Shown: positions 1 to 64,000 of the stretch, piece after piece | Position numbering within the stretch: position 1 is the first letter of the stretch | How the letters are laid out: every line of letters begins with the position of its first letter | Origin: Collibacillus ludicampi | GTDB lineage: Bacteria; Bacillota; Bacilli; Tumebacillales; BOQE01 | Reading direction: 5' to 3' | Length of the DNA: 64,000 bases | Assembly (NCBI RefSeq): GCF_023705585.1 | Contig: NZ_BOQE01000001.1 | Location: 1,887,001 to 1,951,000, forward strand | Translations under genes and position numbers: made by a program | Notes under the pieces: generated by a model | Told to the model about the DNA's origin: nothing | The model's database searches: none | Seen by the model: the letters and a program-made list of their open reading frames with translations, nothing else

Positions 1-99
1 GTGACTCTTGGCCTGTCCCTTTTTTCTAACGTTATTCGCATCTTCTAATTTGTCGGACGGTACAAGTTGTCCGAACAAAAGGAAGAGGAGGAACTTCAC

Positions 100-315
100 A
101 TGAACAAAACGGCAGGCTACTCCAGTCTCGTACTGCAACTGCAGACCGGTACGGACGCTACAGGGAAGCCCAAACTCAAGCAGAAGGAGTTTCCCAATGT
201 CAAAGCGACGGCGACAGACCAGGACATTTTTGAAGTCGCTCAGGCGCTCGCCAAATTGCAAGGACTTCCACTCTATAGTGTGATGCGCGTTGATCGCGCG
301 GAACTCAATCAATAA
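100..315 (+). CDS. DUF1659 domain protein
   Basis: A 71-aa protein of the DUF1659 family, whose function is unknown. The ATG at 100 is preferred over a TTG 33 bases upstream because a GAGGAGG ribosome site ends 8 bases before it. The short single-domain protein has no signal peptide or membrane segment. It lies 14 bases before a DUF2922 gene. In Bacillales these two small families commonly sit side by side as a pair, so the two are probably co-transcribed and stop at the shared hairpin at 551-589. Family assignment is from recalled sequence pattern (the K-x-K-F-x-N-x-K core, then a helical half). Confidence 0.75.
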   Translation: MNKTAGYSSLVLQLQTGTDATGKPKLKQKEFPNVKATATDQDIFEVAQALAKLQGLPLYSVMRVDRAELNQ

Positions 316-329
316 GGGGGAGATAAGCG

Positions 330-545
330 ATGACGAGCAAAAACCTGGAGTTACTCTTTATCACTTCCGGTAACAAGACGGTACGATTCTCACTCGCTAA
401 TCCCGTCGATCCGATTGACCCTTCGTTGGTGCAATCCACGATGGATTTGATCGTACAAAAAAACATTTTTGCAACGCCTACAGGCGATCTGGTGAAAAAG
501 GCGGAAGCGCGTGTCGTTGAGACGAACCGTACACAAGTGTTGTAA
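330..545 (+). CDS. DUF2922 domain protein
   Basis: A 71-aa DUF2922 protein of unknown function. It shows the typical opening (L-E-L-x-F, then a short beta-rich stretch), the D-P-x-D-x-L-T/V-x-x-x-V-x-x-x-M-D pattern in the middle and an A-x-V-V-E-T-x-x end. The ribosome site GGGGGAGA lies just before the ATG. It follows the DUF1659 gene by 14 bases as a two-gene unit ending in a strong hairpin. No residue suggests catalysis. The two proteins may work together, but nothing here shows how. Confidence 0.75.
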   Translation: MTSKNLELLFITSGNKTVRFSLANPVDPIDPSLVQSTMDLIVQKNIFATPTGDLVKKAEARVVETNRTQVL

Positions 546-550
546 AAGAG

Positions 551-589
551 CAAGCCAAGTTACCCGCAAAAGACGGGTGACTTGGCTTG
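551..589. terminator. Long hairpin between convergent genes
   Basis: Perfect 10-base arms (551-560 and 580-589) are extended by a TACCCG/CGGGTG inner stem around a short loop. It lies between the DUF2922 stop and the DedA stop on the other strand, so it probably ends both transcripts, although the T-run is weak. Confidence 0.7.
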
Positions 590-619
590 TACCGTTTACA
601 AAAAGCGGCTGAAATGAAC

Positions 620-1216
620 CTACCTTTGGCGATGACGCCAAAGATAGAAGAACATGCAGACAATGAGGCAGCCTGTGATCCACAGAAGGGAGCGGTTGAT
701 GATCTCGACAAGGTCGCGCCAATGTTCTCCCAGATAAACCCCCAGCCCCACCCAGGTGAAGCACCAAGCGAAAAAGCCGAGAAGGGAAAAACACAAGAAT
801 GTAGGCCATGACATCCCGCCGATCGCCGCAAAATAACTGGATAATGTGCGTACTCCCGGAAGAAAACGGCCGAAAACCAAGACGAAGATACCGAATCTGC
901 GTGATAATCGTTCCGTTTGTTTAATTTGTTCCGGTCGTATCAGCGCAAATCGTCCAAAACGCAGGAGAAAGGGCAGTCCGTAACGTCGCCCGAAGAAAAA
1001 AGCGGCGAGGGAACCTATATAACAGCCGATTGATGCGGACAGCCAGATGATCAGGAAGGAGAAGCGGCCTTGTGCCGCGAGAAATCCGTAGAAGGCCATC
1101 ACGGCATCACCGGGGAAGGGGATCCCGAGTCCCTCCAAAATCATGGCGGCAACGACCCCCGAATAACCGGCAGCGTGTACCCAATGAAGAAATGTTTGCC
1201 ACAATGTCTTGAACAC
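620..1216 (-). CDS. DedA family membrane protein
   Basis: A 198-aa integral membrane protein of the DedA superfamily, which includes undecaprenyl-phosphate and phospholipid flippases and is needed for membrane homeostasis. The family motifs are present: E-G-L-G-I-P-F-P-G-D in the first re-entrant loop and F-G-R-F-x-P-G-x-R in the second half, with several hydrophobic segments. I chose the GTG at 1216 because AAAGGAG lies 8-9 bases upstream; an in-frame ATG at 1243 lacks such a site. It is monocistronic and convergent with the DUF2922 gene. The substrate (C55-P or another lipid) cannot be told from sequence. Confidence 0.85.
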   Translation of the reverse strand: MFKTLWQTFLHWVHAAGYSGVVAAMILEGLGIPFPGDAVMAFYGFLAAQGRFSFLIIWLSASIGCYIGSLAAFFFGRRYGLPFLLRFGRFALIRPEQIKQTERLSRRFGIFVLVFGRFLPGVRTLSSYFAAIGGMSWPTFLCFSLLGFFAWCFTWVGLGVYLGEHWRDLVEIINRSLLWITGCLIVCMFFYLWRHRQR

Positions 1217-1461
1217 GGGACTGTCTCCTTTCTTCACATACACGTGATCGTTTTACATCTGTATGTGGAGAAGCCCCTTCTTTATGACGGGTATGGGGCG
1301 ATGGTTCATCCATTGAATGAATCCGGTGTAGAGATTGTGCTCTCCCGCTCCCTTCTCGTATCTTTTTGTTCGTTCCGAGTAGGGATTCCCTTGCGTGGCG
1401 TGCAGCGTTTTGTAGAATTATTATACAATGGGGGAAGGAATGGAAAGAGACGGTGTAACCA

Positions 1462-2448
1462 ATGGTGGAACGGAATCATGGGATCTATAACATGCGCGCG
1501 GTATGCCAAAAGCTCGGCTTATCGCCGGAAACTTTGCGCGCATGGGAACGGAGATACGATATCATAAGCCCGATGCGCAATGAAGCGGGCCACCGATTAT
1601 ATAGCGAACAGGACATGCAGACACTCGCATGGTTAATCGATCAGATCAACAAAGGATTTACGATTGGTCAAGCGGTACACCTCTATAAACAAATGCAGGA
1701 AGAGCAGTTGGAAAGAGAACGGGGTGCAACGGAACCGCACGCGTCGGAATCCGATGAGAGGCATGGGTATCGTGAGACGTTGCATCGTTTCAAAAAAGCG
1801 ATCTTGCATTGGGATGATGCGGCGGCGGAGCAAACCGTGGATCTTGTAAGTGCTATGTTCGGTATCGGTGTATTTGTCAGTGAATGGATGATCGACTTGC
1901 AAGACATGTTGTGGCAAGGTGTCAAGACGGGTGAACTGCGAATCGCTCACGAACGATTCGCGCTTCATATTATCAGAAACCGTATGCATGCGCTCATGCG
2001 AGTCCTTCCGCTCGTCTCCGTAGGTGATGAGCAGAGCGGTTCTTTCAGGCGATCATTTCTCGCTTTTTCATTAGAAGGAGAACCAAGCGATATCCCTTTG
2101 TTGTCCTTTGCGCTTTTTTTGCGTTTTGCCGGAGCGGCAGTAAAGTTTCTAGGTTACGATTTGCCCGTTGAAGAAGCGGTGTTTGCAGTTGAAGAGGCTG
2201 CTCCCGATGTCCTTGTTTTGTCTCTGACCAAACAGGATCATGCCTATCGAAGAGGAGAATGGGAAGAAAGGATTCGCAGAATGGAGGAAGCTGTCATGCA
2301 GGTTCGTGCGGCACGGGCGAATGTGGACATCATTCTCCTGACGGATGCGTACGTGCCCAACTCGCGGCACATGAAAGAGTTAGGGATAACGATCGTAAGA
2401 AACAACGGAGACGAGTGGGAACGATTGATCGAGCGATGGAATGAGTGA
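1462..2448 (+). CDS. MerR-family regulator with degenerate B12-binding domain
   Basis: A 328-aa regulator. Residues about 5-75 are a MerR winged helix (the L-x-P-E-T-L-R-A-W-E-R-R-Y core), followed by a helical B12-cap-like region and a Rossmann-type B12-binding-like domain (about 190-325, with the L-G-Y-D-L-P-V-E-E motif). This is the CarH/LitR layout. The cobalamin ligands look lost: the DxHxxG-type site in G-E-R-H-E-x-G reads G-E-P-S-D-I-P here, and the cap W-x9-EH motif reads as E-R with the W displaced. It may sense something other than B12 or act by protein contacts. Upstream of the ATG is an in-frame stop, and the ribosome site is weak. Its targets are unknown; divergent genes are absent. 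Confidence 0.75.
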   Translation: MVERNHGIYNMRAVCQKLGLSPETLRAWERRYDIISPMRNEAGHRLYSEQDMQTLAWLIDQINKGFTIGQAVHLYKQMQEEQLERERGATEPHASESDERHGYRETLHRFKKAILHWDDAAAEQTVDLVSAMFGIGVFVSEWMIDLQDMLWQGVKTGELRIAHERFALHIIRNRMHALMRVLPLVSVGDEQSGSFRRSFLAFSLEGEPSDIPLLSFALFLRFAGAAVKFLGYDLPVEEAVFAVEEAAPDVLVLSLTKQDHAYRRGEWEERIRRMEEAVMQVRAARANVDIILLTDAYVPNSRHMKELGITIVRNNGDEWERLIERWNE

Positions 2449-2492
2449 TAAAACTGACGATCCAAACCGTTGTCCCCATCTTCTTCCTAACT

Positions 2493-3605
2493 TTACTTCG
2501 ACTGCGTAAGGCGTTGTTTGATCCCGGTAACGATCAGTACTAACGAGGGAATGACATATTCGAAAATAAAGGCGTAAGAAGGAAACGTGTAACTAAGGAA
2601 TTGAATCATTTCGCTCGTATTCGAGAAGAGAGTAACAGAACTTATAACCAGTAAAATACCTACCGGGATGATCGTAATTCGATAATCGGTTAGCTTTAAC
2701 CAATGAGCGATTTCTTTCACAATGGCGAGATAGAACAGACTGACTTTGCCAAATATCGCGGCCACCCAAACGGCTAAATAGGCTGGATCCACCCGTTCAA
2801 AAAAATCGGCAATGTTGATTATGCGCGCTAAATTGAAAACGGAATATTCGAATGATGCGGTTAAGAGACCATATACAGCGATGGCAAAGATGTCAGTAAT
2901 CATAAGAAGCATGACAGAAAAGGTGAGTATAATGAGAAGAGTATTTTTCCCTTTCTTTTCTTCTTGTAACATGGGAAGATAGGTGGCCATAAGGACAATC
3001 TCGCCCAACCAGGCAGAAGGAATGATGCTTCCTTTTATAATGGGAAGTGCCAACTTTCTATCAAAGATAGGAAGAAGCTTATCGAAGTCGAGTTTTTCTA
3101 TAACAAAAATCAGCAAGGATATATTCGCAATAATGGATAAGAAAGCAATGATGATCATGAGTCTTCCTAAACATTCGACTCCCCCATAGGCGGCATAGGC
3201 GCACACGATCACCAAAAGCGATACAATAACGACCACGGGTGTTTTATCAAGAACGTACGTGCCGGTAAAATCGGTAATTTCGCGAAGAATGATGACGGCC
3301 ACATGGAAATAAAACCAGATATAGAGGCCGCCGATGATTTTGCCGATGATTCGTCCCAACGCAATGGGGGTATATTGAACCAATGTTTTTCCCGGATAAT
3401 GACGAATCAGTGTATGGATCATAAGTATTCCAAAGATACCGGCCATGTAGGAGAAGATCAGCGAGATCCATCCGTCCTGTCTAGCAATCTTAAAAGTAAC
3501 GGTAGGGACATAGATGAGAGAAGTGGCTGTGGAAAGTACATATGCGAACGCTCCGAATTGTGAACGAGAAATTTTCTTCTCGTACAGAGGAATCTCCTCC
3601 TTCAT
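2493..3605 (-). CDS. Spore germination permease, GerAB family
   Basis: A 370-aa protein with about ten membrane segments belonging to the GerAB (endospore germination permease, APC superfamily) family, the germinant-binding subunit of GerA receptors in the spore inner membrane. The opening S-R-x-Q-F and the P-x-W-x-G-E-like region (S-A-W-L-G-E) in the middle fit the family. It stands alone: no gerAA or gerAC is adjacent, so it either pairs with subunits elsewhere or is an orphan. Start choice is not clean. The ATG at 3605 has AAAGG ten bases upstream, while a perfect AAGGAGG lies inside codons 2-4. Confidence 0.85.
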   Translation of the reverse strand: MKEEIPLYEKKISRSQFGAFAYVLSTATSLIYVPTVTFKIARQDGWISLIFSYMAGIFGILMIHTLIRHYPGKTLVQYTPIALGRIIGKIIGGLYIWFYFHVAVIILREITDFTGTYVLDKTPVVVIVSLLVIVCAYAAYGGVECLGRLMIIIAFLSIIANISLLIFVIEKLDFDKLLPIFDRKLALPIIKGSIIPSAWLGEIVLMATYLPMLQEEKKGKNTLLIILTFSVMLLMITDIFAIAVYGLLTASFEYSVFNLARIINIADFFERVDPAYLAVWVAAIFGKVSLFYLAIVKEIAHWLKLTDYRITIIPVGILLVISSVTLFSNTSEMIQFLSYTFPSYAFIFEYVIPSLVLIVTGIKQRLTQSK

Positions 3606-3773
3606 GCATGTTGAGCCTTTCTATAGTATCCCCTTAGACTCCAATAACTTGCACGAATAGACAAAAGTAACCATTGTGTCGTATCGGCACCCGGAGAATA
3701 GGATCTTGGTTCTATTCGGTTTTGTTGTCACATATAGCTAGCATACAAGCCGTTCTTCACAGGGGGTTTTTGT

Positions 3774-4130
3774 ATGCTGCTTGTGAAAACCGATCGAAGA
3801 ACCTACTCATACGGAGATACCGTCCATTTTCATTTGCGTTTATACAACGAAAGTACGGAAAGTCGCGCTTACGCGTTTTCCACTACGCAACGGTTTGATA
3901 TCGCTGTGTGGAACCACGACATGCTCGTATGGCAATGGAATAAGGGGCGATTGTTTTCCCAAGTGGCCGCGATGTTGACGATCCAACCCGGTGACTCAAG
4001 AGTATTTTCTGCCGAGTGGGATCTTCGAGACATGGAGGGAAGACGGTTGCCGACCGGTAGTTACCAGATCCACGTATGGATGGTCAGTAACGAGGAGAAG
4101 GACAGCATAAGTATAGAAGTCAGAGAATAA
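3774..4130 (+). CDS. BsuPI-like putative proteinase inhibitor domain protein
   Basis: A 118-aa beta-rich protein resembling the BsuPI domain of the Bacillus intracellular proteinase inhibitor. It has the typical beta-sandwich series: a start with K-T-D-x-x-x-Y-x-x-G-D, then hydrophobic strands, W-x-W-x-x-x-x-x-F in the middle and a G-x-Y-x-x-x-x-W end strand. There is no signal peptide, which suits a cytoplasmic role. The ribosome site AGGGGG precedes ATG 3774. It is transcribed away from the gerAB gene. The inhibitor function is by family name only; many members are untested domains. Confidence 0.65.
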   Translation: MLLVKTDRRTYSYGDTVHFHLRLYNESTESRAYAFSTTQRFDIAVWNHDMLVWQWNKGRLFSQVAAMLTIQPGDSRVFSAEWDLRDMEGRRLPTGSYQIHVWMVSNEEKDSISIEVRE

Positions 4131-4311
4131 AATTTTTCCAAACACTGATTCTGTGCAAGAACTTGAGTGTGAGCATGACTGATGTATTTCTTGCATGGCA
4201 ATTGTCGCAGATGGTACCTGTTCGCGGGATAAGGATGGATTTCTGTGAAATATTCGTTGGCAAAGGGACAGCCAAAGGGAATATAATGAGTTTGAGGTGA
4301 ATGTATACAAA

Positions 4312-4401
4312 ATGGACTTACCTAGTCTAGTGTTGGATCTGCTGATCCTGAGTGGTCCCTATCTGTTGTTCCGCATGGTTATAAATAAAGTTCGTATCTA
4401 G
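4312..4401 (+). CDS. Possible 29-aa hydrophobic peptide
   Basis: A short frame encoding a 29-residue peptide with one hydrophobic stretch (L-V-L-D-L-L-I-L-S-G-P-Y-L-L-F) and a positively charged tail (R-M-V-I-N-K-V-R-I). A GAGGTGA ribosome-like site lies 11 bases before the ATG. A TATAAT box is at 4282-4287, with a TTGGCA 19 bases further up. A good intrinsic terminator follows 17 bases after the stop. The promoter-RBS-ORF-terminator arrangement suggests a real transcript, either a small membrane peptide or a small RNA. I recognise no family. Confidence 0.35.
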   Translation: MDLPSLVLDLLILSGPYLLFRMVINKVRI

Positions 4402-4417
4402 GATGTTTTCGTGTGTG

Positions 4418-4449
4418 AGAGACGTGGTATTAGACGCGTCTCTTTTTTA
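4418..4449 (+). terminator. Intrinsic terminator
   Basis: AGAGACG and CGTCTCT arms around a 12-base loop, followed directly by a T-run (TTTTTAT). It probably ends the short transcript carrying the 29-aa frame. Confidence 0.75.
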
Positions 4450-4522
4450 TTGTTAGAATTCCTTCTGCAGCGTTTTATGATAGGGCTGTACACCACAGAT
4501 TTTCGAAGTCTTTTTCAAGGTT

Positions 4523-4799
4523 GCTAACCATGCCGTAAGTTAGAGGATGAAAAGTGTCTTTAGGTGGTCGTAATGCTTTGCGTGAGACAGCGACTTTGGA
4601 GGTCGGCTCGCTTCCTTTTTGGTATGGGGTATATGCTTTGCGCGTAATAGCGACTTTGGAGGTCGTCTCGCAACATTTGATTATAATACCATGCGAGACG
4701 ACCTTCACGGAGCATGAGCGTAAAGCATATACCCGTAAGACCTTCATCGAACCCAAGCGCAAAGCGATACATCCATCCAAGTACTCATTTTCTAAGTAG
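4523..4799. repeat. Nested palindromic intergenic repeat, copy A
   Basis: This copy shares long stretches with those at 7.1, 23.8, 34.6 and 38.2 kb. It contains the inner hairpin module: an arm with ATATGCTTTGCGCG and GGAGGTCGTCTCGC, a loop around 4672-4692, then the complementary arm GCGAGACGACC and GTAAAGCATAT. An additional left half-module (4573-4612) and a right tail (CAAGCGCAAAGCGATACATC) belong to the outer module. Apparent reading frames through it are by-products of the palindrome. The leader AGAGGATGAAAAGT is shared with copy B. Confidence 0.85.
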
Positions 4800-4859
4800 G
4801 AAAACCTCAAGATGGGAACGAATGAATAAAGGTAATATCCGATGAAGAGAGGGAACCTT

Positions 4860-7052
4860 ATGTCTATCCAAACACCCGATTATGCTCTGGAGATAGCGAA
4901 AGCCCTCCACCTCCGCAAAGAGCAGGTGGCCGCGGCTATACGTTTATTCGATGAAGGCAATACGATACCGTTTATTGCCCGCTATCGGAAAGAGATGACC
5001 GGTGAACTGGACGAACAACAACTGCGCGAGATCGACGAGAAACTGACGAGCCTGCGAAATCTGCAGACGCGCAAAGAAGACGTGTATCGACTCATTGATG
5101 AACAAGGGAAGATGACGGAAGAATTGGCGGTACAAATCGTCAAGGCGGCCACTTTGACCGAAGTGGAGGACATTTACCGCCCCTATCGCCCGAAACGGAA
5201 AACTCGCGCTTCGATCGCACGGGAAAAGGGACTCGAACCGCTGAAGGAATGGCTCGTGCGGGATGGACAAGGAGATGTACTCGTTCAAGCCGGACAATAC
5301 ATATCGGAGGAACGCGGGGTATTCACTGCCGAAGAAGCTTTGCAAGGAGCACTGGACATCTTTGCGGAAGAAGTGTCAGATGATATGGAAGCGCGCAAAA
5401 TTGTACGTGAATTGACATTCCGCAAGGGCATTCTCACGTCCACGGCTATCAATCCGGAAGTGGAGAGCGTGTATGAACAATATTACAAATATGAAGAACC
5501 TGTGAGCAAGATCCCGCCTCACCGGATCTTGGCGATCAATCGCGGAGAACGGGAGGAAATCTTGCGCGTGTCGATCGAAGCGCCTGTCGAGGAAATCCTG
5601 ACGCGCCTGCAACAATTGCATCTGCCTGAACGGACAACAGATGCCACTCCTCATTTGCAACAAGCGATCATCGACGCGTACAAGCGGTTGATCGCTCCGT
5701 CGGTGGAAAGGGAAGTACGTGCAGAATTGACAGATAAAGCGGATGAACAGGCAATCCGCGTGTTCGCCTTGAATCTGAAACAATTGCTCTTGCAACCGCC
5801 TGTCCGCGGAAAAGTGGTGATGGGCATCGACCCTGCCTACCGTACAGGTTGCAAGCTGGCTGTCGTCGATGAAACAGGTAAACTGCTCGATATAGCCGTT
5901 ACCTACCCGACCCCGCCGCAGAACAAAGTGGATGAAGCCAAACGGATCCTGACAAGTCTCATCGAGAAACACGGTGTGGAGATCATTGCGATCGGAAATG
6001 GAACCGCATCGCGCGAAACGGAACTGTTTGTGGCGGAACTGTTAAAAGAAATTCCGCGCCAATTGGTTTACATCATCGTCTCGGAGGCGGGGGCGAGCGT
6101 GTATTCCGCATCACCGTTGGCACGAGAAGAGTTTCCCGATCTCGACGTGGCGGAACGGAGTGCGATTTCCATTGCCCGGCGTTTGCAAGACCCGTTGGCG
6201 GAGTTGGTCAAGATTGATCCGAAAGCGGTCGGTGTGGGACAGTATCAGCACGATGTCTCTCAGAAGCGGTTGGAGGAACAATTGGCGGCAGTGGTAGAGT
6301 CTGCCGTGAACTCGGTAGGGGTTGACGTGAATACCGCATCGGCTTCGCTCTTATCGTACGTATCAGGGTTGTCTTCCCAAGTAGCCAAGAATATTGTAGC
6401 TTATCGCGAGGAGAACGGGAAGTTTCGGCGTCGCAAAGAACTGAACAAAGTACCTCGCCTCGGTCCGAAAACGTACCAACAATGCATCGGTTTCTTACGC
6501 ATTCCCGATGCCGAACATCCTTTCGACAATACGCCCATTCACCCAGAATCGTATGAAGCGGCAGAACAGTTTCTGGAAACTTTAGGATACCGTCCCGAAG
6601 ATATCTTGAATCCTGCGGTGCGGAAAGAGATCGAAGAGAAGTTCAAGGGAGTCGATGCAGCGCAAATGTCTGCATCATTGGGAATCGGTGTTCCGACACT
6701 CAGAGACATCATGGAATCCCTGTTGCGCCCTGGGCGTGACCCGCGGGAAGAGCTCCCGCCGCCTGTGTTCCGCACGGATGTTTTAAAAATAGAGGATCTG
6801 GAAATCGGTATGGTGTTGCGGGGAACGGTGAGAAATATCGTCGATTTTGGCGTTTTTGTCGATATCGGCTTGAAAAATGACGGCTTGGTACATATCTCGC
6901 AACTCGCCGACCGATTTGTGAGAAATCCGATGGATGTCGTTTCCGTGGGTGATGTGGTCAATGTGCGCGTGATTTCTGTCGATGTGAAGAAAGGGCGCGT
7001 GGGCCTCTCCATGAGAGATTTGCCTGAGCAGAGTCCCTTGCCCGTTCATTGA
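4860..7052 (+). CDS. tex: Tex family S1 RNA-binding transcription accessory protein
   Basis: A 730-aa full-length Tex (YhgF-type) protein. It has an N-terminal helical domain, a central YqgF/RNase-H-like domain beginning near V-M-G-I-D-P-A-Y-R-T-G, helix-hairpin-helix repeats (the S-G-L-S-S-Q-V-A-K-N-I-V region) and a C-terminal S1 domain (G-M-V-L-R-G-T-V-R-N-I-V-D-F-G-V-F-V-D-I). Tex binds nucleic acid and affects transcription and, in some bacteria, toxin gene expression. The start at 4860 is chosen because AGAGGG lies 6 bases upstream; the in-frame ATG at 4842 lacks a site. It is flanked on both sides by palindromic repeats A and B and is apparently monocistronic. Confidence 0.95.
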   Translation: MSIQTPDYALEIAKALHLRKEQVAAAIRLFDEGNTIPFIARYRKEMTGELDEQQLREIDEKLTSLRNLQTRKEDVYRLIDEQGKMTEELAVQIVKAATLTEVEDIYRPYRPKRKTRASIAREKGLEPLKEWLVRDGQGDVLVQAGQYISEERGVFTAEEALQGALDIFAEEVSDDMEARKIVRELTFRKGILTSTAINPEVESVYEQYYKYEEPVSKIPPHRILAINRGEREEILRVSIEAPVEEILTRLQQLHLPERTTDATPHLQQAIIDAYKRLIAPSVEREVRAELTDKADEQAIRVFALNLKQLLLQPPVRGKVVMGIDPAYRTGCKLAVVDETGKLLDIAVTYPTPPQNKVDEAKRILTSLIEKHGVEIIAIGNGTASRETELFVAELLKEIPRQLVYIIVSEAGASVYSASPLAREEFPDLDVAERSAISIARRLQDPLAELVKIDPKAVGVGQYQHDVSQKRLEEQLAAVVESAVNSVGVDVNTASASLLSYVSGLSSQVAKNIVAYREENGKFRRRKELNKVPRLGPKTYQQCIGFLRIPDAEHPFDNTPIHPESYEAAEQFLETLGYRPEDILNPAVRKEIEEKFKGVDAAQMSASLGIGVPTLRDIMESLLRPGRDPREELPPPVFRTDVLKIEDLEIGMVLRGTVRNIVDFGVFVDIGLKNDGLVHISQLADRFVRNPMDVVSVGDVVNVRVISVDVKKGRVGLSMRDLPEQSPLPVH

Positions 7053-7102
7053 TAGCGCAAGTAGCATTTGTACGGAGCATATCGCACTAATTATTAAGAT
7101 AG

Positions 7103-7440
7103 TCACCCATGCCCCAAGCGGCACCATCAGAGGATGAAAAGTTTCTTGTGCGGGAGAAGTATAAGGCTTTCTCAAGAAACGGAGTGGCTTTTGGGTGGGT
7201 TGTATCGCTTTGCGGTGCAGAGGTGAGTTGAAGGTCGTTCCGCTTCCTTTATACCATTTAGAGGTATATGCTTTGCGCGTAATAGCGACCTTGGAGGTCG
7301 TCTTGCAACATTTGTTTATGATTCCATGCAAGACGACCTCCACGGAGCATGAGCGCAAAGCATATGCCTCAATGACGACCTTCATCGAACCCAAGCGCAA
7401 AGCGATACACCCACCCAAGCACTAATTTTCAAGGATATCA
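7103..7440. repeat. Nested palindromic intergenic repeat, copy B (most complete)
   Basis: The fullest copy. The outer module arms are near 7186-7245 (GGGTGGGTTGTATCGCTTTG through GAAGGTCGTTCCGC) and 7376-7425 (GACCTTC through CGCAAAGCGATACACCCACC). Between them sits the inner hairpin: TATATGCTTTGCGCG, GGAGGTCGTCTTGCA, a loop at about 7308-7325, then TGCAAGACGACCTCC and GCGCAAAGCATATG. The right end CCAAGCACTAATTTTCAAGGATA recurs at copies A and F. It fills the gap between tex and thiL. Confidence 0.88.
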
Positions 7441-7500
7441 GGGTGGTGTGCGTTTCCTTAGGATATAATAAATGGAACAATGAATGTTGGAGGCAGGAGA

Positions 7501-8502
7501 ATGTTCATAAAGGAGATCGGGGAGTTTGGTTTGATCGACCGGCTGGCACGAAAACTGGGACAACCGGATGAGAGTGTGATCGTGGGGATCGGAGACGATG
7601 CGGCTGTTCTGCAGGTCAAAGAGGGATACCAGGTGGTTATGACGACAGATATGTTGGTGGAAGGTGTACATTTCCTGCCACAGACAATCTCCTTTCACAA
7701 TCTTGGTTTCAAATCGGTAGCCGTCTCGATCTCCGATATTGCGGCGATGGGGGGGATTCCCAAACATGCGGTGATTTCGCTTGCCATCCCGCCGATGGTT
7801 CATGTGGAATCACTGGAATCCCTGTACGAAGGCGTGGCGGAGATTTGCAGTCAGCATGGCACACATGTTGTCGGAGGAGATATCGTCAAGATACAGGAGC
7901 GTCTCGTCATCTCTGTTACATTGCTCGGAGAAGTGGAAACCGGGCGTGCACTGTTGCGTTCCGGTGCGAAACCGGGAGATGTGGTGTTCGTTAGCGGTAC
8001 GGTCGGAGGTTCCGCCGCCGGTCTCTCGCTCTTGCAAGGGGAGGGCGATCGGGTATCAGTAACGGAACGTGACAAGCTGATCGAATTTCATCAAAGACCC
8101 GAACCCCAAGTCCTTTTGGGACGATTACTGCAGCAAAGCGGGAGTTGTACTTCATGCAACGACATCTCAGATGGTCTGGCCAGCGAGTTAAACGAAATTG
8201 CACAGGCGAGCGGTGTAGGGATGGAAATCGATCGGTTGGCGATCCCCATTCATTCGGCAGTTCGTTCTTTTGCAAGCGCTGTACAAAAAGATCCGCTTGA
8301 TTTCGCATTATTTGGCGGAGAAGATTATCAACTGGTTGGAACGGCGCGCGCAGATGGGTTCCCCGCCTTGCAAATGAGGGCGCGAGAAATGGGGATTTCC
8401 CTTACACGCATAGGGATAGTAACGAAAGAAAAAGGAGTTTGGCTTACCAGTGGTGGACAGGAACCGAGATTAATAGAGGCGAAAGGGTATTGTCATTTTT
8501 AG
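7501..8502 (+). CDS. thiL: Thiamine-monophosphate kinase
   Basis: A 333-aa enzyme that phosphorylates thiamine monophosphate to thiamine diphosphate with ATP. The family's N-terminal E-I-G-E-F-G-L-I-D, the G-D-D-A-A-V metal/ATP loop, the T-T-D-M-L-V-E-G-V-H-F segment, the D-I-A-A-M-G-G motif and the late S-D-G-L and G-G-E-D-Y motifs are all present, with normal length. The ATG at 7501 is used rather than 7480 because GGAGG lies 7 bases before it and the protein then begins as its homologues do. It heads the thiL-tsaE-tsaB-rimI-tsaD run seen in Bacillus (ydiA-ydiE), where the genes are closely spaced and likely one transcript. Confidence 0.95.
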   Translation: MFIKEIGEFGLIDRLARKLGQPDESVIVGIGDDAAVLQVKEGYQVVMTTDMLVEGVHFLPQTISFHNLGFKSVAVSISDIAAMGGIPKHAVISLAIPPMVHVESLESLYEGVAEICSQHGTHVVGGDIVKIQERLVISVTLLGEVETGRALLRSGAKPGDVVFVSGTVGGSAAGLSLLQGEGDRVSVTERDKLIEFHQRPEPQVLLGRLLQQSGSCTSCNDISDGLASELNEIAQASGVGMEIDRLAIPIHSAVRSFASAVQKDPLDFALFGGEDYQLVGTARADGFPALQMRAREMGISLTRIGIVTKEKGVWLTSGGQEPRLIEAKGYCHF

Positions 8503-8528
8503 CGATTCATTTTCGGGAGTGACGTTTC

Positions 8529-8996
8529 ATGTGGACGTTGATCGCAGAAGACGCGGAGAAAACACAACGATTTGCAGAGATTTTGGGTGAACTGGCAAAA
8601 CCGGGGGATGTGTTGACCCTTCATGGAGATCTCGGCGCCGGTAAGACCACATTTACGCAGGGACTGGCACGCGGATTAGGCGTTGGGCAAAGCGTCAGTT
8701 CACCGACTTTCACCTTGATTCATGAATATGAGGGACGGATCCCTCTTTACCACATCGATGTCTATCGTTTGGGTAAACATGCCGCAGAAGAAGACTTGGG
8801 ATATGACGAATATTTTTATGGAGAAGGCGTGACCGTGGTCGAGTGGGCTGAACTGATCGAAGAGCGCCTGCCTGATGATTATCTCTCCCTGACTCTTGAA
8901 AAAAACGGTGAGCATCGGCGGACGCTGCATTTTGTCGCACGCGGTCCGCGGGCAAGCGAATGGGTAGAGGAGATGATGAAACGATGCCGTACCTAG
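8529..8996 (+). CDS. tsaE: tRNA t6A biosynthesis ATPase TsaE
   Basis: A 155-aa P-loop ATPase of the TsaE family. The Walker A loop (G-D-L-G-A-G-K-T-T) is near residue 34, followed by the S-S-P-T-F-T-L-x-x-E-Y switch-like motif and the Y-H-x-D-x-Y-R-L motif, all typical. TsaE joins TsaB and TsaD to transfer threonylcarbamoyl to A37 of ANN-decoding tRNAs; its ATPase resets the complex. It lies 26 bases after thiL, and its end overlaps the tsaB start by 13 bases, implying translational coupling. Confidence 0.95.
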
Positions 8997-9748
8997 CGAT
9001 GGATACAGCAACAGGAACGCTCACCGTTGCTGTCGGCGAACCGGGTGTCTTGCTTGGCGAGGCGACGACAAACCTGAAGAGGAATCATTCGAACCGTTTG
9101 ATGCCTTTAATCGATGTGTTGCTGGATGATATCGGGATTCAACCGGAAAACCTGAAGGGGATCATCGTCGGGCATGGCCCGGGCTCTTACACGGGAGTGC
9201 GCATTGGTGTAGCCACCGCAAAAATGATGGCATGGGCGCTCAACATTCCGCTTCTCGGCGTTTCCAGCCTGGACGGATTGGCGAGGAATTTCCTCGCGAG
9301 CGACGGAATCGTCTGCCCGATGTTCGATGCCCGTCGAAAACAAGCATATACCGCCCTCTATGAACGGACGGAATGTTCCTTCAGAAAGACGCTCGCCGAT
9401 TCGCTTCTCCCACTCGACCGACTGTTTTCGGCGATTCATTCCCGACAGGACGAAAGGCGTAACGCGCAGAAACCCGTGTCCGTTTTGTTCTGTGGGGACG
9501 GCGCGCAAGCATATCGGCAGGAGATCAAAGAGGCATTCGGTGATGATGCGTACTTTGTCGAATGTGCAGCACTAGACCTTGTGCGTGCGGGTCACCTTTT
9601 AGACATTGGCATTCCACGGCTGCTTGCGGGAGAGAAAGCGGATATCACAGGTTTTGCTCCCGAATATCTGCAACTGGCGGAAGCGGAAGCCAAATGGCTC
9701 TCCAAACAGACGCAATCACCGGAAGCTTCAGCGGACGGGAGGAGCTGA
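8984..9748 (+). CDS. tsaB: tRNA t6A biosynthesis protein TsaB
   Basis: A 254-aa ASKHA-fold protein, the inactive paralogue of TsaD that serves as its dimer partner in the t6A complex. The start [13 protein letters not shown], the G-P-G-S-Y-T-G-V-R-I-G motif and the D-A-R-R-K-Q-A-Y segment are diagnostic. The ATG at 8984 sits inside the end of tsaE with GAGGAG upstream; a longer frame beginning at 8960 would add residues without family support. It is followed after three bases by rimI. Confidence 0.95.
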   Translation: MPYLAMDTATGTLTVAVGEPGVLLGEATTNLKRNHSNRLMPLIDVLLDDIGIQPENLKGIIVGHGPGSYTGVRIGVATAKMMAWALNIPLLGVSSLDGLARNFLASDGIVCPMFDARRKQAYTALYERTECSFRKTLADSLLPLDRLFSAIHSRQDERRNAQKPVSVLFCGDGAQAYRQEIKEAFGDDAYFVECAALDLVRAGHLLDIGIPRLLAGEKADITGFAPEYLQLAEAEAKWLSKQTQSPEASADGRS

Positions 9749-9751
9749 TCG

Positions 9752-10231
9752 ATGAGCGAATGTGCGTTTCGACGGATGGTGCTGGAGGATATCGACCGCA
9801 TTCTGGAAATCGAACATGCTTCGTTTCCAACCCCGTGGTCACGATCGGCGTTTGAAGGAGAATTGAAAAACAATCATTTTGCTCACTATGTGGTTGTGGA
9901 ATGGAACGAACGGGTTGTCGGCTATGCGGGCATGTGGGTGATCATGGATGAAGCCCATATTACCAATATCGCGATTGAACCTGAGATGCGGGGACGCAAA
10001 CTGGGAGAAAAGTTGCTGCGTCATATGATGAGGATCGCCTGGTTAAAAGGGGCGGAACGAATCACACTGGAGGTTCGGGTATCGAACCGCGTCGCGCAAA
10101 ATTTGTATAAGAAGCTCGGATTCACCCCCCAAGGGGTTCGTAAAGGATACTATTCCGATAACCAAGAAGATGCGTTGATCATGTGGTCCGATCTGATTGC
10201 CTCCGACCTTCTTGCAGATTCGAGTTTGTAG
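9752..10231 (+). CDS. rimI: Ribosomal protein S18-alanine N-acetyltransferase
   Basis: A 159-aa GNAT acetyltransferase. The order of motifs is that of RimI: M-x-x-x-D-I-x-x-I-x-x-I-E, the A-H-I-T-N-I-A-I substrate strand, the acetyl-CoA loop R-G-R-K-L-G-E-K-L-L, and the E-V-R-x-S-N-x-x-A-x-x-L-Y-x-K-L-G-F end. It acetylates the N-terminus of S18 in enterobacteria; in Bacillales the gene sits in the t6A cluster exactly as here. GGGAGGAG lies about 6 bases before the ATG. It is separated from tsaB by three bases. Confidence 0.92.
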   Translation: MSECAFRRMVLEDIDRILEIEHASFPTPWSRSAFEGELKNNHFAHYVVVEWNERVVGYAGMWVIMDEAHITNIAIEPEMRGRKLGEKLLRHMMRIAWLKGAERITLEVRVSNRVAQNLYKKLGFTPQGVRKGYYSDNQEDALIMWSDLIASDLLADSSL

Positions 10232-10257
10232 CTTAACAAGGAACAGGAGTACGAAGA

Positions 10258-11349
10258 ATGGGATGGATAGAGCGAGTCAGGAAGAAATACCATGAAGACA
10301 TGCAAGCAGGGCGCACACCTTTGATCCTCGCCGTGGAAACCAGTTGTGACGAAACATCGGCAGCGGTTGTCCGCGGAGGGAGAGAGATCCTTTCCAATGT
10401 GATCTCTTCACAAGCGGCCATCCACAAGCGGTTCGGAGGAGTGGTACCGGAAGTCGCCTCCAGACGCCATGTAGAAAATGTGACGAGAGTCATTGAGGAA
10501 GCGTTGGAACAAGCGCAAGTGACTTTACAAGACGTATCGGCCATCGCCGTTACATACGGTCCCGGTCTTGTCGGCGCTCTCCTGGTCGGTATTGCGGCGG
10601 CCAAAGCGATCGCATACGCTTGCTCGATTCCTTTGATCGGCGTACAACATATCGCCGGTCATATCTATGCCAACGTGCTCTCCGATGGGGTCGAACCTCC
10701 TCTTCTCGCGCTTGTCGTCTCGGGCGGGCATACGGAAATCGTCTACATGCAATCCCATGATCACTTTGAATTCTTGGGAAGAACGCGCGATGATGCGGTC
10801 GGGGAAGCGTACGACAAAGTGGCACGGGCCATGGGGCTGGAGTATCCGGGAGGCCCGATTCTCGACCGATTGGCACAGGAAGGGGATCCAAACGCCATCG
10901 AATTTCCGCGCGCTTGGCTAGAGGAGGGGTCTTTTGACTTTTCCTTCTCCGGCTTAAAATCGGCGGTACTGAACGCATTGCATAATGCGGAGCAGCGCGG
11001 GGACGTATTACGAAAAGAAGACGTAGCCACTGGTTTTCAGGCGTCCGTGGTGGATGTTCTTGTGGAAAAAACGGTTGGGGCCGTCAAGAAGACAGGCGTC
11101 AAAAAGGTGGTCGTCGCCGGTGGAGTGGCAGCCAATCAGGGGTTGCGCACACGATTGACCGCAAGGGCTGCGGAAGAAGGGTTTCGCGTGACTTTTCCTC
11201 CTTTATCGTTGTGCACGGATAATGCGGCGATGATCGCGGCGGCCGCATTCCCTTTATACGCGAGGGGGGAATTCCACGGGCTTGAATTAAATGCGATCGC
11301 CAATTTAAGTATCACGGATTGGATGAATGGAAAACGAATTCAGTTTTGA
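10258..11349 (+). CDS. tsaD: tRNA N6-adenosine threonylcarbamoyltransferase TsaD
   Basis: A 363-aa catalytic subunit of the t6A complex (Kae1/Qri7/Gcp family). Visible motifs are V-E-T-S-C-D-E-T-S near residue 24, the iron-binding H-I-A-G-H, S-G-G-H-T-E, D-D-A[10 protein letters not shown] and the late G-G-V-A-A-N and C-T-D-N-A-A-M-I-A. The N-terminus is about 20 residues longer than typical, with a basic stretch (E-R-V-R-K-K-Y). The CAGGAG site suits ATG 10258, although an internal ATG at codon 15 is possible. It is the last gene of the run and is followed by a terminator and a DnaA-box cluster. Confidence 0.95.
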
Positions 11350-11359
11350 ATGTTCTAGG

Positions 11360-11392
11360 GTGACCGGTTCGTAGGGAATCGGTCACTTTTTT
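11360..11392 (+). terminator. Intrinsic terminator after tsaD
   Basis: GTGACCG and CGGTCAC arms around a 13-base loop, followed directly by six T residues. It ends the thiL-tsaD transcript. Confidence 0.9.
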
Positions 11393-11428
11393 GTTTGAAG
11401 CCATTTTCGCTGTGCACAAAGTGATTCA

Positions 11429-11635
11429 TTATCCACACCCGGCTGAAGATAATTTATCCACTATCCACAGGTATTTGTGGATAACGTGGATAACTGCAAG
11501 CAGAACCTTATATTTTTTATCGACAAAAATCAGCAATATTTTATGTTAAACTTCGTCGTTTAATGTGGATAAGTCGGAACATGCACGTCAAACGCCGGCT
11601 GGTACTGTGGATAAATATGTGGATAGTGTGGATTT
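11429..11635. promoter_or_regulatory. DnaA-box cluster
   Basis: Four perfect DnaA boxes (TTATCCACA or its complement) lie at 11429-11437, 11476-11484, 11564-11572 and 11606-11614. One-mismatch boxes lie at 11454-11462, 11461-11469, 11485-11493 and 11618-11626, and a weaker one at 11627-11635. An AT-rich stretch (11507-11550) separates the two halves. No dnaA or dnaN is nearby, so this is unlikely to be oriC. Bacillus subtilis has, as I recall, a DnaA-box cluster in the equivalent gcp-ydiF gap, where such clusters titrate DnaA and restrain initiation. The rest of the 381-base gap holds only the tsaD terminator and the next gene's ribosome site. Confidence 0.85.
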
Positions 11636-11730
11636 GTCGCATTTTTCATCCGATGATGTCAATTGATCGCTTGTGAATAGTTCATCTGACCATTGTGGAA
11701 AATAAATGAAAAAGTGAAGGTGTCGTTATC

Positions 11731-13947
11731 GTGAACCGTTTTCCTACAATCTTTCTATCCATATGGTTGATCGCCTTGTTCATCGGCGGGACTTCTGGAT
11801 CGGCGCTTGCAGACATCCACTCTGCAATTCTCGATCATCCTCATCCGCATAAAAAGGTCATCCTTTTGCTGGTCAATCGGCTGGGGTTTCATGATCTTGT
11901 CAGCGAGGATATGCCCCATGTTCAAGAATGGGCGAAACGAAGCGCGCTCGGATTGATGAATAGCAATACGGGCGGAGCGAAGAATGATGTGAATACATAC
12001 CTGACATTAGCGCTGGGAGTGCCGACAACCACGAAGAAACCTCCGCAAATTTATAATCCTGAAGAAAGGACAGGGGAGGGCTTGACCGCTCATCTCCTTT
12101 ATGAGGAACGAACGGGTCAGACAGCAGCCGGCCCCATTCTTGTGAACACACCCGATTTCAGACATGCGCTTGAAAAGCTCCCTTATGCCTCTTCACTTGG
12201 TTTAACGGGCAATGAGTGGGAACGCCGCGGAATACGGACGGTTGTGATCGGCGGGATGGATGAGGGACAAACGGTTAAACGGTATGGTGCCATGTTCGCC
12301 ATCGATGGAAAGGGACGCATCCCGTTAGGCTCCATGATAAGCAAGGATGTCTTGATCGCGGATCCCGCCCGCCCTTTCGGGTTGAGGATGGACGTGACAA
12401 AGGTGAGTGATATCCTTGGGAAGACTCTTGAAAGTCATGATGTTACGATCATCGATGCAGGGGATCTTTCCCGTCTGGACGCGTATCGGAAACAGTTGAC
12501 ACGGAATCAGTTTGAACAATTGCGGCGAAAGGTTTTGCGGGAAACCGATCAACTGATCGACCTATGTTTGCGGGAGGCCAACGCAGAAACGCTTGTTATG
12601 ATGGTTACACCCCGCGTATCCGAGGAGTCCGTTTCTCGTGCGGAATGGTTAGCTCCGCTGATCATGCGCGGCGGAGCGGTCAAACAGGCATCTCTGTTGA
12701 CTTCACCAACGACCAGGAGGGAAGGGATTGTCTCCAATTTGGATGTGGCACCGACCGTTCTATGGCATTTGGGGATACCATCCCCTCCACAGATGTTAGG
12801 CCACCCGATGCAAGGGATCCAAACGGAGTACCCGTTGGACAAGACGAACGTTCTTGCCTTGCAAACTGCAAGGACATTTTCATTGCGTCCAAAAGTGATG
12901 GTTGGTTTCGGGATTTTCTCGTTATGTGTATTGCTATTCTTCGTATTTCGAGCGTGGATAGGCATGCAGGTTGTTTCCTTGATTTTGGCGGAGTGTTTGG
13001 GTTTTTCCTTATTAGCCGGACCGCTCATATGGCTGCTTTTGCCCCTTTTTCCCGCGACCAGTTGGCAGGGGGCGTTTGTGGCCGGCGGACTTATGCTTGC
13101 AGCTGTATTAGCAGGTATTTCTTTGTTTCGTTCCTGTTATCTCCGTTTGGCCGCTCTCAGTCTTCTGACAGCAGCCGTGGTTGTGGCGGATGTCGGGACA
13201 GGCGGGCATTTAGCCGCACAATCGATTCTTTCCTATGACCCGATCGTCGGTGCGAGATATTACGGGATCGGAAACGAATACATGGGCTATACTCTTGGGA
13301 CGGTACTTTTATCTTTCGGCTGTCTGTTAGAGGCATTTCCTCAGCGAAGAAAAGCGATCACTGTTACTTTTGCGGGATTCTTTCTGTTTCTCCTTTATTT
13401 CTTTGCTTCTCCACGTTTGGGGACAAACGCGGGAGGGGCACTGACTGCAGCCGCCGCCTTCTCGGTGACATTGTTTTTGCTCAAGAAAAAACGATGGACG
13501 CTTGCAGGATGGGGAGTTCTCAGCTTGAGCATGTTGGCCGCTCTCGTCATCCTTCTCGTGTTCAATCATCCGGATCTCGCGCTTCCCACCCATATTTCCC
13601 AAGCGGCTCGCACGGTTTGGCAACAGGGGAGCGGAGAGATGGAAAGAACGATCCTACGAAAACTGCTTACCAGTTGGCGGGTGATCAATTGGACATTTTT
13701 AGGTCCTGTGTTCATCGTCCTTTTAAGTCTCTTTCTCATCTTCTTGTCCCTAAGGAATTCAGTGAAGGAACGGGTACGAAGGGAATTCCCTTTTCTTTAC
13801 ATATCAGTGACAGGGATCACATCGGGTGCATGTGTCGGTTTATGTGTGAATGATTCGGGGATTGTCGTTGCCGTCATGATGATGATGCTCGTCATTTTCC
13901 CGGCTTGCATGATTTTGTCAAGGCGATCGCTCGAACGTCTGGAGTAA
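11731..13947 (+). CDS. Membrane protein with alkaline-phosphatase-like domain, probably inactive
   Basis: A 738-aa protein. A signal-peptide-like segment (1-27, ending S-A-L-A-D) leads into an extracytoplasmic alkaline-phosphatase-superfamily-like domain (about 40-375), then about eight membrane segments to the end. The fold is suggested by K-K-V-I-L-L-L-V-N-R-L-G and by the late G-I-V-S-N-L-D-V-A-P-T-V-L-W-H-L-G-I motif. The first metal-binding Asp is Asn (V-N-R-L) and the usual D-H-G is missing (M-V-T-P-R-V-S), so hydrolysis is doubtful. GTG start with GAAGGTG upstream. It is the first gene of the block inserted between tsaD and the ABC-F gene. No named family is recognised with certainty. 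Confidence 0.6.
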   Translation: MNRFPTIFLSIWLIALFIGGTSGSALADIHSAILDHPHPHKKVILLLVNRLGFHDLVSEDMPHVQEWAKRSALGLMNSNTGGAKNDVNTYLTLALGVPTTTKKPPQIYNPEERTGEGLTAHLLYEERTGQTAAGPILVNTPDFRHALEKLPYASSLGLTGNEWERRGIRTVVIGGMDEGQTVKRYGAMFAIDGKGRIPLGSMISKDVLIADPARPFGLRMDVTKVSDILGKTLESHDVTIIDAGDLSRLDAYRKQLTRNQFEQLRRKVLRETDQLIDLCLREANAETLVMMVTPRVSEESVSRAEWLAPLIMRGGAVKQASLLTSPTTRREGIVSNLDVAPTVLWHLGIPSPPQMLGHPMQGIQTEYPLDKTNVLALQTARTFSLRPKVMVGFGIFSLCVLLFFVFRAWIGMQVVSLILAECLGFSLLAGPLIWLLLPLFPATSWQGAFVAGGLMLAAVLAGISLFRSCYLRLAALSLLTAAVVVADVGTGGHLAAQSILSYDPIVGARYYGIGNEYMGYTLGTVLLSFGCLLEAFPQRRKAITVTFAGFFLFLLYFFASPRLGTNAGGALTAAAAFSVTLFLLKKKRWTLAGWGVLSLSMLAALVILLVFNHPDLALPTHISQAARTVWQQGSGEMERTILRKLLTSWRVINWTFLGPVFIVLLSLFLIFLSLRNSVKERVRREFPFLYISVTGITSGACVGLCVNDSGIVVAVMMMMLVIFPACMILSRRSLERLE

Positions 13948-14052
13948 ACGAAGGTGTTCGGGATACTACGGTGCTGCTCACGCTGCCGCAGCTGATTCGA
14001 ACAAAAAGCCAATTCCCATCTATCGAATGAGAATTGGCAGGGATAACCTCCA

Positions 14053-14727
14053 TTAATCACAAAGGGACAGGGTCTTAAGATGCTGAAAATTCCAATAGAT
14101 TGTTTCACCATTCGCGATCACCATCTCGATCAGATGGTTGTTGGGATCGAATCTGTTAAGCAGTCCAGTTTTATGGGGATGATCTCCAAGATCGAAAATC
14201 ACAAGTTTTCCTTCTAATTTTTTACATAAATCCTTCATGATTTGAGGTAAAGAGGCAAGGGATGGATTCAATGGAACCGATTGTGTGCTTAGTGAATAAG
14301 GAAGCACTTGACTTGAGTGAGGGATTAACCATTTTAGATGATAAAGGGAGATATACATTGTTTTATAGATAGGGGAATAGAAAACGAAGTAATCGTTCAT
14401 AAGATTCGTGAGATAACCATGGATGGATTTGTTGCCTGTCACATAAATCTCCACAAAACGTCCTTTAGCATGATCGAGCATCTTTCGATAAGAGAAGCTT
14501 TCTCCCAGTTTATCAAACGGAACGTGATTCGGATTCTCAATGATTTCATCAGTGGGTAAGCTGAGTTCCATGTGCTGTATATGGACGAGCGGAATATAAA
14601 GGAACTGTTGTCCATCATAGATAACGACGATATCGGATCCGAAGTCGATGAGGATCCCTTTGCACCTTTTTTTCCCTGAAATTTCAATATTCATTTGTTT
14701 TCCAATCCATTGTTGAAGATCGTTCAT
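14053..14727 (-). CDS. DUF2642 / CotB-like protein
   Basis: A 224-aa protein with two or three repeats of a small beta-barrel-like unit: G-K-x-x-x-I-x-x-x-G-x-K-x-x-x-G-x-L-x-x-x-x-x-D-x-x-V-x-Y followed by x-Y-I-P-L-x-H-I. Family recall is DUF2642, related to Bacillus spore coat protein CotB and its relatives. The start at 14727 has a perfect AAAGGAGGT 6 bases upstream; an in-frame ATG 69 bases earlier would overlap the upstream gene. It lies 31 bases after the ArsB/NhaD-like gene on the same strand, so the two may be co-transcribed. A spore-surface role is inferred only. Confidence 0.6.
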   Translation of the reverse strand: MNDLQQWIGKQMNIEISGKKRCKGILIDFGSDIVVIYDGQQFLYIPLVHIQHMELSLPTDEIIENPNHVPFDKLGESFSYRKMLDHAKGRFVEIYVTGNKSIHGYLTNLMNDYFVFYSPIYKTMYISLYHLKWLIPHSSQVLPYSLSTQSVPLNPSLASLPQIMKDLCKKLEGKLVIFDLGDHPHKTGLLNRFDPNNHLIEMVIANGETIYWNFQHLKTLSLCD

Positions 14728-14758
14728 AGTGATACCTCCTTTAAACTTGATCAAAAAC

Positions 14759-16111
14759 TTAGAAAATCCAAGATACCCAATAAGCCAGAATAACAAGCGT
14801 AAACAACGTAGTGATGGGAATCACGATCGAAGTTACTTTCAGATATTGAGCCCAGGTTACTTTTACCTTCCCTTTCTTGAGAATGTGCATCCACATCAGT
14901 GTAGCTAGAGTTCCGATGGGTAATAAAAGGGAACCCATATCACTGCCAATCACACTTGCAAGATACGAGATTTTCAGTATGAGTGGATCCAGTCCCATAC
15001 CGGTTAGGGTGATGGTTCCGACCATCAAAGCGGGATGATTGTTGAAGAAATTGGACATGAGGGTCACAAGGATTCCCATCATGATACTCGCGCGGAGCAA
15101 ATTGACGGAAACGATCGGTTGGAGGAAACGGATGAGCCAATCGGTCAATCCGATGTTGTGCAGTCCGTAGATAATCACATACATACTAAAGGCGAAAACC
15201 AGTATATACCAGGGTGTTTTTTTCATCATATCAACAGGGGAAATGCCTAAACGATACCAACGCCAACCGAGAAGAGCGAGGGAACCGCCAACGGCGGCGA
15301 GTGAAACGGGGATGTGGAAGTAGGAGGCGACGAAGAGACTTACACGGACGCAAAAGACAAAAATCAGGATGTTACGCATAAATTTTGTTCGGTGCTCCAT
15401 GGGGATGGGTGAGGAATCTCCCTTTAATGGGTGACTGCCTGGTGCTGGAGAGTGGGCCAAGAACCCTGGTGTGGTTTTGGGTAACCTGCGAGGCAACACG
15501 CGATAGAAGTTAGCGAACAGGAGAATCAAAAGCAGGACAAGCCCCAGGGTAGCGGGAATGAACATCATCGCCGTGTGCATATATAGATCCATTCCCACGA
15601 TTTTTAAAGCGATCAAATTCACGATGTTGCTGACTCCAATAGGGGCACTGGACGCAGTGGCGATTAACGCTCCTGATAATAAATAGGGGATTTTTTGATG
15701 GTTTTTGAGCCCTAAGTTATGAAGTAACATTAACAAGATAGGTGTCGTGATTAAAATACTGCCATCGTTGTTAACAAAAAGAGTCATGAGAAAACAAAAA
15801 AGATTGACATACCAGAAAAGTCGTATTCCTGACCCTTTCGCTTTTTCAACAAGTTTTTCAGCTGCCCAATGAAAAAAACCGAAACTTTCTAATACGATCG
15901 CCATGACGATCGTCGCCATGATGGTGATTGCGGCTCCCCCAATGGTTTCACTGATTTTCCCCAAATCCGAGAATGAAACACTCCCGCTCAGGATGACGAC
16001 CAATGCACCACAAGTGGCCGGTATCGCTTCATTCACTTGAGGTCTCCAGAAAATAAATGAAATCGTACATAAAAAAGAAAGCACGGTGATCAGAACCGTT
16101 AAATCATGCAT
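14759..16111 (-). CDS. ArsB/NhaD-family ion transporter
   Basis: A 450-aa protein with about eleven to twelve membrane segments of the ArsB/NhaD (ion transporter) superfamily, which includes arsenite and Na+/H+ antiporters. Characteristic features are the opening L-x-x-V-L-S-F, the L-F-V-N-N-D-G-S-I-L-I-T-T-P-I loop and the second inverted repeat M-S-N-F-F-N-N-H-P-A-L, each with paired Asn in the half-helix, then G-S-D-M-G-S-L-L-L-P-I-G-T-L-A-T. No arsR, arsC or arsA is adjacent, so arsenite specificity is not supported by context. It is followed on the same strand by the DUF2642 gene. Confidence 0.8.
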   Translation of the reverse strand: MHDLTVLITVLSFLCTISFIFWRPQVNEAIPATCGALVVILSGSVSFSDLGKISETIGGAAITIMATIVMAIVLESFGFFHWAAEKLVEKAKGSGIRLFWYVNLFCFLMTLFVNNDGSILITTPILLMLLHNLGLKNHQKIPYLLSGALIATASSAPIGVSNIVNLIALKIVGMDLYMHTAMMFIPATLGLVLLLILLFANFYRVLPRRLPKTTPGFLAHSPAPGSHPLKGDSSPIPMEHRTKFMRNILIFVFCVRVSLFVASYFHIPVSLAAVGGSLALLGWRWYRLGISPVDMMKKTPWYILVFAFSMYVIIYGLHNIGLTDWLIRFLQPIVSVNLLRASIMMGILVTLMSNFFNNHPALMVGTITLTGMGLDPLILKISYLASVIGSDMGSLLLPIGTLATLMWMHILKKGKVKVTWAQYLKVTSIVIPITTLFTLVILAYWVSWIF

Positions 16112-16483
16112 TCAAGTTTTTCACTCCTTAGAGCAAAACAGTCTACTTTTCCGGAGAAGACCTGCTGCTCATATGTGGTAGGTTCTTTTCACTCCCTTTT
16201 GTTTGTCCTTCATGTTCATTTGTAATGTAAGTATACGTATCAAGTAGATAGCATGGACTAAACAGCGGCCTTATTTTTCTTAAATTCCACTTCCATCTAT
16301 CAATCATAATCTATCAGCGTCTGTCTTCGTGTAGATGTCAGCTCTCATGAATGGAACGTAAAAGACCTTCCGCTGAAAAAGTGATCTACAATATTCTCTT
16401 TCGGTTCCGTATTTGTGTGGTCGATCTTGTATGAATCAGGAGCAGAAGGGGAAAATATGGCTGCAGAAAACTAGAAAAAATGG
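16112..16483. other. Intergenic stretch, divergent genes
   Basis: The 372 bases between the ArsB/NhaD-like gene (minus) and the DUF421 gene (plus) should hold both promoters. I see no clear -35/-10 pair, RNA fold or repeat. A reverse-strand ribosome site (AAGGAG) adjoins the transporter start. Confidence 0.4.
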
Positions 16484-17218
16484 GTGTTCATGATGCAAAT
16501 CTCGTGGTTGTTTCTTACCCTCAGCACAATGATTACTTTTGTCATTCTTCTCATGCTGGTTCGTTGGATCGGAAGCACACAGTTAACCCAGTTAACGATG
16601 TTTAATTGGGTAGCTGGTGCAAGCATGGGAAACCTGGCGGCAAATATGATGGCAACCACCAATCTCAAAGATTGGATTTCTTCTTGTTATACCCTTGTCA
16701 TGTTCACGGCTGCCACCATCATCGCCGCTTATTTCGCTTTAAAAAGCCGCACCTTTCGCCGGATCGCAAACGGTGAACCGATTGTGATCATCCACAAAGG
16801 GGTTTTACTACGGGATAACTTGCGGAAAACGAAGTTGAATATCGATGTACTGATGATGTTGCTTCGGGAAAAAGGTTTTTTTTCATATTCCGAGATTGAA
16901 TACGCGATTCTGGAACCTACGGGAAACTTGAGCATTTTACCGATTCAGGCGGCGCAGTCAGTCTCGAAAGAGGATCTTGTGAAAGGGCCCGACCTGTCAC
17001 CGGAAGGTCAAGGGCCCTATATCGAGTTGGTCGTGGACGGCGAAGTTGATCGTGACAAATTGGACAGTACCGGATATGACGAGAAATGGCTTTTTGAACA
17101 GATCAGAGAGTATGGGGGAAAAGGGTTGGAGGATGTCATGTACATGGCTGTCAATAAGGAAGGTGAAATTATCATCGATCTCCACCGGAAAGAAGAAGAG
17201 GATGATCCGACTATTTAA
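16484..17218 (+). CDS. DUF421 (YetF-type) membrane protein
   Basis: A 244-aa protein with three N-terminal membrane segments (about 4-27, 38-55, 62-85) and two cytosolic YetF-type domains. The signature elements are R-W-I-G-S-T-Q-L-T-Q-L, P-I-V-I-I-H-K-G-V-L, the L-R-x-T-K-L-N-I-D-V-L-M-M-L-L-R-E-K-G segment and E-Y-A-I-L-E-P-T-G-N-L-S. The family is widespread in Bacillales, often linked to sporulation, and its biochemical role is unsettled. The GTG at 16484 and the ATGs at 16490 and 16493 are all possible starts, since the ribosome site is poor. The end of the gene lies about 140 bases before a 33-aa membrane peptide gene. Confidence 0.85.
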   Translation: MFMMQISWLFLTLSTMITFVILLMLVRWIGSTQLTQLTMFNWVAGASMGNLAANMMATTNLKDWISSCYTLVMFTAATIIAAYFALKSRTFRRIANGEPIVIIHKGVLLRDNLRKTKLNIDVLMMLLREKGFFSYSEIEYAILEPTGNLSILPIQAAQSVSKEDLVKGPDLSPEGQGPYIELVVDGEVDRDKLDSTGYDEKWLFEQIREYGGKGLEDVMYMAVNKEGEIIIDLHRKEEEDDPTI

Positions 17219-17354
17219 ATGTGGTCAAGCCCGAACAGAGTACCGGGTTTTCTGTTTGTAAAACCCCCATTCATGCGGGGATCAAGGCACATGCCGTTTC
17301 TTAGCTCGTATCCCCAACATAAGCTGAAACATGAAGCAAACAGGGGGTGTCGTG

Positions 17355-17456
17355 ATGTACGGAACTTTCGGCGCTTACACGCGCTGGGCGGTCGTATTCC
17401 TGATCATCTTTGTTCTGTTCTTCCTCCTCGTTCCCGGATACGGAGCCGGGTATTAA
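17355..17456 (+). CDS. 33-aa hydrophobic sporulation-type peptide
   Basis: A 33-residue peptide: a short polar/aromatic head (M-Y-G-T-F-G-A-Y-T-R-W), one strongly hydrophobic helix (A-V-V-F-L-I-I-F-V-L-F-F-L-L-V-P-G-Y) and a G-A-G-Y tail. This resembles the YjcZ/SscA group of tiny Bacillales spore-associated peptides. AGGGGGTG lies 8 bases before the ATG, and an intrinsic terminator follows at 17531. A 58-aa paralogue with the same R-W-x-V-V-F-L-I-I-F-V core lies at 20031-20207. The rest of the 17219-17613 gap shows only a weak GC hairpin after the DUF421 gene. Confidence 0.65.
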   Translation: MYGTFGAYTRWAVVFLIIFVLFFLLVPGYGAGY

Positions 17457-17530
17457 ATGAAACATCTATAAATCTCTAAACGAAATGAATCGTTTCGTTG
17501 GCGACAAGGGAATTTAGGGATACTTCAGAA

Positions 17531-17564
17531 ACACGGGTGCTCTTCGCGATTACCCGTGTTTTTG
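17531..17564 (+). terminator. Intrinsic terminator
   Basis: ACACGGGT and ACCCGTGT arms around a 13-base loop, followed by a T-rich run. It ends the transcript of the 33-aa peptide gene. Confidence 0.8.
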
Positions 17565-17613
17565 TTACCGCAGATCCTTTTTTGCCATACTAAGGCAGAA
17601 GGAGGAGATGGCC

Positions 17614-18375
17614 GTGAAGCAGTTTCTGAACGACAGAAATGACGCCAATCTAAAGATCATGACATTTAATATCCGCCATGGAAAAGGAACCGACAGACAG
17701 TTCGACTTGCAGCGAATCGCAGACGTTTTGGCCGAGAGTGAAGCGGATCTGATCGGTCTCAATGAAGTGGATCGCCATTTTTCAAAAAGAAGTAGTTTTA
17801 TGGATCAAATCAACTTTCTTGCGCAATACTTGGGTATGCATGAGGCATTCGGCGCTGCGCTAACATTAAGGACGAAGCGGCCAACCGGATTGAGAGAGTA
17901 TGGAAACGCTTTTTTGTCCCGTTATCCGATCATTTCCCACGAGAATCATGCCATGAATTTTTATCCCGGAATGATCGAAGGACGCGCTTTGCTCGAAGTG
18001 AACCTGAACATTAACGATCAATCCGTGAAAGTCTATGTCACTCATCTCAGCCTGAATCCCATCTTTCATAAGAAGCAAACGGATTTTATTTTAAAAAAAG
18101 TGATGGCCGATCATCAACCTGTGATCCTCATGGGAGATTGGAACATGAGGACGGGTTCGCAAGCCTGGAGGAAAATTACCCGTCATCTGACCGATGTTTG
18201 TGAACATACAAACCAAGGGCCTTTCTATACGTTCCCATCCACACGCCCCAAAATTCGCTTGGATTATATCTTTGTAAGCCGCCAATTTCAGTTGGTTTCG
18301 GTCCATATGATGAACATTCTCCCCCAAGCGTCCGACCATTTACCATTACTAGCGACGGTAAGGTTCAGCGGTTAA
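17614..18375 (+). CDS. Endonuclease/exonuclease/phosphatase family hydrolase
   Basis: A 253-aa EEP-superfamily (DNase I-like) metallo-hydrolase. All core motifs are present: M-T-F-N-I-R-H-G, L-N-E-V-D, the G-R-A-L-L-E-V strand, V-T-H-L-S, the G-D-W-N-M-R motif, L-D-Y-I-F-V-S and the final A-S-D-H-L-P-L. These supply the Glu, Asp, Asn and His for Mg2+-dependent phosphodiester cleavage; substrates in this family range from DNA to sphingomyelin and inositol phosphates. GTG at 17614 is preferred because AAGGAGG is 8 bases away, against 2 bases for ATG 17608. There is no signal peptide. A phosphodiesterase-like gene follows 76 bases later. Confidence 0.85.
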   Translation: MKQFLNDRNDANLKIMTFNIRHGKGTDRQFDLQRIADVLAESEADLIGLNEVDRHFSKRSSFMDQINFLAQYLGMHEAFGAALTLRTKRPTGLREYGNAFLSRYPIISHENHAMNFYPGMIEGRALLEVNLNINDQSVKVYVTHLSLNPIFHKKQTDFILKKVMADHQPVILMGDWNMRTGSQAWRKITRHLTDVCEHTNQGPFYTFPSTRPKIRLDYIFVSRQFQLVSVHMMNILPQASDHLPLLATVRFSG

Positions 18376-18451
18376 TGTTTCATAACATCTTATTTTTTGA
18401 GGAATACTGGGAATGTTACACATACTTACATGTTATGAAGGGCAGGATGGC

Positions 18452-19927
18452 ATGAAAAAGGTCATTCTTCTACTCGTAGATTCATTAATGCCACATCTTT
18501 TGGAATCTTGCATTCAGAAAAAATCGATTCCAGCACTTCAGTTTTTGAAGGAGCGCGGAAGATATTGGCCTGAGTTTGTTACCGTATTTCCTACCATGAC
18601 CGCTTCGGTTGACAGCTCGTTGCTGACAGGGGTGTATCCCAACGTTCACCGGGTACCGGGGATCATTTGGTTTCATCCGCAAGAACAGAGAGTCATCGAT
18701 TATTGGAACGGTTGGCGATGCGCTTGGAAACTTGGCTTAACCGCGTGCACTCGTAACGTTCTTTACCACCTGAACGAAAACCATTTGAGCGAAGGGGTGA
18801 CAACGTTATTTGAAGAACTGGAAGATAGAGGTAAAAAAACAGCTTCCATCAATGCCCTTGTGCATCGGGGAAGGAAGAAGCATCGAATCAAATTTCCCTT
18901 TTTGCTCAATGTGCTCAGCGGGTTTCGCCTAAACGGCGAGATCTCCGGACCTGAAATCTTGACATTTGGAACGCTTGCTCAGAACAACCTGAATCGCGCC
19001 ATACCAAGGTATCTCAAAGGCTGGAGAAAATTCTGCGGTTTTAATGATAGCTATGCCGTTCAAGCTGCGAAAACGCTCATTCTCTCCAAAGATCAACCGG
19101 ATTTTATGCTGGTCTATCTTCCGGACAACGATCATGAGGTACATAAGAAAAATCCCGATCATGCCGAGCGGTCGTTAATCCGTGTGGATCGGCACATTCA
19201 GGAACTGTTGAACGCTTTCGGTTCTTGGGAAGAAGCAATCGTACAATGCGTATTCATCATCATCGGTGATCATGGACAAACGCGTATCGGACCGAACAAA
19301 GAGTATACCATTAATCTCGATCACCTTTTGCGGCCGTTCCGGGTGCTTCAACTAGGGGAAGAGGTCGGCGATCACGATCTTGTGGTCTGCAATAATGAAA
19401 GGAGCGCTTACCTCTATCCTTTAAAGAAGGGGAAACAGGAGGAAATGGTGCAACAGCTCATGACAGAAGAGCGCATTGACCTGATTGCTTGGAAGAAAGA
19501 CCGAGGGGTTGTGGTAAAACAGGGGGGATCAAGAGGGGAATTGTATTTTGCACCGGGTGGCTCGCATGTAGATATCTATGGTAGCAAGTGGACAATTGTG
19601 GGGGAACCGGCTGTGTTGGATTTGCGCGTGCATCAGGGAACGATTCATTACGGGGATTATCCCGACGCGCTTTCACGATTATTTGGCGCGTTATACTCGC
19701 AAGAGATTCCCATGATCGTGATTACCGCCCGACCGCGTTATGAATTTTTTTGCCGATACTACCCAAAGCATCTGAACGGCGGGTGTCATGGCTCCCTGCA
19801 CAAATACGATTCGCTGATTCCCCTCATGATCGCCGGGACGGAACATCCGATCAATGAACCGCCGCGTTTGATCGATCTAAAACCGTTTATTCTCGGACTG
19901 TTTGAAACGGTCTCTCCGATGGGATGA
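18452..19927 (+). CDS. Alkaline phosphatase superfamily phosphodiesterase-like protein
   Basis: A 491-aa cytosolic protein of the type I phosphodiesterase / nucleotide pyrophosphatase group. Metal and nucleophile motifs are intact: L-L-V-D-S near the start, the F-P-T-M-T-A-S nucleophile Thr segment, D-N-D-H-E-V-H, G-D-H-G-Q-T and a late G-C-H-G-S. It therefore probably hydrolyses phosphodiesters or phosphonate-like esters with two metal ions. The start is the ATG at 18452, 39 bases inside a longer frame, where the protein begins M-K-K-V-I-L-L-L-V-D as homologues do. The neighbouring EEP hydrolase suggests a shared phosphoester pathway, but the substrate is unknown. Confidence 0.8.
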   Translation: MKKVILLLVDSLMPHLLESCIQKKSIPALQFLKERGRYWPEFVTVFPTMTASVDSSLLTGVYPNVHRVPGIIWFHPQEQRVIDYWNGWRCAWKLGLTACTRNVLYHLNENHLSEGVTTLFEELEDRGKKTASINALVHRGRKKHRIKFPFLLNVLSGFRLNGEISGPEILTFGTLAQNNLNRAIPRYLKGWRKFCGFNDSYAVQAAKTLILSKDQPDFMLVYLPDNDHEVHKKNPDHAERSLIRVDRHIQELLNAFGSWEEAIVQCVFIIIGDHGQTRIGPNKEYTINLDHLLRPFRVLQLGEEVGDHDLVVCNNERSAYLYPLKKGKQEEMVQQLMTEERIDLIAWKKDRGVVVKQGGSRGELYFAPGGSHVDIYGSKWTIVGEPAVLDLRVHQGTIHYGDYPDALSRLFGALYSQEIPMIVITARPRYEFFCRYYPKHLNGGCHGSLHKYDSLIPLMIAGTEHPINEPPRLIDLKPFILGLFETVSPMG

Positions 19928-20030
19928 CCGGCAGATAACCAATCATTCGTTCATCTAGACGTATATATGTTGCTGACGTCTGCTCTGGTGCATTCATTAA
20001 GATTATCATGCACAAAAGGGGCGATCACTG

Positions 20031-20207
20031 ATGTACGAGGTAAACGGCGAGTGGGCTCGATGGGGCGTGGTATTTCTCATTATTTTTGTGGTTTTCTTTT
20101 TATTTGTTCCGGGGTATCTGCGAGCGGAGAACCCTCAACCTCCGATTCCCTCAGTGCCAGGGATCCCATCCGTTCCGTCTATCCCAGGCCTCCCGGTCCT
20201 TCCGTAA
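20031..20207 (+). CDS. 58-aa peptide: membrane helix plus proline-rich tail
   Basis: A 58-residue paralogue of the 33-aa peptide at 17355. It shares the R-W-x-V-V-F-L-I-I-F-V-x-F-F-L-x-V-P-G-Y core, then adds a tail rich in Pro, Ser, Ile and Gly (P-x-P-P-I-P-S-V-P-G-I-P-S-V-P-S-I-P-G-L-P) with a V-P-G-I-P-S / I-P-G-L-P repeat pattern. One membrane helix with an exposed Pro-rich extension suits a spore-envelope or sporulation peptide, but this is an inference. AAAAGGGG lies about 9 bases before the ATG, and a terminator hairpin follows at 20221. The remaining bases of the 19928-20342 gap show no other feature. Confidence 0.6.
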   Translation: MYEVNGEWARWGVVFLIIFVVFFLFVPGYLRAENPQPPIPSVPGIPSVPSIPGLPVLP

Positions 20208-20220
20208 TCGACAATTGACA

Positions 20221-20248
20221 GGGGCGTGTGCGAACACGCCCCATTCTT
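20221..20248 (+). terminator. Intrinsic terminator
   Basis: GGGGCGTGT and ACACGCCCC arms around a 4-base loop, with a modest T-rich run (ATTCTTAT) after it. It ends the transcript of the 58-aa peptide gene. Confidence 0.75.
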
Positions 20249-20342
20249 ATGAATCCCTGAAAACGAATGAGAAAATTCCCATGGTATAAAAATCATCCCC
20301 ACTTTTCAAAATAACTCTTACTTACGGCAAAGGGGGGATTCG

Positions 20343-23300
20343 ATGATCGATTTTCTCGGCAGATTATTACGAAGCCGAACCCGACCGATACCGGGACGTT
20401 TACGCCTGCAAGTGAACGGCTTGAGACGGAACGGAGAACGGAAGCATATGATCGAGAAACGCTTACTCCACTTGGAGGGAGTGACTTACGTCGAGGCTAA
20501 CCCGGTCACCGGCCGTGTGCTGATTCTTTTTGACGAGACTATTTTGCAACCTCATCGGATCTATGAGGTTCTTGATGAACTGGCTCGTGAGCAAATGAAT
20601 CACTCGCACCTCTTGGCCGAATTAGCGGCCGCGCAGAAAGAAGCGGCTGCTGCGGAAGCCTTACAATCATCGGGTTCTCAACCATGGCACACCCAAACCG
20701 TCGATTCAACGTTCGTATCGTTACGCACCGCCGTCTCCGGTCTCATGGAGAGAGAAGTTCATCAACGATTAGCCCGCCATGGGCCGAACCAGCTTTTTGA
20801 GGCTCCGCGTCCGGGCTGGGTGCGTTTGTTCTTACGGCAATTTGCCAATTTCATGACGATCACCTTACTTATATCGGCGTTGGTAGCCTTGCTGCTTGGC
20901 CGTGTCCTCGATGCAGGAAGTATTTTGGGCGTTCTTGCGATCAATGCCGCACTTGGAACATTTCAGGAAAGAAAAGCGGAGAATGAGGCACGGGCATTAC
21001 GCGAATTGACAGCTCCTACTGCACGGGTGATGCGTGACGGAAAGGAAACGATCCTGCCCGCCCATGTTTTGGTTCCCGGCGATATCATCATTCTCGACCC
21101 CGGGGATCAAGTGCCCGCCGACGCGAGATTGATTGATTGCTGGAATCTGGAAGTCGATGAATCATCGTTAACCGGTGAGTCTGTTCCTGTCGCGAAAAAA
21201 CCGGGTATTTGCGACTCCGAAACGCCACTGGCAGACAGAACCAATATGCTTTATATGGGCAGCCATGTCACGCGCGGAAGGGCGCGGGCAGTGGTTGTAG
21301 CAACAGGGATCGATACGGAAATCGGTCGGCTTTTCTCCATGGTTCAACAGCATAGGGAAGAGACGACGCCATTGCAACGAAAATTAAACATTCTCGGACA
21401 ATACCTCGTCTTGAGTTCGATCCTCGTAAGCGTGTTTGTCATCCTGGTCGGTTTGGCCCGTGGCATGCCGATCGTTGACATGTTGATGACGGGTGTGAGC
21501 CTCGCGACCTCCGCGATACCCGAAGGATTACCGATCATGATCACGATCGGGCTAGCTGTCGGAATGCGTAGGATGATCGGAAAACATGCGCTGGTGAGAA
21601 AACTATCCGCACTTGAGACTCTCGGTCGGGCGACTGTCATTTGTTCAGATAAAACCGGCACGCTCACAAAAAATGAAATGACCGTACGTGCGATCGCGAG
21701 CGCGGCAAGAAGCTGGGAAGTGACAGGAAACGGATACACCCCAATCGGAACGTTTTCGGAAAACGGAAGTCCGATCGATGTTCAGCAAACTTCGGACTTG
21801 AAATGGATCTTAACGGCGTCCACTTTGTGCAGCGACGCGAAATTGCTACATAACGGAAAACATGAATATTCGGAAGGAATCATTCAGGGACATGTGATAC
21901 CGGATCACAGTTGGACGATCAGCGGAGATCCGACGGAAGGGGCGCTCTTGGTAGCGGCGGCAAAAGGAGGCATCTGGCCGGAAGAAAGCCGCAAACCGTG
22001 GAAACGGATGAAAGAGGTTCCGTTTGAATCAGAACGACGCCGAATGTCGGTCATCTGTGGTGATCAGGAGAACAATCGCCATCTCATCGTCAAGGGCGCG
22101 ATTGAAGAGGTCTTGAACATGTGCGACAGAGTGTTGGTTGATGGAGACATCCAACCGCTGGTACAGTCGCAGAGAGAGATGATACAAGCGCGCAATGAAG
22201 ATTTTACGTCCCGTTCGTTACGCGTGTTGGCGGTCGCCTACCGTCCGTTGGATCCGGAAGAACGATCCAATGATGAAATCGATGAAAACCGTCTGATCTT
22301 TGCCGGTCTGATCGGCATGATTGACCCGCCACGCGAACAAGTGAAAGAAAGTATTCTCAGTTGTAAAAATGCCGGTATCAAAGTCGTCATGATCACAGGC
22401 GATCATCCAAAGACGGCAACAGCGATCGCTCAGGAATTGGGAATCCTTGAAGGAGGCGGGCGAGTTCTCACAGGAGTGGAATTGGATCAGCTCAGTGATG
22501 ATCAACTCGCTGCGATGGTCGCCAATGTTGACGTATATGCACGCGTGTCTCCTCATCACAAGCTGCGAATCGTCTCCGCATTCAAAAAACGGGGCGAAAT
22601 CGTCGTGATGACCGGAGATGGGGTCAATGACGCACCGGCCGTCAAACGTGCGGATGTAGGGATTGCGATGGGGAAATCGGGAGTGGAAGTAACCAAACAA
22701 GCGTCTTCCATGATTATTACGGATGATAACTTTGTTACCATTTGCAAAGGTGTGCAAGAGGGGCGCACTGTACTGGGCAATATTCGCAAGGCAATCGGTT
22801 ATTTATTGAGCGGGAACCTCGGAGAAGTGCTCTACGCTACATTGGCTGTATTGGCAGGAATGCCTTTGCCTTTGGTGCCGATCCAGATTCTATTGATCAA
22901 CCTGTTTACGGATGCTCTTCCATCGATCGCTCTGGCAATGGGAAATCCGAGGCAGGAGCCGCAAAATCTCAGCATGGAGATCACACGCGACGTGACCGAT
23001 CGCAGCTTGATCACGCAGATCATTTCCCGAGGCATCATCATCGGTCTGACAACCATGGGTGTATTTTGCGGAACAATGACATGGACAGGAAACCTCATGT
23101 TGGCGCGTACTTTGGCGTTCATGTCACTCTGCGCCAGTGAATTGATTCAGGCGCTTGATTGGCGCAGGTTGGACGATACCTCACGCGCGCGCGGCGACCT
23201 GTTGCGCGATCGATTCATGACAGCCACTTTGGCCGTATCTTGGACGGGTCTTCTTTCAATCGTGTATCTACCCCCTCTGCAAACATTGTTCCAAACCGTA

Positions 23301-23462
23301 CCGCTGTCCTTGTTACACTGGGTGGTGATTCTGGGAATCGGATATTCCGTTTCAGTGTTGAACAGACCGATATCACAACTCGTCGATACGCTCGTCCGGA
23401 AGTTTCGGAGTTCGTCTGCAAACAGAAAAACGTTCCCCCCGTTACCTATACTGACCGGTTAA
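20343..23462 (+). CDS. P2-type cation-transporting ATPase with N-terminal HMA2-like domain
   Basis: A 1039-aa pump. Residues about 15-85 form an HMA2-like domain (P-G-R-L-R-L ... G-V-T-Y-V-E-A-N-P-V-T-G-R) without the CxxC of true metal-binding HMA domains. The P2-type core follows: L-T-G-E-S, A-I-P-E-G-L-P in TM4, the phosphorylated Asp at about 436 in C-S-D-K-T-G-T-L-T, T-G-D-H-P-K-T-A and T-G-D-G-V-N-D-A-P. TM5 (G-N-L-G-E-V) and TM6 (I-N-L-F-T-D-A-L-P) keep the Asn, Glu and Asp that bind Ca2+ in SERCA, so Ca2+ or Mn2+ export is plausible. ATG 20343 has GGGGGG upstream. It is the first of four ATPase-like genes in a row. Confidence 0.9.
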   Translation: MIDFLGRLLRSRTRPIPGRLRLQVNGLRRNGERKHMIEKRLLHLEGVTYVEANPVTGRVLILFDETILQPHRIYEVLDELAREQMNHSHLLAELAAAQKEAAAAEALQSSGSQPWHTQTVDSTFVSLRTAVSGLMEREVHQRLARHGPNQLFEAPRPGWVRLFLRQFANFMTITLLISALVALLLGRVLDAGSILGVLAINAALGTFQERKAENEARALRELTAPTARVMRDGKETILPAHVLVPGDIIILDPGDQVPADARLIDCWNLEVDESSLTGESVPVAKKPGICDSETPLADRTNMLYMGSHVTRGRARAVVVATGIDTEIGRLFSMVQQHREETTPLQRKLNILGQYLVLSSILVSVFVILVGLARGMPIVDMLMTGVSLATSAIPEGLPIMITIGLAVGMRRMIGKHALVRKLSALETLGRATVICSDKTGTLTKNEMTVRAIASAARSWEVTGNGYTPIGTFSENGSPIDVQQTSDLKWILTASTLCSDAKLLHNGKHEYSEGIIQGHVIPDHSWTISGDPTEGALLVAAAKGGIWPEESRKPWKRMKEVPFESERRRMSVICGDQENNRHLIVKGAIEEVLNMCDRVLVDGDIQPLVQSQREMIQARNEDFTSRSLRVLAVAYRPLDPEERSNDEIDENRLIFAGLIGMIDPPREQVKESILSCKNAGIKVVMITGDHPKTATAIAQELGILEGGGRVLTGVELDQLSDDQLAAMVANVDVYARVSPHHKLRIVSAFKKRGEIVVMTGDGVNDAPAVKRADVGIAMGKSGVEVTKQASSMIITDDNFVTICKGVQEGRTVLGNIRKAIGYLLSGNLGEVLYATLAVLAGMPLPLVPIQILLINLFTDALPSIALAMGNPRQEPQNLSMEITRDVTDRSLITQIISRGIIIGLTTMGVFCGTMTWTGNLMLARTLAFMSLCASELIQALDWRRLDDTSRARGDLLRDRFMTATLAVSWTGLLSIVYLPPLQTLFQTVPLSLLHWVVILGIGYSVSVLNRPISQLVDTLVRKFRSSSANRKTFPPLPILTG

Positions 23463-23529
23463 GCTTCCTGCAGAGAACTGAATGATTCCTCATCTTATGG
23501 TCAAACTACAAGCAGGGGAGGGATGTGAA

Positions 23530-23721
23530 ATGGAACCTTTTGAATGGGTCGTTGTCGGCATGTTGGCATACGCTATCTTTCCAAAAGTACGGAAGGCGGT
23601 GTCCACTACTTGGTCTTCCATCACGTCGACAGCCAATCAAACCGTGCAAGGAATTGGACGTACCACATCCAATGCGGTGAATCAGGCACAACACATGTTT
23701 GCTTCACCTGAACAACAGTAA
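23530..23721 (+). CDS. 63-aa small membrane protein next to P-type ATPase
   Basis: A 63-residue protein: an N-terminal hydrophobic helix (W-V-V-V-G-M-L-A-Y-A-I-F-P), a basic step (K-V-R-K-A-V) and then a long amphipathic, Ser/Thr/Gln/Asn-rich helix (residues about 25-60). The ATG at 23530 is chosen because GGGAGGG lies upstream; an earlier in-frame ATG at 23482 lacks a site. It sits 67 bases after the first P-type ATPase and is probably co-transcribed. Size, topology and position resemble the PacL partner proteins of mycobacterial P-ATPases, but no His-rich metal tail is present. I recognise no named family. Confidence 0.6.
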   Translation: MEPFEWVVVGMLAYAIFPKVRKAVSTTWSSITSTANQTVQGIGRTTSNAVNQAQHMFASPEQQ

Positions 23722-23813
23722 GACAATCAAGGCCGAAGAGTCTGCCGGGTGGTGGTACCGGGAGGCTCTTTGGCGTGGGTTATCGCCCGGTGCAGCAAGT
23801 GGAGACATAAGAC

Positions 23814-23963
23814 AGAACTAGTGCTTGGATGGGCGTATCGCTTTGCGCTTGGGTTCGATGAAGGCCGTTCCGCCCGGATTCTTAACAGTTGATGCGGAAC
23901 GACCTTCAACTCACCTCTTCGCTGCAAAGCGATAAGACCCACCCAAAAGCCACACTAATGCAT
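23814..23963. repeat. Nested palindromic repeat, copy C (outer module, inverted)
   Basis: Reverse orientation relative to copies A, B and F: it begins with the complement of the right end (AGTGCTTGGATGGGCGTATC) and ends with the complement of the left end (GATAAGACCCACCCAAAAGC). It has the outer arms (GAAGGCCGTTCCGC / GCGGAACGACCTTC) around a loop near 23875-23893, but lacks the inner module altogether. This shows that the two modules are separable. It fills most of the 23722-24049 gap. Confidence 0.85.
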
Positions 23964-24049
23964 GTGGCAGCTTTTAATCTCATTTCTCAAATGTAAGTAG
24001 CACAACTGTCAACCTACACATTTTCAAGCAGAAAAGAGGCTTAACGATC

Positions 24050-27000
24050 TTGGAAGTCAGAAATGTATCAGAAAAAAGGTTTTTGCGACGGTTACCTGGC
24101 CGTTGGCGCGTCTACATCCATGGGATACAAAAAAATACGCAAGCTGCCCGCTTCTTTGAACAGCTTTGTCTTGAAATCCCCGGTGTAACGACGGTGACGG
24201 CAGACAGCTTGACAGGGCGTTCCCTCATTCTGTTTGACGAAAATCGGTTGAACCCCAACCGATTGGAGCAGAAGCTGTTGGCTATCGAATCCATGTTGCA
24301 AAATCCGAACGAATGTGTTGCGGCGACGAGTGAGGATCCGGTAACAGAAGGAGCGCTCGCCGTCAAGGTGGATTGGCAAACTCTTCAACGGGATGAAATT
24401 CTGCATCGTTTGCAAAGTGACGGCCACGAGGGGCTGAGTGCCGCCGAGGTGAAAAAAAGGCAGTTTTTTTTCGGCATGAATCAAATGCCGGAAGGAGAGA
24501 CACAGCTTTGGTACAAGACTCTATTCCGCCAATTTTTTAATTTCACGACTCTTACCATGATCAGCATATCCGCTTTGCCGATCTTTTTAGGGCGGATTCG
24601 CGACACGGCGGGCGTTTTGTTTATTCTGGGAGTCAATGCGGTCATCGGCACGTATCAAGAGCAAAAAGCACAAAAGGATATTCGTGCTTTGAAACGATTG
24701 TCGGTAGACAAAGCGAGAGTCTTGCGCGCAGGCAAGGAAACGGAAGTCCTTGCGAACGAGCTGGTGCCCGGCGATATTTTGTTGCTGGAAGCGGGAGACC
24801 GCATTCCGGCCGATGCCATTTTGCTGGAGAGTTGGAACGCGGAAATCGACGAATCGGCTTTAACTGGCGAATCGGTTCCCGTCATCAAGACAGCGGCGGC
24901 AGTTTCCGCAGCCGATACTCCTCTCGCCGAGCGGAAGAACATGGTCTATATGGGGACGTTTATGACACGCGGCCGTGGGAAAGCGATCGTTGTCGCAACG
25001 GGTCAGGGAACGGAAATGGGGAAACTTGTCTCCGGCTTGCAACATGTGGCGAATCGACCTACCCCCTTACAACAAAGGCTCAGTGTCGTTGCACGGACAC
25101 TGGTCATTGCAGCGCTCGCAATCGCGGGGGCGGTCGTCTTGATGAGATTTGTTCAGGGATACACGTTGATCGATACGTTAATGACAGGCGTTTCGGTAGC
25201 CACAACTGCGATATCCGAAGGTTTGCCGATCATGATCACCGTATCTCTCGTAGCCGGAATGCGGCGGATGGTACGCCACAAAGCGGTGGTGAGACATCTT
25301 TCCGCTTTGGAAACACTGGCGAAAGTGGACGTGATTTGTTCGGATAAAACCGGCACGCTGACTAAGAACGAGATGACCGTTCGTACGATCATGAGCGGTG
25401 AACACTGTTGGACGGTGACGGGTGACGGATATCAGAAGGATGGGGGCATTTTTGAGAAAGGCGAGCCTGTCATTCTCCATCCCGAGCATAGCCTCGTGTG
25501 GCTCACGACGGCAGCGGTTTTGTGCAATGATGCTGAACTTGCACATAAACAGGGATCGACATGGGAGATTCAAGGAGATCCAACGGAAGCTGCTCTCTTG
25601 GTTGCAGCGGGCAAAGTGGGGATATCCGTAAATGACTGTCGGCGGAGATGGCAGCGTGTTATTGAAATTCCGTTTGACTCCGACCGCCGGCGCATGACAG
25701 TCGTCTGCAAAAACCAAAAGGGCGAGACATACGTTTTTACCAAAGGCGCGGTTGATGTCGTGCTTGCAAGATGCAACTCTGTTCAAACCGACGGTCATGC
25801 TTGCGAACTGAACCCCCGCATACGGACCAAGATCCTGGATCAGGAGCGTGAGGCAGCCGACCAGGCGATGCGTGTGTTGGCGGTGGCCTTTAAACGGTTA
25901 CAAGAAGATCAGCAATCTCTGTCGACAGATGAATTGGAGGCGGATCTTATCTTCGGCGGGATGTTTGCCATGATGGACCCGCCTCGTGAAGATGTACACG
26001 AATGTGTCACCGAATGTCAAAAAGCGGGGATCCAAGTGGTCATGATCACAGGTGATCATCCGCGCACGGCAGAAGCGATCGGAAGAGAATTGGGCATCGT
26101 ATGTGACGCTGGACAAGTCCTGACTGGAGCCGAACTGGCACGGATGTCCGATGAGGAACTGAGCGCTGCTACCCGTTCGGTACGCATCTACAGCCGTGTT
26201 TCACCCACTGACAAGCAGCGCATTGTTTCCATTTTGCAAAAACGCGGCTTGATCGTCGCCATGACGGGGGACGGGGTGAATGACGCGCCTGCCCTGAAAC
26301 AAGCGGATGTAGGCATCGCCCTGGGGTCAGGCACGGATGTGGCGAAAGAAGTTTCTTCGCTGGTCCTGACGAATGACCATTTTTCCGCAATCGTTAAAGC
26401 GATCCGCCAAGGCCGTTCCGTTTTGGGGAATATCAGAAGTACGATCGGCTATATATTCACCGGAAATTTCGCAGAAGTCCTCTACGCATCGCTGGTTGTG
26501 CTTTCGGGGCTTCCCTTGCCGTTAATGCCGGTGCAAATGATGTTTATGAATATGTTGACCGATTCGCTTCCGACTCTCATCTTGACGATGGGGCGGCCCT
26601 CATCGCGGAGAAACCCGCAAATGAATCGGCCTTTACAAAAAGTAAGGGACGTGTTCGACGCGAAACTGATCTCTCGCGTACTGGCGAGCGGGTGCTTGGT
26701 CGGCTTGGCCACAACAGCTCTGTATATGGGAGTGACTGCTTTGACGGGCCATGCAGCATTGGCGGGAACGGTAGCACTCGCGACTCTCTGTATCGGCAAA
26801 CTATCGCAAGTTTCCTACTGGCGCCAGGTGAGCGGAGATGCAGGAGAGTTACGCCGAGACACGTTGATGCTGGGGACTTTAGGGATTTCACTCACTGGCC
26901 TTATAGCAGCGATCTACTTGCCGCAAATGCAATTTTTATTTAACAGCGTGCCTTTGGGGCTCCAGCATTGGGCAGTGATTTTGGGTACCGTGTACGCGGC

Positions 27001-27109
27001 AAGACGGTTGGCTTATCCCTTATCGGATCTTCTGCTTCCGAAGATCCAGAAGTCGGATCTTTTCAAACCCGCAAATTACCAGGAGAGCGCACAAACGATG
27101 TTCGGCTAA
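24050..27109 (+). CDS. P2-type cation-transporting ATPase with HMA2-like domain, Ser in place of TM4 Pro
   Basis: A 1019-aa paralogue of the ATPase at 20343. It has the N-terminal HMA2-like domain (L-P-G-R-W-R-V-Y-I-H-G, G-V-T-T-V-T-A-D-S-L-T-G-R), L-T-G-E-S, the phosphorylated Asp at about 432 in C-S-D-K-T-G-T-L-T, T-G-D-H-P-R-T-A and T-G-D-G-V-N-D-A-P, so it should be catalytic. TM5 G-N-F-A-E-V and TM6 M-N-M-L-T-D-S-L-P keep Ca-type ligands. Unusually the TM4 motif reads I-S-E-G-L-P (Ser389), replacing the near-universal Pro, which may alter ion choice or stoichiometry. It starts with TTG, with AAGAGG 10 bases upstream. The next gene begins 63 bases later. Confidence 0.9.
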   Translation: MEVRNVSEKRFLRRLPGRWRVYIHGIQKNTQAARFFEQLCLEIPGVTTVTADSLTGRSLILFDENRLNPNRLEQKLLAIESMLQNPNECVAATSEDPVTEGALAVKVDWQTLQRDEILHRLQSDGHEGLSAAEVKKRQFFFGMNQMPEGETQLWYKTLFRQFFNFTTLTMISISALPIFLGRIRDTAGVLFILGVNAVIGTYQEQKAQKDIRALKRLSVDKARVLRAGKETEVLANELVPGDILLLEAGDRIPADAILLESWNAEIDESALTGESVPVIKTAAAVSAADTPLAERKNMVYMGTFMTRGRGKAIVVATGQGTEMGKLVSGLQHVANRPTPLQQRLSVVARTLVIAALAIAGAVVLMRFVQGYTLIDTLMTGVSVATTAISEGLPIMITVSLVAGMRRMVRHKAVVRHLSALETLAKVDVICSDKTGTLTKNEMTVRTIMSGEHCWTVTGDGYQKDGGIFEKGEPVILHPEHSLVWLTTAAVLCNDAELAHKQGSTWEIQGDPTEAALLVAAGKVGISVNDCRRRWQRVIEIPFDSDRRRMTVVCKNQKGETYVFTKGAVDVVLARCNSVQTDGHACELNPRIRTKILDQEREAADQAMRVLAVAFKRLQEDQQSLSTDELEADLIFGGMFAMMDPPREDVHECVTECQKAGIQVVMITGDHPRTAEAIGRELGIVCDAGQVLTGAELARMSDEELSAATRSVRIYSRVSPTDKQRIVSILQKRGLIVAMTGDGVNDAPALKQADVGIALGSGTDVAKEVSSLVLTNDHFSAIVKAIRQGRSVLGNIRSTIGYIFTGNFAEVLYASLVVLSGLPLPLMPVQMMFMNMLTDSLPTLILTMGRPSSRRNPQMNRPLQKVRDVFDAKLISRVLASGCLVGLATTALYMGVTALTGHAALAGTVALATLCIGKLSQVSYWRQVSGDAGELRRDTLMLGTLGISLTGLIAAIYLPQMQFLFNSVPLGLQHWAVILGTVYAARRLAYPLSDLLLPKIQKSDLFKPANYQESAQTMFG

Positions 27110-27172
27110 ATGACAGAATGATGCGGAAGCATAGAAAGAAGAAAAATGAACCGATCATCGAGGTGAGTCAAC

Positions 27173-29941
27173 ATGGTACACGCGTTCGGCGGTGTGGGGG
27201 CATTGTTGCAACGTCTCGCCAATGCCCCTCGAATTTTTCTGCAAAGTTTGCTCGAACCTGATGAGCAAAATCAGGTGGAACAGACGATTCGGGGGCAACT
27301 CAATGCCGTTGAATTATCGGACGGATGGGAAAACGGCCTGACGCATGAACAAGCTCGGAAAAGGCTGGAACAACACGGCCTCAATCATTATCGTCCGTTA
27401 CCCAACAAATGGAAAGTGTTTGGCGAACAATTTAAAAGTGTAGCTGCGATCAGCCTGTTGGCATTTGCAGGTTTAGCGTGGGGCCTCGGTAAATACTTTG
27501 ACACGACACTCATCTTACTCGTGTTTGCCGCTCAAGCCATTTACACGACACGGGTCAAATGCCAAGCGGAACAAGATTATCAACGATTTTTGCAAGAGCA
27601 AAAAACGGTGAGTGTCATACGCGGCGGTCAGATCTCTCAGATTGCCCCGACAGACGTGGTTCCAGGAGATGTGTTATTTCTGCGGCAAGGGGACGTGGTC
27701 CCCGCCGACGCTTTCATCACATGTGCGAATCACTTGCAAGTGCGCGAGATGGATGCCGATTCTACTTATCGCGTGATGTTGAAATGTGCGGTCAGCCGCA
27801 AGGACGGGGAATCCTGTTTGCGCATAAACAGGGGAACAGAAGCGAACCGCCTGTATGCGGGTTCAGTGATCGTTTCCGGCTCGGCCCAAGCAGTGGTCAC
27901 ACATACAGGTGATTCCACCCGCCACGCGGACATATTGCGTCAACCGAAACGGAGAAAATTATATACGGAACAACGTTATGACACGCTTTCAAAGAAACTG
28001 ACAAAAGCGGGATGGATCGCCATTATCCTCGTCGGAGGTTTGGTATTTCTCGTCGGTTGGAGTCCTTCAGCCGCAGTCGCGACAGCAAGCGCTGTCGCCA
28101 CATCTGTGATTCCGGGCGGATTCTCGCTGCCCATATGTCTGGCGTTTTGGACAGCGACGAAACGCATGCGTCAGGAAGCACGGGAACTGCCGAGCCTTCA
28201 TCATGTGGATCGCTTGGAAGATACGAAAGTGGTCGTCCTCACCGATCACGGGCTTACGGATGAAATGGAAGCGAGCCAACTGTTTGGTTCGCAATCCCGC
28301 TGGTTCGTTTCAAAAGAGGTGAGTGATCATATCCATTCTCATAAACGGATATTTCACAAAGACGGGATACAGGCGCAACTGGAAAGTTCCTCTGAAGCTG
28401 TCTTATTGATCCAAGCCGCCAAACCATTCGCTAGGATCAACGGTGATTTGGGGCCGTACGACCGTGCAGTCAACCGTTTATACGGAAATCTGCCGGTCAC
28501 GCAACGCACGGATCCATGTGCATGGAAATGGATCGACCACGCCCACTTACAGTCACACGGTCTGTTTGAAATGAGGGCGTTTCAAGATCAAAAAGGAAGA
28601 ATCGTGGAAGTGATTCGCGGTCCCGTACAACTGCTTTTTGAGAAATGCAAACGTGCGATCTCACCGAAACAGATGGAATGTTCCTTTTTTGATGTACCAA
28701 CAATGGAAAAATCGGATGCGTTGCAAAAGTCACTCCAGGATTGGTTGGAAACAGCCCGCCGCCATCATGAACAAACTGTCGGTTTTGCGTACCGTATACG
28801 CGAAGCGGAGGGGATGTCGGTACACTCAGCGGGGGGAACGACCGATGTACAAGATCTCATATGGATCGGGGCGATTTCCTTTCAGTGTATCTATCAGCGT
28901 TCTTCCCATCTGTTGCGACGTGTCGCGAATCTCGGTCTGCCCGTTGTGTTGACCGTGCAGGAAAGTGTTATAGAAGATCCGGGATTTCGGCAAGCGATCA
29001 CATTCGATGACGCGAAAATCCGCATTCTTTCAACAAAGGATTTTGTTGCAACGCTTGAAGAGAAGCCATTAGAAAAAGAAGAAGTTTGGATCGTCGTTGC
29101 CGATGAACGGGAACGGCTCGATGTTTTGGAAACATTGAGGGAACGTTATTCTGCGATCTGTTTTATCGGTTGTCACGATCAGGAGCGAGCTCTCTTCGGT
29201 GCGGCTTGGGCGGCCATCGAGCAAGGTATCAAAAGGGGGCTGCAGGATGTGATCGAAGCCCTTGAGGAAACCGGGCATGCACGCGCCCGATTGGGCCACG
29301 CCAATGGTTTTATTCTCAGCGGCAATATCGGTGAAGTAGTCTTTTCGACACTCGCTGGGATCACAGGTGCGCATCACGCACTCTCGCCCGTGATCCTCAA
29401 CTTATTGACAAACTCCCTGGCTTCTGTAGGTATCGCCATCGGAAAAAGAGAAGTAGATCAGCGACAAGGACATCCAAACGGGGATCTTCAATCGTTGCAC
29501 AAGCCGATCGTTTCTCACGGATTCATATCCGGTGCCACGGCGATGCTGGCCTATGCGGGCGGGCTTCTCATCAGTGAAGATCCATTTTTCGCAAGCACAT
29601 TTGCGTTTATTACGCTCATTCTTTCACAATTGTGGCAGGCTGTTCATTGGCGGCGCCAGTCCCGATTGGCGAAACTCAGCGATCTTTGGGAAGATCGGGT
29701 GTTGACAGTATCGTTGCTCGTCGCTTTGCTAGCGCTCGTTCTCAGTGTGCAAGTGCCGTTCTTTGCCGGCCAGTTGCAGACGACGCCTCTCGGCATTCAA
29801 GATTGGTTGGCGGCCGGAGCGATCGCGGGTGCCGTAGGACCTGTCGCTTCCAACAGCGAGGAACCCATCTGGGGAATCGTCAAACGAGTGACCGGACGCT
29901 TTTGGGGGAACAACCCCCAAAAGCCGATGGCTGCTGCGTAA
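27173..29941 (+). CDS. Catalytically dead P-type ATPase homologue
   Basis: A 922-aa protein with the full P2-ATPase layout: cation-ATPase N-domain (G-L-T-H-E-Q-A-R-K-R-L-E-Q-H-G-L-N), actuator-like region (V-V-P-G-D-V-L-F-L-R-Q-G-D-V-V-P-A-D-A), paired membrane segments and C-terminal TMs. Every catalytic motif is broken. TGES is absent (M-D-A-D-S-T-Y-R). TM4 PEGLP reads I-P-G-G-F. DKTGT reads T-D-H-G-L-T near residue 358, with a two-residue deletion. GDGVND is missing. TM6 N-L-F-T-D reads N-L-L-T-N, while TM5 G-N-I-G-E-V survives. The frame is intact, so this looks like a maintained pseudoenzyme rather than decay. It lacks the HMA2 domain. GAGGTGA precedes the ATG. Confidence 0.8.
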   Translation: MVHAFGGVGALLQRLANAPRIFLQSLLEPDEQNQVEQTIRGQLNAVELSDGWENGLTHEQARKRLEQHGLNHYRPLPNKWKVFGEQFKSVAAISLLAFAGLAWGLGKYFDTTLILLVFAAQAIYTTRVKCQAEQDYQRFLQEQKTVSVIRGGQISQIAPTDVVPGDVLFLRQGDVVPADAFITCANHLQVREMDADSTYRVMLKCAVSRKDGESCLRINRGTEANRLYAGSVIVSGSAQAVVTHTGDSTRHADILRQPKRRKLYTEQRYDTLSKKLTKAGWIAIILVGGLVFLVGWSPSAAVATASAVATSVIPGGFSLPICLAFWTATKRMRQEARELPSLHHVDRLEDTKVVVLTDHGLTDEMEASQLFGSQSRWFVSKEVSDHIHSHKRIFHKDGIQAQLESSSEAVLLIQAAKPFARINGDLGPYDRAVNRLYGNLPVTQRTDPCAWKWIDHAHLQSHGLFEMRAFQDQKGRIVEVIRGPVQLLFEKCKRAISPKQMECSFFDVPTMEKSDALQKSLQDWLETARRHHEQTVGFAYRIREAEGMSVHSAGGTTDVQDLIWIGAISFQCIYQRSSHLLRRVANLGLPVVLTVQESVIEDPGFRQAITFDDAKIRILSTKDFVATLEEKPLEKEEVWIVVADERERLDVLETLRERYSAICFIGCHDQERALFGAAWAAIEQGIKRGLQDVIEALEETGHARARLGHANGFILSGNIGEVVFSTLAGITGAHHALSPVILNLLTNSLASVGIAIGKREVDQRQGHPNGDLQSLHKPIVSHGFISGATAMLAYAGGLLISEDPFFASTFAFITLILSQLWQAVHWRRQSRLAKLSDLWEDRVLTVSLLVALLALVLSVQVPFFAGQLQTTPLGIQDWLAAGAIAGAVGPVASNSEEPIWGIVKRVTGRFWGNNPQKPMAAA

Positions 29942-30065
29942 GCTGTGTGTTCGGTTCGTGAATGTTGTCCTTCTGTTTGAAATAAAATCTTGTGTTTTCG
30001 TAATAAATTTGCTGACGGCGTTTCACACTATGTCTATTAGTGAAGGAAATTTAAGGAGAATCGTT

Positions 30066-31994
30066 ATGGCCATTGGTTACGAGAATGAACGGTTTATGCG
30101 ACTACTTCCCGGAAGAGTCCGCATTCAGATTTATGGATTAAAAAAGAATCTCCTGATGAAGCGACAGATCCTTCACCAGTTCAGTCAGCTTGAAGGGGTT
30201 TTACAAATCGCCCCTTCTGTCGATTCGGGAAGATGCCTATTCATCTTCGATCCGAAAAAAACGTCGTTTGACCGCATATACAAACAGATCGTCCTTCTTG
30301 AGGAGCAGACGTTCCACATCGAGAGATCCGTACGTACAGCTGTAAAAGAAGTGGCAGCGACGAGTGCCGCTGTCGCACAAAACGTTTCCGCTGTTCCGCC
30401 GATGACCGGCAGAATTCCCGGCAAACGCGTTCCTCTCGAGTCGGCCTTGTCGCTTGGGGGATTAGGAGTCTTAAGTGTGAAACAGATCATGACAGGGGGA
30501 CCTTCCGTTCTTTCTCGTCACCCAACGGCATTTTATTTGTCAGGTTTTGTTTCGATACTGACCGGCTATCCTTTTTTCACCCGCTATACCTACTCAAAGA
30601 AAAGAAAAAAAATGTTCGATTGGGTTTTTGCGTGTACGTTCATTCTTGCTTTGATCAGGGAAAACTTAGTTGTACTCGCCGGGCTGAGCATTCTGCAATA
30701 TCTCATCTGGAAACGCGGTCAGGCGATCGGACAAGAGAAGAGACAGTCATCTGTTTCATTGCACAGTCCCGTGATTCGGCAGTATAGTGAACGCGCAGAA
30801 AAATGGGGATTTTTCCTGGCATTGGCATCCTGGGCTTATGTGCGTGATCCTTTGACGGCCCTCGCCGTACTCCTCGCCGCCAATCCGCGCCCTGCAACAT
30901 TGCCCGCTGAATACGCATGGTCACATGCGGAAGTGATCTCGCAAGAAAGAAAGTACCGGATACCGGGCAACGGATCCCTGCAACAACTGGCGCAAACGAA
31001 AACGGTTTTGTTCGAAGATACATCACAGATTTTTTTGCGGGAAGAAACAGCGGGCATTCAATGTATCAGCAACATGAATGATTGTGAAAAAATATGGTGT
31101 ACTCTCGCTTCTATTATGAAAAACACGAATCATACCTGGAAGGAGGAAGTTGTAAAAAGGGCGGAACAAACCGGCCGTACCTTGCGAACCTCGTTTCAAG
31201 TCCATGAGGAGGAACGGGGTGTGAAAGGAATGATTAGCGGCATGGGATTTTTTCTCGGTGATAAGAATTTCATGCTTAAACATGAAGTGGATTGCAGCGA
31301 ATACGAATGGATAGCCCATAAGATGGAGAAAACAGGTTATGTCGTTCAGTTTGTCGGAAAAGAGGAATATGACAAGAGGATTTGTATAGGTGTGCTGACC
31401 AAGCCGCCGCGGGGGGTTACGCCCGAATTTGTCTCCATCGTTGGTCACCTTGTACAGAATCAATGGAAAATCGCTGTTTTGCATGACAGTCTTCAGCTCG
31501 ACAGGGAGCTTTATCGGAGACTCGGAATCGATCCATCCTGGCTGTCGTTCCATGATGAACAGGTGTATCAGCGAATCTGTACGTTAAGGAAACAAGGAGA
31601 AGACGTTCTCTTCATCCCAGAAAATGAGAAGGAGAGCAGAATTGAGTACGTCGCATCCGGGGTTCCGTCCGTGTGCATGAGCCAATTGAAAGAGATTCAA
31701 GTGAGCGCCGCATATGCTCGGCGGATCCAGCAAATGATCAATCAGCATGTAGCGGTAACAAAAATATGGAATATCATAGGAACCCTTCTGATCCCTTTCG
31801 GGTTTACCGCCATGGTGATCAACTCGATCGCGGACGCGCTCTTACTGGTTTTCCTGGCAAGGGCGAAGCGGATCAGTGAGTCTCCTCTTTCCTTGGAACG
31901 TAAAGGAAAGGAATTAAACATAGTTTTCCAAGAAAGACGATCCTGCAGCAAGTTGCGCATACCGATGTGTAAAACGTCCTTCGGACATACATAA
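30066..31994 (+). CDS. HMA2-domain protein with degenerate P1B-type ATPase body
   Basis: A 642-aa protein. Residues about 8-75 are the same HMA2-like domain found in the two pumps (L-L-P-G-R-V-R-I-Q-I-Y-G). Two or three hydrophobic segments follow (about 140-220), and the remainder resembles the C-terminal half of P1B heavy-metal ATPases: A-A-N-P-R-P where C-P-C/A-N-P-C would be, G-N-G-S-L-Q-Q-L-A-Q-T-K-T-V-L-F-E-D-T where DKTGT should stand, G-M-I-S-G-M-G-F-F-L-G-D-K-N-F-M-L for the nucleotide domain, and a closing pair of TMs. The phosphorylation site and GDGxND are gone, so it is a second pseudo-ATPase. ATG 30066 has AAGGAGA 6 bases upstream. It follows the dead paralogue by 124 bases. Confidence 0.7.
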   Translation: MAIGYENERFMRLLPGRVRIQIYGLKKNLLMKRQILHQFSQLEGVLQIAPSVDSGRCLFIFDPKKTSFDRIYKQIVLLEEQTFHIERSVRTAVKEVAATSAAVAQNVSAVPPMTGRIPGKRVPLESALSLGGLGVLSVKQIMTGGPSVLSRHPTAFYLSGFVSILTGYPFFTRYTYSKKRKKMFDWVFACTFILALIRENLVVLAGLSILQYLIWKRGQAIGQEKRQSSVSLHSPVIRQYSERAEKWGFFLALASWAYVRDPLTALAVLLAANPRPATLPAEYAWSHAEVISQERKYRIPGNGSLQQLAQTKTVLFEDTSQIFLREETAGIQCISNMNDCEKIWCTLASIMKNTNHTWKEEVVKRAEQTGRTLRTSFQVHEEERGVKGMISGMGFFLGDKNFMLKHEVDCSEYEWIAHKMEKTGYVVQFVGKEEYDKRICIGVLTKPPRGVTPEFVSIVGHLVQNQWKIAVLHDSLQLDRELYRRLGIDPSWLSFHDEQVYQRICTLRKQGEDVLFIPENEKESRIEYVASGVPSVCMSQLKEIQVSAAYARRIQQMINQHVAVTKIWNIIGTLLIPFGFTAMVINSIADALLLVFLARAKRISESPLSLERKGKELNIVFQERRSCSKLRIPMCKTSFGHT

Positions 31995-32035
31995 TGCTTG
32001 GCGTGAGACGGTGACTATAGAAGTCGTGTCGTTAT
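31992..32035. repeat. Decayed remnant of the palindromic repeat, copy D
   Basis: ATGCTTGGCGTGAGACGGTG and the following bases align with the left half-module of copy A (TGCTTTGCGTGAGACAGCG, then the GGAGGTCG-type arm) with several changes and no pairing partner. It lies between the HMA2 pseudo-ATPase and the DUF5132 gene. Confidence 0.55.
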
Positions 32036-32076
32036 CTTTGAAACGTTACAGATTTTAATAATAGGAGGTACATTTC

Positions 32077-32322
32077 ATGTTACAAAATAATGTGGAAAAA
32101 ATTGTAGCCGGTCTTGCCCTGGCTGTAGCGGCTCCCGTCTTGCTTCCTGTTGCCAAAAACGTCATTCAGCCCTTGGCGGTTCTCGGGATGAAAGGTGCGG
32201 GCAACCTAATCGATCGCGCGAAATATGCCGTTCAGATCGCCAAGGAGGAAGTGGAGGACATTATAGCGGAAGCCCAGTTTGAGCGTATGAAAAGGCAGAT
32301 TGATAGAGAAATTTTGGGATAG
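32077..32322 (+). CDS. DUF5132-type small membrane protein
   Basis: An 81-aa protein. It has a hydrophobic N-terminal segment with repeated Ala/Val/Pro (V-A-G-L-A-L-A-V-A-A-P-V-L-L-P-V-A), then V-I-Q-P-L-A and a long charged amphipathic helix ending in A-K-E-E-V-E-D-I-I-A-E-A-Q-F-E. The pattern is that of DUF5132, which I recall being encoded beside HMA2 proteins and P-type ATPases. It also resembles the mycobacterial PacL (DUF1490) proteins that scaffold P-ATPases in the membrane, with the same TM-then-E/A-rich helix. A good AGGAGG precedes the ATG. It and the 76-aa gene 27 bases later close the ATPase island. Confidence 0.7.
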   Translation: MLQNNVEKIVAGLALAVAAPVLLPVAKNVIQPLAVLGMKGAGNLIDRAKYAVQIAKEEVEDIIAEAQFERMKRQIDREILG

Positions 32323-32349
32323 ACTTCTAGAAGAAAGGGGAAGGCTCAC

Positions 32350-32580
32350 ATGATCGAAGAAAAAGGTATTGACGAACACCTGCGGGAGGCACTTGCACAT
32401 CTGGAAACCGCTTTAAACAAAAGCGTGGCAACCGTCTTGAAAAACGAAGCGGCCAAGAGGGAGATCGGACAAAAATGGGAGGGTTTTCTCGGAGAGTTTT
32501 TCGGATATATACGGGAGAAAGGGAAGGAAAATAAGGTGAATTTGTTGGGGTGGATCTCTTTTCCTCGCATTTGGAAATAA
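32350..32580 (+). CDS. 76-aa charged helical protein, unknown
   Basis: A 76-residue protein with no recognised family. It is predicted largely helical and strongly charged (H-L-R-E-A-L-A-H-L-E-T-A-L-N-K near the start, then E-A-A-K-R-E-I-G-Q-K-W), with a more hydrophobic, aromatic C-terminus (L-L-G-W-I-S-F-P-R-I-W-K) that could touch a membrane. AAAGGGGAAGG lies about 6 bases before the ATG. It is 27 bases after the DUF5132 gene and ends at a shared hairpin, so the pair is probably translated together. Confidence 0.55.
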   Translation: MIEEKGIDEHLREALAHLETALNKSVATVLKNEAAKREIGQKWEGFLGEFFGYIREKGKENKVNLLGWISFPRIWK

Positions 32581-32582
32581 GC

Positions 32583-32604
32583 GGAGAGGGGCCTATCCCT
32601 CTCC
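32583..32604. terminator. Hairpin between convergent genes
   Basis: GGAGAGGG and CCCTCTCC arms around a 6-base loop. It overlaps the last codons of the ABC-F gene on the minus strand and follows the 76-aa gene on the plus strand. The T-run is poor, so it may act mainly as a barrier. Confidence 0.5.
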
Positions 32605-34530
32605 AAGCAGTTTTTCCCATTCATCATACAAGGTTCCCACCCGTTCTTTCACAGACTCATACTCGTTGTTTATTTCCCTCGCGCGTTCAGGATCACTGAA
32701 AATGTCAGGATTACAAAGATCCCTCTCTAACGCTTGAATGTGTTCCTCAAGCCGATGAATTTCTTCTTCAATCGCACGGATCCTCTCGGCCCGTTTCTTT
32801 GCTTCCCTTTTGGCGATTCGTTCTTCTTGTCGTTTTCGTTCACGGTCATCGGCCGATTCGCCGTTTTCTTTGTTTGCGGCGGAATCTTGAGGCTGCAACG
32901 ATGCCGCTTCCTCCAGTTCTTGTTTCTTCTCGATATAATCGTCATAATTCCCCAAATAGGAGGTCAATCCATCGGGACCGAGTTCTACGATACGTGTGGC
33001 GATGCGATTGAGAAAATAGCGGTCATGCGAGATGAACAGCAGTGTTCCCGGGTATTCGTCGAGTGCGACTTCAAGTACTTCTTTTGAAAGAAGATCGAGA
33101 TGGTTCGTCGGTTCATCCAAGAGCATGAAGTTCGCCTCAAGGAGCATGAGTTTAGCCAAAGCGACGCGTGCACGTTCCCCTCCTGAAAGGACAGAGATCG
33201 GTTTTTGCACTTCATCCCCGGAGAACAGGAAATTGCCGAGAACGGTCCGGATGCGCGTATGATCCAATTGAGGAAAAGTATCCCACACTTCATTCAAAAT
33301 CGTTTTGCTTACATTCAAGTCCTCTTGTTCTTGTGAGTAGTATCCCACTGTGACATGGGTTCCCAATTTGATCGTACCTTCCAAAGGGGGAACCTGACCG
33401 AGGATCGCCTTTAAAAGGGTGGATTTGCCCGTTCCGTTCGGGCCGATCAATGCGACGCGTTCCCCGCGTTGAATTTTCAAGTGGATGGATTTAGCTAAAA
33501 CTTTATCCCCATAACCGATCGCCACCCCGTCTATCACCAGTACATCGTTGCCCGATGGGCGGTTGATGGTGAAGGAAAAATGCGCCTTGTCCTGGTTGGA
33601 GACGGGACGTTCGATCCGTTCGATCTTTTCCAACATTTTGCGGCGGCTTTGTGCCCGCTTGCTTGTAGTCGCACGGGCGATATTTCGCCGGATGAAATCC
33701 TCGATTCTTGCGATTTCCGCCTGTTGTTGTTCGTATCGCTTGATGCGTGCTTCCAATTCTGCCGCTTTTTGTTCTAAATAGGACGAGTAGTTTCCTGTGT
33801 ACCTCCGCGTAGAACCCGCTTCGAGTTCGTAAGTTACCTCCGTCAACGTATCGAGGAAATAGCGGTCATGTGACACCAGTAAGAGCGCTCCAGGGTAAGT
33901 TTTCAAATACTCTTCCAACCATGTGAGCGTACGCATGTCCAAATAGTTTGTGGGCTCGTCGAGAATGAGAAGACTGGGTTGGAGGAGCAGCAATTTCCCC
34001 AAAGCGAGCCGTGTTTTTTGCCCTCCCGACAAAGACTGCACAGTCCGGTTGTGCATCTCTTCGGGAAAATCAAGGCCATGCAGAATGGAACGCACTTTGG
34101 CGTCTACCGCATATCCGTTACGGTCAGTGAACGTTTGCGTGAGCCGTGCATATTCTTCCGTCATCGCCGTAAACTTGGTTTCATTCCCATAGATTTCGGG
34201 GCGGCTCATCTGTTCTTCCAGTTCGCGCATACGTTTTTCAATGGCAAAGAGATCTTCATACACCGAACGCATTTCTTCATAAACGGTTCGCGAGGACGGG
34301 ACATCCGCATGCTGTGCGAGATAACCGACCGTCGCTTCTTTCGCAATATGAATATCCCCTTCGTCAGGCGGGATTTCTCCCGCGATGATTTTAAGAAGAG
34401 TCGATTTTCCTGCGCCGTTGGGCCCAACCAAAGCGACACGTTCCCGTTCCTGCACGGTGAGAGTCGCGTCGCGCAAGATCGTTTCCGTCCCATAAGATTT
34501 GTGTATATGTGATGCAGTTACGAGTATCAT
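32593..34530 (-). CDS. ABC-F family ATPase (YdiF type)
   Basis: A 645-aa soluble protein with two ABC domains and no membrane part, the ABC-F layout of ribosome-associated translation factors. Domain 1 has G-P-N-G-A-G-K-S-T and L-S-G-G-Q-K-T-R; domain 2 has G-P-N-G-T-G-K-S-T and L-S-G-G-E-R-A-R. Both Walker B segments end L-D-E-P-T-N. Between them lies the P-site linker helix region (R-R-N-I-A-R-A-T-T-S-K-R-A-Q-S-R-R-K), and the C-terminus is a charged coiled coil (about 555-640). In Bacillus the equivalent gene ydiF directly follows tsaD (gcp); here 21 kb separates them. AGGAG precedes the ATG. A role in resolving stalled ribosomes is inferred from family. Confidence 0.92.
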   Translation of the reverse strand: MILVTASHIHKSYGTETILRDATLTVQERERVALVGPNGAGKSTLLKIIAGEIPPDEGDIHIAKEATVGYLAQHADVPSSRTVYEEMRSVYEDLFAIEKRMRELEEQMSRPEIYGNETKFTAMTEEYARLTQTFTDRNGYAVDAKVRSILHGLDFPEEMHNRTVQSLSGGQKTRLALGKLLLLQPSLLILDEPTNYLDMRTLTWLEEYLKTYPGALLLVSHDRYFLDTLTEVTYELEAGSTRRYTGNYSSYLEQKAAELEARIKRYEQQQAEIARIEDFIRRNIARATTSKRAQSRRKMLEKIERIERPVSNQDKAHFSFTINRPSGNDVLVIDGVAIGYGDKVLAKSIHLKIQRGERVALIGPNGTGKSTLLKAILGQVPPLEGTIKLGTHVTVGYYSQEQEDLNVSKTILNEVWDTFPQLDHTRIRTVLGNFLFSGDEVQKPISVLSGGERARVALAKLMLLEANFMLLDEPTNHLDLLSKEVLEVALDEYPGTLLFISHDRYFLNRIATRIVELGPDGLTSYLGNYDDYIEKKQELEEAASLQPQDSAANKENGESADDRERKRQEERIAKREAKKRAERIRAIEEEIHRLEEHIQALERDLCNPDIFSDPERAREINNEYESVKERVGTLYDEWEKLLGEG

Positions 34531-34604
34531 TGTCTGCAGCTCCTTCTAGTCTTCGCTTGCACATTCAGTGTATCGTATAGAAGAATAGGAGGACAACCTT
34601 AGAA

Positions 34605-34838
34605 AATCTGTGGCGGAGCGTGTATATGCTTTGCGCTCATGCTCCGTGGAGGTCGCCTCGCATGGAATCATAAGCAAATGTTGCGAGACGACCTTCAAAG
34701 TCGCAATTACGCGCAAAGCATATACCCCTTTCCAGCCAAAAAGGAAACGAGACGACCTCCAAAGTCGCTGTTTCACGCCAAGCATATGCCCCTTTAAAGT
34801 TCCAAAGGAAGCAAGACGAACTTCAAAGTCGTAGCAGG
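34605..34838. repeat. Nested palindromic repeat, copy E (inner module, inverted, with extra half-modules)
   Basis: Inverted inner hairpin: TATATGCTTTGCGCTCATGC and GGAGGTCGCCTCGCATG, loop at about 34663-34680, then TTGCGAGACGACC and GCGCAAAGCATATA. Two further right half-modules follow (GAGACGACCTCCAAAGTCGC to GCATATGCC, and AAGACGAACTTCAAAGTCG). This mirrors copy A, which has the same extra half-module on its left side. It occupies the gap between the divergent ABC-F and cyclo-ligase genes and so must contain or flank both promoters. Confidence 0.85.
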
Positions 34839-34882
34839 CTCAGTTGAAAATGGGGATGGGAGGGCCAATTGGAGGTGCAATA

Positions 34883-35461
34883 ATGGATAAGACATCGATC
34901 CGCAAAGAAATTCTTGCGAAGCGACAGGGAGTGCCAAAAGAGATCCGAGAAGAGTGGGATCGCAAGATTCTTGATTGTATCGAACAAATGGATCTCGTGA
35001 GAAAGTCGTCGACGATCATGTTGTATTTTTCCTTTCGAGCGGAAGTAGGAACGGACGAAATTTTCCTTTGGGGGATTCGGGAAGGCAAAAGGATAGCGGC
35101 GCCTGTTACGTTTGTAACAGAGAGAAAACTGATCCCGGTAGAGATACGCTCCTTGCAGGATGTTGTGACAGGTGCATATGGCATACGCGAACCGGAGTGG
35201 CGGGAGCACCGCGTCATCCCGGCCGAGGAAATCGACCTGATTTTCATTCCCGGTGTCGCATTTGACCGCCGCGGAGGCAGATTAGGATACGGGGGTGGAT
35301 ACTATGACCGTTTTCTCCCGCAGCTCCGTAAAGATGCGGTTAAAATCGGCTTGGCATACGACCTGCAAATCATCGATCATGTACCTGCCGAACCGCATGA
35401 TATCATTCTCGACGGAATTGTGACGGAATCCGGGTGGATTTCATCATCTCGGGAAGTATAA
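34883..35461 (+). CDS. 5-formyltetrahydrofolate cyclo-ligase
   Basis: A 192-aa ATP-dependent enzyme converting 5-formyl-THF to 5,10-methenyl-THF, a salvage and storage step of one-carbon metabolism. Family signs are the N-terminal K-x-x-I-R-K-E-I-L-A-K-R, the Y-F-S-F-R-A-E-V-G-T-D segment, the Y-G-I-R-E-P loop and the ATP/substrate motif F-D-R-R-G-G-R-L-G-Y-G-G-G-Y-Y-D-R-F-L, followed by G-L-A-Y-D. The start at 34883 has GGAGG 7 bases before it and gives the usual length; a longer frame from 34844 runs into the repeat. It is followed by its own terminator. Confidence 0.93.
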   Translation: MDKTSIRKEILAKRQGVPKEIREEWDRKILDCIEQMDLVRKSSTIMLYFSFRAEVGTDEIFLWGIREGKRIAAPVTFVTERKLIPVEIRSLQDVVTGAYGIREPEWREHRVIPAEEIDLIFIPGVAFDRRGGRLGYGGGYYDRFLPQLRKDAVKIGLAYDLQIIDHVPAEPHDIILDGIVTESGWISSSREV

Positions 35462-35480
35462 ATAGCGGAATGCGGAAGTC

Positions 35481-35511
35481 AAAAAGGGAACCGGTGAACG
35501 GCTCCCTTTTT
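35481..35511 (+). terminator. Intrinsic terminator after cyclo-ligase gene
   Basis: AAAAAGGGA and TCCCTTTTT arms with an inner ACCG/CGGC stem, symmetrical enough to work in both directions. Confidence 0.85.
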
Positions 35512-35540
35512 CGAGAAAAAAGAAGGAGCCCCACGGCTCC
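35512..35540 (-). terminator. Intrinsic terminator after GGDEF gene
   Basis: On the minus strand, GGAGCC and GGCTCC pair around a 4-base loop and are followed by TTCTTTTTTCTCG. It lies 13 bases after the diguanylate cyclase stop. Confidence 0.8.
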
Positions 35541-35552
35541 AAGGTTCTTCAG

Positions 35553-36683
35553 TCAATCTTTCAGCTTCAGGTCTTCATAGGAAATCACGCGGTTTTTTCC
35601 TTGCGCTTTCGCCGCATACAAAGCAAGGTCGGCCAATCGAGTCAACAAACGCGCATCTTCCGCATGGTCAGGAAATGTAGCGATCCCGCCTGACACAGTC
35701 ACTTGCACATGCTCATGATCTTCCTGTTTGATGACTGTTTCCGCAATTCGTTTACATACGAGATCGGCGAAACGATAACCTTCTTCTGCGTTCAGATTCG
35801 GCATGATAATGGCGATCTCTTCTCCGCCAATACGAGCCGTAATGAAATCGGAGTTTTTGGTGATCTCTATGATCTTCGTTCCCACGGATCGCAACACTTC
35901 GTCACCGAATTGATGCCCGTATGTATCATTTAATGATTTGAAATTATCGATATCGAAGAGAGCTAAAGAGAGACAATAACCACCTTGGCGCGCTTTCTCC
36001 ACTTCGACCATCAACCGATTATGAAAATGGGTTTGGTTATACAGTTGTGTCAAATGGTCGAGAACGGCGCGATCCTGAACGTCGAACGTATAATTGCTCA
36101 AATCGCGCGTAATCGTTTCCAATTCCCGAATCAGACGTTCTTTTTCGCGGAGTAATTGCCCCTTCTCAAGATTTTGTAACCGATGCATGGTTTCTAAATG
36201 CGTACAATAAATGAGAGGAAGCGTTTCAGCTGTAAAAAACAACAAGCGCGTGAAAAGTTGAGCAATTGAAACATCATGAGACACAGCAAGAATGATCAAT
36301 ACATATAAGACGTCTGACAAGAGGGCAACGAGCAGACCTGTGCGCCATCCCAAAAGAATTCCGGCTTCCACAACTCCCCAAAAAAAGAAGGCATACAAAT
36401 CTGTGGAAAATCCTCCTCCCGCATATACGAGGAGTGAAGAAAGAAGAAGATCGGAACCGATCGCAAGGTAAGCACGCGTGCGGTAAGGGAGCATACGGCG
36501 AAGAAATATGAGTCCTACGGTAATCAAGCCCCAGATGGAGACGCATGCTAAGAGAAACTTGTCCCATCCGTAGAACCAATAGACGAGTCCGGATATGAGA
36601 ACCGTATTGCACAGGCGGAGAAAGAACACGAGTTTTCTCGGCTTATGTAACATTCGTGTTAAAATTCGAGTCAGAGGATACAA
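35553..36683 (-). CDS. Membrane-bound GGDEF protein, putative diguanylate cyclase
   Basis: A 376-aa protein with about six N-terminal membrane segments (residues 15-165), a short coiled linker (L-E-K-G-Q-L-L-R-E-K-E-R-L-I-R-E-L-E) and a C-terminal GGDEF domain (about 210-370). The domain opens D-H-L-T-Q-L-Y-N and has L-A-L-F-D-I-D-N-F-K. The active-site loop reads G-G-E-E-I, a variant with Ile at the last position. The inhibitory RxxD site reads K-N-S-D, so product feedback is probably weakened. TTG start at 36683, with AAAGGAG about 9 bases upstream. It is monocistronic. Cyclic-di-GMP synthesis is likely but not certain. Confidence 0.85.
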   Translation of the reverse strand: MYPLTRILTRMLHKPRKLVFFLRLCNTVLISGLVYWFYGWDKFLLACVSIWGLITVGLIFLRRMLPYRTRAYLAIGSDLLLSSLLVYAGGGFSTDLYAFFFWGVVEAGILLGWRTGLLVALLSDVLYVLIILAVSHDVSIAQLFTRLLFFTAETLPLIYCTHLETMHRLQNLEKGQLLREKERLIRELETITRDLSNYTFDVQDRAVLDHLTQLYNQTHFHNRLMVEVEKARQGGYCLSLALFDIDNFKSLNDTYGHQFGDEVLRSVGTKIIEITKNSDFITARIGGEEIAIIMPNLNAEEGYRFADLVCKRIAETVIKQEDHEHVQVTVSGGIATFPDHAEDARLLTRLADLALYAAKAQGKNRVISYEDLKLKD

Positions 36684-36833
36684 GGATGATTTCTCCTTTC
36701 AGAGATTCACCTCATTAAGAAAAACTTCTTCTTTCCAAAGAATTCAGTCATACTAGTATAGTGTAACATAGTGGATAGAAATCCGTCATCAGGGTACTGT
36801 TTCATTTGTATAAAAATGGAGAGAGGTGTTATC

Positions 36834-37556
36834 GTGAATCTTTTGAAAAATCAAGTGGTTGTCATTACAGGAGCAAGCCGGGGGATCGGTGAAGATATTG
36901 CTTTGTTGTTTGCCAAGGAAGGCGCGAAACTCGTTCTCGTTGCGAGAAACCCGGAAGATCTGGAGCGTATCAGGGGTAAAGCGCTGCAGTCTGGAGCAGA
37001 GGACGTGTTGACAGTTACGGCAGACGTCTCGCGGGAAGACGAGGTCGACGTGATGGCGGAAGTCGCTTTGGCACGCTTTGGCTCCATTGACATACTTGTC
37101 AATAATGCGGGAGTAGGTTTTTTTAAACCGGTCACGGAAACGACTCTTGAAGAATGGAAAGCGATGTTTGATGTGAATGTGACCGGCGTGTTTCTCTGTA
37201 CGAAAGCCGTTTTGCCAGCGATGATGGAAAAAGGCAGTGGCCATATCATCACAGTCTCGTCCGATGTCGGTCGGAGAACCATCGCGAATGGTGCCGGGTA
37301 TTGTGCAACGAAATTCGCGGTTCAGGCATTCACAGAAGCTCTGCGCAAGGAAATAAGGGAAAAGGGAATTCGAGTCAGCAACGTCCTGCCGGGGATGACG
37401 GATACGTATTTTGCTGGCAGCATGCGCGGGATACCCGAGAAGAAAGACTGGCTGAAAGGGGAAGATGTTGCGCGGGCCGTTCTCTATATCGCTTCGCAGC
37501 CGGCGGGTGTCGTGGTCGATGATGTGACGATTCACCCGATGATCCAAGACTATTGA
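36834..37556 (+). CDS. SDR family NAD(P)-dependent oxidoreductase
   Basis: A 240-aa classical short-chain dehydrogenase. The coenzyme motif T-G-A-S-R-G-I-G is near residue 13, N-N-A-G near 88, the catalytic Ser in V-S-S-D-V-G and the Y-C-A-T-K active-site pair near 154, and the segment after P-G-M-T-D-T completes the fold. The GTG at 36834 is chosen because GAGAGGTG lies 5 bases upstream and homologues begin similarly. Its stop overlaps the start of mobA (TGATG), so the two are translationally coupled, although a functional link to molybdenum cofactor is not evident. The substrate is unknown; carbonyl or 3-oxoacyl reduction is the usual role. Confidence 0.88.
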   Translation: MNLLKNQVVVITGASRGIGEDIALLFAKEGAKLVLVARNPEDLERIRGKALQSGAEDVLTVTADVSREDEVDVMAEVALARFGSIDILVNNAGVGFFKPVTETTLEEWKAMFDVNVTGVFLCTKAVLPAMMEKGSGHIITVSSDVGRRTIANGAGYCATKFAVQAFTEALRKEIREKGIRVSNVLPGMTDTYFAGSMRGIPEKKDWLKGEDVARAVLYIASQPAGVVVDDVTIHPMIQDY

Positions 37557-38179
37557 TGCTTTCCGCCATCGTATTAGCAGGAGGAAAAAGTACGCGCATG
37601 GGAAGCCCGAAGGCGTTGTTGCCATTTGCGGGGCGTCCGCTCATCGCCCATCTCGCGGAACGGATGCTTCGCTTGACGGATGATGTGGTTGTCGTTACAA
37701 ACGAAGCGGAGCGGTACCATTTTCTCCAAAATGTACGCTTTCAAGCGGATCTGTTTCCGGGACAGGGGCCTCTTGCCGGAGTCCAGGCAGGTTTGCAACA
37801 GATCCGCCATGAGCAAGCTTGGGTTCTCGGTTGCGATCTTCCATTTGTTTCTGTGGATATTTTACATAGGATAGGCAAAATCGCCTGTGAAAAACAAGCG
37901 GATGCGGTTATTCCGTATGACGAGACACGGGAATATCCCGTTATGGCTGTCTACAGCAAGCGGACGCAACAGATAGCCTATGAATTGCTCAGACGTCGGG
38001 AAAATCGCATGCGGGGATTCATCTCTGTGCTGACAGACCGTGGGTTTCAAATCCATCGCGTTTCTACCGAACAGTTTCGCGATGTCGACCATAGGCTCTT
38101 GTCTTTTTTCAACATGAATACCCCCGATGATTATCGCATGGCGCTCAGCCTATGGGATACTTTTGCCAATGGACTATGA
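37556..38179 (+). CDS. mobA: Molybdenum cofactor guanylyltransferase
   Basis: A 207-aa nucleotidyltransferase that attaches GMP to molybdopterin to form Mo-bis-MGD. Diagnostic motifs are L-A-G-G-K-S-T-R-M-G-S-P-K near the start, the D-L-F-P-G-Q-G-P-L-A-G-V-Q-A-G segment and G-C-D-L-P-F-V-S. The ATG at 37556 overlaps the stop of the SDR gene. Downstream, after palindromic repeat F, come two moeA-like genes and mobB, then tatA-tatC, which together suggest that a Tat-exported molybdoenzyme exists elsewhere in the genome. Confidence 0.9.
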   Translation: MLSAIVLAGGKSTRMGSPKALLPFAGRPLIAHLAERMLRLTDDVVVVTNEAERYHFLQNVRFQADLFPGQGPLAGVQAGLQQIRHEQAWVLGCDLPFVSVDILHRIGKIACEKQADAVIPYDETREYPVMAVYSKRTQQIAYELLRRRENRMRGFISVLTDRGFQIHRVSTEQFRDVDHRLLSFFNMNTPDDYRMALSLWDTFANGL

Positions 38180-38194
38180 TTGCAACCTTTGGCC

Positions 38195-38358
38195 GGGATT
38201 TATGCTCTGCATGAGGTAGCGACTTTGGAGGTCGTCTCGCAACAGATGATCATAATTCCGTGCGAGACGACCTCCACGGAGCATGAGCGTAAAGCATAGA
38301 CCTCAAAGAACCCAAGCGCAAAGCGATCCATCCACCCAAGCACTATATTTCAAGATAG
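38195..38358. repeat. Nested palindromic repeat, copy F
   Basis: The inner hairpin is present with arms ACTTTGGAGGTCGTCTCGCA and TGCGAGACGACCTCCACGG, loop at about 38242-38259, followed by GAGCGTAAAGCATAGACC and then the right tail of the outer module (CAAGCGCAAAGCGATCCATC to CCAAGCACTATATTTCAAG). The left outer arm is absent. It lies between mobA and the 165-aa gene. Confidence 0.85.
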
Positions 38359-38388
38359 GACTAGTTTACAAGATAGGAGGAATCTTAC

Positions 38389-38886
38389 GTGCAACAAACA
38401 GAGCCCTACATGGTGGCACTTGGTTACAGCGGAAAGTTAGAATCGGCCGCCCGTTTTGAATGGGACTTTCGCGTAAGGGTAGGTGCGGAACAGGCATCGG
38501 ATGAATCGGGCAGGGAAGCGTTCATCCGGGACTTTGTCACGAACGGTGTCGAGAACCAGCCTTATGTCATTTTGCTCGACGATTATGACGGTCCACTGTT
38601 TTCCACATTTGTCCAATTTGGCAAACAGGCGGTTACGAAAGATCCAAACTTGCACGTTTTTCTCGTGATCGAAGATGTCCATGATCCGGAGAAGCAGTAC
38701 CGCCTCTTTTTAAAAGCGGATCCGCCCGAGGAACTGATCGCAGACTATGAGGTAATGGTCGATGTGCAAGGGATCCCTCACGAAGTGCTTCTCTGGCTGC
38801 AAGAAAGATTTGGCGTCCGTTTTTTCCGCCGCGACGACGAATACAAAATGGCATTCCCGCTCGATGAATTGCCGGTTCTTGGTTAG
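38389..38886 (+). CDS. Hypothetical protein in molybdenum-cofactor gene run
   Basis: A 165-aa soluble, acidic protein that I do not recognise. It opens M-Q-Q-T-E-P-Y and alternates predicted beta strands and helices (Y-V-I-L-L-D-D-Y-D-G-P-L, L-H-V-F-L-V-I-E-D-V, Y-E-V-M-V-D-V-Q-G). It ends with a short aromatic/basic stretch (F-G-V-R-F-F-R-R-D-D-E-Y-K-M-A-F). No signal peptide or membrane segment. GTG start with AGGAGG about 8 bases upstream. It lies 31 bases before the molybdopterin-binding gene, so a role near molybdenum cofactor handling is possible but inferred from position only. Confidence 0.6.
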   Translation: MQQTEPYMVALGYSGKLESAARFEWDFRVRVGAEQASDESGREAFIRDFVTNGVENQPYVILLDDYDGPLFSTFVQFGKQAVTKDPNLHVFLVIEDVHDPEKQYRLFLKADPPEELIADYEVMVDVQGIPHEVLLWLQERFGVRFFRRDDEYKMAFPLDELPVLG

Positions 38887-38917
38887 CTGCTAAGTATCAA
38901 CAGAGGGGGAGAAACCG

Positions 38918-39892
38918 TTGAAAGAAGTCCGTGTGGAAGATGCGATCGGTATGGTGCTGGCACATGATTTAACGCGAATCGTACCGGGTGAATGTAAGGG
39001 ACGCGTATTTAAAAAGGGCCATGTGATTAGCGAAGAAGATATTCCTATGTTGCTGGATATCGGCAAACAACATATCTACATTCTGGATCTCAAGCCGGGT
39101 GAACTGCATGAAGATGATGCGGCGCTCCGGCTATCGGCGGCGATCAAAGGGGATCACCTGTCGGCAAATGAGCCCCACGAAGGAAAAGTAACGCTCAAGT
39201 CAACGATTCGAGGTTTGTTATCAATCGATGAAGAAGCGCTTTTTCACATAAATTCAATCGGCGAGATCGCAATCGTTACGAAAAAGAGCGGCATTGTTGT
39301 CGATCCTGGAACCAAAGTGGCGGGACTTCGGGCGATCCCTCTCGTCATCGAGGAAGAAAAAATCGTACAAGCGGAACGGATCGCCAAAGAGGTATATCCG
39401 CTGATCACAGTAAAACCGTTTGCTAAATACCGTGTGGGAGTGGTGACGACTGGATCAGAGATACTAACGGGTCGTATCGAAGATCGATTTGGGCCACGCA
39501 TTCGGGAAAAATTAACTTTTTACGGATCGGAAGTGATCGGACAGAAGATTGTAGGAGATCAGGTTACTGATATTCAGACCGCGATCAAAGATTTTCTTGC
39601 AGAAGGGGTGGATATGATCATTTGCACGGGAGGGATGTCTGTCGATCCGGATGATCGTACTCCGGGAGCGATTCGCGGGGTCGCGACCGAAGTGGTATCA
39701 TATGGAATGCCTGTGCTTCCCGGCTCGATGATGATGTTCGCGTATATCGACAAGATCCCCGTTTTCGGCTTGCCGGGTTGCGTGATCTATGATGATGTGA
39801 CCTCATTTGACCTGCTGTTGCCGAGGGTGCTCGCCGGGGAGACGATCACACGGGAACAAATTGCCAAAATGGGGCACGGAGGGCTTTTATAA
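38918..39892 (+). CDS. Molybdopterin-binding protein (MoeA/MogA-like)
   Basis: A 324-aa protein built like the stand-alone molybdopterin-binding proteins of Bacillota. An N-terminal MoeA-like barrel part (D-A-I-G-M-V-L-A-H-D-L-T, F-K-K-G-H-V-I) is followed by a C-terminal MoCF_biosynth (MogA-like) domain with V-V-T-T-G-S-E-I-L-T-G-R, a C-T-G-G-M-S-V-D-P-D-D loop and G-L-P-G-C. It probably binds molybdopterin or its adenylate during Mo insertion. TTG start with GGGGGAG upstream. Its TAA runs straight into the moeA ATG, so the two are coupled. Confidence 0.85.
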   Translation: MKEVRVEDAIGMVLAHDLTRIVPGECKGRVFKKGHVISEEDIPMLLDIGKQHIYILDLKPGELHEDDAALRLSAAIKGDHLSANEPHEGKVTLKSTIRGLLSIDEEALFHINSIGEIAIVTKKSGIVVDPGTKVAGLRAIPLVIEEEKIVQAERIAKEVYPLITVKPFAKYRVGVVTTGSEILTGRIEDRFGPRIREKLTFYGSEVIGQKIVGDQVTDIQTAIKDFLAEGVDMIICTGGMSVDPDDRTPGAIRGVATEVVSYGMPVLPGSMMMFAYIDKIPVFGLPGCVIYDDVTSFDLLLPRVLAGETITREQIAKMGHGGLL

Positions 39893-41158
39893 ATGCGAGT
39901 CATGTTATGTGTCGAAGAAGCGTTGCAAGAGGTGCTTTCTCATTGCAAAAGGAACGAACGCATGCATGTTCCTCTCAAAGACGCATATGGATATATACTA
40001 GCCTCCGATATTCACGCTTCTGTGAGCGTACCTCCGTTTGACCGCGCCGCTCTCGATGGTTATGCTGTGCGCGCGGCCGATATAGAACAAGCGACGCCAG
40101 ACTCCCCCGTTCGTCTTCAAGTGATCGAGCGGATCGGTGCCGGACAAGTATCGACGAAATCGGTCGGGCCAGGTCAAGCGATTCGGACGATGACAGGCGC
40201 CCCTTTTCCGGACGGAGCCGATACCCTCGTGCGCTTGGAGATGACGTCGGCGATCGGCGAGCCGGAGCAGACACACGTGGACGTGAAAGTTGCTGTTCCC
40301 TGTGGGGAAGCGGTCGCGCGAGAAGGTGAAGATATCAAAAGCGGTATGTGTATGCTTCGATCGGGTATAACGATCGGAGGGGCGGAGATGGCACTGCTGG
40401 CGACGGCGGGAATCGCCTCTGTCCCAGTTTACCGCAAGCCCGTGATCGGGATATTAGCGAGCGGGAGAGAATTGACGGATATAAGGGAACCTCTTGCTTA
40501 TGGAAAGATTTATGACAGCAATTCTTACATGCTGGCTGGTGCGGTGCAGGCATGGGGAGGTATCCCGCGTTTGCTTGGACGTGCGGGGGATGATGTGGAT
40601 GAGCTGGTTCAAACGATTCAAAGCGCGTTGCCTCATGTGGATGGATTGGTCACAACGGGGGGAGTGTCAGTCGGGGATTTTGATGTCATGATTGATGCTT
40701 ATCGCAAGGCGGGTGGGGAGGTACACTTTTGGAAAGTATCGATTCGTCCCGGAACTCCCTTTACCTTTGCAACAATTGAAGACAAACCTGTGTTCGGTTT
40801 ATCAGGGAATCCTGCAGCCGGATTTGTGAATGCGATGCTCTTTGTGCAACCTGCGATTCGGGCGATCAGCGGCATGAATGAACCGATCGTGCGTCCCGTC
40901 CGGGCGTTCCTCAGCGGGATGCCGGAAGTAAGGGCGGTAGCGTTGGATCGATTTTTGCGGGCTGATGTCTTCATCAAAGACGGTACAGTTTTCGCTCAAC
41001 CGCGTACCCAAGGACAAAAGGCGGCCATACTCTCTTCCTTGACGGGGACTCAAGGATTTGTCCGGATTCCGTCCAAGACGCAACCTCAAGCGGGGGATCT
41101 TGTTGACGTCTACCTGTTGCATATGCCTGTATCTTTTGCAGACGGTGATCGTGTATGA
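39893..41158 (+). CDS. moeA: Molybdopterin molybdenumtransferase
   Basis: A 421-aa MoeA that inserts molybdate into adenylated molybdopterin. The E-A-L-Q-E-V-L opening, D-R-A-A-L-D-G-Y-A-V, I-R-T-M-T-G-A-P-F-P-D-G-A-D-T-L-V-R, G-E-D-I-K-S-G, T-T-G-G-V-S-V-G-D-F-D and F-G-L-S-G-N-P-A-A-G motifs are all in order, with full length. It starts immediately after the preceding stop and overlaps mobB by four bases (ATGA), giving a tightly coupled three-gene unit. Confidence 0.94.
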   Translation: MRVMLCVEEALQEVLSHCKRNERMHVPLKDAYGYILASDIHASVSVPPFDRAALDGYAVRAADIEQATPDSPVRLQVIERIGAGQVSTKSVGPGQAIRTMTGAPFPDGADTLVRLEMTSAIGEPEQTHVDVKVAVPCGEAVAREGEDIKSGMCMLRSGITIGGAEMALLATAGIASVPVYRKPVIGILASGRELTDIREPLAYGKIYDSNSYMLAGAVQAWGGIPRLLGRAGDDVDELVQTIQSALPHVDGLVTTGGVSVGDFDVMIDAYRKAGGEVHFWKVSIRPGTPFTFATIEDKPVFGLSGNPAAGFVNAMLFVQPAIRAISGMNEPIVRPVRAFLSGMPEVRAVALDRFLRADVFIKDGTVFAQPRTQGQKAAILSSLTGTQGFVRIPSKTQPQAGDLVDVYLLHMPVSFADGDRV

Positions 41159-41652
41159 TACCCGCATTTGCCATTGTGGGATACAAGAAGACTGGAAAAA
41201 CCACTTTGATTGAAAATTTAATTCGAGAGTTGTCTTTCCGGGGGTACCGAGTGGGGACGGTAAAACATGATGGGCATGAGTTTGAATGTGATCATCCCCA
41301 TACGGACACGTGGCGCATGCGTCAGGCGGGAGCAAGCGTGGTTGTGATCGCTTCACGTTCAAAATGGGTGTTGCAGGACTTCCAAGGAAGTCCGTCACTC
41401 GAAAACATACTGACACATATCAAAGGGGTGGATCTCGTCCTTGTCGAAGGGTGGAAACATTCCGAGCTGCCAAAAATCGTTCTTTTACATCCGAAAGAAG
41501 ATATATTTAAGAATGAAGCGCTCGTGAATGTACGTGCAATCGCGGCTCCGAATGATCTCGTCCATTTGGCTCCTCCGGGTATTCAAAGGTATGACAGAGA
41601 TGACATTCGCGGGCTGGCCGATTGCATCATCCAAGCGATTCATCCCGCTTGA
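41155..41652 (+). CDS. mobB: Molybdopterin-guanine dinucleotide biosynthesis protein B
   Basis: A 165-aa P-loop GTPase-like protein. V-G-Y-K-K-T-G-K-T-T is the Walker A loop; T-V-K-H-D-G-H-E-F and the D-T-W-R-M-R-Q-A-G-A motifs are typical of MobB, as is L-V-L-V-E-G-W-K-H. MobB assists MobA in making the guanine dinucleotide form of the cofactor. Its start overlaps the moeA stop. It is the last gene before tatA, which begins 54 bases later with its own ribosome site. Confidence 0.93.
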   Translation: MIPAFAIVGYKKTGKTTLIENLIRELSFRGYRVGTVKHDGHEFECDHPHTDTWRMRQAGASVVVIASRSKWVLQDFQGSPSLENILTHIKGVDLVLVEGWKHSELPKIVLLHPKEDIFKNEALVNVRAIAAPNDLVHLAPPGIQRYDRDDIRGLADCIIQAIHPA

Positions 41653-41706
41653 TTGATGTGACGGTGACATTTCCCGGCAGAGATTTTTAGGATCGGAGGG
41701 ATACCG

Positions 41707-41874
41707 ATGCTCCAAAATATCGGATTTCCCGGTTTAATTTTAATCCTTGTCATCGCCCTGATCGTGTTTGGCCCCAGTAAGCTGCCCGAGATCGGCAGAG
41801 CGTTTGGGCGAACGCTTAAGGAGTTTAAAGATGCGGCGAGGGATCTGGCTTCCGACACGGAAGAGAAGAAGTAG
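41707..41874 (+). CDS. tatA: Twin-arginine translocase subunit TatA
   Basis: A 55-aa protein with the TatA/E layout: an N-terminal membrane helix ([11 protein letters not shown]), the [11 protein letters not shown] hinge and an amphipathic helix ([12 protein letters not shown]), then a short charged tail. It oligomerises to let folded, cofactor-loaded proteins cross the membrane. CGGAGGG precedes the ATG. In Bacillus the equivalent tatAy-tatCy pair lies in the same place ahead of groES-groEL. Confidence 0.94.
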
Positions 41875-41943
41875 GGGTCATTACGTCCGCCCAACAATAC
41901 ATTTTCAATACTAGATTCTTAATCGGATAGTAGGTGACCGTCT

Positions 41944-42696
41944 GTGTCCGATCAACAGATGAGTCTCGTGGAACATTTGGCCGATTTGCGCAAACGGCTC
42001 ATCGCCACAATGGTTGTATTCGTCCTGTTTCTCATCTTATCGTTCGTATTTGTGGACCGGATTTTTTCGTTTCTCCGATCGGCTGCCGATCCCGGAATCG
42101 CCTTGACGGTGCTCGGACCTGGTGATGTATTACGCATCTATTTCATGATCGCGGGTCTCACCGCGATTGCTCTTACCGTTCCTTTTGCTCTCTATCAAAT
42201 CTGGGCATTCGTCTCGCCCGCGCTGACCAAAGAGGAGAAGAATATCACTTTGCGTTACATTCCGAGTGTGCTCCTCATGTTTCTTCTCGGCGTTTTGTTT
42301 GCCTGGTATATCGTGTTTCCCATGCTGTTTTCGTTCTTGATCAAGCTGGGAAGCAAAGATTTCAACATGATGATCACGGCGGCCAATTACTTTGGTTTCA
42401 TGACCAATATTATCGTTCCGTTCGGGTTTATCTTTGAGATGCCGGTTGTCGTTCTTTTTTTGACGAGAATCGGCATGATCACACCCGATCGCTTAATTAA
42501 AGTGAGGAAATATGCATATCTCGTGCTCGTGATCATCGGCTCCATGATCTCACCGCCTGAGTTTGTCTCTCATATTTCGGTCTCAATTCCGATGGTTTTG
42601 CTTTATGAGACTTCGATATGGGTCGCCAAATGGGGGTATCGCCAACGAGTAGCCGCTCGAACGGCATGTGAGGCAATCGATTGCGAAGAGATGTAA
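41944..42696 (+). CDS. tatC: Twin-arginine translocase subunit TatC
   Basis: A 250-aa six-TM receptor of the Tat system. The family start M-S-L-V-E-H-L-A-D-L-R-K-R-L, the first periplasmic loop ending in A-L-Y-Q-I-W-A-F-V-S-P-A-L-T-K-E-E-K, and the F-E-M-P-V-V-V-x-F-L-T-R-I-G and P-P-E-F segments are present. GTG start, 69 bases after tatA. It recognises the twin-arginine signal of exported molybdoenzymes and other folded proteins. The tail after TM6 is short and charged. Confidence 0.95.
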   Translation: MSDQQMSLVEHLADLRKRLIATMVVFVLFLILSFVFVDRIFSFLRSAADPGIALTVLGPGDVLRIYFMIAGLTAIALTVPFALYQIWAFVSPALTKEEKNITLRYIPSVLLMFLLGVLFAWYIVFPMLFSFLIKLGSKDFNMMITAANYFGFMTNIIVPFGFIFEMPVVVLFLTRIGMITPDRLIKVRKYAYLVLVIIGSMISPPEFVSHISVSIPMVLLYETSIWVAKWGYRQRVAARTACEAIDCEEM

Positions 42697-42698
42697 CG

Positions 42699-42736
42699 AA
42701 GACCACGGGAATTGTAAAGACTCGATGGTCTTTTTT
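42699..42736 (+). terminator. Probable terminator after tatC
   Basis: AAGACCA and TGGTCTT arms with a 20-base loop, followed by a run of T residues. It separates tatC from the heat-shock operon. Confidence 0.6.
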
Positions 42737-42971
42737 CTTGCCTTGTTCACTTGATACGTCCCATTCGCACGGTTTTTCATGCATGTCTTGGAGGAAAAAA
42801 GGTTAGAATAATTTCGTTTGATGCAGGAAATTTCCTTTAATTGGTTAATAGTGAAGAGGAGAAAACTTGTGTTTGATGAAGAAAGAAAGAGATATGCGGC
42901 CAAATGAAGACGATTTGATCATTCGCTCATCACCTTTAAGCAAATTTTACAAAAAAAATTGAATCACCCAC

Positions 42972-43000
42972 TTGCAAAGTAAGGATGGAATGAATAATAT
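42972..43000 (+). promoter_or_regulatory. Vegetative promoter of groES-groEL
   Basis: TTGCAA (42972-42977) and TAATAT (42995-43000) with exactly 17 bases between them, placed so that transcription would start just before the CIRCE element. Confidence 0.8.
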
Positions 43001-43011
43001 AAGAATTGTGT

Positions 43012-43038
43012 TTAGCACTCACCTTGGATGAGTGCTAA
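43012..43038. promoter_or_regulatory. CIRCE operator (HrcA site)
   Basis: A perfect CIRCE: TTAGCACTC at 43012-43020, a 9-base spacer, GAGTGCTAA at 43030-43038. It lies between the groES promoter and its ribosome site, so HrcA represses the operon until heat or misfolding stress titrates GroEL. Confidence 0.97.
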
Positions 43039-43093
43039 CAATAAAATCCGACAGGGATCTACAAATCCATATCAAAGTATAGGAGGGATTTGC

Positions 43094-43378
43094 ATGATTA
43101 AACCACTCGGTGATCGCGTGGTCATTAAGGTATTGGAACGCGAAGAAAAAACTGCAAGCGGTATCGTTCTTCCTGACACCGCAAAAGAAAAGCCACAAGA
43201 AGGTGAAGTGATCGCAGTCGGTGCCGGTAAATATATCGATGGCAAACTTGTAGCCCTCGATGTAAAAGTAGGCGATCGCGTCATCTATTCAAAATATGCT
43301 GGAACCGAAGTGAAATTCAACAACGAAGAATATTTGATCCTGCGCGAAAACGATATTCTCGGTGTTGTTGAGAAATAA
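43094..43378 (+). CDS. groES: Co-chaperonin GroES
   Basis: A 94-aa co-chaperonin forming the heptameric lid of GroEL. It begins [12 protein letters not shown] and has the mobile loop [10 protein letters not shown] and the closing [20 protein letters not shown] lies about 7 bases before the ATG at 43094; a longer frame from 43028 runs through the CIRCE element and is not used. groEL follows 43 bases later. Confidence 0.98.
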
Positions 43379-43415
43379 TCAGACTTACCACTCTACTACA
43401 TATTTAAGGAGGTAG

Positions 43416-45041
<1,626 letters not shown>

Positions 45042-45071
45042 TATAACCACTGGCACAGCCTTTGTGCCGGT

Positions 45072-45110
45072 ACGGGAATCCCTTGCACAGCAAGGGGTTC
45101 CCGTTTTTTT
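45072..45110 (+). terminator. Intrinsic terminator of groESL
   Basis: ACGGGAA-CCCTTG and CAAGGG-TTCCCGT arms form a long stem with a 5-base loop, followed by seven T residues. Confidence 0.92.
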
Positions 45111-45331
45111 GTGCAAACGCTGAGTAGATTGCACTTCTTTTGCTAATCTTTATCGAGCTAAAGTGCTATTTTCGAGCTGTTGTTCTCTGAAAATAAAGTT
45201 AGACTGGGTTAACCTTTTTTGCTAACAGGCAGTATTATGAACTCATAAATTGTCTACCAAAGGTTGTAGTAGAAAGAATTCATTTATGATAAATTCGTGA
45301 AAGAAGCGCATTTCGATTATTGGAGGAACTT

Positions 45332-45661
45332 ATGAGTGTTATTGCAAAAACACCGCAACCACCTTATTATGCGGTGATTTTCACATCAGAGCGTACAGAA
45401 GGGGATAATGGATACGGAAAGATGGCAGAAAAGATGGTGGAGTTGGCTTCTAAACAGCATGGTTTTTTAGGGGTGGAAAGTGTTCGTGACCCAGATGGAA
45501 TAGGTATTACTGTTTCATATTGGGAGTCCCTAGACGCAATAAAGAATCGGAAAGAAAACGCAATACATAAACTCGCACAGGAAAAAGGGAGAGAGATTTG
45601 GTACAAACAATTTGGGTTAAGAGTATGCAAAGTAGAACGAGATAAATTTTTTGAAATGTAA
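45332..45661 (+). CDS. Antibiotic biosynthesis monooxygenase (ABM) domain protein
   Basis: A 109-aa ferredoxin-like ABM-fold protein, resembling the YqjZ group. The pattern P-Y-Y-A-V-I-F-T-S, the M-V-E-L-A-S-K-Q-H-G-F-L-G-V-E-S strand and the S-Y-W-E-S-L-D-A-I-K-x-W-type turn (N-R-K-E-N here) support this. Family members include heme-degrading and quinone-forming monooxygenases as well as proteins without known activity. The ATG at 45332 has GGAGGAA before it; a TTG four codons earlier is less likely. It is monocistronic. The gap from groEL shows only an AT-rich region. Confidence 0.75.
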   Translation: MSVIAKTPQPPYYAVIFTSERTEGDNGYGKMAEKMVELASKQHGFLGVESVRDPDGIGITVSYWESLDAIKNRKENAIHKLAQEKGREIWYKQFGLRVCKVERDKFFEM

Positions 45662-45797
45662 GGTAAAATCTCTCATGAATTCTCCTAATTTCCCAAAATT
45701 AGCGTTATCACCGCTGTTTAAACTCATATCACACAAAGAGAATTTGTAAACCTATGTAGATTATGTTAAAGGAGATCCAGATCACGCCATTACATGG

Positions 45798-45898
45798 TGT
45801 CCCATAAGAAGTTACTCACTTCTTATGGGGTTTTTCATGAAGTCAGCTAAAAGCCCTTCTATTTTCACTTTTGAGTGTTTTTTTCAAAGAGGGAGGGG
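45798..45898. repeat. IS-remnant terminal segment, copy 1
   Basis: About 100 bases shared with 47558-47660. Both begin TGTCCCATAAGAAG, carry a perfect 11-base hairpin (CCCATAAGAAG / CTTCTTATGGG) followed by a T-run, and continue through TTTTTCATGAAGTCAGCT to GAGGGAGG. In copy 2 the segment joins an IstA-like coding remnant. Here only a few codons of it remain. The hairpin probably also acts as a terminator. Confidence 0.7.
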
Positions 45899-45937
45899 TA
45901 ATACATAGGGGGGATTTCATGCGTGTATGTTGCTAAT

Positions 45938-46087
45938 CAGTTTTTATATATCGACTCCACTGCCTGAATCTTGTCCTCCTCATTCAGTCGGCTATACCGC
46001 AAGATCATATCGGCCGAACTGAGGCCACTTAACGACTGAATCACCGCAATGTCCTGATTATCCTGCAGGAAATGCACCAAGAGTTTT
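45938..46087 (-). pseudogene. Tyrosine recombinase (integrase) C-terminal fragment
   Basis: On the minus strand, 49 codons read as the end of a phage-type integrase: the H-F-L-Q-D-N-Q-D-I-A-V-I-Q-S-L-S-G-L-S-S segment corresponds to the L-x-H-x-S helix, followed by I-L-R-Y-S with the catalytic Tyr position, and a normal stop after S-I-Y-K-N. Everything upstream (the catalytic Arg/His boxes) is missing. It marks an old mobile-element scar beside the IS remnants. Confidence 0.6.
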
Positions 46088-46300
46088 GTTTAATAATTGA
46101 TTCTCATACATTATACGGTAATTTACTGATATATTATTTTTAATATTTGTAATATATAAATTTAAAATAAAAACGTATACACGCAAAGTATTACAATATT
46201 CTCTATTTACGTGATAAGGTGATATATTCCATAATTAAACTGTTATGATCTCTCCTTAAATCCTCTTACTCAGGGAAGATGCCCTTATAAGGATGGTGTC

Positions 46301-47500
46301 TTGTCTACTAAGAAAGGACTGATAGCTTTGTCACGGTTGCTGATTATTTTTCTGGCCACCATGAATGTTTTTGTTCTTCTCTATGCACCCCAACCCCTTC
46401 TGCCTTTGTTTGCACAGTATTTTGATATTTCTATTCCGACAGCAAGTTTGACAATATCCGTCACGATTATCGCGTTAGCAGCCACTTCTCTTATCTCGGC
46501 ACCTCTTTTTGACTGTTGGGATAGGAAAAAAGTGATTCTGTTTTCGAGTGTCGCTCTGATAATACCGAGCATCATGTTGTACATCCCCCAACCTTTTTCA
46601 ATGGTACTAATCTGGCGCGCACTTTACGGCCTCTTCATACCAGGCGTAACAGCGGTGATTATGGCTTACATCTCGGAAGAATTTCCGGTGGATCAAAGAG
46701 GCCGCGTAATGGGAGTTTACGTCAGCGCCAACGTGGCAGGGGGACTAGTCGGGCGCGTCATATCAGGACCGATTTCCGAAACCTATTCATGGCAAACGGT
46801 TTTCGGCGTCATTGCGGTTTGTTCAAGCGTAATCGCGTTTCTTGTATGGAATTTTTTACCTTCCCCTCGCTACCAATCGAAACGAAGCGAACAAAGCTTT
46901 TTGCTCCACTTTCGAAATCCGGCTTTAGTGGGGGCTTTCTTGATCGGTTTTTCGCAGTTCTTTGCGTTTATCGGATTCTTCACTTACATTCCTTTTTATG
47001 CAAGTGAATCTCCCTTTCATTTATCCATTACACAAATTTCGCTTTTGTATGCCACCTACTCATTTGGGATCTTTTCCGCGCCTTTTGCTGGTTTTCTGTC
47101 TGATATAATTGGCAGACGATCCACCATGGCACTAGGACATCTGATTGGTGGAGTAGGAATCCTGATCACACTCTATTCGTCTGTTCCGGCCCTAATCGTC
47201 GGATCATCATTGTTGACGCTTGGAAACTTTGCCTCACAATCGGCAACTACGGCGTTTGTAACGGACATTGCGGAAGAATCGAGGGGAGCTGCCACATCAT
47301 TATACCTATTCTTTTTCTATGTTGGAGGAAGCTTAGGAGCATGGATACCGGGGATATTGTGGAAAGAATTCGGATGGCATGGTCTCGTTTTCTTAACGGT
47401 AGGTACAATTGTACTGGCCTTACTCAGTAATTTAATTCTTGCGAGCAGAAATAGAGGTAAGTTCCATTTTCAAAATGATTTTAGGAACTTTATTCGCTAG
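46301..47500 (+). CDS. MFS transporter
   Basis: A 399-aa, twelve-TM major-facilitator protein of the drug/sugar efflux (YnfM/YgaY-like) group. TM1 leads into Y-A-P-Q-P-L-L-P-L-F; the loop 2-3 motif is D-C-W-D-R-K-K-V; loop 8-9 has D-I-I-G-R-R-S-T; TM5 has the G-x-x-x-G-P pattern (V-I-S-G-P-I-S-E). TTG start with AAGGATGG upstream. It sits between two copies of an IS-remnant segment, which suggests it arrived with, or was bracketed by, mobile DNA. The gap 45662-46300 otherwise holds only the integrase fragment and AT-rich DNA. The substrate is not predictable. Confidence 0.85.
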   Translation: MSTKKGLIALSRLLIIFLATMNVFVLLYAPQPLLPLFAQYFDISIPTASLTISVTIIALAATSLISAPLFDCWDRKKVILFSSVALIIPSIMLYIPQPFSMVLIWRALYGLFIPGVTAVIMAYISEEFPVDQRGRVMGVYVSANVAGGLVGRVISGPISETYSWQTVFGVIAVCSSVIAFLVWNFLPSPRYQSKRSEQSFLLHFRNPALVGAFLIGFSQFFAFIGFFTYIPFYASESPFHLSITQISLLYATYSFGIFSAPFAGFLSDIIGRRSTMALGHLIGGVGILITLYSSVPALIVGSSLLTLGNFASQSATTAFVTDIAEESRGAATSLYLFFFYVGGSLGAWIPGILWKEFGWHGLVFLTVGTIVLALLSNLILASRNRGKFHFQNDFRNFIR

Positions 47501-47784
47501 GACAAATGACCGAGGGATTTGTCGCACAAATATGGACTTGATCTTCTGACATAATAGTGTCCCATAAGAAGTAACTCTCTTCTTATGGGATTTTTCATGA
47601 AGTCAGCTAGAAAAAGCCCTTCTATTTTCGCTTTTGAGCGTTTTTTCAAAGAGGGAGGTGAATCTTGTTGAATATACTTTCTAACTGTCTTTCGATCCAC
47701 CCTCAACTCCCTTGCAATATCAGATATGGACATTCCTTTCTTGTACATGTCTTTTATCATGAAAAAATCCCCTCTTGTAATCAC
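47497..47784 (-). pseudogene. IS21-type transposase (IstA) N-terminal remnant
   Basis: On the minus strand, the first about 50 codons match the IstA helix-turn-helix (M-I-K-D-M-Y-K-K-G-M-S-I-S-D-I-A-R-E-L, then D-R-K-T-V-R-K-Y-I). The frame then runs into the repeated terminal segment with its hairpin and ends after non-IstA sequence. The DDE catalytic domain and istB are absent. It is a truncated IS21-family remnant, unable to transpose itself. Confidence 0.7.
47558..47660. repeat. IS-remnant terminal segment, copy 2
   Basis: The same segment as 45798-45898 in the same orientation, with about 90 percent identity by eye: TGTCCCATAAGAAG, the 11-base hairpin and the TTTTTCATGAAGTCAGCT stretch. 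It lies just after the MFS gene, overlapping the end of the IstA remnant frame. The two copies bracket the MFS gene. Confidence 0.7.
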
Positions 47785-47922
47785 GAACCATAGCTCCTCT
47801 CAAATCTTTGGTTCTATGATAGATGGGGAATTTTATTCCGGCTATATTGGGGATTATAATGTCTGCTTTAACATGACGGATCAATCTGCGAATTTCACCC
47901 TAATGACTTTTGGATTCCCTAG

Positions 47923-48708
47923 TTATAATTTTAACAATTCAGCAATATTACCACCTAACACACGCTCACGTGTGTACGGATCACTTGAATGTCGTTCTAC
48001 CGCCATTCTTACCAACAAGGGATCACCATAAGGACTATCAGAACTAAACAGGGTACGCTCAGGTAACTCCGACATTGCTAAAGATAATGCAAATGTAGTA
48101 TAAAAAGCGGAAACATCAATATACGCATTAGAAATTTCTTTTGTAATTTTGATCGTATCTAACCAGTTTAGACCACCTAAATGCCCGAAGATTACGGGGA
48201 CCTTTGTATACTTTTTTGCTAATTCTGCTAACTCTTTTATATCGTTCAAACCAAGGGGATGGAAAGTATGTACCCAGATGGGAAGATATCCAAACTCGTA
48301 AGAGCTTTTGAACACTGGTTCCAAAGTATTTATCTGCCCGGAAGCAAGTGTAAACTCTCCAAGTCCCTTAAATCCATTATCTATAACTTGTTTTTCTACC
48401 CACTCAGCTGTCTCTTCATCATTTAACCCAATTGGTACAGAACCAAAGGCCAAAAAACGATCGGGATATAGATGAATAGATTGCATCTGCTCTTCAATCC
48501 CTTTTTTTCTTGCTTCGGCACCGTTTACATGTCCTTCTAAAATTTTGAACACTTTTCCCATTTCTTGCTCAAACGACTGAAAATCTGTTACCCGTTCGGG
48601 GTGAATTGAAGTATAGAAGAGGATTGTCTTATTTATACCTGCTTCGTTCATTAACTCGATTTGTTGTTCAACTGGTAACATCACATGACTATGGCTATCG
48701 ATGATCAA
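47923..48708 (-). CDS. Amidohydrolase family protein
   Basis: A 261-aa TIM-barrel metallo-hydrolase of the amidohydrolase-2 group. I-D-S-H-S-H near the start supplies the H-x-H metal site; W-V-H-T-F-H, F-G-H-L-G-G and a final S-S-D-S-P-Y-G with the catalytic Asp complete the barrel. Members hydrolyse or decarboxylate varied substrates. The TTG at 48708 is preferred: AAAGGAG lies 9 bases upstream and the protein then starts M-I-I-D-S-H-S-H. It is 163 bases downstream of a MerR regulator on the same strand and probably under its control. Confidence 0.8.
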   Translation of the reverse strand: MIIDSHSHVMLPVEQQIELMNEAGINKTILFYTSIHPERVTDFQSFEQEMGKVFKILEGHVNGAEARKKGIEEQMQSIHLYPDRFLAFGSVPIGLNDEETAEWVEKQVIDNGFKGLGEFTLASGQINTLEPVFKSSYEFGYLPIWVHTFHPLGLNDIKELAELAKKYTKVPVIFGHLGGLNWLDTIKITKEISNAYIDVSAFYTTFALSLAMSELPERTLFSSDSPYGDPLLVRMAVERHSSDPYTRERVLGGNIAELLKL

Positions 48709-48871
48709 GGCTCTTAGCTCCTTTCCTCCATAAAAGACAAGAAAAGATTTTCTCAAGACTGCAGAGCACGTTTATCAGAATAAAAGTATCAATCAAATCA
48801 TGAAATGATACGTTAATCGGGTAATAGACTTGAAATAATATCTGTCGTAGTATTAACCGCCGTCATATAAT

Positions 48872-49234
48872 TTAACAGCTGTTTGTCTTGCTAACTTTGA
48901 TCGCATTTACCCGTTCTTCCAAATTTGATTTGATTTCGGATAGAATTTTTATATAATTATCTAATTCTTTTATTTTCATTTCGTAAGTAGACAAAACTTC
49001 TTGGCAAACAGTTTCATTATTTTCGAGTATACAATTCAAAAAATGGGATATTTGGTCTGTAGTAAAACCTAGACTTAAATAAAATTGAATCGTTTTGACT
49101 TGTTTAATAGCCATGGAGTTGTATTCCCGATAACCATTTTTCAATCGTGCTGGTCTAATTAGCTTCTTTTTTTCGTAATACCGTAATACACGTGGACTTA
49201 CTCCTGTTAGTCGAGCGAGTTCACCAATACGCAA
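48872..49234 (-). CDS. MerR family transcriptional regulator
   Basis: A 120-aa regulator. Residues 1-70 are a MerR winged helix (I-G-E-L-A-R-L-T-G-V, V-L-R-Y-Y-E-K-K-K-L, then Y-R-E-Y-N). The C-terminal half is a coiled-coil dimerisation helix with one Cys in the middle (V-C-Q-E-V) and a C-terminal S-C. It likely bends the 20-bp-spacer promoter at 49275-49306 that drives its own operon. TTG start at 49234, but the AAGGAGG is about 14 bases away, so the exact start is uncertain. The cysteines would fit a thiol/aldehyde-sensing role. Confidence 0.8.
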   Translation of the reverse strand: MRIGELARLTGVSPRVLRYYEKKKLIRPARLKNGYREYNSMAIKQVKTIQFYLSLGFTTDQISHFLNCILENNETVCQEVLSTYEMKIKELDNYIKILSEIKSNLEERVNAIKVSKTNSC

Positions 49235-49274
49235 GGTCGTTTTAATAACCTCCTTTCATTCATGTGTTGTAATG

Positions 49275-49306
49275 ATTATAAACCTTGACATTAATGTCAA
49301 TGTCAA
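49275..49306 (-). promoter_or_regulatory. MerR-type promoter with internal operator
   Basis: Minus-strand -35 TTGACA (49306-49301) and -10 TATAAT (49280-49275) are separated by 20 bases, the over-long spacing typical of MerR-activated promoters. A perfect 16-base palindrome, TTGACATTAATGTCAA (49285-49300), fills the spacer. It serves the merR-amidohydrolase pair. The remaining bases up to 49597 show AT-rich DNA without further features. Confidence 0.85.
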
Positions 49307-49597
49307 TAAGCTCAGTGGTTCTAGTGCAAAAAATAAAGAACTCATGCACTCTGGCTAAGGGAGAAGGGGGAGCAACTGAAAATATAACCCCATAAATAAT
49401 TTTGAATTACTACAATTTTTTGCTAAATACCTTTATTGTTTTGGTATATGATGGTATTATTTATAAAGGGACTTTTTGTTGAAAATTGCTTAGCATAAGT
49501 CGATAACGAAAGAAAAAGTCGAGTTTCTTCATTACTAATATATAAAGAATTAGGAGTTATAGGTCTGAGAATCTGGAAAGTATTAAGGGGAGTCGTT

Positions 49598-50008
49598 ATG
49601 TCTGTACACTACATCCAATCATTGACGAATGAACACGTTAAAGAATTGTATCATTTATACCAACAGGAATGGTGGACAAAAGGCCGACGGTTGTCGGACG
49701 TACAACGTATGGTTGAGCATTCCGATGTAGTCGTTGGGTTCTGTGACTCCGAGACTGAGCAGTTGATTGCATTTGCTCGAATCTTAACTGATTATGTCTA
49801 CAAAGCTTTAATCCTCGACGTGATTGTTAGGAAGGACTATCGTGGGACAGGTCTAGGACGTGCTTTGATGGATTTAATAGGTGAACACCCCTCACTAAAA
49901 AGCGTCAAACACTTTGAATTGTATTGTAGACCAGAAATGCGTTCTTTCTATAAAAAATGGGGATTTACTGATAACTTGGGTGAACTTCATTTTATGAGAC
50001 GTGGTTGA
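49598..50008 (+). CDS. GNAT family N-acetyltransferase
   Basis: A 136-aa acetyltransferase with the acetyl-CoA motif R-G-T-G-L-G-R-A-L preceded by L-I-L-D-V-I-V, and the final F-Y-K-K-W-G-F. The opening W-W-T-K-G-R-R-L-S-D-V fits small GNAT proteins of Bacillales (resistance/toxin-detoxifying type). AGGGGAG precedes the ATG by 5 bases. It is apparently intact, but it leads straight into a 5'-truncated methyltransferase whose frame overlaps its stop. Confidence 0.8.
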   Translation: MSVHYIQSLTNEHVKELYHLYQQEWWTKGRRLSDVQRMVEHSDVVVGFCDSETEQLIAFARILTDYVYKALILDVIVRKDYRGTGLGRALMDLIGEHPSLKSVKHFELYCRPEMRSFYKKWGFTDNLGELHFMRRG

Positions 50009-50544
50009 TCATTGCTTCGAATTCAACGTTTGAAGGGGCTATTTGTGTATTAGCTATTCACCATTTTGACGATCTGATCTTTCCTTTTCAGGAAGTTTAT
50101 CGGGTTATTGATAAAGGGAGATTTGTGATATTCACTTCCTCTCCTGAACAAATGCAGCGTTATTGGCTGAACGAGTATTTTCCTAAAATGATGGAAGCTT
50201 CTTGTAACCAAATGCCTTCCATTTACTATGTTAAAGAAATCCTGAAACAGGTTGGTTTTACTATTGTAGGACTTGAAACATTTATGATCCAACCCAATTT
50301 GCGGGACTTCTTCCTTTATAGTGGAAAATATGAGCCGCATATGTATTTAAATCCGAAAGTTCGTGCCGGAATTTCTTCATTTGCGAATTTGGCCACACAG
50401 GAAGAAATCGAATCAGGATGTAGTCGATTACGAAAGGATATCGAAAGCGGACGAATCCATGAAATCTTAGGAAAATACACGAGTGATCTAGGAGATTATG
50501 TATTTGTGGTCGCTGAAAAGAAACAAAAATCGACTCTTGGATGA
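50005..50544 (+). pseudogene. SAM-dependent methyltransferase, 5'-truncated
   Basis: A 179-codon frame matching the middle and end of a class I methyltransferase: I-C-V-L-A-I-H-H-F-D-D corresponds to the post-II segment, then G-R-F-V-I-F-T-S-S and the C-terminal half. The SAM-binding motif I (G-x-G-x-G) and about 70 N-terminal residues are missing. The frame begins by overlapping the GNAT stop without a ribosome site of its own. It is a decayed gene, probably truncated by a deletion that joined it to the GNAT gene. Confidence 0.65.
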
Positions 50545-50640
50545 TGCTTATTAGGGAGCTTGATGAGATAATAACTTGTTGGATCGAGTGAAGTTTTTTT
50601 CTCTATTGACTCCCTCAAACGGAAATGGAGGTCATTTATA

Positions 50641-50922
50641 TTGATTAAAGGCTTATATGAAGCACACTTACCAGTAACGGATTTGGAACGTTCTATTCAT
50701 TTTTATAAAAAATTAGGTTTGGAACTTTGGTTTCAAGAGAAGGATCAAGTTGCATTCTTTTGGATAGTTCCTAATAAAAGTTTTCTTGGACTTTGGAAAG
50801 TTGAAAAAATATCGGAGGAACGTGAACCTTCTAGTTTTCCGGGTAACGGGCGACATATTGCTTTTGAGGTCGATTTTGAAGATATAACAAAAGCTCGATT
50901 TGGCATATCCGGGACAGGATGA
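50641..50922 (+). pseudogene. VOC family (glyoxalase-like) protein, 3'-truncated
   Basis: A 93-codon frame beginning M-I-K-G-L-Y-E-A-H-L-P-V-T-D-L-E-R-S-I-H-F-Y, a vicinal-oxygen-chelate fold with the first metal His, and reaching R-H-I-A-F-E-V in the second beta-alpha unit. Normal members continue for 30-40 more residues with the last metal Glu; here the frame ends in unrelated residues at G-I-S-G-T-G. GGAGG lies upstream of the TTG start. The break point is near 50895. Confidence 0.65.
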
Positions 50923-52649
50923 TTGTTACGCTATCCAAGTTAGGCGATTCTATTGGATCTCAGTTACTTGCCCTCCTCTGTTTTTTGGAAGGCAGGGAAC
51001 AACAACGCGGGATCGAAATAAAACATGAACTTTTGTATCATTTCGATTTTGTGAAAAATGCCCAAAGTGACAGGAAGAAGATATTACGCGATAGAGGATA
51101 TGAAGCCCAACATCCCTTGGATGAGTTATCACATTCCCTTGCAGGGTTTCTTGATCCGAATCAAATTATGGATCGCGAAGCTGCACTGATGATGCTGGAT
51201 CTCCTTTTCGCCTATTCTCCAATCATCCGGAATAGTTTTTCAAGTGATGCTCTACGTCAATACATACGTTTCGGTGATCCGAAGTTCCTAAATGACATTG
51301 AGGAAGAGATCAAAACAATGCCACGATAAATATGAAGTCGAAGTCAAAGATTTTGATACCGAATGGGAAAGCCGTACTCGAAACTATGTGCAACGTGCGA
51401 AGGAAAATTGGGAGTTAAACCAGTACATAAATAAGCTCAGGTCACTTGCCCTGAATGGGAGCCAGCAAGCCAATCTGTTTATGGACTCTATACAAAAGCT
51501 AACGGATTTTTCAACACTCCAGTCAGCGCATCTATGTGATTTGATAGGAGTCATCTACGAACAAGGGGACGGTACTGAACAAGATGATAGTCAAGCTTTT
51601 GAATGGTACCAAAAGGCAGCAGAAAAAGGGTTTCCTCCCAGCCAGTTCAATGTAGGAAGGATGTTCTATCAGGGGAAAGGTGTTTCACGGAACTATGAAA
51701 AAGCAGTCTATTGGTTAAGCAAGGCCTCTGAAAACGGGGAAACGAAAGCAAAAGTATCTTTGTGGCATATGTATGTGAATGGTCAGGGTGTAGATGTTAA
51801 TGTATCCGAAGGTATGGAATTACTGAAAGAGGCAGCTTATATGGGGGATGTAGATGCTCAATGTAACCTCGGGTCATGCTATCTATACGGGAAATTCATC
51901 AAAAAGGATGTAAAGCAGGCGGAAAATTGGCTAAGAAAAGCAGCTAACCAAGGAGACCCAAAGGCTAAAGAATTGCTCAATCATTTGGAAATCAAGAAGT
52001 CCTATTTATACAGATGGCAGAGCAAGGTGTAGTACATGCACAAATTGTTTTAGCAGCTCGTTATACGATCATGAATAACTTTGAGAAAGCCCTGCATTGG
52101 GCTCAGAAAGCTGCGGAACAGGACGATAAAGATGGGCAACTTTTGCTTGGAAATCTATATGCCACATTAAATAACACAAAGGAAGCTTTTATATGGTTCA
52201 AAAAGGCCGCGGATAATGGTTCCGTTGAAGGACAGTTCATTACTGGACAATACTACTTTTATGGGTATGGGGTTTCAAAGAACCTCAAACAAGCATTTGA
52301 ATACACCCTGAAAGCAGCGGAAAAGGGTCATACCAAAGCTAAAAGTATGGTAGGAAGCTTTTATATCTCAGGGATAGGAGTAGCCAAGGATAGCCAAAAA
52401 GCATTTTACTGGGCTCGCCAAGCTGCGGAAGAAGGGGACGATATTTCTCAATATAATTTAGGGCTTATGTACTTGAACGGGGAAATGGGCAAAAGAGATA
52501 TAACCAAGGCGCTCAAATGGTTTTTCCAATCCGCAAGACAAGGAAATATGGGGGCAACCGAAGTCATTAACCATATTAGCCGGCAGTACCTACAAATTTA
52601 TTACAAGTTTATGGATGAGCTCGTATCTAAGATGCTTGTGAAAAAATAA
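50919..52649 (+). pseudogene. SEL1-repeat protein split over three frames
   Basis: Three overlapping frames (50919-51329, 51292-52032, 52014-52649) read as one protein if single-base shifts near 51320 and 52015 are corrected. The second and third contain about ten SEL1/TPR-like repeats (A-x-x-W-x-x-K-A-A-E-x-G-x-x-x-A-Q-x-x-L-G-x-x-Y-x-x-G). The second ends mid-repeat where the third resumes with A-E-Q-G-V-V-H-A-Q. The first, without repeats, would be the N-terminal part. SEL1 proteins act as scaffolds. Sequencing error or programmed shifting is possible, but decay is the simplest reading given the neighbours. Confidence 0.6.
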
Positions 52650-52681
52650 AAGTAGAAAACTGGAATTGATGATATAGAGAA

Positions 52682-52711
52682 CCCACCTGCCATCTATATG
52701 ATGGAAGGTGG
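52682..52711. terminator. Hairpin after SEL1 gene
   Basis: CCCACCT-CCATC and GATGG-AGGTGGG arms around a short loop, between the SEL1 frame and the convergent DoxX gene. Confidence 0.55.
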
Positions 52712-52729
52712 GGTGTCAAACAGTCTCTA

Positions 52730-53125
52730 TTAAGCCGCCTGTTTTGACCGGGCACGCAGTTGATCAAACGCATAGAATCGACTTCCGGTGAGAGCAAGAG
52801 AAATGGAGATGACCAACAAAGCTAACTCAAATTCATATCCACCCATAAACCCGGCTTTTAATCTTGCTGTAAAAATAGCTCCCAACATATCGAACGCGAA
52901 TAATGTGGATACAATTCGTGTTCCAATCCCTAAAACTAAGGCAATCCCACCTAACACCTCAAGAGTGGCAATCACATAAGCGGCAAATCCGGGGATCCCT
53001 AAGCTGTTAAAAAATCCAACGACATGCCCGATCCCATTGTGAAATTTAGCAAAACCATGAACGAAAAATGTAATACCTAACATGAGTCGCAAAATGAGTG
53101 ATCCTATTTCGTATCGATTCGTCAT
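52730..53125 (-). CDS. DoxX family membrane protein (CatD-like)
   Basis: A 131-aa protein with four membrane segments of the DoxX family. The start L-I-L-R-L-M-L-G-I-T-F-F-V-H-G, A-K-F and the G-I-P-G-F-A-A-Y-V-I-A-T-L-E-V-L-G-G-I-A-L-V-L-G segment are typical. Bacillus CatD and MhqP are DoxX proteins induced by quinones and catechols. Here the promoter carries a TTAC-N5-GTAA site, the sequence recognised by the redox repressors YodB/CatR, so thiol/quinone stress control is likely. It is monocistronic. Confidence 0.85.
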   Translation of the reverse strand: MTNRYEIGSLILRLMLGITFFVHGFAKFHNGIGHVVGFFNSLGIPGFAAYVIATLEVLGGIALVLGIGTRIVSTLFAFDMLGAIFTARLKAGFMGGYEFELALLVISISLALTGSRFYAFDQLRARSKQAA

Positions 53126-53344
53126 GTTTAATCTCCCCTTATTAAACTCTTGTATTTAGATGCGCTTCACAATTTGAAATTGATTATTCATGAAAATTAA
53201 TAATAAACAGAAATTTCAACCGTTCGAATAATTGCTTTAGGATATATACGGGAGAAAAGAGTTAAAGAGCTATCATGTTTCAAAACAAAGACGGAATATT
53301 TTTCTTGACTTCCCAATCATCTCAATAGTTATCTTTAGTAAGTA

Positions 53345-53395
53345 AGTATAATTTGATACTCTACTAATGTCAAGTTTTAAAATTACTATTAGTAA
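53345..53395 (-). promoter_or_regulatory. doxX promoter with YodB/CatR-type operator
   Basis: Minus-strand -35 TTGACA (53373-53368), 17-base spacer and -10 TATACT (53350-53345). Ten bases upstream of the -35 is the perfect palindrome TTACTATTAGTAA (53383-53395), which fits TTAC-N5-GTAA. The remaining 53126-53441 sequence is AT-rich without other features. Confidence 0.7.
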
Positions 53396-53441
53396 GTTGA
53401 TTCAATATCTACTGATACCCATACCAAACAGTGAAGAGGCC

Positions 53442-55778
53442 TTATTTTTTGATGTTCCTAGAGATCCCCCATTGATCCATCTTTCGATAAAGTGTACTCC
53501 TAGTAATCCCTAGTTTTTTTGCTGCCTCACTTATACTCGAAGATTCTGAGAGAACTTGCTCGATGGTCAATCTTTCCATATCTTTTAAAGAAGGTATGGA
53601 AGTTGGCAATGCAGCCTTCGTATGGTGAAATTCACCTGGCAAGTGTTGTACCGATACCTCTTCTTCTTCAATAGCCAAAAGAAAAGCTCTTTCCATAACA
53701 TTTCTCAATTCTCTTATGTTACCCGGCCAGGAATAGTTTTGTAAGGCTTGCAGTGTCAAGGGCGATAATGAAGTTGGTCCTTTTCCGTAATATTGATGAA
53801 ATTGTTGCAGGAATTCCAAAGCCAAATGGTTAATGTCTTCGGTTCGCTGACGAAGTGGAGGAATCGTAATGGTGAAAACATTTAATCGGTAATACAAATC
53901 TGACCGAAAGGAACCTTGATAAGCAATTTCCTCCCTCAAATTCCGGTTGGTTGCGGCAATGATTCTTACGTCAACATGACGTTCTTTATGATCACCGATT
54001 CTGACTACTTTTCGTTCCTCTAACACTCTCAGAAGGGTGACCTGCAAATCCAACGGCATTTCTCCAATTTCATCTAAAAATAAAGTTCCATTATGAGCTG
54101 CCTCGAATTTTCCGATCGCTCCTCCTTTTCTCGATCCAGTAAAAGCTCCTTCGATATATCCAAACAGTTCACTGGCAATCAACTCTCTGGGGATTGCCCC
54201 AGCATTGATCGCTACAAAAGGTCCTCGGCGACGTGAACTTTGTTCATGAATAGCGCGTGCCAAAACTTCTTTTCCTGATCCTGTCTCGCCCAGAATTAAT
54301 ACATTCGCATCTGATTGCGAGGCGATTTTGGCAATATGGAGTTCTTTTTGATAAAGCTTATTTTTGGTTTTAATGGTGTTAAATTGATATATGGTTTCGT
54401 GATGCGGTTCATGTTTTTTGTTATCATGACTCTTTTCTCGAAGCATAATAAAACGGTATGCCGGATACAGCCCAATGGTTTGATCGACAACAGAATAGGT
54501 AGGAGTCAATTCTTGAATCGTAGAGAGACTTGCAGTTTCACCTAATGTAATCCCAAGTATGGCCAAAGCTCGATCATTCGCATATAAAACGAGGTTACTT
54601 TCGTCTAAAATCACCACTGCTTCTTTTGTTTCCTGCCCCCAAACCTCCACGACCGCTTTCCAACTATTCGATTCTGTTGCGTTGAAATTTATGGTATCGG
54701 TGACAAGAGGCTTGGCAGGAATTGAGTTCTCGGAATCCCAAAGGATAGTAAATTGCCCGTTTATATTCGCCCTGGCGATTCTCACCTGTCGAGACAAGTG
54801 GTTATTCGAGTTCACTTCGATGATGCCACAGGGCGTTTTGATCTTTTTTCCGTACAATGATTGCAAGATCTTTTGTCTCTTTGTATCTCCAATATGGGAA
54901 ATGGATTGTAGAATCATTTGCACTCCAATATAAGTATTCACCATGGAGAAGGAAATGACTGTATGTTGTCCATATCGCGAGCAAAAACCATCCACAAATC
55001 TTTTATTTTCTTCCGTTTGGATACTTTGGAAGTAGCTGGCACAACTATAATGACCCGCTGCATATTTTGCTCCCATTGCTTTGATTTCGACTTCCGATGT
55101 GATCGGACTAAAGATCGGAAGTTGTTCTGGTTTTAACCCTAGCTCATGAAAGGTACGATAAAAATGAATCGTACTCTCTCCCACAAGAGTAGATAGAATG
55201 GTATCGGGGTGAGCAGCCATGATATTTTCAAGGATCTGGACAAATTGTGTATGCCCCAATGGAACATAAAGTTCTCCTGCCACATCACCCTGTAAATCAA
55301 TCATGAATTGATGAACTTGTTGATTCGTAGATCGGGGATAAATGTAATCATTGCCGATCAAATAGACTCTGCGGCCAAATTGTTGAACCATGTAACGGAG
55401 CATCGTATAAACCTGCTGATTGGGAACTTCTCCAATATACAAAACATGGGGATGTAATTCTTGTCCTTCATATAAAGTAGGATACACAAGAAAACAATCA
55501 TATTGTTCAAGAATAGGTAAAATGGCCTTTCGACAAGCTGATGTGTAGCATCCAATAAAAATTCGTATTCCAGATTGAGCCAATTCTAAAGCCTGTTTTA
55601 CACACTCATTAGGGTCAGAGCGAATATCGCGTATCACAAACTCAAATTGAATATCGTTTTTGTTCCTCTTCTGTTGATATTCTTCTAATGCAAAAAGGGC
55701 TGCCTGATATTGTCCCTTCTCCGTGACAGATGTCGTTCCTGTTAAAGAAAATAACAATCCGATTTGAATCAGTTTCAT
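53442..55778 (-). CDS. Sigma-54 activator with fused AmiC-like amide sensor
   Basis: A 778-aa regulator. Residues 1-365 are an AmiC/UrtA-type periplasmic-binding fold without signal peptide: I-G-L-L-F-S-L-T-G, F-I-G-C-Y-T-S-A-C-R-K-A, Y-P-T-L-Y-E-G, G-N-D-Y-I-Y-P-R-S-T-N all match AmiC of Pseudomonas. A PAS-like part (about 375-450) follows, then the sigma-54 AAA+ domain: Walker A G-E-T-G-S-G-K-E near 496, G-A-F-T-G-S near 542, F-L-D-E-I-G-E-M. The end is a Fis-type HTH (A-A-K-K-L-G-I-T-R-S-T-L-Y-R-K). It is divergent from the nitrile hydratase genes and their -24/-12 promoter. AmiC binds short amides, so nitrile/amide sensing is inferred. AAGGTAGG precedes the ATG. Confidence 0.9.
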   Translation of the reverse strand: MKLIQIGLLFSLTGTTSVTEKGQYQAALFALEEYQQKRNKNDIQFEFVIRDIRSDPNECVKQALELAQSGIRIFIGCYTSACRKAILPILEQYDCFLVYPTLYEGQELHPHVLYIGEVPNQQVYTMLRYMVQQFGRRVYLIGNDYIYPRSTNQQVHQFMIDLQGDVAGELYVPLGHTQFVQILENIMAAHPDTILSTLVGESTIHFYRTFHELGLKPEQLPIFSPITSEVEIKAMGAKYAAGHYSCASYFQSIQTEENKRFVDGFCSRYGQHTVISFSMVNTYIGVQMILQSISHIGDTKRQKILQSLYGKKIKTPCGIIEVNSNNHLSRQVRIARANINGQFTILWDSENSIPAKPLVTDTINFNATESNSWKAVVEVWGQETKEAVVILDESNLVLYANDRALAILGITLGETASLSTIQELTPTYSVVDQTIGLYPAYRFIMLREKSHDNKKHEPHHETIYQFNTIKTKNKLYQKELHIAKIASQSDANVLILGETGSGKEVLARAIHEQSSRRRGPFVAINAGAIPRELIASELFGYIEGAFTGSRKGGAIGKFEAAHNGTLFLDEIGEMPLDLQVTLLRVLEERKVVRIGDHKERHVDVRIIAATNRNLREEIAYQGSFRSDLYYRLNVFTITIPPLRQRTEDINHLALEFLQQFHQYYGKGPTSLSPLTLQALQNYSWPGNIRELRNVMERAFLLAIEEEEVSVQHLPGEFHHTKAALPTSIPSLKDMERLTIEQVLSESSSISEAAKKLGITRSTLYRKMDQWGISRNIKK

Positions 55779-55901
55779 TCGATCCTACCTTCCAGTGTAT
55801 AATTTTTATACAATGTTTAATATTAATACATTTTCTTTTTAATTGATTATACTATAAATTCTTAATGTTTAGGAGATGATGATTGTCTGCGTGTCCCAAA
55901 G

Positions 55902-55914
55902 TTGTACAAATTGT
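55902..55914. promoter_or_regulatory. Candidate activator-binding palindromes
   Basis: TTGTACAA (55902-55909) overlaps ACAAATTGT (55906-55914), 57-70 bases upstream of the -24 element, the distance expected for an enhancer of a sigma-54 activator. No second matching copy was found nearby, so this is a weak candidate. The 55779-56155 gap otherwise shows only the -24/-12 promoter and an AT-rich leader. Confidence 0.3.
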
Positions 55915-55970
55915 AGGATTAAAAACGAAATCATTCACAAGGGTGTCATATAGATTCGATCGATTTTCAC

Positions 55971-55988
55971 TTGGCATATCTCTTGCTT
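55971..55988 (+). promoter_or_regulatory. Sigma-54 (-24/-12) promoter of nitrile hydratase operon
   Basis: TTGGCATATCTCTTGCTT matches the sigma-54 consensus TGGCAC-N5-TTGCW with the exact GG-to-GC spacing. It lies 170 bases before the hydratase start, leaving a leader of about 155 bases. The divergent sigma-54 activator is its obvious regulator. There is no convincing sigma-A promoter between it and the gene. Confidence 0.88.
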
Positions 55989-56155
55989 ATATATAAAAGT
56001 GACTGGCCAAAATCTATAAGGAGGAGAGGGGGGATTTACTTATCATTTTATTTATTAGTAGTATAATAAATTTTTTAACTTTTTAAAATCTATTATTTAC
56101 TGACTCTATCTTTTGTGTTACAATTCTTTCAATTCCACAAAGGGGAGGCATACAA

Positions 56156-56845
56156 ATGAACGGTATCCACGATCTTGGAGGTATGGATGGATTTGGGAAA
56201 GTTATGTATGTAAAAGAAAAAGACGACCCTTACTTCACTGCTGATTGGGAAAGGCTTACTTTCGCGCTTGTGGCTAACTGCATGGCACAAGGATTAGGGA
56301 TGAAGGCCTTTGATGAATTCCGAATTGGTATTGAACTCATGCGTCCCGTGGACTATCTGACGTCATCCTATTATGGGCATTGGGTTGCGACCGTCGAATA
56401 CAACTTATTAGATACGGGAGTATTGAGCGCTGAAGAGCTCGAAGCTCGAACACAAGCTTTCTTGGAGAAACCGGATACAAAATTACCGCACCGTGAAGAT
56501 CCGGAATTAGTAAAGCTTGTAGAAAAAGCCCTGCTGGAAGGCTTGTCTCCGGAACGCGAAATATCGTCTCCTCCCCGGTTCGAGGTGGGACAGAGGATAA
56601 AGACAAGGAACATTCACCCTACGGGTCATACAAGATTCCCCCGTTACGTTCGTGACAAGTATGGTGTCATCGATGAAGTGTATGGGGCTCATGTTTTCCC
56701 TGATGATGCCGCTCATAGGAGAGGAGAAAACCCGCAATATATCTATCGCGTGCGTTTTGAAGCCGAAGAATTATGGGGGGTCAAACAGAAAGATTCAGTT
56801 TATGTCGATCTTTGGGAAAGTTATTTGGAACCTGTTTCACACTAA
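56156..56845 (+). CDS. nthB: Nitrile hydratase subunit beta
   Basis: A 229-aa beta subunit of nitrile hydratase, which converts R-CN to R-CONH2. It opens [14 protein letters not shown], the family signature, and carries [18 protein letters not shown] and the C-terminal beta barrel with R-x-P-R-Y-V-R and G-V-I, ending with the [10 protein letters not shown] motif. The R-Y-V-R / H-x-G-H-T-R-F-P-R stretch includes the conserved arginines that support the active-site cysteines in the alpha subunit. Strong GGGGAGG site. Order beta-alpha-activator, as in other Co-type clusters. The gap to the alpha gene is 25 bases. Confidence 0.95.
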
Positions 56846-56870
56846 TCGTTTATAAGAGGAGGAGTTTCGT

Positions 56871-57533
56871 ATGACGACTGATCACAAAATTACGTCTCAT
56901 AATCACAAAGTAGATCCCCGTTTCCCCCATCACCATCCACGTCCGCAATCGTATTGGGGGGCACGCGCAAACGCGATCGCATCGCTGCTTATCGAGAAAG
57001 GGCTCCTTTCCAATGACGCGATCGATAGGGTTGTACAACACTATGAACATGAGCTTGGACCCATGCACGGAGCCAAGGTCGTCGCTAAGGCTTGGACAGA
57101 TCCCGTTTTCAAACAAAGATTGCTGGAAGATCCAGTGACTGTATTAAAAGAACTCGGATACTATGGTCTGCAGGGAGAAATTATCCGGGTCGTGGAAAAT
57201 ACGGATACTGTACACAATGTGGTCGTCTGCACCCTATGTTCATGCTATCCTTGGCCCTTGCTTGGTTTACCGCCTTCATGGTACAAAGAACCGGCTTATC
57301 GGGCTCGGGTTGTAAAAGAGCCAAGAAAGGTACTTCAAGAATTCGGTTTAGAGTTGCCTGAATCTGTCGAAATCCGGGTATGGGACAGCAGTTCAGAAGT
57401 ACGATTCATGGTATTACCGCAAAGACCAGAGGGTACTGAAGGAATGACGGAGGAAGAACTTGCACAACTCGTTACTCGGGATGCCATGATTGGTGTTGCC
57501 ATAGTAGAGCCGCCTACGGCTACTGTACGATAG
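56871..57533 (+). CDS. nthA: Nitrile hydratase subunit alpha, cobalt type
   Basis: A 220-aa catalytic subunit. The metal-binding claw reads V-C-T-L-C-S-C, with Cys120, Cys123 and Cys125; T-L-C-S-C marks a cobalt enzyme (the iron type has S-L-C-S-C). The two latter cysteines are normally oxidised to sulfinic and sulfenic acids. The following [10 protein letters not shown]-x-W-Y-K and [13 protein letters not shown]-x-E-F-G segments are family hallmarks. AGGAGG precedes the ATG. The neighbouring cobalt transporter fits the metal type. Confidence 0.97.
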
Positions 57534-57543
57534 GAGGTAACCC

Positions 57544-57912
57544 ATGAAAAATTGTGAGACTACATCTGTTGAATCAATCATTGCGTATATGCCTGAGGAA
57601 ACCGCTCCACCCAGAAAAAACGGAGAATTAGACTTCCAAGATCCCTGGGAAAGACTCTCTTTTGGTGTAGTTCTTGCGTTGTACGAGGAAAAGCGTTATA
57701 CCTCATGGGATGATTTCCGGGATCGCTTGATCCAGGAGATCGCTAAGTGGGAGACCAATGAGAAAAAAGATAACCCTGACTGGAACTACTATGAGCAATG
57801 GCTAAAAGCCTTAGAACGACTCGTCGTGGAAACAGGGATGTTAGACAAGCGCGATATCGAGACCCGTGCCAACGAGTTTCTCACTGGGGAACGAGATGAG
57901 ATTTTTTATTAA
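57544..57912 (+). CDS. Nitrile hydratase activator (P14K-type)
   Basis: A 122-aa small protein related to the N-terminal half of the beta subunit: F-Q-D-P-W-E-R-L-S-F-G-V-V-L-A-L-Y-E, W-D-D-F-R-D-R-L-I-Q-E-I and Y-Y-E-Q-W-L-K-A-L-E-R-L-V-V-E-T-G. P14K and NhlE are such proteins; they hold the alpha subunit and swap out after cobalt is loaded. It lies 10 bases after the alpha gene with AGGAGG upstream, so it is clearly co-translated. A terminator-like hairpin follows. Confidence 0.9.
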   Translation: MKNCETTSVESIIAYMPEETAPPRKNGELDFQDPWERLSFGVVLALYEEKRYTSWDDFRDRLIQEIAKWETNEKKDNPDWNYYEQWLKALERLVVETGMLDKRDIETRANEFLTGERDEIFY

Positions 57913-57922
57913 ATAATAAAAA

Positions 57923-57951
57923 AAATGGGACAATGTAATGTTGTCCCATTT
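57923..57951 (+). terminator. Hairpin between hydratase and amidase genes
   Basis: AAATGGGACAA and TTGTCCCATTT arms around a 7-base loop, with A-rich and T-rich flanks. It could end or attenuate the hydratase transcript, making amidase expression partly separate. A possible weak promoter (TTGAGA 58015-58020, TAAACA 58038-58043, 17 bases apart) follows. Confidence 0.65.
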
Positions 57952-58072
57952 CTAAACAAGCACACTCTCGTTACTAAATCTAACTTCAATTCCCAAAGTA
58001 TTATATCGAATAGGTTGAGAAAAAGCAATGAATGCGATAAACAATTAATTTTTCATAGAGGGAGTGTTCGAA

Positions 58073-59125
58073 ATGAGACACGGAGATATCTCAAGCAGTT
58101 TCGATACTGTAGGAGTGGCCGTCGTCAACTACAAGATGCCGCGTTTGCATACGAGAGAGGAAGTTTTGGAGAACGCGAGAAATATTGCGAACATGGTTGT
58201 CGGTATGAAGCAGGGGCTTCCGGGTATGGATTTGGTCATCTTTCCGGAATACAGCACCCACGGAATCATGTATGATCCGAAAGAAATGTATGAAACCGCT
58301 TCCACCATACCGGGTGAAGAAACTGAAATCTTTGCCGAAGCTTGCCGGAGGGCTAACACCTGGGGCGTGTTTTCTCTCACAGGGGAACAGCATGAAGATC
58401 ATCCGAACAAACCCCCGTACAACACTCTGATTTTAATGAACAATAAAGGCGAGATTGTTCAGAAATATAGAAAGATTATGCCCTGGTGCCCGATTGAGGG
58501 ATGGTATCCAGGCGGCAAAACCTTTGTCTCAGAAGGACCGAAGGGACTAAAAATGAGCCTGATTATTTGCGACGATGGCAACTATCCGGAAATTTGGCGT
58601 GATTGCGCGATGAAAGGCGCCGAATTGATCGTCCGTTGCCAAGGTTACATGTATCCGGCCAAGGAACAGCAAATTATCATGGCGAAAGCAATGGCTTGGG
58701 CGAACAACACGTATGTTGCGGTTGCGAACGCGACCGGTTTTGACGGTGTGTATTCCTACTTTGGACATTCCGCGATCATTGGATTCGATGGACGGACACT
58801 CGGGGAGTGCGGTACGGAAGAGAACGGCATTCAATATGCGGAGATTTCGATTTCGCAAATCCGTGATTTCCGCAGGAATTCGCAATCGCAAAACCACCTC
58901 TTCAAGCTTTTGCATAGGGGTTATACCGGCTTGATCAATGCGGGCGACGGAGACAAAGGTGTCGCAGAATGTCCGTATGACTTCTACCGCACATGGGTAT
59001 TAGATGCGGAACAGGCTCGTGAAAACGTGGAAAAAATCACCCGGTCCACAGTCGGAACCGCCGAGTGTCCGATTGAAGGGATTCCGCACGAAGGCAAAGT
59101 GCTGGCGGCAGGCAAATCAAAATAA
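58073..59125 (+). CDS. amiE: Aliphatic amidase
   Basis: A 350-aa nitrilase-superfamily amidase hydrolysing short amides to acid plus ammonia. It begins M-R-H-G-D-I-S-S-S and aligns residue for residue with Pseudomonas AmiE, placing the catalytic triad at Glu59 (F-P-E-Y-S-T), Lys134 (Y-R-K-I-M-P-W) and Cys166 (I-C-D-D-G-N-Y-P-E), with Glu142 also kept. The ATG at 58073 is chosen by homology and AGAGGGAG upstream. It takes the amide produced by the hydratase to the carboxylic acid. The [19 protein letters not shown] end region is standard. Confidence 0.97.
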
Positions 59126-59202
59126 CCCATTAGGGAAGGAGTCAGTGCTTGGAAGGGTCTGGCTCCTTTTTCCCACAAGCAGACGAGCGGGGGAGAAGCA
59201 CC

Positions 59203-60363
59203 ATGCCATTTATCAATGACAAGCTGGAATATTATGCGGCCGAACGAAGGCGGAAAGAGATGGAGGAAAAACAGAGAGTGCCTGATGTGACTGACTCGCC
59301 TGCTGATCAACCGATCCGTAAAATTCAGACCCGTTTCCGGTTTGATGTGGAAGAGGTCATGAAGAGGCTACGGAATAGAATTCTCGGGCAGGAACATGTG
59401 CTGAAAAGCATCGAAAACATGTTGAAAATTGTGCGGGCTGATATTGCCGATCCGGACAAACCTTTGTACATCGGGTTGTTTTTGGGTCCAACCGGCGTCG
59501 GGAAAACGGAAATTGTCCGCGTTCTGGCAGAAGCGATCCACGGGAGCCGGGAATCGTTTTGCCGAGTGGACATGAATACGTTGTCTCTCGATCATTATGC
59601 CGCGGCGCTGACAGGCGCTCCTCCCGGATATGTCGGGAGCCGGGAAGGTTCTACCATCTTTGACAAGGAAAAAATCGAAGGATCTTACAGCAGGCCGGGG
59701 ATCCTATTATTCGATGAAATTGAAAAGGCAAGTCCGCAGGTGATCCAAACGTTACTGAACGTGTTCGACAACGGCGTCATGACCATCGCGTCGGGTGAAG
59801 AGACGATTGATTTTCGTAACACCCTGATCTTTATGACCAGCAACCTGGGGGCAAGAGAAATCCAAAGCTTTGCCGATAACAAATTTTCTTTTCTTGCCAA
59901 ACAGGCTATTCATTTCTTAAATCCTGTAAACTGGAAAGTTAAGGAAAATGAAACGATTCTCGATCATCTCATCAAAAGAAGACTTGAAAGCAGTTTTCGA
60001 CCCGAATTTATCAATCGGATCGACGACATCATCACCTTCAATTGGCTGACTCGACAGACACTATTCGAGATCATTGATTTGTTTACGGAGCAGATCAACC
60101 GAAAACTTCGAAGATACGGCTGTGAGCTGGAACTTGATGTTTCCGCGAAAGAATTTCTGCTTGAAAAGGGATATGACAGGAAGTATGGAGCACGCGCTTT
60201 AAAAAGAGCGGTGCGTAAATATGTAATGGTTCCGCTGGCGGAATTATTGATGGAACAAACGGCGCCGGAAGGACTGGTGAGTTACAAAGCTCGAGGGTCT
60301 ATGACGGGCATTGAAATAAAAGTTATGTACACAGAAATAGACATACAGACAGAAACGGGATAA
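59203..60363 (+). CDS. AAA+ ATPase, single Clp-D2-like domain
   Basis: A 386-aa protein. A charged N-terminal helix (residues 6-26) is followed by one AAA+ domain of the ClpA/B/C D2 type: Walker A G-P-T-G-V-G-K-T (95-102), the G-A-P-P-G-Y-V-G pore loop, Walker B L-L-F-D-E-I-E-K-A, M-T-S-N-L-G-A-R-E-I sensor-1 region, F-R-P-E-F-I-N-R-I-D arginine finger and a D2-small domain (K-Y-G-A-R-A-L-K-R-A-V). It lacks the D1 domain, N-domain and ClpP-binding I-G-F/L loop. The ATG at 59203 has a GGGGGAG site. Its place between amidase and cobalt transporter suggests a remodelling role in hydratase maturation, by inference. Confidence 0.85.
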   Translation: MPFINDKLEYYAAERRRKEMEEKQRVPDVTDSPADQPIRKIQTRFRFDVEEVMKRLRNRILGQEHVLKSIENMLKIVRADIADPDKPLYIGLFLGPTGVGKTEIVRVLAEAIHGSRESFCRVDMNTLSLDHYAAALTGAPPGYVGSREGSTIFDKEKIEGSYSRPGILLFDEIEKASPQVIQTLLNVFDNGVMTIASGEETIDFRNTLIFMTSNLGAREIQSFADNKFSFLAKQAIHFLNPVNWKVKENETILDHLIKRRLESSFRPEFINRIDDIITFNWLTRQTLFEIIDLFTEQINRKLRRYGCELELDVSAKEFLLEKGYDRKYGARALKRAVRKYVMVPLAELLMEQTAPEGLVSYKARGSMTGIEIKVMYTEIDIQTETG

Positions 60364-60365
60364 AT

Positions 60366-60414
60366 GTACCAAAGGAAAGACAATCCTTCGTTGATTGTTC
60401 TTTCCTTCCGGTAC
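60366..60414. terminator. Hairpin between AAA+ and cobalt transporter genes
   Basis: GGAAAGACAATC and GATTG-TTCTTTCC arms (one bulge) around a 7-base loop, enclosed by an outer GTACC/GGTAC pair. It may attenuate the transcript before the transporter gene. No strong T-run follows. Confidence 0.45.
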
Positions 60415-60495
60415 GGATGTCAGAATGTTGTTCGCGAGTGAGATTCGGGAATATTACGTCAATGAACAAAAGTGAACGACAAGGAGGTATCACGA

Positions 60496-61296
60496 GTGGA
60501 AACTCTATCGTTAATCTTTCTTGTATTCGTACTAGGTCTTCGTCATGGACTGGATGCAGATCATTTGGCGTGTATCGATGGTTTGACCCGTTACAATTGG
60601 CGAATGAATAGTCCGATTGCTCGTTGGGTTGGTACACTGTTCTCATTTGGTCATGGACTTGTTGTTGCGAGTGTGGCAGTCATTCTCGGCTTGTTTATCA
60701 AGAATTTTCAGTTTCCAGATTACTTCGATACGGTTGTAACGTGGGTATCGATTACTTCATTGTTTATGATCGGAACTTTGAATATCTTAAATCTTATACG
60801 AACCAAGTCTACTGAAAGTGATTTTGAGCTTCGTGGAATCAAAGGAAAATTCATTCCGAGGATCGCGAGGGAGACGACCAATCCATTTCTCGTTATTTTA
60901 ATTGGCGGCGTATTTGCGATGGCAGCTGATACGGTGAGTCAAACCTCTGTCTGGGCACTCGCAACAGGCAATTCTGGCAGCCATATGCCCTTAATCTTAG
61001 GACTTACCTTCATGATTGGTATGATGACCACAGATACAATCGATTCATGGGTAACCTATCGAATGATCAGCCAATCAAGCAAGCTTGGGCAATCGGCTTC
61101 AAGAGTGATGGGATGGGTAATTGTAGCTCTTGCATATGGTGTTTCTTTTTATGAAGCGTTGACATTCTTCTATCCGGAAGCTGAACTCGATTTCGAAATC
61201 GTTGGAGCCATTCTATTCGTGTTGATGCTTCTCTGTTTTGGATTCATAAGTTTGCGAAGGAAACCATTAACTTCTCATTCACAACTGAACCAATAA
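60496..61296 (+). CDS. Cobalt/nickel permease, NiCoT family (NhlF-like)
   Basis: A 266-aa, eight-TM metal permease of the HoxN/NixA/NhlF family. The defining H-x4-D-H motif stands in R-H-G-L-D-A-D-H-L-A in TM2. The second-signature region F-S-F-G-H-G and the G-x-F-A-M-A-A-D-T / G-M-x-T-T-D-T segments agree. The GTG at 60496 lies 8 bases after AAGGAGG; an earlier in-frame GTG at 60472 would put the ribosome site inside the coding region. NhlF supplies cobalt to the nitrile hydratase of Rhodococcus J1, and the position here supports the same role. Confidence 0.9.
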   Translation: METLSLIFLVFVLGLRHGLDADHLACIDGLTRYNWRMNSPIARWVGTLFSFGHGLVVASVAVILGLFIKNFQFPDYFDTVVTWVSITSLFMIGTLNILNLIRTKSTESDFELRGIKGKFIPRIARETTNPFLVILIGGVFAMAADTVSQTSVWALATGNSGSHMPLILGLTFMIGMMTTDTIDSWVTYRMISQSSKLGQSASRVMGWVIVALAYGVSFYEALTFFYPEAELDFEIVGAILFVLMLLCFGFISLRRKPLTSHSQLNQ

Positions 61297-61307
61297 CCGA
61301 ATATTTC

Positions 61308-61337
61308 GAAGATCTCTCGTAAGCATTTGGAGGGGTC
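61308..61337 (+). terminator. Probable terminator after the nitrile locus
   Basis: GAAGA-TCTCTC and GAGGGG-TCTTC arms around a 9-base loop, then ATTTCTTTTAT. It closes the transcript of the cobalt transporter gene against the convergent CsoR-family gene. Confidence 0.55.
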
Positions 61338-61379
61338 TTCATTTCTTTTATAATGGAGACTCTTTCATGCACAGTTCCA

Positions 61380-61643
61380 TTAAATAAACTTCTTCAAAGC
61401 ATTTTTCAAACGTTCAACCGTTTCTTGGTCGTTCTGCTTACGAACTCCTTCCACAACACAATCTTCTAAATAATCCTCTAATATCAACTTTCCTACATTA
61501 TTTATGGCTGATTTTACCGCACTTATTTGTAAAAGTAATTCATCACAACTACGTCCTTCTTCTGCCATCTTCTTAATTCCGCGGATATGTCCTTCAATTT
61601 TTGAAAGACGACTGATCACTTCAGGTAATTTATGGGAGGACAT
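61380..61643 (-). CDS. CsoR/RcnR-family repressor, CstR-like
   Basis: An 87-aa all-helical repressor of the CsoR/RcnR/CstR (DUF156) family. L-x-x-I-E-G-H-I-R-G-I is the family helix. The ligand positions are Cys33 and Cys62, 29 apart, as in the persulfide sensor CstR, whereas the copper CsoR His between them is Tyr58 (L-E-D-Y-L-E-D-C). Cobalt/nickel RcnR types use His ligands that are absent here, so a metal role for the adjacent transporter is unlikely; a reactive-sulfur sensor is plausible. The start at 61643 has GGAG upstream. It is self-regulated by a GC-palindrome promoter. Confidence 0.82.
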   Translation of the reverse strand: MSSHKLPEVISRLSKIEGHIRGIKKMAEEGRSCDELLLQISAVKSAINNVGKLILEDYLEDCVVEGVRKQNDQETVERLKNALKKFI

Positions 61644-61677
61644 AATTCTCACTCCGTACATCTTCTCTTAGAACCCC

Positions 61678-61729
61678 TCCCCCCGGGGGGGATACTTATA
61701 CTTTATATAAAAGACTGTAAGTATGTCAA
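61678..61729 (-). promoter_or_regulatory. CsoR-family gene promoter and operator
   Basis: Minus-strand -35 TTGACA (61729-61724), 16-base spacer, -10 TATAAA (61707-61702), then the GC palindrome CCCCCCGGGGGGG (61679-61691) flanked by T and A, the typical CsoR/CstR operator form, located around the transcription start. The gene is therefore probably autorepressed. The rest of the gap up to 62013 shows nothing clear. Confidence 0.7.
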
Positions 61730-62013
61730 GTAAGTTGATCAATCACCTGAAAGATTTCATCGCAGAATGAAATTTTGGGACGCGACCACAAAAGCTAACC
61801 CAAGAACTATAGCGAATGACAGACTTCCTTTTGAGAGCAAGTGATGATCGGAATGAACGATTAACTGCTTAATTGACGGGTCTGATTAATGGAGACTACT
61901 GACTTTCAGTAAATTTTCAGTGTCCGTTCAGCGCGGTTTCAGTTCTGACCATGATAATATAAAAAGAATGATAACAACGTAAAGAGAAAGACAACAACGA
62001 AGGTGGGTCAGGG

Positions 62014-62697
62014 ATGCAACAATTAAAGGGAATTAAAATATTAGTAGTGGATGATGAACCGAATATATTACAATTTTTAGAGATCGGTTTGCAAAATGAA
62101 GGATTTGAAGTACGAACCGCTCAGGATGGCATGACAGCCATTACCCTATTGAAGCAATTTTACCCGCATGTCGCAATACTTGATGTCATGATGCCCGGAA
62201 TGGACGGTTTCGAAGTATGCCGAATGCTCAAAAAAATGGAGAATGTGGCGGTGATCATGCTGACAGCCAAGGATGAAGTAGATGATCGGGTGAAGGGTCT
62301 TACGCTTGGGGCCGATGATTACATGGGAAAACCGTTCAGTTTTGAGGAGTTGCTGGCCAGGATTTATGCCAGAATCCGAAATCAATTTCCAAACTTATTT
62401 GGGGAAGTCGTGATCGGGCCGTTTCATATAGATGACCGCCGCAAAGAAATCAGATTCGAAAACCGCGTTCTGGAATTGTCCCCAACAGAGTATGAACTCC
62501 TTAAATTTTTAGTTTTCAATCATGGGTTGGTATTAAGTAAAACGATGATTCTGGATAAAGTATGGGGATATGATTTCAAGGGAGAGGAAAATATTGTTGA
62601 AGTGTATATAAGCTCACTGCGAGAGAAATTAAACGACAAAGACCACCAATTAATACGAACCATACGCGGCTCCGGATACCGGGTTGATCTGTCATGA
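62014..62697 (+). CDS. OmpR/PhoB-family response regulator
   Basis: A 227-aa response regulator. Receiver domain (1-115): V-V-D-D-E-P acidic pair, phospho-acceptor Asp in I-L-D-V-M-M-P-G-M-D-G, conserved T-A-K with Lys. DNA-binding winged helix (130-225): L-S-P-T-E-Y-E-L-L, V-W-G-Y-D and the closing I-R-T-I-R-G-S-G-Y-R. AAGGTGG lies upstream. Its stop overlaps the start of a sensor kinase by ATGA, so the two form a coupled pair. The controlled genes are not evident in this window. Confidence 0.93.
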   Translation: MQQLKGIKILVVDDEPNILQFLEIGLQNEGFEVRTAQDGMTAITLLKQFYPHVAILDVMMPGMDGFEVCRMLKKMENVAVIMLTAKDEVDDRVKGLTLGADDYMGKPFSFEELLARIYARIRNQFPNLFGEVVIGPFHIDDRRKEIRFENRVLELSPTEYELLKFLVFNHGLVLSKTMILDKVWGYDFKGEENIVEVYISSLREKLNDKDHQLIRTIRGSGYRVDLS

Positions 62698-64000
62698 ACA
62701 AAAAGGTAAGCGTTCGATTCCAATCATTTTTTGCTCTTCATTCACTCCGGATTCAGCTATTATCCAGATCCCTGCTGATCCTTGCTGTTTTGCTTGTTCT
62801 CATCGGCCTCCTTCAATATGCTTTTATGCGGGAGGTTATTTACAGAGATAAGGCAGCCAGCATTCAAAGTCAGATTATGTCGATTCCTCCTGATGCCTGG
62901 CAGCAACTCTGTACAAATTCGGAACATGGAAACATGCGACCGCCGTTTTTTTTTATTCCTGACGCAAACCTTGCATTTATCGATGGGAAGGGTAACTATT
63001 TCGTATTGTCGAAGGGGCCAGGCCATATGAATCCCCCGAGATTGGATACGCAAGAGTATTTGGATGTATTGAAGAAAAAACCCCGTCTGAACTACAAAGT
63101 AATTGATGCAGATGATGGAGAGGAACAGTTATTGGTATTACAACCGATTGCTTCAGGCCACGGACATGTGCTTGGCGTCGTTCAAGTAAGTACTTTGACA
63201 AGACCGCTCAAGGAGCTGCTTATTCGTCAACTGCTCAATTTTTTGCTGCTTTCCCTCATTGCCATGTTCTTTGGATTGCTTGGCTTTTTACCGGTACTTA
63301 GAAGAACGTTGGTTCCCTTGTTCAATATGGTAGAAATCGCGGAACAAATCGATGCGGGGAATTTGGCAAGGCGTTTTCCAACCCGGCAAGGACAGATGGA
63401 AATCGATCGTTTGGCGGAATCCTTTAACGGAATGCTGGAGAGGCTGGAAGCTTCCTTTGAAGCGGAAAGAGAAACCAAGGAACAAATGCGTCGTTTTATA
63501 GCGGACGCCTCTCATGAGCTTCGCACGCCGTTAACCTCCATTCATGGATTTTTGGAGGTATTGCTCCGCGGCGCGGCCAATCAACCAGATCAACTGCATA
63601 AAGCGTTAAAAAGCATGCATAGCGAATCGGAACGACTCAATAAATTGGTACATGATCTTCTTCTCTTGGCCAAACTCGACAGCACACCTCATATTGAGCT
63701 TACGGAAGGCTTGTTGGATATCGTTATCCGGGAAATGGAACCGCAGCTTCGTATTCTGGCTGGTAACAGAAGGCTGAGCTTTTTGATCGAACCAGACCTG
63801 AAATGCAAATATGATACGGATAAAATGAAACAGGTGGTTTTGAATCTGTTTCATAATGCGGTTCAGCATACGGATCCAGAAAAGGGTCATATCCAAATTT
63901 CATTGTCCAGAAAGAACAACGGAGTGCAATTGTCCGTTCAGGATAACGGACCGGGGATCAGCGAAAACCATCTCCCTTACGTCTTTGATCGATTTTACCG
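62694..64000 (+). CDS. Sensor histidine kinase, partial at window end
   Basis: A frame of more than 435 codons open to the window edge. It has an N-terminal membrane helix (about 22-45), an extracellular sensing region (about 46-175), a second helix (about 180-205), HAMP and a HisKA domain with the phosphorylated His in D-A-S-H-E-L-R-T-P-L, then the ATPase domain with N box N-L-F-H-N-A-V-Q-H and D-N-G-P-G-I-S. The G2 box and end are beyond the window. Start ATG at 62694, overlapping the response regulator stop. Confidence 0.92.
   Translation, partial: MNKKVSVRFQSFFALHSLRIQLLSRSLLILAVLLVLIGLLQYAFMREVIYRDKAASIQSQIMSIPPDAWQQLCTNSEHGNMRPPFFFIPDANLAFIDGKGNYFVLSKGPGHMNPPRLDTQEYLDVLKKKPRLNYKVIDADDGEEQLLVLQPIASGHGHVLGVVQVSTLTRPLKELLIRQLLNFLLLSLIAMFFGLLGFLPVLRRTLVPLFNMVEIAEQIDAGNLARRFPTRQGQMEIDRLAESFNGMLERLEASFEAERETKEQMRRFIADASHELRTPLTSIHGFLEVLLRGAANQPDQLHKALKSMHSESERLNKLVHDLLLLAKLDSTPHIELTEGLLDIVIREMEPQLRILAGNRRLSFLIEPDLKCKYDTDKMKQVVLNLFHNAVQHTDPEKGHIQISLSRKNNGVQLSVQDNGPGISENHLPYVFDRFY

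Follow-up and report, generated by a model that had tools for sequence, protein, structure and literature searches.

A conserved bacterial island of two live and two catalytically dead P-type ATPase homologues, putatively a cation-transporting assembly

In Collibacillus ludicampi, seven co-directional genes encode two P2A-type pumps (A and B), a P2 homologue without catalytic motifs (the dead P2), a motif-less P1B-like protein (the pseudo-P1B) and three small proteins (S1, S2 and S3). They lie in a stretch of 64,000 nucleotides, hereafter the window, which was analysed as a whole. The two dead members have lost their catalytic motifs, are read from intact frames, evolve under purifying selection and co-occur with the pumps in related genomes; the pseudo-P1B is homologous to one half of a fused giant ATPase, and the small proteins too are conserved within the system. 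From these comparisons, which rest on the four islands known, we consider it probable that the genes of the island together specify a membrane assembly of several ATPases for hard divalent cations, in which pseudo-ATPases would be maintained by selection as subunits and small membrane proteins would dock the components in a PacL-like manner. Because some relatives keep the set and the giant carries a fused dead half, the dead members seem to be functional components that have been retained for a long time.

Organization of the island and its live pumps

The seven open reading frames that a first-pass annotation had read from the DNA, namely two intact pumps, two motif-less homologues and three tiny proteins in one direction, are all present at 20343-32580 of the window. 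Pump A (20343-23462, + strand, 1039 aa; an HMA2 head and a live P2A-type ATPase) is followed by S1 (23482-23721, +), whose homologues begin at MEPF, about 23527, and which also directly follows pump A in G001 and G003, two of the island genomes. Then come pump B (24050-27109, +, 1019 aa; an HMA2 head and a live P2 ATPase), the dead P2 (27173-29941, +, 922 aa), the pseudo-P1B (29958-31994, +, 678 aa), the DUF5132-like small membrane protein S2 with its charged helix (EEVEDIIAEAQFERMKRQIDRE; 32077-32322, +), and S3 (32350-32580, +), which has a conserved C-terminus, NLLGWISFPR, and by eye no obvious membrane span. The intergenic gaps are, in gene order, 19, 328, 63, 16, 82 and 27 bp. For the pseudo-P1B we prefer a later start, the ATG at 30066, which has a good ribosome-binding site, gives a 642-aa product that fits the orthologues better than the 678-aa one, and turns the 16-bp gap into 124 bp. 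The 328-bp gap between S1 and pump B contains a copy of a dispersed repeat of ~170 bp (23816-23981, +), which is probably not part of the function. One terminator-like hairpin lies upstream of the gene run (20221-20242, +) and another adjoins the end of S3 (32605-32582, −); since the latter lies on the minus strand, where a convergent ABC-F gene has its 3' end, it is not in itself a sign that the run stops there, and 22 terminator-like sites were found where 14.3 were expected. We looked for a riboswitch that would name the cation: there was no Rfam match in window positions 16000-36000, and on eight related loci the sole match was a selenocysteine tRNA.

Pumps A and B are indeed intact, as the first-pass annotation had it. 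Their HMA2 heads score above the Pfam cut-off, the catalytic P2A motif set (TGES, DKTGT, TGD and GDGVND) is complete in both, and their best scores are to the PMR1/SERCA models, at levels below the equivalog cut-offs of TIGR01522 (629.6 and 565.5 vs 798.3) and TIGR01116 (592.9 and 543.6 vs 703.4). The ligand set of SERCA consists of Glu in M4, Asn and Glu in M5, Asn, Thr and Asp in M6, and Glu in M8. All of these SERCA-like residues are present in pump A in 3/3 orthologues. Pump B also has them except for a Lys in place of the M8 Glu, and the Pro of its M4 motif is Ser (SEGLP for PEGLP); both changes are found in all four orthologues, which form one clade with support of 100/100 in the P2 tree (the row ord_L044, with no usable frame, was left out). 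In G006 a giant-like pump stands in the place of pump A, and its M4 Glu is Gln. The pumps thus resemble the P2A Ca2+-ATPases (SERCA, PMR1 and LMCA1) in their catalytic motifs and, for pump A, in the M4, M5, M6 and M8 ligands, but differ from them in the HMA2 heads, the sub-equivalog scores and the SEGLP and M8 Lys of pump B. Pumps A and B would carry out ATP-driven transport of hard divalent cations, most likely Ca2+-like, with Mn2+ or Mg2+ as possible substrates.

Conservation and origin of the two dead ATPases

The dead P2 lacks TGES, DKTGT, TGD and GDGVND in all four orthologues, in agreement with the first-pass description. It retains the Asn and Glu of M5 (GNxxE) and the Asn and Thr of M6 (NxLT), and is without the M4 Glu, the M6 Asp and the M8 Glu of the SERCA set; the best solved-structure match of its profile is Listeria lmo0841. 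Its M7-M10 region is level with M5-M6 as the best-conserved part, whereas in pump B no part is less conserved than M7-M10, a contrast fitting an interface; it applies to pump B, and the M7-M10 conservation of pump A is 0.67, within a range of 0.61-0.91. Full-length dead P2 was found in only 4/396 class genomes, those with islands, in a scan that scored the top 2-3 candidates of each genome, and the remaining class matches at 1e-28 (at least five) are DKTGT-bearing ATPases with 24-30% identity to it. When the genome contigs were scanned with the alignment of the dead P2, a single locus matched, over 95 residues at 28%. Structure models of the dead P2 aligned with both window pumps (mean pLDDT 39.2) and of the pseudo-P1B alone (pLDDT 40.9) were judged meaningless.

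The pseudo-P1B had likewise been described as an HMA2-P1B-like protein without motifs, and it reads NPRP for CPC and EDTS for DKTGT and has no GDGxND. Its HMA2 match is below the Pfam cut-off (24.7 vs 30), its TIGR01525 score is 26.7 against a cut-off of 346.25, and none of the features that define a P1B heavy-metal ATPase (CPC, SPC or APC in M4, the actuator TGE, and DKTGT) is present. The actuator domain is missing: only 53 residues separate M2 from M4, compared with 163 in five live HMA2-P1B ATPases. These HMA2-headed live ATPases, which we take to be FezB-like, are its nearest live relatives among those sampled and keep the CPC, TGES, DKTGT and actuator domain that it has lost. The NP at the CPC site is found in 34/34 of the aligned pseudo-P1Bs of the class and an M6 Asp in 33/34. 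An Asn and an Asp four apart in M6, presumably at the spacing of the SERCA M6 Asn and Asp, both occur in 4/4 split pseudo-P1Bs and in 5/5 orphans, while in the giants of the class the Asn is present in 21/25 and the Asp in 24/25; the live HMA2-P1B rows covering the same sites read Ala and Asn (three distinct proteins). The pseudo-P1B changes more quickly than the pumps do, and its HMA2 head shows little conservation (a mean identity of 0.32 among the four proteins). A scan of the genome contigs with the pseudo-P1B found no relative, and its matches among plasmids are three records, all heavy-metal ATPases.

The dead members are under selection, as had been supposed. Among the 14 genomes of the order, where all candidates were scored, the dead P2 and a separate pseudo-P1B occur in the same four (G000, G001, G003 and G006), clustered with pumps, spread over three families and arranged in three gene orders; in G001 an unrelated gene of the opposite strand, MFS-like by eye, separates pump B from the pseudo-P1B. 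The other ten had no HMA2-P2 pump-size frame except a fused giant in G008, the matches of G005 to HMA2-P2 pumps lying on short, cut frames. Within the order, then, the dead genes are neither confined to one strain nor neutral, and no relative was seen to keep the pumps alone. In the unsaturated pairs, dN/dS is 0.12-0.17 for the dead P2, 0.15-0.34 for the pseudo-P1B and 0.11-0.19 for the pumps, dS in this comparison being saturated or nearly so, and second-position differences in the dead genes are 0.37-0.60 of third-position differences.

The pseudo-P1B has its counterpart, by homology, in the first half of a giant fused ATPase with frames of 1400-1661 aa; this N-terminal half is 25% identical to it over 625 positions, and the C-terminal half of the giant is 43% identical to pump A. 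Giants were found in at least 26 of 398 class genomes, the window's genome included (L014:6532-11160, a single large chain with a P2 core in its C-terminal half); the class-wide scans scored the top 2-3 candidates of each genome, which makes their counts lower bounds and their absences soft. In a midpoint-rooted tree with a long-branch warning (an orphan row, G121), the split pseudo-P1Bs nest among the giants with moderate support, the fork to two giants having 88/92. Neither this tree nor the site alignment includes L083 (G603) or the partial loci from four genomes with full giants; L099, which repeats G008 in the tree, was removed for the site alignment, in which L118 is a duplicate of the live G103 row. 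Of 708 plasmid records matching the giant, none covers 80% of its length, and the best 25 cover the P2 half only. The pseudo-P1B most likely arose by fission from the N-terminal half of a giant.

CtpH and CtpI are about 1500-1600 aa long. They are described as unusually large P-type ATPases (FUPA24, TC 3.A.3.24) with ten transmembrane segments modelled in the C-terminal half, PEGM/PEGL and DKTGT (PMC3573892); a 2022 paper ties CtpH to Ca2+ pumping (PMC9180918), and a 2023 review describes CtpI and CtpH as standing apart in the tree and as uncharacterised (PMC10654040). The giant of the window's genome is a single chain of the same described layout. In the island the pseudo half is encoded on its own and a dead P2 is added, a departure from the single-chain FUPA24 form. 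The pseudo-P1B, called a dead paralogue in the first-pass annotation, is therefore dead but no fresh paralogue, its module being shared with a widespread giant that resembles CtpH/CtpI; for the same reason the set, there thought perhaps undescribed, is not wholly without a known relative. We recognised no description of this gene set among the best matches listed from the open-access literature, and DUF5132 had no match there.

Small proteins of the island

S2 matches DUF5132 (PF17195) below the gathering score (21.4 vs 25 bits), as does its L113 homologue, and the models of S2 and S5 cross-match and were therefore treated as one DUF5132-like group. Such genes are present at 19/21 giant loci read, 4/4 islands, 5/5 orphan loci read and 4/4 live HMA2-P1B loci, and the S1-S5 families at 0/6 control stretches; the family models were refined on the same frame set in which they were counted, the six controls included. 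The DUF5132-like and S3 proteins would be shared accessories that probably act as membrane docking or clustering factors for the HMA2 heads, in the way that PacL serves P1B pumps of mycobacteria. PacL of the Mycobacterium tuberculosis effluxosome is described as having an N-terminal transmembrane helix and an Ala/Glu-rich cytoplasmic part, and as binding the metal-binding domains of P-ATPases and clustering them (PMC13043812). Its partners CtpC, CtpG and CtpV are described there as P1B pumps, with no mention of dead partners (PMC13043812), and PacL belongs to DUF1490, which has no match in S1, S2, S3 or the five small homologues scanned.

Possible roles of the dead ATPases

In the assembly that we favour, the pseudo-P1B and the dead P2 would have lost catalysis and kept their membrane domains as scaffold or allosteric partners, the pseudo-P1B also keeping its diverged HMA2 head. 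That they are pseudogenes or recently decayed genes kept by chance is hardly credible: their catalytic motifs are gone, but their frames are intact in four genomes of three families, and the dN/dS values and codon-position ratios given above speak against it. There is a modest chance that they are cation-sensing or cation-buffering membrane proteins (transceptors), which regulate the pumps or another process with no stable oligomer. The M6 Asn/Asp pair, with its presumed SERCA spacing, where live HMA2-P1B proteins read Ala and Asn, and the M5 and M6 residues retained by the dead P2 favour this, as do the f181 genomes, in which an orphan pseudo-P1B accompanied by DUF5132-like proteins has no P2 pump at 5/5 loci read (of at least eight found), implying that its role need not be that of a pump subunit only. 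On the other hand, the fusion to a live pump in the giants argues for a physical link beyond a regulatory one, and no regulatory domain is detected by Pfam in the island proteins. The f181 orphan loci adjoin rsmH-like genes (5/5) and mraZ-like genes (4/5), both identified by eye.

The same orphans, together with the progressive loss of soluble domains while the membrane segments stay, could also mean that the dead proteins have become free of the pumps and now serve an unrelated purpose in the membrane, such as giving shape or order to its domains together with the DUF5132-like proteins. We regard this as rather unlikely, since separate dead genes within the order were seen only clustered with pumps, and since in the rest of the class, with the top 2-3 candidates of each genome scored, most pseudo-P1Bs are fused to a pump. 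It is very unlikely that the pumps, together with the small membrane proteins, fill a store of cation or cation-polyphosphate inside the cell, as in ferrosomes. The sampled live relatives of the pseudo-P1B do carry the same kinds of small proteins, and in 7/26 giant genomes of the class, four of them of one family, the giant has a Ppk1 gene no more than about 4 kb away; Ppk1 enrichment is, however, unclear (18/28 giant or split genomes vs 19/44 others, p = 0.095, with eight orphan genomes, 0/8, left out), and there is no PP_kinase match in G000, G001 and G003, so that, with three of four island genomes lacking Ppk1, we did not adopt the polyphosphate link. FezC is described as DUF4405-like (PMC10979944); the ferrosome (fez) cluster combines this cytochrome with the transporter FezB, and the seven island proteins include neither a live P1B nor a DUF4405 match.

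P-type ATPases are thought to act alone or with small non-ATPase subunits, and we know of no heteromer of live and dead ones. Beyond the assembly favoured here, we tentatively suggest, as a possibility with the odds against it, a class of P-type pump built of live and dead ATPases with pseudo-ATPases as obligatory membrane subunits, in which the pseudo-P1B, having changed the soft-metal CPC site to NPRP and gained the M6 Asn/Asp, would serve the live P2 pump as a hard-cation relay or gate, in cis in the giants and in trans here. If so, a catalytically dead but selected P-type ATPase in the role of a partner would introduce a principle new to the superfamily; and, if CtpH and CtpI share it, the unexplained N-terminal half of the giants would have a function. 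The split island presents the modules as genes that can be deleted singly, which the fused giants do not permit.

Seven genes and two lost catalytic cycles

The first-pass annotation had placed a P-type ATPase island of seven co-directional genes at window positions 20343-32580, and all seven are there, on the plus strand. Two of them encode, as it had claimed, intact P2-type pumps with HMA2 heads: the 1039-aa (pump A) and 1019-aa (pump B) proteins each match HMA_2 and a full P2-type ATPase in Pfam, share 46% identity across 1014 aligned positions, and lie nearest the PMR1/SERCA Ca2+-ATPases in NCBIfam, under the equivalog cut-offs. The 922-aa protein (dead P2) has the N-terminal, E1-E2 and C-terminal ATPase domains and no hydrolase domain in Pfam, and the sole Pfam match of the 678-aa protein (pseudo-P1B) is HMA_2, below threshold. 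The intergenic gaps are 16-82 bp, except for one of 328 bp that contains a dispersed-repeat copy of ~170 bp (window 23816-23981); this repeat was scored at 40 places among 162 candidates in the window's genome, that copy included, the others showing 84-92% identity. The run is predicted to be, and likely is, a single transcript; the hairpin at its 3' end sits on the opposite strand.

In dead P2, the TGES, DKTGT, TGD and GDGVND motifs are all replaced in 4/4 orthologues. Gly stands in place of the M4 Glu and Asn or Gly in place of the M6 Asp; the residues kept are the M5 Asn/Glu and M6 Asn/Thr. The pseudo-P1B lacks the actuator domain: its M2-M4 spacing is 53 residues (50-53 in the four orthologues) against 163 in five live HMA2-P1B ATPases; it has NPRP for CPC and EDTS or similar for DKTGT, and GDGxND is unrecognisable. 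By what is established for the superfamily, neither protein should form and clear the aspartyl phosphate.

Conservation and selection of the dead members

The set recurs within the order: a separate pseudo-P1B was found in 4 of 14 genomes and dead P2 in the same four, with 42-58% identity, and both separate genes are absent from the other 10, one of which (G008) has the fused ATPase described below. Each island genome keeps its four ATPase genes in a cluster; three different gene orders are seen, and in G001 one unrelated opposite-strand gene interrupts the cluster.

The dN/dS values were 0.12-0.17 for dead P2 (NG86 finite in 4/6 pairs), 0.15-0.34 for pseudo-P1B (3/6) and 0.11-0.19 for the pumps (pump A, 2/3; pump B, 2/6), at a dS of 1.6-3.6 in these finite pairs, and the ratio of second- to third-position differences was 0.37-0.60 for the dead genes versus 0.27-0.40 for the pumps. 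The catalysis-free frames are hence under purifying selection, weaker than that on the pumps, which bears out the first-pass view that they are selected. In mean identity across the four genomes, the best-kept parts of dead P2 are M5-M6 and M7-M10 (0.58 each) and M3-M4 (0.56); M7-M10 is the least conserved part of pump B (0.51) and stands at 0.67 in pump A, whose parts range over 0.61-0.91. The split pseudo-P1B is best kept in M1-M2 (0.50) and M3-M4 (0.56) and little conserved in its HMA2 head (0.32); its N/P remnant scores 0.37, and 0.25 in the fused form.

Fused giants and the origin of the split genes

The island is real, its dead members are selected, and the system extends beyond what had been noticed at first. 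The window's genome also encodes, elsewhere, a 1542-aa ATPase (a giant), residues 37-616 of which match pseudo-P1B (25%, 625 aligned positions, E 3e-40) and the C-terminal 900 residues of which match pump A (43%). When the best two or three candidates per genome were scored, the pseudo-P1B profile matched in at least 37 of 398 class genomes: in 26 within frames of 1400-1661 aa (giants), otherwise as separate full-length genes (4), short orphans (8, all of family f181) or a fragmented gene (1), with giant and split forms together in two genomes. The P2 half was confirmed in 18 class giants, those with neighbourhoods read. On the same scoring at least 11 of 398 phylum genomes matched, namely the window's genome, three more giants, five live HMA2-headed P1B and two ordinary P1B ATPases. 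A dead-P2 search (1e-28) matched at least nine of 396 class genomes: the four island genomes and five with DKTGT-bearing ATPases of 24-30% identity, three of them giants.

Among 34 aligned class sequences (4 split, 25 of 26 giants, 5 of 8 orphans), NP occupies the CPC position in all, and two M6 sites four residues apart hold Asp in 33 and Asn in 30, which by spacing and residue numbering we take to resemble the SERCA M6 Asn/Asp pair.

In a 41-row tree, which carries long-branch warnings, the split pseudo-P1Bs form one group (support 93/91) among the giant N-terminal halves, adjoining those of G006 and G463 (88/92); this placement favours an origin of pseudo-P1B by the splitting of a fused ancestor. 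The P2 tree shows pump B and dead P2 each as one side of a 100/100 branch, and gives the pump A grouping a support of only 34/0. Where pump A would stand, the G006 island has a giant-like P2 ATPase (L057:14941-18060), intact except for PQGLP (M4 Glu to Gln). The genes look like products of complementary loss, the pumps being giants minus the P1B part and pseudo-P1B a giant minus the P2 part.

Outside the class, the G160 giant (L121:4979-10014) has two DKTGT motifs; its P1B half keeps DKTGT and GDGIND, with TGS for TGE and SPS for CPC. Its pseudo-P1B profile match extends upstream into the adjacent frame. Companion HMA2-P1B proteins of 720 aa (L120:1258-3420) and 713 aa (L121:11539-13680) keep DKTGT and GDGxND with TGQ for TGE, a change that, judged from sequence, should trap or slow the phosphoenzyme. 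Together with the G160 giant, they look like stages in which catalysis was lost step by step and the protein retained.

Of the 26 genomes with a giant, 7 (G006, G451, G479, G485, G504, G553 and G573) have Ppk1 within ~4 kb of it; Ppk1 genes close to giants lie, for instance, at L058:878-3001, L114:2654-4777, L131:10135-12243 and L129:567-2576 (in two frames). Ppk1 is a second copy in some genomes and is in two frames in G553, but G000 (the window's genome), G001 and G003 have none. A Ppx/GppA gene, recognised by Pfam, and two genes resembling thymidylate kinases, judged by eye, run divergently from the giant in the window's genome (L014:11693-14549).

Small membrane proteins and a possible assembly

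Iterated profiles of five small-protein families (S1-S5) were run on the open frames of 35 loci and six control stretches. Of 21 giant loci (18 class, 3 from outside), 19 have DUF5132-like proteins, as do 4/4 islands, 5/5 orphan loci and 4/4 live HMA2-P1B loci. S3 is at 16/21, 4/4, 0/5 and 2/4, respectively; the glycine-zipper-like S4 at 14/21 giant loci and 1/4 islands; and S1 in 3/4 islands. None of the five was found in the control stretches, two of which carry other ATPases. A second, oppositely oriented DUF5132-like gene is present in the other three islands and absent from the window's. The remaining two giant loci, those of G000 and G006, have neither a DUF5132-like gene nor S3, and the islands of these two genomes carry both, from which we infer that the small proteins are shared with the giants.

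The kept membrane domains, the lost catalysis, the linkage in cis or in clusters to live P2 pumps and the recurring small membrane proteins would be consistent with an assembly of several ATPases to which the dead members may contribute as structural or allosteric subunits. Against the pump-subunit reading, orphan pseudo-P1Bs of 370-494 aa (L109-L112 and L135, f181) have a pair of DUF5132-like genes at their loci but no pump, and their neighbours are rsmH-like and, in most cases, mraZ-like genes (named by eye); this shows that the module can be maintained where its locus lacks a P2 partner. For the assembly, the closest working precedent is the PacL system, in which small TM proteins cluster several P-ATPases and bind to their N-terminal metal-binding domains (PMC13043812).

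The transported cation is probably hard and divalent, given the ligand residues of pump A and the involvement of CtpH, to which the giants are likened, in Ca2+ pumping, as stated in PMC9180918; MntP/YtaF-like membrane protein genes near five giant or island loci (L057, L113, L123, L124 and L131; two Pfam-confirmed) point weakly the same way. Because pump B has SEGLP and an M8 Lys in 4/4 orthologues, its ion or stoichiometry is predicted to differ from that of pump A.

The island thus represents an uncharacterised system of giant ATPases in split and expanded form; what makes it interesting is the possibility that conserved pseudo-ATPases serve as subunits of pumps.
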